Shown here piece by piece: positions 1 to 26,650 of a stretch of 26,650 nt of DNA. The DNA lies in assembly GCA_025463615.1 (NCBI GenBank), contig JAODAU010000039.1, forward strand, positions 1-26,650, given 5' to 3'. The stretch's first letter is position 1. Each line of letters begins with the position of its first letter. The position numbers and the translations under genes are program-made. The stretch is from Microbacteriaceae bacterium (GTDB lineage Bacteria > Actinomycetota > Actinomycetes > Actinomycetales > Microbacteriaceae). The notes below the pieces were generated by a model. It ran no database searches. It saw nothing but the letters and a program-made list of their open reading frames with translations, and was not told where the DNA came from.

Positions 1-2
1 TC

Positions 3-2216
3 CGCGAGTGTGCGGCGCGGGCGCTGCTGCTGCCGCGCTACAACCCCGGCAAGCGGTCGCCGCTGTGGCAGCAGCGGCAGCGCGCGTCGCAGCTGCTGGA
101 TGTCGCGCGCAAGTACCCGAGCTTCCCCATCATCCTCGAGGCGGTGCGCGAGGTGCTGCAGGACGTGTACGACCTGGACGCGCTCACCGACATCGCGGAG
201 CAGGTGTCGAACCGCCGCGTCCGTCTCGTCGAGGTGGAGACCGAGCAGGCGTCGCCGTTCGCGCGGTCGCTGCTGTTCGGATATGTCGCTGCGTTCATGT
301 ACGAGGGCGACTCGCCGCTGGCCGAGCGCCGGGCGGCCGCGCTCTCGCTCGACTCGACGCTGCTGGCCGAGCTGCTGGGCCGCGCGGAGCTTCGGGAGCT
401 GCTCGATCCGCTCGTGATTGCCCAGACCGAGCTGGAGCTGCAGCGGCTGGCGCCCGACCGCCGCGCGCGCGACCTCGAGGGCGTTGTGGACCTGCTGCGG
501 ATGCTGGGGCCGCTCTCCACGGAGGAGATCGCCGAGCGCCTGGAGACCCGGGAGCAGCTCGACGAGTGGCTGGCGGCGCTCGAGCGCAGCAACCGCATCT
601 GGCGGGCCGGTGCGCGCTGGGCCGGGATCGAGGATGCTGCCCGCCTGCGCGACGCGCTCGGCACGCCGCTCCCCATCGGCATCCCGGCCGCGTTCGTGGA
701 GCCCGTCGCCGACCCGCTCGGTGACCTCGTGAGCCGCTACGCGCGCACCCACGGCCCCTTCACCGTGCAGGCCATCGCCGACCGCTTCGGCCTCGGCATC
801 GCCGTCGCGCTCGACGCGCTGCGCCGCCTCGCCGGCGAGCGCCGCGTGGTCGAGGGCGAGTTCCGGCCGGGCGGCTCGGGGCCCGAGTGGTGCGACGCCG
901 AGGTGCTGCGCCGCCTGCGCTCGCGCTCGCTCGCCGCGCTGCGCCAGGAGGTCGAGCCGGTGGATGCCGCCACGCTCGGCCGCTTCCTTCCCGCCTGGCA
1001 GCACGTCACCGAGCCCCTCCGCGGAACGGACGGCGTGGCGCAGGTGATCGACCAGCTCGCGGGGGTGGCGCTGCCGGCATCCGCGTGGGAGACCCTCGTG
1101 CTGCCGAGCCGGGTGCGCGACTACTCGCCGGTGATGCTCGACGAACTGACGGCATCCGGCGAGGTGATCTGGTCGGGCGGCGGCAGCCTGCCCGGCAACG
1201 ACGGCTGGATCAGCCTGCACCTCGCCGAGACGGCGACGCTCACCCTGCCGGAGCCGACCGGCGCGGAGACGTCGGAGCTGGAGCGCGACATCCTGGCCTC
1301 GCTGGCCGGCGGCGGCGCGTTCTTCTTCCGCCAGCTCTCCAACGCGGTCGGCAGCACGGATGACCGCGCCCTGCTTGCCTCGCTCTGGAACCTCGTCTGG
1401 GAGGGGCTGGTCACCAACGACACGTTCACCCCGCTGCGCGCGCTGCTCGGCGCGACCCCGAACCGACCGCGGACGGCGCCGCGCACCCGCGCCTACCGCG
1501 GGCGGGCGCGGCCGGTGATGCCGAGCCAGTCCGGCCCGCCGAGTGCCGCCGGGCGCTGGTCGCTGCTGCCGCTCGCCGACCCGGACAGCACGGTGCGCGG
1601 GGTCGCCACGGCCGAGCAGCTGCTCGAGCGGTACGGCGTCGTGACCAAGGGCGCGGTCGCGAGCGAGGGCGTGAGCGGCGGATTCTCGCTGGTCTACCGG
1701 GTGCTCAGCCGGTTCGAGGAGACCGGGCGCGCGCGCCGCGGCTACTTCGTGGAGGGCCTGGGGGCGGCGCAGTTCGCCACCGGCGCGACGGTCGACCGGC
1801 TGCGGTCGTTCGCGCGCGAGCCCGACAGCGAGCGGCCGCCGGTGTCGGTCACGCTGGCCGCGACCGACCCGGCCAACCCCTGGGGTGCGGCGCTGCCGTG
1901 GCCCGCCGGGGTGACGGATGCCGACGAGAAGCGCGGCCACCGCCCTGGCCGCAAGGCGGGCGCCCTGGTCGTGCTCGTCGACGGCTCGCTCGCGCTCTAC
2001 GTGGAGCGCGGCGGCAAGACCGTGCTCACGTTCGGCGCCGGCGAGCGCGAGCTGACCGCGGCCGCCGAGTCGCTCGCGGCGACGGTTCGGCGCAGCGTCG
2101 GCCGGCTGCGCGTCGAGCGGGTCGACGGCGAGTTCGTGATCGGCACCGCGGTGGGCGACGCCCTCGCCGCCGCCGGCTTCAGCCCCACCCCGCAGGGCCT
2201 GCGGCTGCGTGGCTAG
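3..2216 (+). CDS. lhr: Lhr-type ATP-dependent DNA helicase, C-terminal half (5' truncated)
   Basis: The reading frame is open from the first bases of the window, so the gene begins upstream and about 737 residues of its C-terminal part are present. The segment with LLLPRYNPGKRSPLWQQRQR, followed by a YPSFPIILEAVREVLQDVYD-like stretch, is characteristic of the region following the RecA-like motor of Lhr, a 3'-to-5' superfamily 2 helicase of about 1500 residues in Actinobacteria. The rest is the Lhr-specific C-terminal region, which in mycobacterial Lhr is built of winged-helix modules related to AlkZ (family knowledge). The motor motifs are outside the window. The neighbour nei2 starts 15 bp downstream, the same order as in Mycobacterium tuberculosis, which suggests a DNA-repair operon. 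Identity is confident; the size of the missing part is inferred from the family. Confidence 0.93.
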   Translation, partial: RECAARALLLPRYNPGKRSPLWQQRQRASQLLDVARKYPSFPIILEAVREVLQDVYDLDALTDIAEQVSNRRVRLVEVETEQASPFARSLLFGYVAAFMYEGDSPLAERRAAALSLDSTLLAELLGRAELRELLDPLVIAQTELELQRLAPDRRARDLEGVVDLLRMLGPLSTEEIAERLETREQLDEWLAALERSNRIWRAGARWAGIEDAARLRDALGTPLPIGIPAAFVEPVADPLGDLVSRYARTHGPFTVQAIADRFGLGIAVALDALRRLAGERRVVEGEFRPGGSGPEWCDAEVLRRLRSRSLAALRQEVEPVDAATLGRFLPAWQHVTEPLRGTDGVAQVIDQLAGVALPASAWETLVLPSRVRDYSPVMLDELTASGEVIWSGGGSLPGNDGWISLHLAETATLTLPEPTGAETSELERDILASLAGGGAFFFRQLSNAVGSTDDRALLASLWNLVWEGLVTNDTFTPLRALLGATPNRPRTAPRTRAYRGRARPVMPSQSGPPSAAGRWSLLPLADPDSTVRGVATAEQLLERYGVVTKGAVASEGVSGGFSLVYRVLSRFEETGRARRGYFVEGLGAAQFATGATVDRLRSFAREPDSERPPVSVTLAATDPANPWGAALPWPAGVTDADEKRGHRPGRKAGALVVLVDGSLALYVERGGKTVLTFGAGERELTAAAESLAATVRRSVGRLRVERVDGEFVIGTAVGDALAAAGFSPTPQGLRLRG

Positions 2217-2231
2217 TGCCTGAGTTCATCA

Positions 2232-3008
2232 ATGCCTGAGGGCGACACCGTCTGGCGCACCGCCCAGAACCTCGACGCGGCGCTCACCGGGCGGGAGCTG
2301 GTGCGTGCCGAGCTGCGCGTCCCCGCCTTCGCGACGGTCGAGCTGGCCGGCGAGACCGTGCACTCGGTGGTGAGCCGCGGCAAACACCTGCTCATGCGGG
2401 TGGGTGAGCTGAGCATCCACAGCCACCTCAAGATGGAGGGTTCTTGGCACCTCTATCGCGAGGGCACCCGCTGGCGTCGCCCCACGTGGCAGGCGCGGGC
2501 CGTGCTGGCGAACGACGAGTGGACGGCGGTTGGCTTCCAGCTCGGGCTGCTCGAGGTGGTGCCGACGAGCGAGGAGGGGTCGGTGGTCGGATACCTCGGC
2601 CCCGACCTCCTCGGCCCGGACTGGTCACCCGACCTCGCCCTCGCCAACCTGCTCGCCGACCCCGCGCGCCCGGTCGGGCTGGCCCTGCTCGACCAGCGCA
2701 ACCTGGCCGGGCTCGGCAACGTCTACCGCAACGAGCTGTGCTTCCTGCGCGGCGTGCTGCCGACGCGGCCGATGGGCGAGGTGGAGCATCCGGAGAAGCT
2801 GGTCGACCTGGCGCACCGCCTCATCGACGCCAACAAGGACCGGGTCGAGCGCACCACCACCGGCACCCTGCGCGGCGCCACCGACTGGGTCTACCGGCGC
2901 GAGGGCAGGCCCTGCCTGCGCTGCGGCACGACGATCCAGCGCGGCACGCTCGGCGATACCGAGCTCACCCAGCGCGACACCTACTGGTGCCCGCGCTGCC
3001 AGACCTGA
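2232..3008 (+). CDS. nei2: Endonuclease VIII-like DNA glycosylase/AP lyase (Nei2)
   Basis: A 258-residue Fpg/Nei-family enzyme that removes oxidised bases and cleaves the abasic site. The protein begins MPEGDTVWRTA: after Met removal the family uses Pro2 as nucleophile and Glu3 as catalytic acid, and both are present, which also fixes the start. A conserved Lys follows in SRGKHLLM. The C terminus has a complete zinc finger with Cys228, Cys231, Cys253 and Cys256 and the DNA-contacting Arg248 in QRDTYWCPRC. It lies 15 bp after lhr in the same direction and is probably cotranscribed. It ends 6 bp before the convergent membrane-protein gene. Nei rather than Fpg is favoured because the second residues are PEGD and because of the lhr linkage. 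Confidence 0.93.
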   Translation: MPEGDTVWRTAQNLDAALTGRELVRAELRVPAFATVELAGETVHSVVSRGKHLLMRVGELSIHSHLKMEGSWHLYREGTRWRRPTWQARAVLANDEWTAVGFQLGLLEVVPTSEEGSVVGYLGPDLLGPDWSPDLALANLLADPARPVGLALLDQRNLAGLGNVYRNELCFLRGVLPTRPMGEVEHPEKLVDLAHRLIDANKDRVERTTTGTLRGATDWVYRREGRPCLRCGTTIQRGTLGDTELTQRDTYWCPRCQT

Positions 3009-3014
3009 ACCGGC

Positions 3015-3470
3015 CTAGCGCGCGCGCAACCTCCGCGCCGCCAGCAGGAACAGCGTGCCGGTCGCCGTCGCCAGCCCCAGCACGATGAGCATCGGCGCCC
3101 CGAACGTGTACGCCTGCAGCAGGTAGTAGTCGGCGCCGCCGAAGCCGCCCGACGAGGTGAGGGACGACACGCGGTCGCCGATGAGTCGCAGGCCGTAGAT
3201 GCCCGCGGCCACGAACACCGCGCTCACGATCCACAGGGTGACGAGCAGCGGCTCGGGGCGGCCGGATGCGACGGGCTCGTCCGCGGGCGCGGGAGTCGTT
3301 TCATCCAGGTCCGGTACCGCGATGGGTTCGGGCAGCAGGGCGGGCGCAACCGGCTCGGGTGCGGCGGGCCGTGGGGTGCGCCGACCGGTCGGATGCTGCC
3401 CCGGGTCGAAGCCGGGCTGGAAGGCCGGGTCGAACCTCGGGTCGAAATCGTTGCCCTCCGACCCGCTCAC
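3015..3470 (-). CDS. Hypothetical membrane protein with Pro-rich N-terminal tail
   Basis: I do not recognise the family. The 151-residue product has an acidic, Phe/Pro/Asp-rich N-terminal tail of about 70 residues, then two hydrophobic helices (one beginning LLVTLWIVSAVFVAAGIYG, one beginning APMLIVLGLATATGTLFLL) and a basic C terminus (RRLRAR). It is probably an inner-membrane protein with a cytosolic tail. A GTG at 3470 is chosen because an AGGA element lies 10-13 nt upstream; the frame could also start from a TTG at 3494 but that has no ribosome-binding site. It is divergent from the iron-box-controlled oxygenase-like gene and convergent with nei2. Confidence 0.65.
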   Translation of the reverse strand: MSGSEGNDFDPRFDPAFQPGFDPGQHPTGRRTPRPAAPEPVAPALLPEPIAVPDLDETTPAPADEPVASGRPEPLLVTLWIVSAVFVAAGIYGLRLIGDRVSSLTSSGGFGGADYYLLQAYTFGAPMLIVLGLATATGTLFLLAARRLRAR

Positions 3471-3568
3471 GAGCGGCTCGATCCTGCGCCGCAAACGTGG
3501 TGCGCGACTGCCATTGTCATGGCCCGATCCTATTGGCGTTCGCTTTGAAAAAACCGGGGGCGCCGATG

Positions 3569-3587
3569 TTAGGGTTGCCTAAGTTGA
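3569..3587. promoter_or_regulatory. Putative DtxR/IdeR iron box
   Basis: The sequence TTAGGGTTGCCTAAGTTGA matches the DtxR consensus TTAGGTTAGCCTAACCTAA at 14 of 19 positions, including the conserved TTAGG and GCCTAA cores. It lies 46 bp before the oxygenase-like gene. A -35-like TTGAAA (3545-3550) and a -10-like TAGGGT (3570-3575) would place it over the -10, the usual position for iron-dependent repression. The spacing of those promoter elements (19 bp) is not ideal. Confidence 0.6.
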
Positions 3588-3633
3588 GCCGGTTAAAACG
3601 TGCCGGCTCTCGTATCGGAGGGTTCATCTCCCC

Positions 3634-4410
3634 ATGAGCTACATCAAGTCCGCGCTGCTCGACGAGAAGGGCTTCGTCATCCTGGATCGCTACGACCAGG
3701 CCGCCGACCCCCAGGAATGGCTCGACCTCGAGTACGTGGACTGGAAATCGTCGGGCGACACCCGCTTCGCGCCGCTCGCCAGCGCGAAGGGCGAGATCGA
3801 GGTCGACGGGTTCTGGAACCACCAGCCCCCGCGCACCGACAAGGACGGCGTCTGGATCCCGTCGCAGGTGGAGAAGGCGCCCAACCTGGTGCGCCGCGCG
3901 CAGGAGCCCGGCGTGAACGTGGGCCGCTGCCGTGTGATCGAGCTGCAGCCGAACATCTACGCGGACACGCTCTACAACCTGCACCAGGACGACAACAACC
4001 GCCTCAACCCCGACGGCAGCGGCTGGATCGTGCGCAGCTTCTTCAACCTCACCGACGACGCCGAGTCGTTCATGACCCTGCGCGAGGACCGCTTCAACCC
4101 GCGCGGCGAGATCCGCATCGCCCTGCCCGCCGGCAGCCAGATCATCGTCGACACCCAGCGCTTCTGGCACGCCGTGTGGCACAAGGGCCCGGAGCCGCGC
4201 TATTCGCTCATCAGCTCGTGGGAGTCCGGCCCCGCACTCGACGCCTACATCGAGAAGCACCACGGCACCAACGACTACGAGAACCCGTACCTGTCGCAGG
4301 ACGAGATGGATGACGCCCAGGCATCCGTCGCCCGTCGCCTCGCCGAGCGCGCCGCCACCCTGGCCTCCCTCGACCGCAAGAACCGCGAGTCCCCCGTAGT
4401 CGAGGACTGA
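3634..4410 (+). CDS. 2OG-Fe(II) oxygenase-like protein
   Basis: A 258-residue soluble protein carrying the spaced residues of a double-stranded beta-helix iron(II)/2-oxoglutarate oxygenase: His117-Gln-Asp119 (HxD) in YNLHQDDNN, distal His179 in QRFWHAVWHKG, and Arg189 in EPRYSLISSW ten residues later, where the family binds the 2-oxoglutarate carboxylate. The 60-residue separation of HxD and distal His is normal for the fold. The substrate cannot be read from the sequence. A GGAGGG ribosome-binding site lies at 3617-3622. The promoter carries a DtxR/IdeR-like box, so expression is probably iron-regulated. The stop codon overlaps the start of the DedA gene, so the two are almost certainly cotranslated. 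The oxygenase call rests on motif spacing only. Confidence 0.6.
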   Translation: MSYIKSALLDEKGFVILDRYDQAADPQEWLDLEYVDWKSSGDTRFAPLASAKGEIEVDGFWNHQPPRTDKDGVWIPSQVEKAPNLVRRAQEPGVNVGRCRVIELQPNIYADTLYNLHQDDNNRLNPDGSGWIVRSFFNLTDDAESFMTLREDRFNPRGEIRIALPAGSQIIVDTQRFWHAVWHKGPEPRYSLISSWESGPALDAYIEKHHGTNDYENPYLSQDEMDDAQASVARRLAERAATLASLDRKNRESPVVED

Positions 4411-5060
4411 TGCTGCGGCTCGCGGCCCTCGACGGCACGGTCACGGACTGGCTGCACGCGGTCGGGCCGATCCTGTTCTACCTCGTGGTCTTCGGGCTGG
4501 TGTTCGCGGGCACGGGGCTGTTTGTGGGCGTCTTCATCCCGTTCATCACGGGCGACTCGCTGCTCTTCGCCGCCGGCATTCTCGCGGCGGGGCACAACGG
4601 GCTCAACATCTGGGTGCTGGCGATCGGGGTCGGCATCGCCGCGTTCCTCGGCGACCAGCTCGGGTTCGTGCTCGGGCGCCACTACGGCCGGCCGTACCTC
4701 GATCGCCGCAAGGGCGCGTGGGTGCGGCGGGGCGTGGATCGGGCCGAGCGGTTCTACAACGCCCTCGGCTGGTGGGCCGTGGTGGTGGCGCGGTTCATCC
4801 CGTGGGGCCGCGTCTTCGTGCCGCCGGTCGCGGGGATCGCGCGCATGAACTACGTGCGCTTTCTCAGCGCCAACGTGGTGGGCGCCCTCGCCTGGGGCGT
4901 GCTCATCACGTGCTGCGGGTACTTCGCGGCCAGCATCCCGGGCGTGAAGGTCGCGTCGTACGCGGTAGGCGGCGCCTTCATCCTGGGTTCGATCGTGGCC
5001 GGGATCGTGGCGCTGGTGCGCAGTCGCCGGGCCGCGCGGGAGCTCACGCCGGCCGAGTAG
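4410..5060 (+). CDS. DedA/SNARE-associated family membrane protein
   Basis: A 216-residue polytopic membrane protein of the DedA family. Family members include undecaprenyl-phosphate or phospholipid translocases involved in envelope homeostasis. The family signatures are present: PFITGDSLLFAAG, GDQLGFVLGRHYG, and RFIPWGRVFVPPVAGIARM with the conserved charged residues embedded between membrane segments. The ATG overlaps the TGA of the upstream oxygenase-like gene by one base, so translation is coupled and it probably shares that gene's iron-responsive promoter. A strong hairpin follows at 5074-5112. Confidence 0.88.
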   Translation: MLRLAALDGTVTDWLHAVGPILFYLVVFGLVFAGTGLFVGVFIPFITGDSLLFAAGILAAGHNGLNIWVLAIGVGIAAFLGDQLGFVLGRHYGRPYLDRRKGAWVRRGVDRAERFYNALGWWAVVVARFIPWGRVFVPPVAGIARMNYVRFLSANVVGALAWGVLITCCGYFAASIPGVKVASYAVGGAFILGSIVAGIVALVRSRRAARELTPAE

Positions 5061-5073
5061 CGGATTTCTGGTC

Positions 5074-5112
5074 GGTTGTTGCGGGTGCGGCATCCGCGCA
5101 TCCGCAACAACC
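5074..5112. terminator. Bidirectional terminator between convergent genes
   Basis: Perfect 11-bp arms GGTTGTTGCGG (5074-5084) and CCGCAACAACC (5102-5112) enclose 17 nt, with a small inner GCGG/CCGC stem. It lies in the 65-bp gap between the converging DedA and chitinase genes. There is no clear T-run, which is common in high-GC Actinobacteria. Confidence 0.75.
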
Positions 5113-5125
5113 GCCCACCACCGGG

Positions 5126-6442
5126 TCAGCCCAGGTCGGCGAGCGCGCGACGCGTGAACGACAGCGCGGGCACGTTCGGCAGCGACGATCCGTCACTCGC
5201 GACGAAGGATGCCGACGACGGCCGGTCCCGATCCAGCGACCAGAAGTGGAAGCCGGCCAGGCCCGCGCTCTTGACGTAGGCGACCGTGGTGTCGATGTCG
5301 GCCAGCGTGGTGGTCTCCGACGTCGAGTCGTTCACGCCGATCATCTGGGTGATCTCGATCCTGCTCGCCGGGGTGCCGTAGGTGTGCTCGAGGTTGGTCA
5401 CGGCCTGGACCGCGGTCCTGCCCATGTCGCACTGGCCCGTCGTGACGACGCAGACGCCGGGCGCGGTGTCGCCGTAGTCCATGGTCATGAGGTTGACGGT
5501 GTAGTGGGTGAGGCTCGGCGTCGCGGCGATGGCCTTCATCGCATCGTCCCCCGACGAGTTGACGCTGCCGAACGAGCCGTCCGACGAGCCGAGGCTCGCG
5601 AGCGTGAACGAGAAGCGCAGGCCCGGGTGGCGCGGCTGCTCGTAGGCCGCGAGCGCGACCAGCGACTGGATGTCGGCCGCACTCTGTCCCGCCTCGATGT
5701 CGAAGTCGATGCCCACCAGGTGTTTGCTGCTGTAGCGGTCGATGAAGGCATCCATGCCCGCCTTCGTGGAGCAGGTGAAGACGCCGCCCGCGCCGCCGGT
5801 CGAGACGATGTAGTTCACGCCGGCTGCATCGAAGTCGGGGATGTTGGCGCTCGCGAAGTTCGCGGCAGAGACGCCGTTCCAGCTCTCGGCCCCGCACTCG
5901 CCGGTCGCGAACGCCAGCGTGAGCGTGGTGAGGCCCGTGATCTGGGAGACGAGGGAGCCGGGGCCGACGAGCGGGAGCAGGGTGCCGCTCGCCGCGCTCT
6001 GGAGCTTGAATTTCTCCCAGTCCTGGCCCTCGCCCGAGTACTTGTACGGGCTGAAGATCACCGGGGCGGCGGAGCCGGTCGTGCCCGGGGTGGTCGTCGG
6101 GGCGGTGGTTGCTGTGGGGGTGGGGGTCGGCGTGGGGGCCGACGTCTTGGTGGGTGTCGGGGTCGGGATGACCGCGCCCGAGCAGGCGATGCCGGGCGCC
6201 CACGGCTGGCCCGATCCGCTCACGCCGTTGGTCCTCGAGGGGTCGGACTGGGTCCACCAGTTGGCGGTGTAGTTCTTGCCCGACAGGCTGACGGTGTCGC
6301 CGCCGACGTGGGTGCTGCCCGCGACCCACGGGGTGGCACAGCCTGCGGTGGTGGCGGCGTTCGCGCTGGTGGAGATGCCGAGGGCGCCGGCGGCGATCGC
6401 CACCACCGCCGCGCACGCCCAGAGGCGAGTCTTGTTCTGCAT
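5126..6442 (-). CDS. Secreted GH18 chitinase with chitin-binding module
   Basis: A 438-residue modular exoenzyme. Residues 1-29 are a Sec signal peptide (basic start, hydrophobic core, SANA cleavage region). Residues about 31-88 form a CBM5/12-like module with aromatic residues typical of chitin binding (NYTANWWTQSDPS, GQPWAPGIAC). Residues about 92-123 are a Pro/Thr linker. Residues about 127-438 are a GH18 barrel with the hallmark DxDxE at Asp246-Phe-Asp248-Ile-Glu250 in VGIDFDIEAG; Glu250 is the expected catalytic acid. It should hydrolyse chitin or related GlcNAc polymers outside the cell. The ATG has an AGAAGGA ribosome-binding site. A strong palindrome lies 37-60 bp upstream and may be its operator. 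Endo or exo action cannot be told. Confidence 0.9.
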   Translation of the reverse strand: MQNKTRLWACAAVVAIAAGALGISTSANAATTAGCATPWVAGSTHVGGDTVSLSGKNYTANWWTQSDPSRTNGVSGSGQPWAPGIACSGAVIPTPTPTKTSAPTPTPTPTATTAPTTTPGTTGSAAPVIFSPYKYSGEGQDWEKFKLQSAASGTLLPLVGPGSLVSQITGLTTLTLAFATGECGAESWNGVSAANFASANIPDFDAAGVNYIVSTGGAGGVFTCSTKAGMDAFIDRYSSKHLVGIDFDIEAGQSAADIQSLVALAAYEQPRHPGLRFSFTLASLGSSDGSFGSVNSSGDDAMKAIAATPSLTHYTVNLMTMDYGDTAPGVCVVTTGQCDMGRTAVQAVTNLEHTYGTPASRIEITQMIGVNDSTSETTTLADIDTTVAYVKSAGLAGFHFWSLDRDRPSSASFVASDGSSLPNVPALSFTRRALADLG

Positions 6443-6478
6443 GGATGGATTCCTTCTGTGAGTGATACTTGCCTGTCG

Positions 6479-6502
6479 ACGCGTGGTTACGTTACCACGC
6501 GT
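6479..6502. promoter_or_regulatory. Palindromic operator candidate for the chitinase gene
   Basis: Perfect 9-bp arms ACGCGTGGT (6479-6487) and ACCACGCGT (6494-6502) flank a near-symmetric TACGTT. On the minus strand a GTAACC inside the palindrome sits 17 nt before TATCAC, a possible -35/-10 pair, so a bound repressor would block the promoter. It does not match the known Streptomyces DasR site. It could alternatively terminate the upstream LysR-like gene, but it lacks a T-run. Confidence 0.55.
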
Positions 6503-6537
6503 GCTGAGACGAGGTCACCTCGAAGGATCGAGCGGGA

Positions 6538-7233
6538 TCAGCGGCTGCCGCTGCGGCCGTTGGTGCCGCCGCGGCCGCCCTTGCGGGGCGCCGGGTTGCC
6601 GCGCGAGCGTAGGTTGCCGGCGTTGAAGCCGGGGCGCTTCGGCGGCAGCTGGCGCTTCGGCTTCACGGGCGGCGGGGTCGGCGGCGTGGGCTCGCCGCGC
6701 GAGCTGTTGGCGGTGCGGCCGCGCACGATTCCCACGAACTCCTCGATGTCCGGGTTCGCGTCCCCGTCGAGCCAGGCGATGGCGATGCGGGTGGGCTCGG
6801 CGTCGGTGACCGGCCGGGCCACGACATCCTTGCGGGCGTGCAGGCGCGCGATCGACTGCGGGACGACGAGGATGCCCCCGCCCGCCGCCACGAGTTCGAC
6901 CGCATCTGCCGTGCCGAGGTCGGCGCTGACCCGATCCTCGCCCTCGAGTTCTGCGAGGGTGACCGACTCGACCACGCTGGCCGGGTGGTCCTTCGGCACG
7001 ACGACGACCGGGGTCTCCTCGTAGAGCGGCACGACGTTGAGGCCGTCGACGTCGACGGGAAGGCGCACGAACGCGACGTGCGCGTCGCCGGCGCGCAGGG
7101 CGTCGAGCTGGGAGGCGTCGGGGGTGGGCTCGAAGGCGAGGGGCACGCCGGGGTGGCGCTCCTGCCAGGCCGTCGTCCACTTGGTGAGGGTGACTCCTGG
7201 CACGAAGGCGATGGTGAAACTGTCGGCGCTCAC
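6538..7233 (-). CDS. LysR-type substrate-binding-domain protein without HTH
   Basis: The 231-residue product starts directly with the alpha/beta fold of a LysR effector-binding domain (FTIAFVPGVTLTKW, then HVAFVRLPV, VVVVPKDHPASVVESVTLAEL and GGGILVVPQSIARLHA). It has no N-terminal winged-helix DNA-binding domain. The last 45 or so residues are Pro/Arg/Gly-rich and very basic (PKRQLPPKRPGFNAG, then RG repeats), which could bind nucleic acid or a partner. The GTG at 7233 is chosen for the TGAGGATC ribosome-binding site just upstream. The divergent DUF5997-like gene starts only 59 bp away, so no room exists for a lost HTH. It may be a stand-alone sensor working with its divergent neighbour; the ligand is unknown. 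Confidence 0.75.
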   Translation of the reverse strand: MSADSFTIAFVPGVTLTKWTTAWQERHPGVPLAFEPTPDASQLDALRAGDAHVAFVRLPVDVDGLNVVPLYEETPVVVVPKDHPASVVESVTLAELEGEDRVSADLGTADAVELVAAGGGILVVPQSIARLHARKDVVARPVTDAEPTRIAIAWLDGDANPDIEEFVGIVRGRTANSSRGEPTPPTPPPVKPKRQLPPKRPGFNAGNLRSRGNPAPRKGGRGGTNGRSGSR

Positions 7234-7280
7234 GATGATCCTCAGGCTCGCGCGGCCGGGGCGGGCCACCCGGCTCAGGC

Positions 7281-7286
7281 TACGCT
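7281..7286 (+). promoter_or_regulatory. -10 element of leaderless promoter
   Basis: TACGCT fits TANNNT and ends 6 nt before the ATG at 7293, so transcription should begin at or next to the start codon. No ribosome-binding site precedes the ATG. Confidence 0.6.
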
Positions 7287-7292
7287 GGGGGC

Positions 7293-7691
7293 ATGGCTGC
7301 CGCGAAATCAACCCAAACCATGAAGCCGGCGACCGCGGCGCAGAAGCTCGGCATCTACCTGCCCGCCACCCCGCCCGAGTTCAGCGAGCACCCGGTCACG
7401 CGCGACGAGCTCAACGCGCTCATCGCGGAGCCGCCGGCCTGGCTGGTCGAGCTGCGCGCCAACGGGCCGCACCCTCGGGATGTCGTGGCCCACAAGCTCG
7501 GCGTCTCCAACTCGGGCCTCGCCCGCGGGGGCATCACCGACCCGCTGACCACCGCCGAGATCAAGGGGCTGCTCGAGAAGCAGCCCGAGTGGCTGGTGCG
7601 GGAGCGGGGCATCCACGCCCAGGTCAACGAGGAGAACGCGCGCATCAAGGCCGAGCGCGCGGCGAAGGCCGCGGAGCGCGAGCGCCGCTAG
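7293..7691 (+). CDS. DUF5997-like conserved actinobacterial protein
   Basis: A 132-residue protein beginning MAAAKSTQTMKPATAAQKLG and continuing IYLPATPPEFSEHPVTRDEL. I associate this pattern with the uncharacterised DUF5997 family, from memory. It has short hydrophobic segments around PPAWLVELRANGPHPRDVVAHKLGVS that could form a small helical DNA-binding-like unit, and a charged helical C terminus (NEENARIKAERAAKAAERER). It is divergent from the HTH-less LysR-like gene, which suggests the two act together. Translation is probably leaderless. No catalytic motif is seen and function is unknown. Confidence 0.72.
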   Translation: MAAAKSTQTMKPATAAQKLGIYLPATPPEFSEHPVTRDELNALIAEPPAWLVELRANGPHPRDVVAHKLGVSNSGLARGGITDPLTTAEIKGLLEKQPEWLVRERGIHAQVNEENARIKAERAAKAAERERR

Positions 7692-7701
7692 CAGTCGTCG
7701 A

Positions 7702-8331
7702 CTAGAACGCGTCGGGGCGGCCGAACGCCGCCACCTTCGGCTCGATGCCGATGCTCTCCGGGTCGATGCCGATGTGGGATGCCAGCAGGGGCAGCGTGCG
7801 CGTGACCGTGCTGTCGATGCGGGCCTGCAGCTCGTCCGAGCTGACCTTGTAGTCGGTGAAGTCGCCCTCGTTCGCGAAGATGCCGAGCGGCAGGGTCAGC
7901 GACTGGAAGAAGCCGAACAGCGGCCGCATCTGGTGCTCCACCAGCAGCGCGTGACGGTCGCTGCCGCCGGTCGCGGTGAGCACGATCGGCTTGTCGAGCA
8001 GCGCGTACTGGCCGATGTGGTCGAAGAACAGCTTGAACAGGCCCGAGTAGGTGGCGCGATAGGCCGGGGAGCCGACCACGATGACATCCGCGGCCTCGAC
8101 CAGGTCGAGCGCCGCGCGGGCGTCCGGGCCCAGCGAGTTGCGGAACGGGCCGGCGCCCAGGTCGGCGAGCAGGGGCGCGAGCTCGATGACCGTCGCCGTG
8201 CCGCCGAGCCGCTTGGCGTAGGTGCTCGTCACCTCGGAGACCAGCGCCGTCGTGCGCGAGGGCCGCGTGGGGCTCCCGCTCACGCCCACAACGGAGAGCG
8301 GCAGGGCCGTCGTGTCGGCGGATTCGGTCAT
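7702..8331 (-). CDS. NADPH-dependent FMN reductase (MsuE/SsuE-like)
   Basis: A 209-residue flavodoxin-like reductase. The FMN-phosphate loop is GVSGSPTRPSRT near residues 17-28, and the second signature GSPAYRATYSGLFKLFFDH is typical of MsuE/SsuE-type FMN reductases, which supply reduced FMN to two-component monooxygenases. No luciferase-like monooxygenase partner is in the window, so the client is unknown. The ATG has a textbook AAGGAG ribosome-binding site. A sigma70-type promoter lies at 8364-8392. The gene converges with the DUF5997-like gene, 10 bp apart. Confidence 0.85.
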   Translation of the reverse strand: MTESADTTALPLSVVGVSGSPTRPSRTTALVSEVTSTYAKRLGGTATVIELAPLLADLGAGPFRNSLGPDARAALDLVEAADVIVVGSPAYRATYSGLFKLFFDHIGQYALLDKPIVLTATGGSDRHALLVEHQMRPLFGFFQSLTLPLGIFANEGDFTDYKVSSDELQARIDSTVTRTLPLLASHIGIDPESIGIEPKVAAFGRPDAF

Positions 8332-8363
8332 GGGAGCTCCTTCAGAACGGTGCGCACTTCCAC

Positions 8364-8392
8364 GTTATGCCCGCAACCGCAACGTGTCGCAA
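8364..8392 (-). promoter_or_regulatory. Promoter of the FMN reductase gene
   Basis: On the minus strand TTGCGA (8392-8387) and CATAAC (8369-8364) are separated by exactly 17 bp, upstream of an AAGGAG ribosome-binding site. Three TTGCG words recur in this stretch, the other two inside the spacer. Confidence 0.5.
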
Positions 8393-8446
8393 TGTGACGC
8401 CCGCGGCGATGGGCACGGGCGCGGCATCCGACCCCCAGAATTCACT

Positions 8447-8475
8447 TTCTTCGGCGGGGTCGACGGCGGTAAAAT
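8447..8475 (+). promoter_or_regulatory. Promoter of the 103-residue protein gene
   Basis: TAAAAT (8470-8475) is a near-consensus -10 in an otherwise very GC-rich region. TTCTTC (8447-8452) sits 17 bp upstream as a weak -35. The predicted leader is about 50 nt and ends in GGGAGG before the ATG at 8535. Confidence 0.5.
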
Positions 8476-8534
8476 CGTGGGGCGCCTCGGTCAGGGGTGG
8501 CACCTACGTGATTCGGGACCACGGGAGGCGACGC

Positions 8535-8846
8535 ATGGCAGCACGTCGCAGGGACGATTCGGGCGAGACCGCGGCCAGCGACTGGTCGCGCACCGTGCAC
8601 TACGGCGGCCGCAGCTACATCGCGTCGCGGGACATGGCCCAGATCTTCGAGAGCAGGGCGAACGCGGTGATCGCCGAGGGCGACACCGAGCTCGTGCCGC
8701 TGCTGCACCAGGGCGGCGTGGACCTGCTGCTGATCAGCCCGTCGACGGGGTTCACCGTCGTGCCGATCGACCTCGGGGTGACTACCGGGCGCATCCCGAT
8801 CGTCGCCGCGGTCGCCGCCGGGAGCGAGCACCTCAGCGCGAGCTGA
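8535..8846 (+). CDS. Small hypothetical protein
   Basis: A 103-residue protein I do not recognise. The ATG is chosen because GGGAGG lies 8 nt upstream and a strong TAAAAT -10 lies at 8470-8475; a longer frame upstream would cross that promoter. The N terminus is basic and polar, followed by a compact mixed alpha/beta stretch (WSRTVHYGGRSYIASRDMAQ, then LVPLLHQGGVDLLLISPSTG). There is no signal peptide or membrane helix. The TGA ends 29 bp before nadE, which has its own leaderless promoter. Confidence 0.65.
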   Translation: MAARRRDDSGETAASDWSRTVHYGGRSYIASRDMAQIFESRANAVIAEGDTELVPLLHQGGVDLLLISPSTGFTVVPIDLGVTTGRIPIVAAVAAGSEHLSAS

Positions 8847-8863
8847 CACCGGCTGAGGCCGGG

Positions 8864-8869
8864 TAACTT
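8864..8869 (+). promoter_or_regulatory. -10 element of leaderless nadE promoter
   Basis: TAACTT fits TANNNT and ends 6 nt before the GTG at 8876. There is no ribosome-binding site, which supports a leaderless transcript and this GTG as the start. Confidence 0.55.
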
Positions 8870-8875
8870 GGTGTC

Positions 8876-9721
8876 GTGCGCGAAATCCAGCAGAGAATCA
8901 TCGCCGACCTCGGCGTGCGGCCCACCATCGACCCGGCCCGGGAGGTCGAGCGTCGCGTCGGCTTCCTCGTCGACTACCTGAAGGTCACCGGAGCCGCCGG
9001 GCTGGTGCTCGGCATCAGCGGCGGCCAGGACTCCTCACTCGCCGGGCGGCTCTGCCAGCTCGCGGTGGAGCGGATCGCGGCATCCGGCGGCACCGCGGGC
9101 TTCATCGCCGTGCGGCTCCCCTACGCCGTGCAGGCGGACGAGGATGACGCCCAGCTCGCCCTCACGTTCATCCGGCCTCAGCGCTCCGTCACCTTCGACA
9201 TCAAGCGCGCGGTCGACGGCTTCGCCGACGAGTACCTCGACGCGGCGGGCGAGCCGATCCTCGACTTCACCAAGGGCAACGTCAAGGCGCGCAGCCGCAT
9301 GATCGCCCAGTACGCGCTGGCCGGCCAGCACGGCATGCTCGTGGTCGGCACCGACCACGCGGCCGAGGCGGTGACGGGCTTCTTCACCAAGTTCGGTGAC
9401 GGGGGCGCCGACATCCTGCCGCTCTCCGGCCTCACCAAGCGCCAGGGGCGCAGCCTGCTCGAGCACCTCGGCGCCCCCGAGCGCCTGTACCTCAAGGCCC
9501 CCACCGCCGACCTGCTCGACGGCAACCCGGGCCAGACCGACGAGGCGAACCTCGGCCTGAGCTACACCGACATCGACGACTACCTCGAGGGCAAGCGGGT
9601 GGCGGATGCCGTGGCCGAGGCCCTCGAGGCGCGCTACGTCGCGACGATGCACAAGCGCGTCGCGCCCGTGACGCCGCTCGACGACTGGTGGCGCGACGAG
9701 CCGGACCCGTACACGCGCTGA
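8876..9721 (+). CDS. nadE: Ammonia-dependent NAD+ synthetase
   Basis: A 281-residue single-domain enzyme that amidates deamido-NAD with ammonia and ATP, the last step of NAD synthesis. The PP-loop SGGQDS is at residues 48-53 in [12 protein letters not shown]. Further family blocks are [20 protein letters not shown], the Leu/Thr/Lys-rich [10 protein letters not shown] and the loop [15 protein letters not shown]. Length and absence of an N-terminal nitrilase domain identify the short, ammonia-using form rather than the glutamine-dependent form common in mycobacteria. The start is the GTG at 8876, probably leaderless. Confidence 0.96.
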
Positions 9722-9789
9722 CAGCGCTAGCATTCGGGTACACCGAGCCCGTCGAGTCGAGACAGGAGCGGCTCGGGTGAGGAGCCGTC

Positions 9790-10344
9790 ATGACTGAAAC
9801 CGCCCCGCAGCCGAGTGCCCTGTTCGCCGTGCAGCGAACCGTGGTCGTCATCCTGGCGATCGTCGCCATCGTCATCGGCGTGATCGCCCTGGTCTGGTCG
9901 GGCGCCACGCTCGACACGATCGGGTTCCTGTTCGGCGTCTTCCTCGTGGTGTCGGGGGTGCTGCGCATCGTGCGCGCGATCGCCGGCCGCCGGGAGATGG
10001 GCGGATGGTTCTGGCTCAACCTCGTCGCCGGCGTCCTGGTGCTCGTGGCCGGCGTGCTCAGCCTCACCGATCCGGCCAAGTCGCTCACCTTCCTCGCGAT
10101 CATCATCGGCCTCGGCTGGCTGCTCTCGGGCGTCGTCGACCTCGCGGTCGCGGTGAACGCGGGCAAGCGGCCGGGCCGCTGGCTCGTCATCCTGGGCGGG
10201 CTGCTCGCGCTCGTCGCGGGCGCCGCGCTGCTCTTCATCCCGGTGGTGACGATCACGGTCTTCCTCAAGATCGGTGCCGTGCTGCTGATCGTGGTGGGCA
10301 TCGGCGCGCTGCTGACCTACCCGCGCAGGCGACCGGTGAAGTAG
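9790..10344 (+). CDS. DUF308/HdeD-family membrane protein
   Basis: A 184-residue protein made almost wholly of about six hydrophobic helices with short loops, the pattern of the DUF308 (HdeD) family. Enteric HdeD contributes to acid resistance, but actinobacterial members are uncharacterised. The ATG has a GAGGAG ribosome-binding site. The DUF2252 gene follows after 6 bp, so the two are probably cotranscribed. Its promoter region has one half-site CGGGTGAG (9774-9781) of the dyad found in the 15-26 kb region, but no partner half at the correct spacing. The region also has loose 7-bp arms CCGAGCC/GGCTCGG 20 nt apart. Confidence 0.85.
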   Translation: MTETAPQPSALFAVQRTVVVILAIVAIVIGVIALVWSGATLDTIGFLFGVFLVVSGVLRIVRAIAGRREMGGWFWLNLVAGVLVLVAGVLSLTDPAKSLTFLAIIIGLGWLLSGVVDLAVAVNAGKRPGRWLVILGGLLALVAGAALLFIPVVTITVFLKIGAVLLIVVGIGALLTYPRRRPVK

Positions 10345-10350
10345 CCGTCG

Positions 10351-11676
10351 ATGGCGCAGGTGCGGCACGCCGGCCGCGCGCTGGCGGCGTTCGACGAGGA
10401 TGCGCGGGCCAGCGGGCTCGAGCATCGCCGGGCCGTGCCGCGCTCGACGCACGGCGCGTACGAGCCGTGGGACCGGGATCCGGTCGCCGTCCTCGACGCG
10501 CAGAACGCGACCCGGCTGCCCGACCTCGTGCCGCTGCGGAACCAGCGGATGTCGGCCGACCCGTTCTCGTTCTACCGCGGCACCGCGGCGATCATGGCCG
10601 CCGACCTGCGGCGCGGCGTCTCGACGCACCTCGACGTGGTGAGCTGCGGCGACGCGCACATCAGCAACTTCGGGTTCTTCGCCTCGCCGCTGCGCACCCT
10701 CGTCTTCGACCTGAACGACTTCGACGAGGCGGCGGTCGCGCCCTTCGAGTGGGACGTGAAGCGGCTCGTCACCAGCGTGGTGATCGCGGCGCGGCAGAAC
10801 GGGCACACCGCGGCATCCGGCCGGAAGGCGGCGCTCGCGGCCGCCGCGGCGTACCGCACGACGCTCGGGCAGATGGCCGACCTCACCGCGCTGCAGCGCT
10901 ACTACGCGCGGCTCGACGTGGACACGATGCGCCGCGGCCTCGACGCCTCCACCCGCCGGGTGCTCGACCGGTCTGTCGCGCAGGCGAAGCGGCGCACCTC
11001 CGAGAACTTCGTGGCGAAGGTGACGATGCGCGACGCGGACGGCCGCCGCATGTTCATCGACGACCCGCCGCTGCTCTCCCACGCCGCGCTCGACAATCGC
11101 GTGGACGTGGAGCGGCTGTTCGAGGAGTACCGCAGGACGGTGTCGCCGGATGTCGCGATGCTGCTCGCGCAGCACGAGCTCACCGACACGGTGCGCCGCG
11201 TGGTCGGCGTCGGCAGCGTGGGCACGCGCTGCTACCTCGTGCTGCTCACCGGGCCGCGGCGCGGCTCGATCGTGCTGCAGATCAAGGAGGCGCAGAAGTC
11301 GGTGATCGGGCGGAAGGCGCAGCACGAGGGGCGGCGCGTTGTGGCCAACCAGCGCATCCTGCAGGCCGTCTCCGACGTGTTCCTCGGCCAGCTGCGCTGG
11401 GAGGGCCGCGACTACTACGTGCGGCAGTTCCGCGACATGAAGGGCTCGATCGACGTCGGCGCACTCACGCCGGCGCAGCTCGCCACCTACGCGACCGGCT
11501 GCGGAACGGTGCTCGCCCGCGCCCACGCGCAGAGCCCGCAGGGTTCCGCGGTGGTGGGATACCTCGGTCGGAGCGACAAGTTCGACCGGGCGATCGTGGC
11601 GTGGGGCACCGCCTACGCGGACCAGTCGCTCGAGGACTACCACCGCTTCCTGGCGGCGGTCGGGGGTCGCACCTAG
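10351..11676 (+). CDS. DUF2252 family protein
   Basis: A 441-residue protein of the DUF2252 family. Near residues 100-108 it has GDAHISNFG and near 120-126 DLNDFDEA, which resemble the catalytic and metal-binding loops of aminoglycoside-phosphotransferase/kinase-like folds (HGDxHxxN and DFD). The EWDVKRLVTS and KEAQKSVIGR blocks are also family-typical. The biochemical role is not known to me, and phosphotransfer is only an inference from these loops. It follows the DUF308 gene by 6 bp and lacks a clear ribosome-binding site, consistent with coupled translation. Confidence 0.85.
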   Translation: MAQVRHAGRALAAFDEDARASGLEHRRAVPRSTHGAYEPWDRDPVAVLDAQNATRLPDLVPLRNQRMSADPFSFYRGTAAIMAADLRRGVSTHLDVVSCGDAHISNFGFFASPLRTLVFDLNDFDEAAVAPFEWDVKRLVTSVVIAARQNGHTAASGRKAALAAAAAYRTTLGQMADLTALQRYYARLDVDTMRRGLDASTRRVLDRSVAQAKRRTSENFVAKVTMRDADGRRMFIDDPPLLSHAALDNRVDVERLFEEYRRTVSPDVAMLLAQHELTDTVRRVVGVGSVGTRCYLVLLTGPRRGSIVLQIKEAQKSVIGRKAQHEGRRVVANQRILQAVSDVFLGQLRWEGRDYYVRQFRDMKGSIDVGALTPAQLATYATGCGTVLARAHAQSPQGSAVVGYLGRSDKFDRAIVAWGTAYADQSLEDYHRFLAAVGGRT

Positions 11677-11679
11677 CGT
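11674..11679 (+). promoter_or_regulatory. -10 element of leaderless promoter
   Basis: TAGCGT overlaps the TAG stop codon of the DUF2252 gene and ends 7 nt before the ATG at 11687, with no ribosome-binding site between. It would give the downstream gene an independent leaderless transcript. Confidence 0.5.
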
Positions 11680-11686
11680 TGTCGGC

Positions 11687-12235
11687 ATGACCCGGCGCTG
11701 CGGCATCCCCTCGTGCACGGCCGCCGCCGCGCCCGACGCCCCGCTCGCCCTCTGCACCGCCCACCTGCTCGAGGCCTACGACTGGGTGGCGCGGGATGCC
11801 GGGGTCACCGACCTGCTGCCGTCGCCGTGCGTCGCCTGCGGCTCGCGGCTCGGCGTGCGCTACCCCTCGGGGTGGCTCTGCGCAGTGTGCGAGTGGCGCG
11901 TGGGCGAGGCGCCGGACGACGGCGTCGTGGATGTCCGGGTCGACGTGGTCTACTACATCCGGTTCCGCGACCGGGTCAAGATCGGCACCTCGGCGACACC
12001 CCGCGGTCGCATCGCGCAGCTGCCGCACGACGAGGTGCTCGCGTTCGAGCGCGGGGACCGGGTGCTCGAGCGGCGGCGGCACGCGCAGTTCGCCGGCCAC
12101 CGCATCCCGCGCACCGAGTGGTTCGAGCTGCACGACGAGCTGGCGGCGCACATCGCGGAGATGCGGGAGGGGCATCCGGACCCCTGGGCGCTCTACGCGC
12201 GCTGGCGCAGCGAGGCGATCGCGCTGCGGCGGTAG
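11687..12235 (+). CDS. Zinc-knuckle protein with GIY-YIG-like (T5orf172) domain
   Basis: A 182-residue protein in two parts. The N-terminal half has two metal-binding knuckles: Cys5/Cys10/Cys23/His26, and Cys48/Cys51/Cys65/Cys68. Residues about 86-160 match the T5orf172/MUG113 branch of the GIY-YIG superfamily: VVYYIRFRDRVKIGTSATPR corresponds to the YxI...KIG...R core, with Glu128 in VLERRRHAQF and the closing TEWFEL block. Such domains are nucleases in phages and mobile elements, but chromosomal copies have no established role. Whether it cuts DNA cannot be decided from motifs. It converges with the hydrolase gene, leaving 3 bp. Confidence 0.78.
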   Translation: MTRRCGIPSCTAAAAPDAPLALCTAHLLEAYDWVARDAGVTDLLPSPCVACGSRLGVRYPSGWLCAVCEWRVGEAPDDGVVDVRVDVVYYIRFRDRVKIGTSATPRGRIAQLPHDEVLAFERGDRVLERRRHAQFAGHRIPRTEWFELHDELAAHIAEMREGHPDPWALYARWRSEAIALRR

Positions 12236-12238
12236 GGG

Positions 12239-13006
12239 TCACTCGCGCTCGGTGCGGGTCAGCCAGTCGGCGAGGAGGGACGCGAGCAGCTCGGGCTTCT
12301 CGTGGGGCAGTGCGTGGCCCGCGTCATCCAGCACGGCGAGGGTGGCGCGCGGGTGCTCGTCGAGGAGGTCGGAGGCGCCCGCGAAGCCGACCGTCGAGTC
12401 GAGGCGGCCGGCGACGACGAGGGTCGGGCCCGGGTACGGGTCGGCGGGCGGGAGCTCCCACTGCGCGCCGATGCGCTCCTGCGCGGCCTCGTCGACCAGG
12501 GCGGCGGAGGGCGCGACGAATCGCTCGTAGCGGTCGAGCATCGCGGGCGTCTGGACGACGAAGTAGCCGCGGAACACGTCGTCGCCGAGGTCGCCCGATC
12601 CCGCGATCCGCCGGTGCCCCGGCACGTCGCGGATGCCCGGCAGCAGCGGGCAGACCAACGCCAGTCCCAGCACCCTGGCCGGCTCCCGCGCCGCCATCGC
12701 CCGCGCGAAGTACGCGCCGGCCGAGTGGCCGGCGACGAGGAACGGGCCGCCCCCGCTGACCTCGTCCGCGAAGCCCAGAAGCGCGTCCAGCACGCCCTCG
12801 GCCGAGTCGAGCGTGGCGGGCGCCGGGGTGCGGCCCATGCCGGGCAGGTCGGGGTAGACGCGGCGAAAGCCCGGCCGGTCGAGCCCGTTCTCGAAGCACG
12901 CCTCCGGCTCGCGATGGTCGACGCCGGCGCCGTGGAGCACGAGCACCGGCGTGCCCTCGCCGTGCTCGGCGTAGTGGAAGTCGACGTCGCCCGCACGGAT
13001 CTCCAT
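12239..13006 (-). CDS. Alpha/beta-fold hydrolase
   Basis: A 255-residue cytosolic hydrolase with a complete catalytic triad layout: oxyanion region VLVLHGAGVD (residues 21-30), nucleophile Ser95 in GHSAG, acid Asp203 in VVAGRLDST, and His231 in DDAGHALPHEKPE. Between about 105 and 185 is a helical cap. Esterase, lipase and haloalkane-dehalogenase-like activities share this frame, so the substrate is not predictable. The ATG is preceded at 7 nt by a TACCCT -10 on the minus strand, giving a leaderless transcript divergent from the TMEM175-like gene. Confidence 0.85.
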   Translation of the reverse strand: MEIRAGDVDFHYAEHGEGTPVLVLHGAGVDHREPEACFENGLDRPGFRRVYPDLPGMGRTPAPATLDSAEGVLDALLGFADEVSGGGPFLVAGHSAGAYFARAMAAREPARVLGLALVCPLLPGIRDVPGHRRIAGSGDLGDDVFRGYFVVQTPAMLDRYERFVAPSAALVDEAAQERIGAQWELPPADPYPGPTLVVAGRLDSTVGFAGASDLLDEHPRATLAVLDDAGHALPHEKPELLASLLADWLTRTERE

Positions 13007-13013
13007 GGCCGAC

Positions 13014-13019
13014 AGGGTA
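13014..13019 (-). promoter_or_regulatory. -10 element of leaderless hydrolase promoter
   Basis: Reads TACCCT on the minus strand and ends 7 nt before the hydrolase ATG at 13006. It is back-to-back with the TAGCGT element of the TMEM175-like gene. Confidence 0.5.
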
Positions 13020-13050
13020 GGCGCGCGCCGCCGTACGCACAGCCCCTTGG

Positions 13051-13056
13051 TAGCGT
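13051..13056 (+). promoter_or_regulatory. -10 element of leaderless TMEM175-like promoter
   Basis: TAGCGT ends 6 nt before the ATG at 13063. The intervening GAGGCC could also serve as a weak ribosome-binding site, but it is too close to the ATG for normal use. Confidence 0.5.
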
Positions 13057-13062
13057 GAGGCC

Positions 13063-13707
13063 ATGACTGACGCCCGACGCACCATCGTCCGCCGGGGCTT
13101 CGACCGGATCAAGAACCTCAGCGACGGCATCGTCGCGATCGCGGTGACCCTGCTCATCCTGCCGCTCGTCGACGTGGCGACCGGCATCGGCAAGACGGAT
13201 GTCGGGGTGCTGCTGCGCGAGAACTCCGGCACGTTCATCGCCTTCGCCCTCAGCTTCATCGTGATCGCCCGGCTCTGGGTGCAGCACCACGGGCTGTTTC
13301 GCGAACTCGAGGGCTACACGCGCTCGCTGGTCTGGGCGAACATGCTCTGGCTGGCGGCGATCATCTTCCTGCCGTTCCCCACCGAGCTCGTCTCGCTCGG
13401 GCCGTCCGGCGACCCGCGCGTCGCGGGCCTCTACGTGGGCACGATCGCCGTGGCCTCGATCGCCAACCTGGTCATGCACTGGCAGATCACCCGGTCACCG
13501 GGGATGCTGTTCGCCGACGCACGCGGGCGCATCGGCATCATCCGCGCGCTGGTCGACGCGATCGCGACCGTCGTGGCCACGCTGCTCTCGCTGTTCGTGC
13601 CGCACGCCTCGCTCTGGCCGCTGCTTCTGCTGATCCCCGCCGGCTACGTCGGCAGTTGGCTGTCGGCGCGGCGCGAGAACCTCACTTCGACCAGACGTTC
13701 GCGCTGA
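13063..13707 (+). CDS. TMEM175/DUF1211-family ion channel
   Basis: A 214-residue polytopic membrane protein. The signature (R)xxxFSDGxxAIAxTLL of bacterial TMEM175-type potassium channels appears as RIKNLSDGIVAIAVTLLIL at residues 15-33, with Phe replaced by Leu. Further conserved features are the Trp/His/His of ARLWVQHHGLFR and about six hydrophobic segments, as expected for one six-helix repeat. It probably forms a K+-leak channel as a tetramer. The last 26 bp overlap the 3' end of the convergent lipoprotein gene. Confidence 0.85.
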   Translation: MTDARRTIVRRGFDRIKNLSDGIVAIAVTLLILPLVDVATGIGKTDVGVLLRENSGTFIAFALSFIVIARLWVQHHGLFRELEGYTRSLVWANMLWLAAIIFLPFPTELVSLGPSGDPRVAGLYVGTIAVASIANLVMHWQITRSPGMLFADARGRIGIIRALVDAIATVVATLLSLFVPHASLWPLLLLIPAGYVGSWLSARRENLTSTRRSR

Positions 13708-14158
13708 GCCGGCGCAGCCCCGCGCTGCCGGCCTGGCCGTCGGCGACCAGCTCGACATCCGCCCCGTCGCCCGAGTGCATCGACCAGACGATGTTGACGG
13801 GCGGGACCGCGGTCTCGGCGCAGCCCGCGAAGTCGCCGGTGACATCCGGTGTGGACTGGGCGACGATGCAGACGCCGCCCTTCGTGCTGCCGGTGACCCA
13901 GTAGCGGGTGCCGCCATCCGTCGCGACCAGGTGGGAGGTGCTCTCGTCGATGTCGAGCGAGGAGATCGTGGTCGACGCCGGCAGCTCGTCCGCCGCCGTG
14001 CGGGGCGCGTCCAGCACGGCGAACAGCGCGCCGACCCGCAGGGTCGCGGCCGCGTGATGAGTGGGTGTGGGCGTGATGTCCGGCTGGTCGGTCGACGTGC
14101 AGCCGACGAGCAGCAGGGCCGCCGCGAGCGCCAGGACGGATGCGACGCGGGAGATCAC
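13682..14158 (-). CDS. Putative lipoprotein
   Basis: A 158-residue exported lipoprotein. The N terminus MISRVASVLALAAALLLVGC is a lipoprotein signal peptide, with lipobox LVGC and lipidated Cys20. A Thr/Pro-rich linker follows, then a small domain with Cys residues and a YWVTGSTKGGVCIVAQ stretch that I cannot assign. The start is a GTG at 14158 without ribosome-binding site, but a TAGGCT -10 lies 6 nt upstream, so it is probably leaderless. The upstream membrane-protein gene on the same strand ends 16 bp away. The 3' end overlaps the TMEM175-like gene by 26 bp. Confidence 0.75.
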   Translation of the reverse strand: MISRVASVLALAAALLLVGCTSTDQPDITPTPTHHAAATLRVGALFAVLDAPRTAADELPASTTISSLDIDESTSHLVATDGGTRYWVTGSTKGGVCIVAQSTPDVTGDFAGCAETAVPPVNIVWSMHSGDGADVELVADGQAGSAGLRRLSANVWSK

Positions 14159-14164
14159 GACGCC

Positions 14165-14170
14165 AGCCTA
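14165..14170 (-). promoter_or_regulatory. -10 element of leaderless lipoprotein promoter
   Basis: Reads TAGGCT on the minus strand, ending 6 nt before the GTG at 14158. It lies in the 16-bp gap after the upstream gene on the same strand, so the lipoprotein gene can be transcribed alone. Confidence 0.5.
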
Positions 14171-14174
14171 GGGG

Positions 14175-14828
14175 CTAGTGCGCGGGCTGCACCGACTGCA
14201 CGAAGTACGGGATCGCGGCCGGGATGCGGGCAGCGACCACGCGGGCGCCGTTGCTCACGCCGACGGTGACCTGCAGCTGCTTCTGGAAGGCGTGGTCGAT
14301 CGGCCCGGTCGGGTGCTGCTGGAACGTGGACCAGTCGCAGGCGAACTGCCCCTGCGAGTGCATGGTCGACGGCTTGCCCGAGCCGTCCGACGAGACGACG
14401 TACGACGAGCACATCACCGCGCTGCCGTCCCAGAAGACGACCGGGCCGGTCGCGGGCAGGCCGCTGAGGTCGGAGTGCATGCCGGTGTGGGCGAGGGCGT
14501 AGGCCTGCTGGCTCGCCGCGTGCACGGCCGCGAGGTGCGCCTCGTTCTGGTAGATGCCGATCGTGCTCGGGGCGAGAAGGAAGGCCCCCGCGCCGACCGC
14601 CAGGGAGATCATGACGAACAGGAAGATGATGCGCCCGGCGACGGTGCCGACGAGCTCGCCGAAGGTGCGGCGGCGGGCCGACTCGTCGATGCGGCCGACG
14701 ATTTCGTCGAAGGCGAGGTCGATCTCGGCGGTGCTGGAGGAAGCGGTGCTCGAAGAAGCGGTGCTCGTAGAGGCAGCGGTGGTCGTGAGCGCGCGGAAGG
14801 TGATTGCGGGGTCGTTCGTAAGCACCAT
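14175..14828 (-). CDS. Single-pass membrane protein with Ser/Thr-repeat N terminus
   Basis: The family is not recognised. The 217-residue product has a low-complexity cytosolic tail (residues 19-34, STASS repeats encoded by a 15-bp tandem repeat), an acidic segment AEIDLAFDEIVGRIDE, a basic stretch ARRR, one membrane helix at about residues 64-87, and an outer domain of about 130 residues that contains two Cys (AVMCSSY and FACDWST) and may be disulphide-bonded. The ATG has a modest AGGA ribosome-binding site. A 19-bp palindrome lies 18-36 bp upstream. The lipoprotein gene follows in the same direction and a functional link is possible. Confidence 0.72.
   Translation of the reverse strand: MVLTNDPAITFRALTTTAASTSTASSSTASSSTAEIDLAFDEIVGRIDESARRRTFGELVGTVAGRIIFLFVMISLAVGAGAFLLAPSTIGIYQNEAHLAAVHAASQQAYALAHTGMHSDLSGLPATGPVVFWDGSAVMCSSYVVSSDGSGKPSTMHSQGQFACDWSTFQQHPTGPIDHAFQKQLQVTVGVSNGARVVAARIPAAIPYFVQSVQPAH
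14728..14772. repeat. 15-bp tandem repeat, three copies, inside a CDS
   Basis: Three consecutive units beginning GCGGTGCT at 14728, 14743 and 14758. Units one and two differ at two positions and the third degenerates towards its end. On the minus strand they encode STASS-type repeats near the N terminus of the 217-residue membrane protein. The repeat length keeps the frame, so copy number may vary between strains. Confidence 0.7.
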
Positions 14829-14845
14829 GGCGGCATCCTGTCCGT

Positions 14846-14864
14846 GGGAACAGACGATGTTCCC
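14846..14864. promoter_or_regulatory. 19-bp palindrome upstream of the single-pass membrane protein gene
   Basis: Perfect 7-bp arms GGGAACA (14846-14852) and TGTTCCC (14858-14864) around GACGA. It sits between the gene's ATG (14828) and a possible minus-strand -10 (TATACG at 14928-14933), so it would be either an operator or a leader hairpin. It is unlike the CTCACCCG dyads nearby. Confidence 0.5.
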
Positions 14865-15035
14865 GTGGCGGACTGGGCCCAGCAGTTCGCGCGATTTCAG
14901 CGGAACGGGGCAACCCCCGTATAGGTCGATTCTGCGGTCCCGATGGGCCGTTGTCGAGGGGGGCGCGAGCCTCCGTTATCCAAGCGATATCTGGGTGGCC
15001 CGCACTCGGGGGTGGACGGCTCCGAACGGGGGCGT

Positions 15036-15054
15036 CTCACCCGCAACGGGCGAG
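15036..15054. promoter_or_regulatory. Shared 19-bp dyad, site A
   Basis: CTCACCCG-CAA-CGGGCGAG, 15 of 16 arm bases fitting the consensus CTCACCCG-N3-CGGGTGAG. It is centred at 15045, 72 bp before the DUF308 gene heading the 15117-17634 operon. A -10-like CACAGT begins 31 bp from the centre (15076), leaving a leader of about 29 nt with a GGGAG ribosome-binding site. The rest of the 288-bp gap from 14829 holds only the 19-bp palindrome and no gene that I can see. Confidence 0.65.
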
Positions 15055-15116
15055 GATCGGGCCGCTCGACACGGCCACAGTGGGGCCATGGCACGTGGAA
15101 CCGACGGGAGCAGACG

Positions 15117-15728
15117 ATGACGGATTATTCAGCTTCGAGCGACACGGACGTGTTCGGTCTCGACGCCAAGACGCTCGGCCGGTCGGCCATCAACGGCATC
15201 CGGGTGGCGTTCGGGATCATGGGGGTCGTCGCGGTCATCCTCGGCGTCGTGCTGCTCGTCTGGCCGGTCAAGACGGCCGCCGTGTTCACGGTCGCGCTGG
15301 GCATCTACTTCCTGGTCGTGGGCGTCGTGCGGCTCGGCCTCGGCATCTTCAGCCGCGGGATCGGGGGCTGGGAGCGCGCGTTCGACATCTTCCTGGGCGC
15401 GCTGCTGGTGATCCTCGGGATCTTCGCGCTGCGGAACGTGAACGCGTCATCCGCGGCCCTGCTGTTCCTGATCGTGACGATCATCGGCATCGGCTGGATC
15501 CTGGAGGGCGTGTTCGCGATCGCGCAGTCCGGGTCGTCGGGCGCGCGCGGCTGGGCGATCACGTTCGGGATCATCTCGATCATCGCCGGCATCCTCGTGC
15601 TCGTGACGCCCGGCTGGTCGGTGGCGCTGCTCATCCTCTTCGGCGGGATCGTGCTGGTGATCCTCGGCGTCGTCGGCATCGTGCGGGCCTTCACGTTCGG
15701 CCGCGACGCGCTCAAGGCGCTCAGCTGA
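15117..15728 (+). CDS. DUF308/HdeD-family membrane protein
   Basis: A 203-residue protein with a short polar N terminus (MTDYSASSDTDVFGLDAK) and about six closely packed hydrophobic helices, the DUF308 pattern. The ATG at 15117 is chosen for the GGGAG element 8 nt upstream. It heads a probable three-gene operon with the choice-of-anchor-A protein and a GAP-family protein, preceded by dyad site A. A second DUF308 protein in the opposite direction (17645-18259) carries another copy of the dyad. HdeD of enterobacteria is linked to acid resistance; the role here is inferred to be envelope or pH stress. Confidence 0.88.
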   Translation: MTDYSASSDTDVFGLDAKTLGRSAINGIRVAFGIMGVVAVILGVVLLVWPVKTAAVFTVALGIYFLVVGVVRLGLGIFSRGIGGWERAFDIFLGALLVILGIFALRNVNASSAALLFLIVTIIGIGWILEGVFAIAQSGSSGARGWAITFGIISIIAGILVLVTPGWSVALLILFGGIVLVILGVVGIVRAFTFGRDALKALS

Positions 15729-15772
15729 GCACAGCGCCGGACGACGAGGGGCCGGTCCCCGGCGCAGCGGTG

Positions 15773-16960
15773 ATGGCGTCGTGGCGCAGCTGGCTCCCGC
15801 TCGTCGTGGTGGCGCTGCTGGTGGTCGGGGCGATCGCCGTCCAGTACGCCGGGGTCGGGCAAACGACGACGGCCCAGGGCGCCGGATGCCCGGCCTCGGT
15901 CTCCTGGCCGACGGTGACCACCGGCGTCCCGCTGTTCACCGACAACAACGTGTCCGTCTACGCGGGCAAGGACTACACGGCGACGACCGGTGACGCCGAG
16001 TCGGAGGGGCTGCTCGTGGTGATGGGAGACGCGATGTTCGGCGGCACGCGCGACGGCACGTTCACGGTCGGCAGTGTTCCGGTCGGCTCGCAGGTGGCGC
16101 CGAGCCCCGGCACCGAGATGCTCGCCGTGGGCGGCGACCTGAGTGTCGCGTCGAAGTCGCGGCTCAGCGTGGGGATCGGGGTGAAGACCGGCGGGCACGT
16201 CGCGGTCGGCGGGTTGGTGGCGGCGCACTCGACGGTGGACACCGCGGGCGGGGGCATCAGGCACGGCAGCGGGGAGACCGCCGTGGAGGCGTTCCGGGGG
16301 TTCGGGTCGCTCGTCGCGCAGCAGTCGGTCGAGCTGGCGGCATCCGCCCCCACCGCCTCGGCGGCGCTGACCGGCGGCACGCTGTACGTCACCGGAGACG
16401 ACACCGCGACCATGCAGGTGGTGAACATCGACGCGCCCACGCTCGCGCAGGCGACCGCGCTCGACCTGCTCGACATCCCCGACGGCGCCTCGCTCTCGAT
16501 CAACGTGATCGGCGACGGCGCGCGGCTGGCCCTCGACGACATCCAGGAGAAGGGGGCGGATGTCGGCGCCGTCGTCTCCTCGTCGCTGGCCACCCACCTC
16601 CTCTGGAACTTCGTCGATGCGTCGACCGTGCGGGTGGGCGGGTCCCGGGCGCTGCTGGGCAGCATCCTGGTGGCGCGCGGCGACCTCGAGCTGGCCACGA
16701 GCACCAACGGGCGCGTCTACGCGACCGGGTCGATCGCGAAGACCGGCGGCCAGCAGCACGCCTACGCGTGGCTCGGCACCGCCGCCTTCGCGTGCCAGGC
16801 CGACCGGGCCAGCGTGGACCAGGGCGGCGCGCCGACGGCGGCCTCGACCGCGGCGGCCACCCAGCGCAACATCGCGAGCGGGCTGCTCATCCTCGTGGCG
16901 ATCATCGTGCTCATCGCCTGGGCCGTGATGTGGCGCCGGCGCGCGAGGGCCGAATCGTGA
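15773..16960 (+). CDS. Choice-of-anchor-A domain surface protein with C-terminal membrane anchor
   Basis: A 395-residue protein. A hydrophobic helix at residues about 6-23 serves as signal or signal anchor. The exported part has the repeated small-residue beta pattern of the choice-of-anchor-A domain: EGLLVVMGDAMFGG, EMLAVGGDLSVASKSRLSVG, VAVGGLV, and the hallmark end LLWNFVDASTVRVG, ALLGSILVARGDLEL and GRVYATGSI before a His-containing block. A C-terminal helix (GLLILVAIIVLIAWAVMW) followed by RRRARAES anchors it in the membrane. The start is uncertain: GTG at 15770 or ATG at 15773, both with weak ribosome-binding sites, or a CTG at 15725 overlapping the previous stop. Its stop overlaps the GAP gene start by 4 bp. 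Likely a cell-surface structural or adhesive protein. Confidence 0.75.
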   Translation: MASWRSWLPLVVVALLVVGAIAVQYAGVGQTTTAQGAGCPASVSWPTVTTGVPLFTDNNVSVYAGKDYTATTGDAESEGLLVVMGDAMFGGTRDGTFTVGSVPVGSQVAPSPGTEMLAVGGDLSVASKSRLSVGIGVKTGGHVAVGGLVAAHSTVDTAGGGIRHGSGETAVEAFRGFGSLVAQQSVELAASAPTASAALTGGTLYVTGDDTATMQVVNIDAPTLAQATALDLLDIPDGASLSINVIGDGARLALDDIQEKGADVGAVVSSSLATHLLWNFVDASTVRVGGSRALLGSILVARGDLELATSTNGRVYATGSIAKTGGQQHAYAWLGTAAFACQADRASVDQGGAPTAASTAAATQRNIASGLLILVAIIVLIAWAVMWRRRARAES

Positions 16961-17634
16961 GCCTCAACGAGCTGATCGGCCAGCTGCTGCCGCTCGCGGT
17001 GGGCGTGGCGATCAGCCCGCTGCCGATCGTGGCGGTCATCCTCGTGCTGCTGTCGCCGAAGGCGAAGTCGAGCGGGATCGGGTTCCTCGTGGGCTGGGTG
17101 GTCGGCATCGTGGTGGTGGTCGGGGTGTTCACGCTGGTCGGGGGCGTGATCCCGGCGGGCGAGGCGGGCACGCAGCATCCGTTCGTGGGGATCATCAAGA
17201 TCGCGATCGGCGCACTGCTGCTCGCCGTCGGCGTGCGCCTCTGGGTGCGGCGGCCGCGCAACCGGGAGGTGCCGAAGGAGCCGAGGTGGATGGGGCTGGT
17301 CGCCACGATGACGTTGCCCAAGGGGGTGGTGTTCGGCTTCGTGCTCTCGGTGTTCAACCCGGTGAACCTGCTGCTCTCGATCACCGCCGGCATCGACATC
17401 GGGTCGTCGCTGCTGCGGGCCGGCGACGAGTGGATCGCGATCGCGATCTTCACCGTGATCGGGGCGCTGACCGTCGCGTTGCCGGTCGTGGGCTACGTGA
17501 TCGCCGGGTCCCGGGCGACTCCGCTGCTGAACACGCTGCGGGTGTGGCTCATCAAGCACAACGCGATCCTCACCTGCACCATGCTGCTGGTGATCGGCGT
17601 CGACCTGGTGGGCAAGGGGATCGGCACGCTCTGA
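16957..17634 (+). CDS. GAP-family (Sap/LysE-like) membrane transporter, copy 1
   Basis: A 225-residue protein with about six membrane helices. The opening LLPLAVGVAISPLPIVAVIL and the internal FVLSVFNPVNLLLSITAG are typical of the GAP family, named after a mycobacterial protein needed for glycopeptidolipid export and related to LysE-type exporters. The GTG start overlaps the stop of the anchor-A gene (GTGA), so translation is coupled. A clear paralogue is at 22577-23245. The substrate is unknown. The gene converges with the minus-strand DUF308 gene 10 bp later. Confidence 0.87.
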   Translation: MSLNELIGQLLPLAVGVAISPLPIVAVILVLLSPKAKSSGIGFLVGWVVGIVVVVGVFTLVGGVIPAGEAGTQHPFVGIIKIAIGALLLAVGVRLWVRRPRNREVPKEPRWMGLVATMTLPKGVVFGFVLSVFNPVNLLLSITAGIDIGSSLLRAGDEWIAIAIFTVIGALTVALPVVGYVIAGSRATPLLNTLRVWLIKHNAILTCTMLLVIGVDLVGKGIGTL

Positions 17635-17644
17635 TCCAGCTCCG

Positions 17645-18259
17645 TCAGGGGGTTGTGGGCGCCACCGGGGCCGCGTCGTCGGCCGTGTAGGCGTCGTCGT
17701 CGGCCGTGCGGGGCAGCGAGATGAGGGCCCCGATGCCGACGCCGATCAGCACGATGCCGCCGAGCAGGATGATCAGGCCCACCGACACGAACGGCACGAT
17801 CAGCATGATGATGCCGGCGATGATCGTGACGATGCCGCTGGTGATGCGCAGCCAGGTGGGCCGACCGGCCTTGGCCGAGTCGCCCTCCGCGAGCTCGGCG
17901 ATGCCGGAGACCAGCAGCCCGATGCCGAGCGTGAAGCCGAGCACCACCAGCGACCGCGCGAGGTTGACCAGGCACGAGACGCCGGCAGCGACGACGATCA
18001 CGCCGAGGATGCCGTTGAGCCAGCGCCATCCGGTGGTCAGGTCGCTGCCGGTCACCGCGAGCGAGAAGCGCGACGCGCCCAGCACGATGAGGTAGATGCC
18101 GAACGTGATCGCCACGGTCACGAGCCCCGAGCTCGGCCGGAACAGGATGAACAGCCCGAGCACGATCGCCACGATGGCGGCCGTCACGATCCACCGCCGC
18201 TCGAGGGAGAGGGCGCGCTGGCGCCAGTCGAAGGGGGAGCTCTGCGTGTTGGTCGTCAT
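17645..18259 (-). CDS. DUF308/HdeD-family membrane protein, second copy of the cluster
   Basis: A 204-residue protein with about six helices and an acidic C-terminal tail (TADDDAYTADDAAPVAP). The basic N terminus (DWRQRALSLERRWIV) is followed by hydrophobic repeats with Gly-rich turns, as in the paralogue at 15117. On the minus strand CACGCT ends 7 nt before the ATG, so the transcript is probably leaderless. Dyad site G is centred 45 bp upstream of the ATG, inside the end of the SulP gene, so it can be transcribed separately from that upstream neighbour. Confidence 0.87.
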   Translation of the reverse strand: MTTNTQSSPFDWRQRALSLERRWIVTAAIVAIVLGLFILFRPSSGLVTVAITFGIYLIVLGASRFSLAVTGSDLTTGWRWLNGILGVIVVAAGVSCLVNLARSLVVLGFTLGIGLLVSGIAELAEGDSAKAGRPTWLRITSGIVTIIAGIIMLIVPFVSVGLIILLGGIVLIGVGIGALISLPRTADDDAYTADDAAPVAPTTP

Positions 18260-18294
18260 GCGCGCCAGCGTGCCGTGGGGCGTGCGCGGCGAGG

Positions 18295-18313
18295 ATCACC
18301 CGATGGAGGTGAT
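18295..18313. promoter_or_regulatory. Shared 19-bp dyad, site G
   Basis: ATCACCCG-ATG-GAGGTGAT, overlapping the stop codon and last codons of the upstream SulP gene. It is centred at 18304. The minus-strand -10-like CACGCT (18272-18267) begins 32 bp from the centre, as in the other sites. It is the weakest site at the arm ends. Confidence 0.5.
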
Positions 18314-19906
18314 CGCCCGCGCCCGGCCCTCGCGCTCCATCGTGGCCCACCACTCGGTGCGCTTCGCGAGCTGCAGCGCGTCGCCGCCGAGGCCCCGCAC
18401 CTCGAGCCGCACGTCGCGCTCCGCCAGCTCGTGGTCGAACTCGGCGAGCGCGTCGAGCACCGTCACGGAGGCCGAGCGCATGAAGGCGGCGTCGATCACC
18501 AGCGTGCGGATGCCGGGGTCGGCATCCAGCAGCGCCTCGATCGCGCGTTCCGTCGGCAGCACGCTCGCGGTGTAGAGCGAGAGCTGCAGCGAGACCACGA
18601 GGGTCGCGCCCTCGTGCCGCACGTCGAAGTGCGGCTTGCCCAGCTCGTGCAGCACGGCGCCGAGCGTGAACACGACGCCGGCGGCGACAGCCGGAAGCAG
18701 TCCGGCGGCGAGGCCGATCGCGGCCGTCACCACGGCGATCCAGAACTCCAGCCTGCTGACGCGGGCGAGTCGCACCAGGCCGGGCACATCGATGAGCCCG
18801 ATCACCGCCACGAACACCATCGAGGCGAGCGTGGCCTGCGGCAGGTTGTCGAGCACCGGCGCGAGGAACAGCGCGATCAGCACGGCGAGCACCACGGTGC
18901 CCACGGCCGCGAGCTGGCTGCGGGCACCAGCCTTCTGGTTCACCGCGCTCTGCGAGAATCCGCCCGCCGCCGGCAGCGACTGGAAGAACGCGCCGACCGC
19001 GTTCGCCGCACCGTTCGCCAGCAGCTCCCGGTTGCTGTCCACCTGCGGCTCCCCCGCGCGACGGATGCCGCGGGCAACCGACGCCGTCTCGAGGAACGCC
19101 ATCACGGCGATCGCCAGCGCCCCCGGGATCAGCGCGAACACGTGCGTGAAGTCGGGCAGCGCCGGCAGCGGGATGCCTCCCGGCACCCGCGGGATGACCG
19201 CGATCCCCGTCGAGCGCAGGTCGAAGAACGCGACCAGCACGATGGCGATCACCACGATCACCAGCTGGCCGGGCACGCGCGGCGCGAACCGGCGCAGCAG
19301 CACGAGCACGAGGATGCTGCCCACCGACAGCACGAGAGTGGGCACGTTGGTTTTCGGCACGGCCTCCACCGTCGCGACGACCGTGCGGATGAACCCGTGC
19401 CCTGTGGCCTGCACGTCCACCCCGAGCAGCTTCGGCACCTGGCCCAGCGCGACCGTGGCACCGAGCCCCACCTTCAGCCCGATGAGCGTCGCCTCGTTGA
19501 TCATCTCGACCAGCGAGCCCAGCCTGAACACGCGCGCCAGCAGCAGGATCACGCCCACCATCAGCGTGAGCGTCACCAGGACGCGCTGCGGGGTCGTGGA
19601 GGTCGCAGCGACCCCCGCACTCACGAAGGTGGTCGCCGTGAGCGTCGCGATCGTGGACGTGGTGGAGACGCTCATCGCGCGCGATCCGCCGAGCAGGGCG
19701 TAGACGAGCATCGGCGCCATGCAGGTGTAGAGGCCGATCTGCACCGGCAGGTTCGCGATGGTGGCGTAGGCCATCGCCTGCGGCACCACCACGGCGCCGG
19801 CCGCGACGCCCGCCACGACATCGGTGCCCAGCCACCGCGACTGGTACCCGGCGAGGGTGGGGAGGAGCCAGCGCGTTCGGGTGCGGGCTGCGGGGGCGGT
19901 GGTCAC
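18296..19906 (-). CDS. SulP-family anion transporter with STAS domain, copy 1
   Basis: A 536-residue SLC26/SulP transporter. The first 400 residues hold 10-14 membrane helices with the family's first-helix signature (VVPQAMAYATIANLPVQIGL), the GS/SR loop (ALLGGSRAMSVSTTST) and the later ETASVARG and QSLPAAGGFSQSA blocks. Residues about 425-525 form a cytosolic STAS domain (RTLVIDAAFMRSASVTVLDA). Bacterial SulP proteins move sulfate, bicarbonate or dicarboxylates; this cannot be decided here. The usual GPxA-type substrate loop reads STTST, a divergence from copy 2. The GTG start has a strong GAGGAGG ribosome-binding site. Dyad site B lies in the divergent region shared with the formylglycine-generating enzyme. 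Confidence 0.92.
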   Translation of the reverse strand: MTTAPAARTRTRWLLPTLAGYQSRWLGTDVVAGVAAGAVVVPQAMAYATIANLPVQIGLYTCMAPMLVYALLGGSRAMSVSTTSTIATLTATTFVSAGVAATSTTPQRVLVTLTLMVGVILLLARVFRLGSLVEMINEATLIGLKVGLGATVALGQVPKLLGVDVQATGHGFIRTVVATVEAVPKTNVPTLVLSVGSILVLVLLRRFAPRVPGQLVIVVIAIVLVAFFDLRSTGIAVIPRVPGGIPLPALPDFTHVFALIPGALAIAVMAFLETASVARGIRRAGEPQVDSNRELLANGAANAVGAFFQSLPAAGGFSQSAVNQKAGARSQLAAVGTVVLAVLIALFLAPVLDNLPQATLASMVFVAVIGLIDVPGLVRLARVSRLEFWIAVVTAAIGLAAGLLPAVAAGVVFTLGAVLHELGKPHFDVRHEGATLVVSLQLSLYTASVLPTERAIEALLDADPGIRTLVIDAAFMRSASVTVLDALAEFDHELAERDVRLEVRGLGGDALQLAKRTEWWATMEREGRARAITSIG

Positions 19907-19956
19907 GGCATCCTCCTCGGTCCAGCCCAGCGTCGCGGACCGCCGGCCGATGCGGC

Positions 19957-19975
19957 CTCACCCGCAAGGGGCGAG
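19957..19975. promoter_or_regulatory. Shared 19-bp dyad, site B (divergent promoter)
   Basis: CTCACCCG-CAA-GGGGCGAG, centred at 19966 between the SulP gene (minus) and the formylglycine-generating enzyme gene (plus). Minus-strand GACGCT (19934-19929) starts 32 bp away on one side and AAGGAT (19997-20002) 31 bp away on the other, so a single site could serve both promoters symmetrically. Confidence 0.65.
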
Positions 19976-20008
19976 GAGGAATCCCTCCGCCGGTCGAAGG
20001 ATCGGGTC

Positions 20009-20914
20009 ATGAGCACTGCGACGCGCACGCCGGTCGAGCGGACGACCCGCATCGAGGGCGGCACGTTCGCCATGGGCTCCGAGCAGTTCTACGCCGACGA
20101 GGGCCCCGTGCACGAGGTGACCGTCGGGCCGTTCACGATCGACCGCTACCTGGTCACGAACCGCCAGTTCGCCGGGTTCGTGGATGCCACGGGCTACGTC
20201 ACCACGGCCGAGCGCCGCCTCTCGGAGCAGGAGTTCCCCGACCTCGCGCCGGACGAGCGCGCGGGCGGTTCTCTGGTGTTCCGGCAGACGGACGCGCCGG
20301 TGAACCTGCGCGACTGGCGGCAGTGGTGGGAGTGGCGCGTGGGGGCCGACTGGCGGCATCCGTTGGGCGCGGGCAGCTCGATCGAGCTGATGGCGGGGCA
20401 TCCGGTCGTTCAGGTGTCGTACGAGGATGCGAACTCCTACGCCGCGTGGGCCGGCAAGCGGCTGCTCACCGAGCAGGAGTGGGAGTTCGCGGCGCGCGGG
20501 GGGCTCGAGGGCGCCACGTTCGCGTGGGGCGAGGAGCTGCATCCGAACGACGAGCTGATGGCGAACACCTGGCAGGGCGCCTTCCCGTGGCGGAACACCG
20601 GGTCGCACGGCTGGGTGGGCACGTCGCCGGTGGGGTCGTTCCCGGCGAACGGGTACGGGCTGTTCGACATGATCGGCAACGTGTGGGAGTGGACGAGCTC
20701 GCCGTACTCGAGCCGGCACGAGGTGGAGGCGGCGGCGTGCTGCGCGCCGTCCGCGCACGCGAACCCCGGCGAGGCCCGCCGCGTGCTCAAGGGCGGCTCG
20801 CACCTCTGCGCGCCCGAATACTGCCTGCGCTACCGTCCGGCGGCGCGATCCCCGCAGTCCGACGACACGTCGACCACGCACATCGGCTTCCGCTGCGCTA
20901 CTGACGCTCCCTGA
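20009..20914 (+). CDS. Formylglycine-generating enzyme (aerobic FGE/SUMF1 type)
   Basis: A 301-residue FGE-sulfatase-fold protein. It has the start IEGGTFAMGSEQFYADEGPVH, the block LTEQEWEFAARGG, the NVWEWTSSPY block, CCAP near 244-247, and GFRC at the end. Decisively, it keeps both active-site cysteines Cys267 and Cys272 in SHLCAPEYCLRYRPAAR. These bind Cu(I) in genuine FGE and are missing from most fold relatives. The enzyme oxidises a Cys in CxPxR of sulfatases to formylglycine using O2. No sulfatase is in the window. It is flanked by two SulP anion transporters. The ATG is 6 nt after the proposed -10, so it may be leaderless. It overlaps the convergent SulP gene by 17 bp. Confidence 0.92.
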   Translation: MSTATRTPVERTTRIEGGTFAMGSEQFYADEGPVHEVTVGPFTIDRYLVTNRQFAGFVDATGYVTTAERRLSEQEFPDLAPDERAGGSLVFRQTDAPVNLRDWRQWWEWRVGADWRHPLGAGSSIELMAGHPVVQVSYEDANSYAAWAGKRLLTEQEWEFAARGGLEGATFAWGEELHPNDELMANTWQGAFPWRNTGSHGWVGTSPVGSFPANGYGLFDMIGNVWEWTSSPYSSRHEVEAAACCAPSAHANPGEARRVLKGGSHLCAPEYCLRYRPAARSPQSDDTSTTHIGFRCATDAP

Positions 20915-22547
20915 GCTCGCCGAGGGCCTGGCGGTTCGTGCCGTAGATCGTCGCCTGGTGGTGCAGCTCGAGCTTCTCGAGCAGCGCCACGAGGTCGGGG
21001 CGCACCCGGCTGTAGTGCAGGTCCACGCCCTGTTGGTCGATCCAGCCGCGGAGCTTCTCGAAGGTCTCGGCGCCCGTTACGTCGATGTCGGTGATCGCCT
21101 CGAAGTCGAGCACCACGTGTCGCAGGCCGAGCGGCTTGCCTCCGATGACCGCCTTGCGGATGGCGTCGTCGAACACCGACGCGTTCGCGAAGAACAGCGG
21201 CGCCGCGAACCGCACCACGACGACGCCCGGTGCCGTGATGAACTGGTCCGGGTCGAGCGGGAGCAGCGATCCGCCCGGCACGTCGTTCTCGCTCAGCAGG
21301 TCGACCGCGGGCTTCGAGGCCCGCAGCGCCAGGTTGAGCAGCGAGAGCACGAACGCGATCACGATGCCGATGATCGGCCCGAGCAGCAGCGTGCCGAGGA
21401 AGCACGCGGCCCCCACGAAGAACTCGAAGCGCCGCACCCGCCAGATGCGGATGAACTGCCGGATGCCGAGCAGCGGCACCACCGCCACCCCCACGATCGC
21501 CCCGATCGCCGGCGACGGGATGTGCTCGAGCAGCCCCGTGCCGAAGATGACGAGCAGCAGCGTTCCGACCGCGGTCACCACCGAGGGCAGCTGGCTGCGC
21601 GACCCCACCTGGTCGACGGCCGCGGTGCGGGAGGTGGATGACCCGACCGTGAACCCGCCGGTGACCCCCGCCGCGATGTTCGCCGCACCGAACGCGAACA
21701 GGTCGCGGTTGAGGTTGACCGGGTACTCGCGCTTCTGCGCGTAGGACTTCGAGACCAGCAGCCCCTCGCCCATCGCCACCAGCGTCAGCGCCGCAGCGCT
21801 CGGGATCAGCGCCACCCACTGCGCGAACGACAGGCTCGGCCAGGTGAGCGTCGGCGGCCCCGCCTGCACCTTGCCGAGCACCGCGACACCCTGGCTCTCC
21901 AGCCCGGTCAGCACCACCACGAGCGTGGTCACGATGAGCACGATGAGCGCCCACGGCACCCGCCGCGCCAGCCGCTGCCCCACGATCAGCACGCCGATCG
22001 AGCACACCGCGATGAGCAGCGACCAGAGATTGGTCTTCCCCAGGCCGCCGAAGAGCTGCCCCACCTTCTCGACGAACTCGGCGCCGCTGTCGATCTTCAC
22101 CCCGAGCATCTTCGCCACCTGGCTGACCAGGATGTCGAGGGCCAGCCCGCCCACGAACCCGACGAGGATCGGCTCCGAGAGGAAGTTCGCCAGGAACCCG
22201 AGCTTCAGCACCGAGCAGATGAAGAACATCACGCCGCCGATGAGGGCCTGCGCGAGCGCCATCGCGACGTACTCCTTGCCGCCGGAGGTGGCGAGCCCGG
22301 TGAGCGAGGAGGCGACGAGGGCGGCGGCCGCGGCATCCGGCGACGCCACCAGCTGCCTGCTCGAGGCGAGGATGGCGAACAGGAACGCCGGCACGATCAG
22401 CGCGTAGAGGCCCGCGGTGGGCGGCAGCCCGGCGATCTGCGCGTACCCGATGTTGAGCGGCACGGCGATGGCCAGCAGGGTGACGCCGGCGAGCGCCTCC
22501 ATGCCGATCGTGTGCCGGGTGACCCCGGGCAGGATCCTCAATGCCAT
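20898..22547 (-). CDS. SulP-family anion transporter with STAS domain, copy 2
   Basis: A 549-residue SulP/SLC26 transporter. The signature PLNIGYAQIAGLPPTAGLYA is followed by a canonical SSRQLVASPDAAAAAL loop. The membrane part continues to about residue 420. A STAS domain fills the C terminus (HVVLDFEAITDIDVTGAETF), resembling those that bind partners or nucleotides. The ATG at 22547 has a GAGGAG ribosome-binding site. The GAP gene lies 29 bp upstream on the same strand, so GAP-SulP form an operon driven from the region containing dyad C. It differs in sequence from copy 1, so this is not a recent tandem duplication. Substrate unknown. Confidence 0.92.
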   Translation of the reverse strand: MALRILPGVTRHTIGMEALAGVTLLAIAVPLNIGYAQIAGLPPTAGLYALIVPAFLFAILASSRQLVASPDAAAAALVASSLTGLATSGGKEYVAMALAQALIGGVMFFICSVLKLGFLANFLSEPILVGFVGGLALDILVSQVAKMLGVKIDSGAEFVEKVGQLFGGLGKTNLWSLLIAVCSIGVLIVGQRLARRVPWALIVLIVTTLVVVLTGLESQGVAVLGKVQAGPPTLTWPSLSFAQWVALIPSAAALTLVAMGEGLLVSKSYAQKREYPVNLNRDLFAFGAANIAAGVTGGFTVGSSTSRTAAVDQVGSRSQLPSVVTAVGTLLLVIFGTGLLEHIPSPAIGAIVGVAVVPLLGIRQFIRIWRVRRFEFFVGAACFLGTLLLGPIIGIVIAFVLSLLNLALRASKPAVDLLSENDVPGGSLLPLDPDQFITAPGVVVVRFAAPLFFANASVFDDAIRKAVIGGKPLGLRHVVLDFEAITDIDVTGAETFEKLRGWIDQQGVDLHYSRVRPDLVALLEKLELHHQATIYGTNRQALGELRERQ

Positions 22548-22576
22548 GCGTGACTCCTCGGGAGCGGTGGGACGGG

Positions 22577-23245
22577 TCAGAACGCGGCGATGCCCTTGCC
22601 GATGCTGGCGACGCCGAGCACGACGAGCAGCACCGCCATCACGACTGCGTTGTTCTCCACCAGCCAGCCGCGCATGCGCTGCAGCGCCGGCTTCACGGCG
22701 TTCGGCGCGATCACGTAGGCGAGCACCGGGATGGCGATGGTGAGGATCGAGATCACCACGAAGATCGCGACGGCCAGCACCACCCCGCCGGCGCTGAGCT
22801 TCGCCGTGCCGATCGTGACGCCCGCCGAGATGCCCATCATCAGGTTCTTCGGGTTCGCCGCGGAGAGCAGCAGGCCCAGCCCGATGGCCTTGATCGGCGT
22901 GATGGAGTCGATGGCCGACATCCACTTCGGGGTCGCGGCCGTGGCGCCGTCGCGCGGGCGGCCACGCCACTGGTGCAACGCGACGAACAGCAGCAGCACG
23001 CCCAGCACGATCTTGATCACACCGACCACCGGCTGCGACCCGCCCGACGACTCGGGGATCAGCCCCGACAGCAGGGTGAACACCACGGCGACCACGAGGA
23101 TGCCGACCGTCCAGCCGAGAAGGAATCCCAGCCCGTTCGAGCGCGCCCGCGCCGAGAACAGCATGAGGATCGCCGCGATGATCGGCAGCGGGCTGATCGC
23201 GACCGCGACCGCCAGCGGCAGCAGGTCGCCGATGACGCCGTTCAC
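22577..23245 (-). CDS. GAP-family (Sap/LysE-like) membrane transporter, copy 2
   Basis: A 222-residue paralogue of the 16957 gene: DLLPLAVAVAISPLPIIAAI aligns with its opening, and LLLSAANPKNLMMGISAGV with its FNPVNLLLSITAG block. It has six or so membrane helices. The GTG at 23245 is chosen by that alignment and by a GGAAAG element 10-15 nt upstream. It is the first gene of a GAP-SulP operon. The pairing of GAP with SulP here and of GAP with DUF308 and anchor-A in the other operon suggests a common physiological role, but no substrate can be assigned. Confidence 0.87.
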   Translation of the reverse strand: MNGVIGDLLPLAVAVAISPLPIIAAILMLFSARARSNGLGFLLGWTVGILVVAVVFTLLSGLIPESSGGSQPVVGVIKIVLGVLLLFVALHQWRGRPRDGATAATPKWMSAIDSITPIKAIGLGLLLSAANPKNLMMGISAGVTIGTAKLSAGGVVLAVAIFVVISILTIAIPVLAYVIAPNAVKPALQRMRGWLVENNAVVMAVLLVVLGVASIGKGIAAF

Positions 23246-23308
23246 GCCCCGCCGCTTTCCGTGCACCCGATCATCCGCCCAGCCCACCACCGGGGCTCGC
23301 GGCACCGG

Positions 23309-23327
23309 CTCACCCGAACGGGGCGAT
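23309..23327. promoter_or_regulatory. Shared 19-bp dyad, site C
   Basis: CTCACCCG-AAC-GGGGCGAT, centred at 23318, 73 bp before the GAP-SulP operon start. On the minus strand TGGGCT (23286-23281) begins 32 bp from the centre; it lacks the usual A at position 2, so it is the weakest -10 candidate of the set. Confidence 0.6.
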
Positions 23328-23335
23328 CACGCCCC

Positions 23336-23354
23336 CTCACCCCGGGCGTGTGAG
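23336..23354. promoter_or_regulatory. Shared 19-bp dyad, site D
   Basis: CTCACCCC-GGG-CGTGTGAG, centred at 23345, 27 bp from site C. TACCGT (23377-23382), a good actinobacterial -10, begins 32 bp from the centre and gives the MscS gene a leader of about 20 nt with a GGGAGG ribosome-binding site. The paired sites C and D serve the two divergent promoters. Confidence 0.6.
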
Positions 23355-23408
23355 CCGTCGGCCCGCGGATGCCGCCTACCGTTGCCGCACGGACCCCCGG
23401 GAGGCACG

Positions 23409-24224
23409 GTGATCAGCGACTTTCTCAGCTCGGCGAAGCTCGACGGCTGGGACCTGCTGCTCGCGCTCGTGATCGTGATCGCCGGCTGGATCGCGGCCAG
23501 CCTGGCGAAGCGCGGCACCGCCAGGCTGGTGCGCCGCATCCCCAGCGCGACGGATGCCACGGTGACCCTGGTCGCGCGGATCGTGCGCTACGGCATCCTG
23601 CTGCTCACCCTCGGCATCGTGCTCACCGTGCTCGGGGCGCCGCTGCAGCCCGTGCTCGCCGCCGCGCTGATCATCGTCGCGATCGGGGTGATCGCGCTGC
23701 GCGGGATCGCGTCGAACTTCGGGGCGGGCCTCGTCATCCAGATCCGGCGGGTGGTGCACGTGGGCGACGAGATCGAGGTGCTCGACCACCAGGGCATCGT
23801 CACCGAACTCAACGGGCGGTCGGTGATCATCAACACGGCGGAGGGCACGACCGTGCGGCTGCCGAACTCGTCGGTGCTCGACAGCCCGCTCGTCAACTAC
23901 ACCGAGCGCGCGCTCTACCGCAGCGAGCTCGAGGTGCGGGTGCGCGGCGAGCGGCCGTGGCGGGAGGCGCACGACCTGATCGTCTCGTCGCTCGAGGCGA
24001 CCGAGCACATCCGCTCGGTGCCGTCGGTGGAGGCGCTGCTCGCGCTGCACAGCCCCACCCAGCACACGTTCCGGGTGCGCTTCTGGCACGAGCCGCGGCA
24101 CCGCGGGGAGCTGCGGTCGGCCGCGACGGCTTCGCTCGCGGACGCCTTCACCGCGGCGAGCATCGACGCCACGGTGGCCTGGCCGGTGCCACCCCCGCCG
24201 CTCACACCACCCCCCGAGGTGTGA
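23409..24224 (+). CDS. MscS-family mechanosensitive channel
   Basis: A 271-residue small-conductance mechanosensitive channel. Three membrane helices occupy about residues 10-110; the pore-lining third helix and start of the beta domain read VIALRGIASNFGAGLVIQIR. The beta domain shows VHVGDEIEVLDHQGIVTELN and the conserved LPNSSVLDSPLVNYT, followed by an alpha/beta C-terminal part. It releases solutes on hypo-osmotic shock. The GTG has a GGGAGG ribosome-binding site at 8 nt. The gene has dyad D upstream, and its stop codon lies in a hairpin. Confidence 0.93.
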   Translation: MISDFLSSAKLDGWDLLLALVIVIAGWIAASLAKRGTARLVRRIPSATDATVTLVARIVRYGILLLTLGIVLTVLGAPLQPVLAAALIIVAIGVIALRGIASNFGAGLVIQIRRVVHVGDEIEVLDHQGIVTELNGRSVIINTAEGTTVRLPNSSVLDSPLVNYTERALYRSELEVRVRGERPWREAHDLIVSSLEATEHIRSVPSVEALLALHSPTQHTFRVRFWHEPRHRGELRSAATASLADAFTAASIDATVAWPVPPPPLTPPPEV

Positions 24225-24225
24225 G
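24201..24225 (+). terminator. Hairpin spanning the MscS stop codon
   Basis: Perfect 8-bp arms CTCACACC (24201-24208) and GGTGTGAG (24218-24225) around a 9-nt C-rich loop. It includes the TGA stop at 24222-24224. It may terminate mscS, but the arms also resemble the CTCACCCG half-site and abut dyad E, so a regulatory role is possible. Confidence 0.5.
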
Positions 24226-24244
24226 GTCACCCCGGCCGGGTGAT
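24226..24244. promoter_or_regulatory. Shared 19-bp dyad, site E
   Basis: GTCACCCC-GGC-CGGGTGAT, centred at 24235 and 70 bp before the DUF6325-like gene. GACCAT (24267-24272) begins 32 bp from the centre and would give a leader of about 26 nt ending in a GAGGGATC ribosome-binding site. Confidence 0.6.
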
Positions 24245-24304
24245 GCCCCCGCGCGGGGGCCGCGGAGACCATGGCCTGGTCCGCGACTGGGATAGCGAGG
24301 GATC

Positions 24305-24709
24305 ATGGGGCCGATCGATGTCGTCGTCGTCACCTTCCCGAGCGCCGGGCTGGCGGCGGGGATCGGGCCCCTGCTGCAGGAACTCGTCTCGGGCGGCACC
24401 CTGCGCGTCGTCGACGCGATCCTCGTCGACCGCGACGACGACTCCGCGCCGATCGTGACCGACCTCGACGACAGCATCGTGCCCTCCTGGTCGACGATCA
24501 GCGCCCACCCGCTCCCCCTGCTCAGCGCGGATGACGCCTCCCTGGTCGCCGAGGACCTGCGGCCCGGCGAGGTGGCCGTCATCGTCGTCGCCGAGCACAC
24601 CTGGCCGCAGGCCTTCGCGCGCGCCGCCGTCGACTGCGGCGGCAACGTCGGGCTCCACGCGCGCATCGCGCCCGAGGCGGTGCGCGTCGCGGCGAGCGTG
24701 GGCGCGTAG
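24305..24709 (+). CDS. DUF6325-like protein
   Basis: A 134-residue soluble protein beginning MGPIDVVVVTFPS, the pattern I associate with DUF6325, a small actinobacterial family usually found beside SHOCT proteins. It has alternating beta strands and helices (LVSGGTLRVVDAILVDRDDD, LRPGEVAVIVVAEHTW, AFARAAVDCGGNVGLHARI) that suggest a ferredoxin-like or stress-protein-like fold. No catalytic residues are evident. The ATG has a GAGGGATC ribosome-binding site. The SHOCT gene follows 11 bp later and is cotranscribed. Confidence 0.78.
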   Translation: MGPIDVVVVTFPSAGLAAGIGPLLQELVSGGTLRVVDAILVDRDDDSAPIVTDLDDSIVPSWSTISAHPLPLLSADDASLVAEDLRPGEVAVIVVAEHTWPQAFARAAVDCGGNVGLHARIAPEAVRVAASVGA

Positions 24710-24720
24710 GGGGCGGCCCG

Positions 24721-24951
24721 ATGTCCATCTTCAGGAGGTCCGGTCGACCCGGGCTGCTCGGCAGTGTCTCGGAGGCGGACATCGTGTCGGGGTCGGACGC
24801 GATGTGTTCGCGCGTGGTGGGGCGCGGGGCCGCGGCATCCGACCCGCGGAGCGACCGGCTCGCGACCCTCGCGCGGCTGCACGACGACGGCGCGATCGGC
24901 GACGAGGAGTTCGAGCGGGCCCGGGACCGCATCCTGGCCTCGCCCGCCTAG
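24721..24951 (+). CDS. SHOCT-domain small protein
   Basis: A 76-residue protein whose last 31 residues form a SHOCT motif (RLATLARLHDDGAIGDEEFE, then a helix with RDRILA): a short amphipathic helix, an acidic turn and a second helix, usually C-terminal and involved in oligomerisation or membrane-protein association. The N-terminal 45 residues are polar and Arg/Ser-rich without recognisable fold. It is cotranscribed with the DUF6325-like gene. Its TAG stop lies within dyad F, which belongs to the downstream regulator gene. Confidence 0.85.
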   Translation: MSIFRRSGRPGLLGSVSEADIVSGSDAMCSRVVGRGAAASDPRSDRLATLARLHDDGAIGDEEFERARDRILASPA

Positions 24952-24966
24952 CCCGAAACGGGTGAG
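24948..24966. promoter_or_regulatory. Shared 19-bp dyad, site F (regulator's own promoter)
   Basis: CTAGCCCG-AAA-CGGGTGAG, centred at 24957 and overlapping the SHOCT stop codon. The right arm is a perfect half-site. The -10 TACCCT (25006-25011) begins 49 bp from the centre, so here the dyad would be at about -61 rather than -43. Suggests autoregulation of the LAL regulator. Confidence 0.6.
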
Positions 24967-25005
24967 GGAGACAAGTGGTTCTACCCCGCCGTGCCGCCGG
25001 GGCGG

Positions 25006-25011
25006 TACCCT
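25006..25011 (+). promoter_or_regulatory. -10 element of leaderless promoter of the LAL regulator
   Basis: TACCCT ends 6 nt before the ATG at 25018, with no ribosome-binding site. No convincing -35 is visible, in keeping with activator-dependent transcription. Confidence 0.55.
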
Positions 25012-25017
25012 TCGACC

Positions 25018-26650
25018 ATGGTCAGGGAGGTACGCGGCCTGGCACCGCGTACGGCACAGGGCAAGATCAGGTCGCCCCAGGTTGAACGGTGGGCGGTCGA
25101 GCGACCGCGCCTCGTGGAGGCGCTCGACGCGGCCTTCGAGGATCCGTCGCTTCCGTTCATCATGGTGAGCGCGCCGGCGGGGTACGGCAAGTCGTACCTG
25201 CTGGCGCAGTGGGCGGCGCTGCAGCGCGACCGCGGGGTGCTCACCGCGTGGTGCGAGCTCACCGAGGACGACCGCGACCCGACCGTGTTCTGGTCGACGA
25301 TCATCGACTCGCTGGCGCGCGCGGCGGCGAGCCTCGACCCGGAGTTCGTCGCTCGGCTGCGCGCGCTCGAGCCGGCAACCGCGCCGCGCGACCACGCGAT
25401 GTTCGTCGCCACCCTGTTCGACAGCGTCGAGACGCACGACGGGCCGATCTGCCTCATCGTGGACGACAGCCAGCGGCTCGAGGGGTCGCCCTCCGAGACG
25501 GAGTTCGTGCGCCTCATCCAGCTCGTTCCGGACAACGTGCGGCTCGCCTTCGCCACCCGCAGCGCGCTGCAGTCGCAGTCCTCCCGGGTGAGCGGCCGAC
25601 TGGTGGAGCTCACGGCCGACTCGCTCTCGTTCACCCGGGTCGAGGCGGCCGAGCTGTTCGCCCTGCGAGGGTTCGTCGACTCCGACATCGAGCGGCTGTA
25701 CGAGACGGCGGAGGGCTGGCCCGCGGCGCTCAGCCTCGCCGCGCTGAGCGTGGATCGGGCACCGGCGAGCGGGCTCGTCATCACCGACTGGAGCAACCCG
25801 GGCGAGCTCACCGCCTACCTGCAGAGCGAGGTCTGGAACGACCTCGACGAGGAGGAGCGCGCCGTGCTGCTGCCGTTCGGCGTGATGCCGCTCGCCACCC
25901 CCGAGCTCGTCGACCTGCTCGCCGACGTGCCCTGCTCGGCCAGGGCGCTGCGCGAGCTGGCGGCGAACAACAGGATGCTGCGCCGCGTCTCCACCGACGA
26001 CCACGAACGCACCTGGTACCGGGTGCAGCCCCTCTTCTCGGCGTTCCTGCGCGAACGCATCCTCGAGTCCGGCCCGGCCACACTCGCGGCCATGCGCAGG
26101 ACGGCGGCGCGCTGGCACGCCGACAACGGCTACACGCTCACCGCCCTGCGGCTCGCGCTGGAGTCGCAGGACACCGGGCTGATCGACGACATCCTGCGCG
26201 TGCACGGCTACCAGCTGGTGAGCGACGGGCACGGCGAGCAGCTGCTCGACATGATGCCGAGCGCGCCCAACCGGCTGATGACCGGCCCGTTCGCGCGGCT
26301 GATGATGGCCTACGCCTCGGCCTGCTGCGGCAAGGCGGATCGGGCCACCGAGTTCCTGGCGAACCCGCGGATCGACGACCTCGGCGTGGGCGACCTGCTC
26401 GAGTGGGACTGGCTGCACTACCTCGCCGAGCTGCAGATCGCGGTCGCCACGGGCACTCCCGTCGACCGCACCAGCTCAGGCTGGGAGGAGGAGACGCTCG
26501 CCGACGTGCCCGACGCGCTGCGGCTCGCGATCCGGCTCACCCGCGGCCTCGAGGCCGTTCGCGTGGGCGACGAGGCGGAGGCGAACAGCGACCTCAGCGC
26601 CGCCCTCGCCGCGGCCGAGAACGAGGAGGACCTGTCGAACATCGTGCTCG
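25018..26650 (+). CDS. MalT/LAL-type STAND ATPase transcriptional regulator (3' truncated)
   Basis: The frame stays open from the ATG to the window end (544 complete codons), so the gene continues outside. Residues 51-62 are a Walker A of the MalT type (SAPAGYGKSYLL, Lys58) followed by AQWAA. Walker B is ICLIVDDSQRL with Asp149 and Asp150. The sensor-like FATRSAL and the ETAEGWPAALSLA block are hallmarks of large ATP-binding LuxR-family (LAL) regulators. Helical repeats begin after about residue 350 (ARWHADNGYTLTALRLALES). The C-terminal LuxR HTH expected at about residue 800-900 is beyond the window, so DNA binding is inferred. Dyad F lies upstream; I propose this protein binds all copies of the dyad. 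Confidence 0.88.
   Translation, partial: MVREVRGLAPRTAQGKIRSPQVERWAVERPRLVEALDAAFEDPSLPFIMVSAPAGYGKSYLLAQWAALQRDRGVLTAWCELTEDDRDPTVFWSTIIDSLARAAASLDPEFVARLRALEPATAPRDHAMFVATLFDSVETHDGPICLIVDDSQRLEGSPSETEFVRLIQLVPDNVRLAFATRSALQSQSSRVSGRLVELTADSLSFTRVEAAELFALRGFVDSDIERLYETAEGWPAALSLAALSVDRAPASGLVITDWSNPGELTAYLQSEVWNDLDEEERAVLLPFGVMPLATPELVDLLADVPCSARALRELAANNRMLRRVSTDDHERTWYRVQPLFSAFLRERILESGPATLAAMRRTAARWHADNGYTLTALRLALESQDTGLIDDILRVHGYQLVSDGHGEQLLDMMPSAPNRLMTGPFARLMMAYASACCGKADRATEFLANPRIDDLGVGDLLEWDWLHYLAELQIAVATGTPVDRTSSGWEEETLADVPDALRLAIRLTRGLEAVRVGDEAEANSDLSAALAAAENEEDLSNIVL

Follow-up and report, generated by a model that had tools for sequence, protein, structure and literature searches.

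Gene content of the cluster

The window, i.e., the whole stretch of 26,650 nucleotides of DNA from a Microbacteriaceae bacterium that was analysed, contains a gene cluster ending in a regulatory gene. On the forward strand, an operon encodes a DUF308/HdeD-like membrane protein (HdeD1; 15117..15728; PF03729, E 7e-17), a choice-of-anchor-A/ice-binding-like adhesin domain protein (15773..16960; TIGR04215, E 8e-39; PF20597), and an SfLAP (GAP) family membrane protein (SfLAP1; 16957..17634; PF11139, E 4e-45). The reverse strand carries the genes for a second DUF308/HdeD-like protein (HdeD2; 17645..18259; PF03729, E 2e-18) and a SulP family anion transporter (SulP1; 18296..19906; PF00916, E 2e-87), the latter being divergent from a gene for a formylglycine-generating-enzyme-like protein on the forward strand (FGE; 20009..20914; PF03781, E 3e-81). 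On the reverse strand, a second SulP family anion transporter with a STAS domain (SulP2; 20898..22547; PF00916, PF01740) is preceded by a second SfLAP (GAP) family membrane protein (GAP2; 22577..23245; PF11139, E 6e-49). The remaining genes, all on the forward strand, code for an MscS-like mechanosensitive channel with a GTG start (23409..24224; PF00924, E 6e-15), a DUF6325-like small protein (24305..24709), a short SHOCT-domain protein (24721..24951; PF09851, E 7e-9), and, according to domain matches and alignment, a LAL (MalT-like STAND/LuxR) regulator (25018..26650). The DUF6325-like protein matches PF19850 under the cut-off (E 0.005; 17.3 bits versus 23.4), and its homologue at locus L150 (35% identity) scores above that cut-off.

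The LAL gene runs past the end of the window, which contains 544 of its codons. Its product contains an N-terminal ATP-binding (Walker A) domain (AAA_16 match), in which A52 P53 A54 G55, G57, and K58 are invariant in 33 sequences. Because of the truncation, orthologues were used to study the GerE domain. Protein P0001 (886 aa), 95% identical to the LAL protein of the window, carries a GerE domain (PF00196) at its C-terminal end.

Dyads and promoter architecture

The sequence-only reading had listed seven dyads with a constant 3-bp spacer, and all seven were retrieved in the window. They share the core TCACCC-N5-GGGTGA, the 3 bp between the 8-bp arms being equal to 5 bp between the core hexamers. 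The first dyad (15036..15054, forward) precedes the HdeD1 operon, with CACAGT starting 21 nt past it. The second one (18295..18313, reverse; ATCACCCGATGGAGGTGAT) precedes HdeD2, with CACGCT at 22 nt, and overlaps the stop codon of SulP1; it has four mismatches to the full 16-letter consensus while keeping most of the core, and the other six have three at most. A third dyad (19957..19975) is common to the divergent SulP1 (GACGCT at 22 nt) and FGE (AAGGAT at 21 nt). Two further dyads lie 27 bp apart, one before GAP2-SulP2 (23309..23327, reverse), with a weak hexamer TGGGCT at 22 nt and no NANNNT at 21 or 22 nt, and one before the MscS-like gene (23336..23354, forward), with TACCGT at 22 nt. The sixth dyad precedes the DUF6325-like gene (24226..24244, forward; GACCAT at 22 nt). 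Lastly, a dyad precedes the LAL gene (24948..24966, forward) and overlaps the stop codon of the SHOCT gene; the LAL -10 hexamer TACCCT (25006..25011, forward) lies 39 nt past this dyad and 6 nt before the ATG.

Scanning the window with the consensus returned seven matches, namely six of the seven dyads and a match at 3345 without the core, whereas 100 dinucleotide shuffles averaged 0.54 matches and never exceeded two. A matrix derived from the seven dyads gave them scores of 18.3 to 22.0 and the next-best window position 11.1, although the high scores are partly circular because the matrix was self-trained. The half-sites of 24 training sites (window and orthologues) were TCACCC or the variants TCGCCC/TCACCT, and not TCATCC/GGATGA.

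A -10 element at a fixed distance had been proposed for seven of the eight units. This holds for six of the seven non-LAL promoters of the window, with NANNNT beginning 21 or 22 nt beyond the dyad, the hexamer of GAP2 being unfit. Among 13 independent non-LAL promoters, NANNNT was found at 21 or 22 nt in 11, versus 5% at other offsets. This set left out three promoters that are not orthologues of window genes, namely those of G171 AI-2E (7511), G171 DUF1269 (18926), and G055 DUF1269 (26524), all three of which have NANNNT at 21 or 22 nt. Also excluded were the upstream dyads of the tandem LAL pairs (G040 16380, G171 16162), the window dyads 23309 and 23336 in their distal orientation, and the sites in LAL-less genomes. 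A -10 element at 21-22 nt puts the dyad centre near -43, so that the predicted position of about -43 proposed earlier holds for the structural genes, both in the window and in the independent promoters. It does not apply to the LAL gene: here, a distance of 37-40 nt separates the -10 element from the dyad, both in the window and in all four orthologues, and the dyad centre is predicted at about -61, which had been missed. Further, when TTGACA was sought 15-19 nt ahead of the -10 element, 21 of 22 promoters matched it at three of six positions at most. The start codon follows the -10 element after 6-7 nt in all five LAL genes and in 7 of 17 other promoters, as expected of leaderless transcripts.

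Conservation in genomes with an orthologous LAL regulator

Orthologous promoters carried the dyads as well, the one before the LAL gene being present in the window and in all four orthologue genomes (LAL identity 39-47%). In 142 kb of these four genomes, the window-trained matrix yielded 18 sites scoring at least 13 versus 1.14 expected, of which 15 had cluster genes downstream; matches in coding regions thus do not predominate. Promoters were judged by hand from orthologous gene starts, because the coding/intergenic labels of our gene caller misclassified true promoters (34002 and G125 16356 were called coding). In G125, the FGE gene is located on another contig, yet it possesses a dyad and AAGGCT at 22 nt. 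Both FGE loci from LAL carriers had a dyad, versus 2 of 28 others; these are the 30 loci covered out of 82 genomes with a match. Raw genome-wide motif counts at two mismatches separated the LAL carriers weakly and constitute weak evidence (21 versus 6 for the control in the four LAL carriers; 29 versus 19 in nine other genomes). LAL orthologues were retrieved from at least 4 of 398 genomes family-wide and at least 1 of 396 order-wide (G055 itself), numbers that may miss some, as mostly the first three candidates per genome were scored. Searches at genus level returned no further ones.

Recurrence among Actinomycetota

Of the 376 genomes covered by a motif-first search of the phylum, 16 contained a total of 19 sites, versus three sites for the reversed pattern. 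Nine of the 15 exact-dyad loci besides G055 were without a -10 element at 21 or 22 nt, and in G1087 a perfect dyad occurs without such an element and without a LAL gene within the 20 kb. A GerE-first search made use of 40 loci, hand-picked among the matches listed, with a line at 86 bits drawn at the time of locus analysis. The 21 loci with GerE scores of at least 86 bits had 32 sites (25 full), and the 19 loci of large GerE proteins below that score had six (three full); reversed-sequence controls gave zero and one, respectively. The two groups differed in the number of loci with a full site (Fisher P 0.009), and over all 40 loci the Spearman coefficient was 0.46 (P 0.0025). A full site was absent from 12 of the 21 high-scoring hand-picked loci, and from 8 of the 12 such loci of genomes without an exact dyad.

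In 24 protein-selected loci, 47 sites had a spacer of 5 bp, versus 2-15 at other spacers (two at 4 bp), and the -10 offsets of 21 and 22 nt were represented 26 and 11 times, all other offsets not exceeding seven. The spacer-5 peak was not found in 20 low-scoring loci or in 80 unselected LAL loci, the latter being distant ones (at most 32% identity) that were kept through overly general peptide patterns. Among these 80, L042 and L064 had the two highest GerE scores and were the only ones with full sites. Hence, other Actinomycetota show the LAL subclass, the geometry of the operator, and several of the target families again, the closeness of LAL genes to their targets being partly imposed by the locus selection. 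The recurrent downstream families comprised DUF7144, PLDc_N-SHOCT, DUF308/HdeD, and alkyl sulfatases, as tallied from 52 of 60 ORFs (eight were dropped because of poor or overlapping calls, and two more full sites were without an ORF).

Comparison with known systems and proposed regulation

To our knowledge, few LAL regulators have a known operator or regulon. The family has been termed poorly studied (PMC3282765). The closest architecture concerns the LAL regulator MalT of Actinoplanes sp. SE50/110 (ACSP50_3915), which activates the MRLGR region, as indicated by deletion and overexpression; 17 MRLGR promoters contain TCATCC-N5-GGATGA overlapping the -35 region (PMC7567727). As in the present cluster, the LAL gene lies inside a large cluster and the inverted hexamers are 5 nt apart. 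The motif end precedes the transcription start by 34.4 +/- 1.0 nt in Actinoplanes, compared with 22-23 nt to the -10 element plus about 12 nt to the predicted start here. In a further similarity, the malT operon itself falls in expression upon the deletion, and autoregulation of the LAL gene is predicted here. The half-site differs by one base (TCATCC versus TCACCC), and the named targets are other ones, including in Actinoplanes the arginine deiminase pathway and amino-acid genes. Maltose dependence is a further trait of the Actinoplanes regulon. The binding of MalT was also inferred, the abstract, results, and discussion of that paper mentioning no DNA-binding assay (PMC7567727). As the half-site TCACCC/GGGTGA also occurs in the Group I box of BldM in Streptomyces (PMC4125116), this published architecture makes the earlier designation of the regulon as undescribed only partly right; the half-site and targets do differ from those of Actinoplanes. 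The regulon of this cluster was not found in searches of the open-licence PMC literature.

MalT of Escherichia coli, also of the LAL family, has a partly similar half-site, and its site overlaps the -35 region (MalT box GGGGA(T/G)GAGG, cited after PMC7567727 and PMC9628970), but its boxes are repeats, direct ones according to one cited title, whereas GGGTGA is inverted here. MalT-type direct repeats were rejected accordingly, since no single spacing of GGGTGA direct repeats was preferred in the loci. IniR of mycobacteria is a MalT-like multidomain ATPase regulating an envelope-stress operon; the main text of its paper mentions neither a palindrome nor an inverted repeat (PMC5760070).

The dyads are very probably the operators of the LAL regulator at the cluster end, with class II activation of the structural genes and class I autoregulation. 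We infer that an ATP-bound, signal-activated LAL oligomer would place two GerE (LuxR-type) domains on TCACCC and GGGTGA, 5 bp apart, and would activate promoters with a -10 element and without a good -35 element. A dyad centre near -43 would allow class II activation, and one near -61 class I activation of the LAL gene itself, the output being membrane, transport, and sulfate-ester genes. The LAL-activated regulon of the sequence-only reading is well supported by orthologous promoters, -10 spacing, and recurrence with the GerE subclass, and is broader than was claimed.

Alternatively, the dyads could be bound by a BldM-like response regulator of the NarL/FixJ type, as BldM, a homodimeric activator acting on a palindrome, uses the same half-site in its footprinted Group I box (TCACcCgnncGgGTGA; PMC4125116), and many GerE proteins of 200-340 aa occurred in the searched genomes among the matches listed. 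This is improbable. Unlike LAL, BldM belongs to the orphan response regulators and controls development, and its 16-bp box has 4 bp between the hexamers (PMC4125116), the rare spacing in the loci above; moreover, the sites follow the LAL GerE subclass and the LAL gene's own promoter, and the LAL-dependent Actinoplanes motif has exactly the 5-bp spacer (PMC7567727). Still less probable is that the dyads are repressor operators over the -35 region. They do occupy the place where the polymerase would sit, and SCO6993 of Streptomyces coelicolor is a LAL repressor that binds palindromes, including one in its own promoter, albeit with a consensus that its authors could not derive (PMC9628970); the near-general lack of a good -35 element, however, fits an activator, the rigid spacing to the -10 element with a second class at 37-40 nt fits class II and class I activation, and the Actinoplanes relative activates (PMC7567727). 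Chance, in the form of GC-rich palindromes chosen by eye, is hardly credible: for each spacer tested, 24-45 8-bp dyads that are nearly perfect do exist in the window (72% GC), but the shuffles, reversed controls, independent promoters, and spacer and offset peaks contradict it.

A role in envelope, osmotic, or pH stress, as proposed from the gene content, is plausible, with FGE, SulP, sulfatases, and alkyl sulfatases bringing in sulfate esters as a further theme. The fixed position of the dyads and the recurrence of this arrangement beside related LAL genes suggest that one kind of regulator switches on membrane and sulfate-handling genes together in Actinomycetota. By a narrow balance, we favour an undescribed type of local regulon across this phylum, in which LAL regulators of one GerE subclass would own TCAYCC-N5-GGRTGA at about -43 of nearby genes and, in one lineage or more, would autoregulate their own genes in the class I manner. 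Its output (DUF7144, PLDc_N-SHOCT, HdeD, DUF6325, DUF1269, and sulfatase-FGE-SulP) would form an envelope/sulfate-ester response of much of the phylum, and the half-site letters would shift with the LAL protein. If so, the subclass GerE domain, the TCAYCC-N5-GGRTGA motif, and a -10 element at 21-22 nt would make such regulons readable from sequence, and DUF7144, DUF6325, PLDc_N-SHOCT, and HdeD-like proteins would share a regulatory context with sulfatases, FGE, and SulP. A STAND activator could also be studied on class I and class II promoters that are matched. Both half-site forms, TCATCC and TCACCC, were found in a Cryobacterium locus (L153) and a Pseudonocardia locus (L064).

Dyads and promoter architecture

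All seven dyads that the sequence-only reading had proposed, with the core TCACCC-N5-GGGTGA, are present in the window, at 15036, 18295, 19957, 23309, 23336, 24226 and 24948. Six of them match CTCACCCGNNNCGGGTGAG with at most three mismatches, compared with a mean of 0.54 matches in the shuffled window. With gene families assigned by Pfam and NCBIfam, each of the eight predicted units, from the first DUF308 gene (HdeD1) through the gene for the large ATP-binding LuxR (LAL) regulator, has an upstream dyad, which upholds the claim that every unit of the cluster carries one. The LAL gene is incomplete, the window end cutting through its coding sequence. A choice-of-anchor-A/ice-binding-like adhesin gene (15773-16960) lies in an operon with two membrane genes. 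Elsewhere, the window encodes part of an Lhr-type helicase (144-2216), followed by an Fpg/Nei-like DNA glycosylase (2232-3008), and a possible chitinase-like protein (5126-6442; CBM5/12 domain plus a GH18 match below the cut-off).

The proposed fixed distance to the -10 element held for most promoters, as a NANNNT hexamer starts 21 or 22 nt past the end of the 19-bp dyad in 6/7 non-LAL promoters of the window and in 11/13 independent ones (background at other offsets of the same promoters, 3-5% per offset pair), but not for the LAL promoters or for GAP2 (SfLAP protein) of the window. The promoters departing from this rule were GAP2 of the window, GAP2 of genome G055, and the SulP2 (anion transporter) side of the dyad at 14393 in genome G171. 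The LAL promoters form a separate class, with -10 elements TACCCT, TAGGGT, TATATT, TATTCT and TATATT at 39, 39, 37, 38 and 40 nt, respectively. A start codon follows the -10 element by 6-7 nt in all five LAL promoters and in 7/17 non-LAL genes, compatible with leaderless transcripts. In 21/22 promoters, the sequence 15-19 nt upstream of the -10 element agrees with TTGACA at no more than 3/6 positions, the exception being the LAL promoter of genome G125 with 4/6. If the -10 element begins at -12, the dyad would be centred near -43 in non-LAL promoters and near -61 in LAL promoters, where class II and class I sites, respectively, usually lie.

Conservation of the dyad in genomes with the LAL regulator

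Relatives of the LAL protein form one tight group (P0001-P0035; 37-95% identity), with named members from Galbitalea, Glaciihabitans and Conyzicola, and the next matches fall to 33%; the named genera make an origin of the window in Microbacteriaceae probable. With a threshold of E 1e-60 and, for most genomes, three candidates scored, an orthologue was found in at least four of 398 family genomes (carriers G055, G171, G040 and G125; LAL identities 39-47%), and an order-wide search of 396 genomes, likewise mostly with three candidates per genome, returned none except one of these four. The check on related genomes suggested by the earlier reading was borne out, as dyads recur before the LAL gene and other cluster genes. 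A dyad lies immediately upstream of the LAL gene in all four carriers; in two of them it is one of a tandem pair 20 bp apart. G055 retains much of the cluster, with a perfect match in its LAL promoter and further dyads before the DUF6325-like gene, GAP2-SulP2, the second DUF308 gene (HdeD2) and a divergent promoter shared by the formylglycine-generating-enzyme-like gene (FGE) and SulP1. In G171, dyads precede FGE/GAP2, MscS/SulP2, the DUF6325-like gene, LAL and a DUF1269 gene, with a weaker one before an AI-2E gene. G040 has them in the DUF6325-like and LAL promoters, and G125 in the GAP2 and LAL promoters, its FGE gene lying on a separate contig with its own dyad. A homologue of the anchor-A gene was not seen across 142 kb from the four carriers. 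A DUF1269 gene lies near LAL in three of them (L114 19014-19502, L111 5955-6497, L112 19164-19652); the G171 and G055 copies carry a dyad, with -10 offsets of 21 and 22.

A matrix built from the seven window sites only gave 18 sites scoring at least 13 in these 142 kb, versus 1.14 expected under a first-order Markov model. Fifteen were located upstream of LAL, the DUF6325-like gene, GAP2, FGE/SulP1, HdeD2, SulP2/MscS or DUF1269, whereas G055 17845, G055 23142 and G125 13014 fell outside these promoters. The GAP2 dyad of G125 scored 11.2, below this threshold. Among the FGE matches listed for the family, 30 loci were compared, and a dyad with at most three mismatches preceded the gene in 2/2 loci from carriers and in 2/28 others, one of the latter (genome G118) being adjoined by an LAL gene of the same GerE subclass. 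In the 17 kb covered around a more distant FGE copy in G040, no dyad was found.

Distribution of the dyad across Actinomycetota

Large GerE proteins were chosen by GerE domain score (alignment A2) among the matches listed, and at most 20 kb of sequence was taken for each, a selection that partly imposed proximity to LAL. The 21 loci scoring at least 86 bits contained 32 sites with a matrix score of at least 15, 25 of them with a -10 element; full sites (a dyad with NANNNT at 21 or 22 nt) occurred in 9/21 loci, more than half thus having none. The 19 loci below 86 bits contained six sites, the three full ones all in a single locus. Reversed sequences gave 0 and 1 sites, respectively. GerE score and sites were associated (Fisher P 0.009, with the 86-bit line set at the analysis itself; Spearman 0.46, P 0.0025, over all 40 loci). 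Twelve high-scoring loci came from genomes without the exact dyad; four of these held 18 sites, 15 of them full, and eight held no full site.

In 24 protein-selected loci, four of them orthologues, inverted half-sites with spacer 5 numbered 47 versus 2-15 at other spacers, and the -10 offsets peaked at 21 (26 sites) and 22 (11 sites). With the orthologues left out, 36 spacer-5 sites remained, offsets 21 and 22 holding 21 and 9. Neither 80 unselected LAL loci nor 20 low-scoring loci displayed a spacer-5 peak. When perfect inverted repeats of 6 bp, separated by a spacer of 5 and followed by a -10 element, were counted de novo in a set including motif-found loci, and with masked runs aside, TCACCC occurred 28 times and the next half-site four times.

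Searched directly, the exact dyad occurred 19 times, in 16/376 Actinomycetota genomes (reversed pattern, 3). Besides G055, 15 loci were obtained, with a -10 element at 21 or 22 nt in six and none there in nine. The wider loci of genomes G793, G1058, G1088, G844 and G783 hold HdeD, PLDc_N-SHOCT, DUF7144, DUF6325-like, SulP or DUF1269 relatives; an LAL gene is near the dyad in the first three and 10-15 kb away in G844, and the G783 contigs are short. The stretches examined of G1079 (-10 present) and G1087 (-10 absent) contained no LAL match, and their dyads may be due to chance.

Other arrangements included three tandem LAL genes close to dyads in a Pseudonocardia locus (L064 3586-12583), three tandem GerE matches close to dyads in G844 (C8 230081-235231), and, in a Nitriliruptoraceae MAG (L042 14698-16584), an alkyl sulfatase gene that has a full site and lies near an LAL-SulP pair. 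Dyads unlinked to an orthologous LAL gene, with a -10 element at 20-22 nt, preceded a tyrosine phosphatase gene (L160 10991), an unassigned start (L158 8275), an AI-2E transporter gene (L154 7002) and a PLDc_N-SHOCT gene (L155 420).

Predicted output and relation to described systems

The proteins considered behind full sites numbered 52, 50 outside the four carriers and two from G055 and G125 (family cut-off E 0.01). Matches among them were to DUF7144, SHOCT and PLDc_N (eight each), DUF308 (five), alkyl sulfatase (four), and sulfatase, SfLAP, AI-2E and DUF6325 (two each). Some of the loci (L148, L150 and L153) had been chosen for the presence of FGE, a choice that favours sulfatases. Added to the window's own FGE and SulP genes, these families suggest a role in membrane and sulfate-ester handling.

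According to Droste et al. 2020 (PMC7567727), an Actinoplanes LAL protein activates a large region, as established by deletion and overexpression, and 17 start sites have TCATCC-5nt-GGATGA 34.4 ± 1.0 nt upstream. In the present promoters, 22-23 nt separate the hexamer from the -10 element, so that a start about 34-35 nt past the motif is predicted. The two systems are alike in architecture, but the half-site differs by one base (TCATCC there, TCACCC here). BldM also has a TCACCC half-site, with a spacer one base shorter (PMC4125116); this spacer-4 form is not enriched here, whereas spacer 5 is. The earlier designation as an undescribed regulon therefore needs narrowing: this kind of LAL regulon has been described, with the same architecture published for Actinoplanes, but the candidate regulon here would have a wider range and a different output. 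A Cryobacterium locus (L153, 742-19623) containing FGE, SulP2, SfLAP, DUF6325, sulfatase and LAL bridges both systems, since it combines the present gene families with half-sites mostly of the TCATCC form. Its FGE copy contains internal stops.
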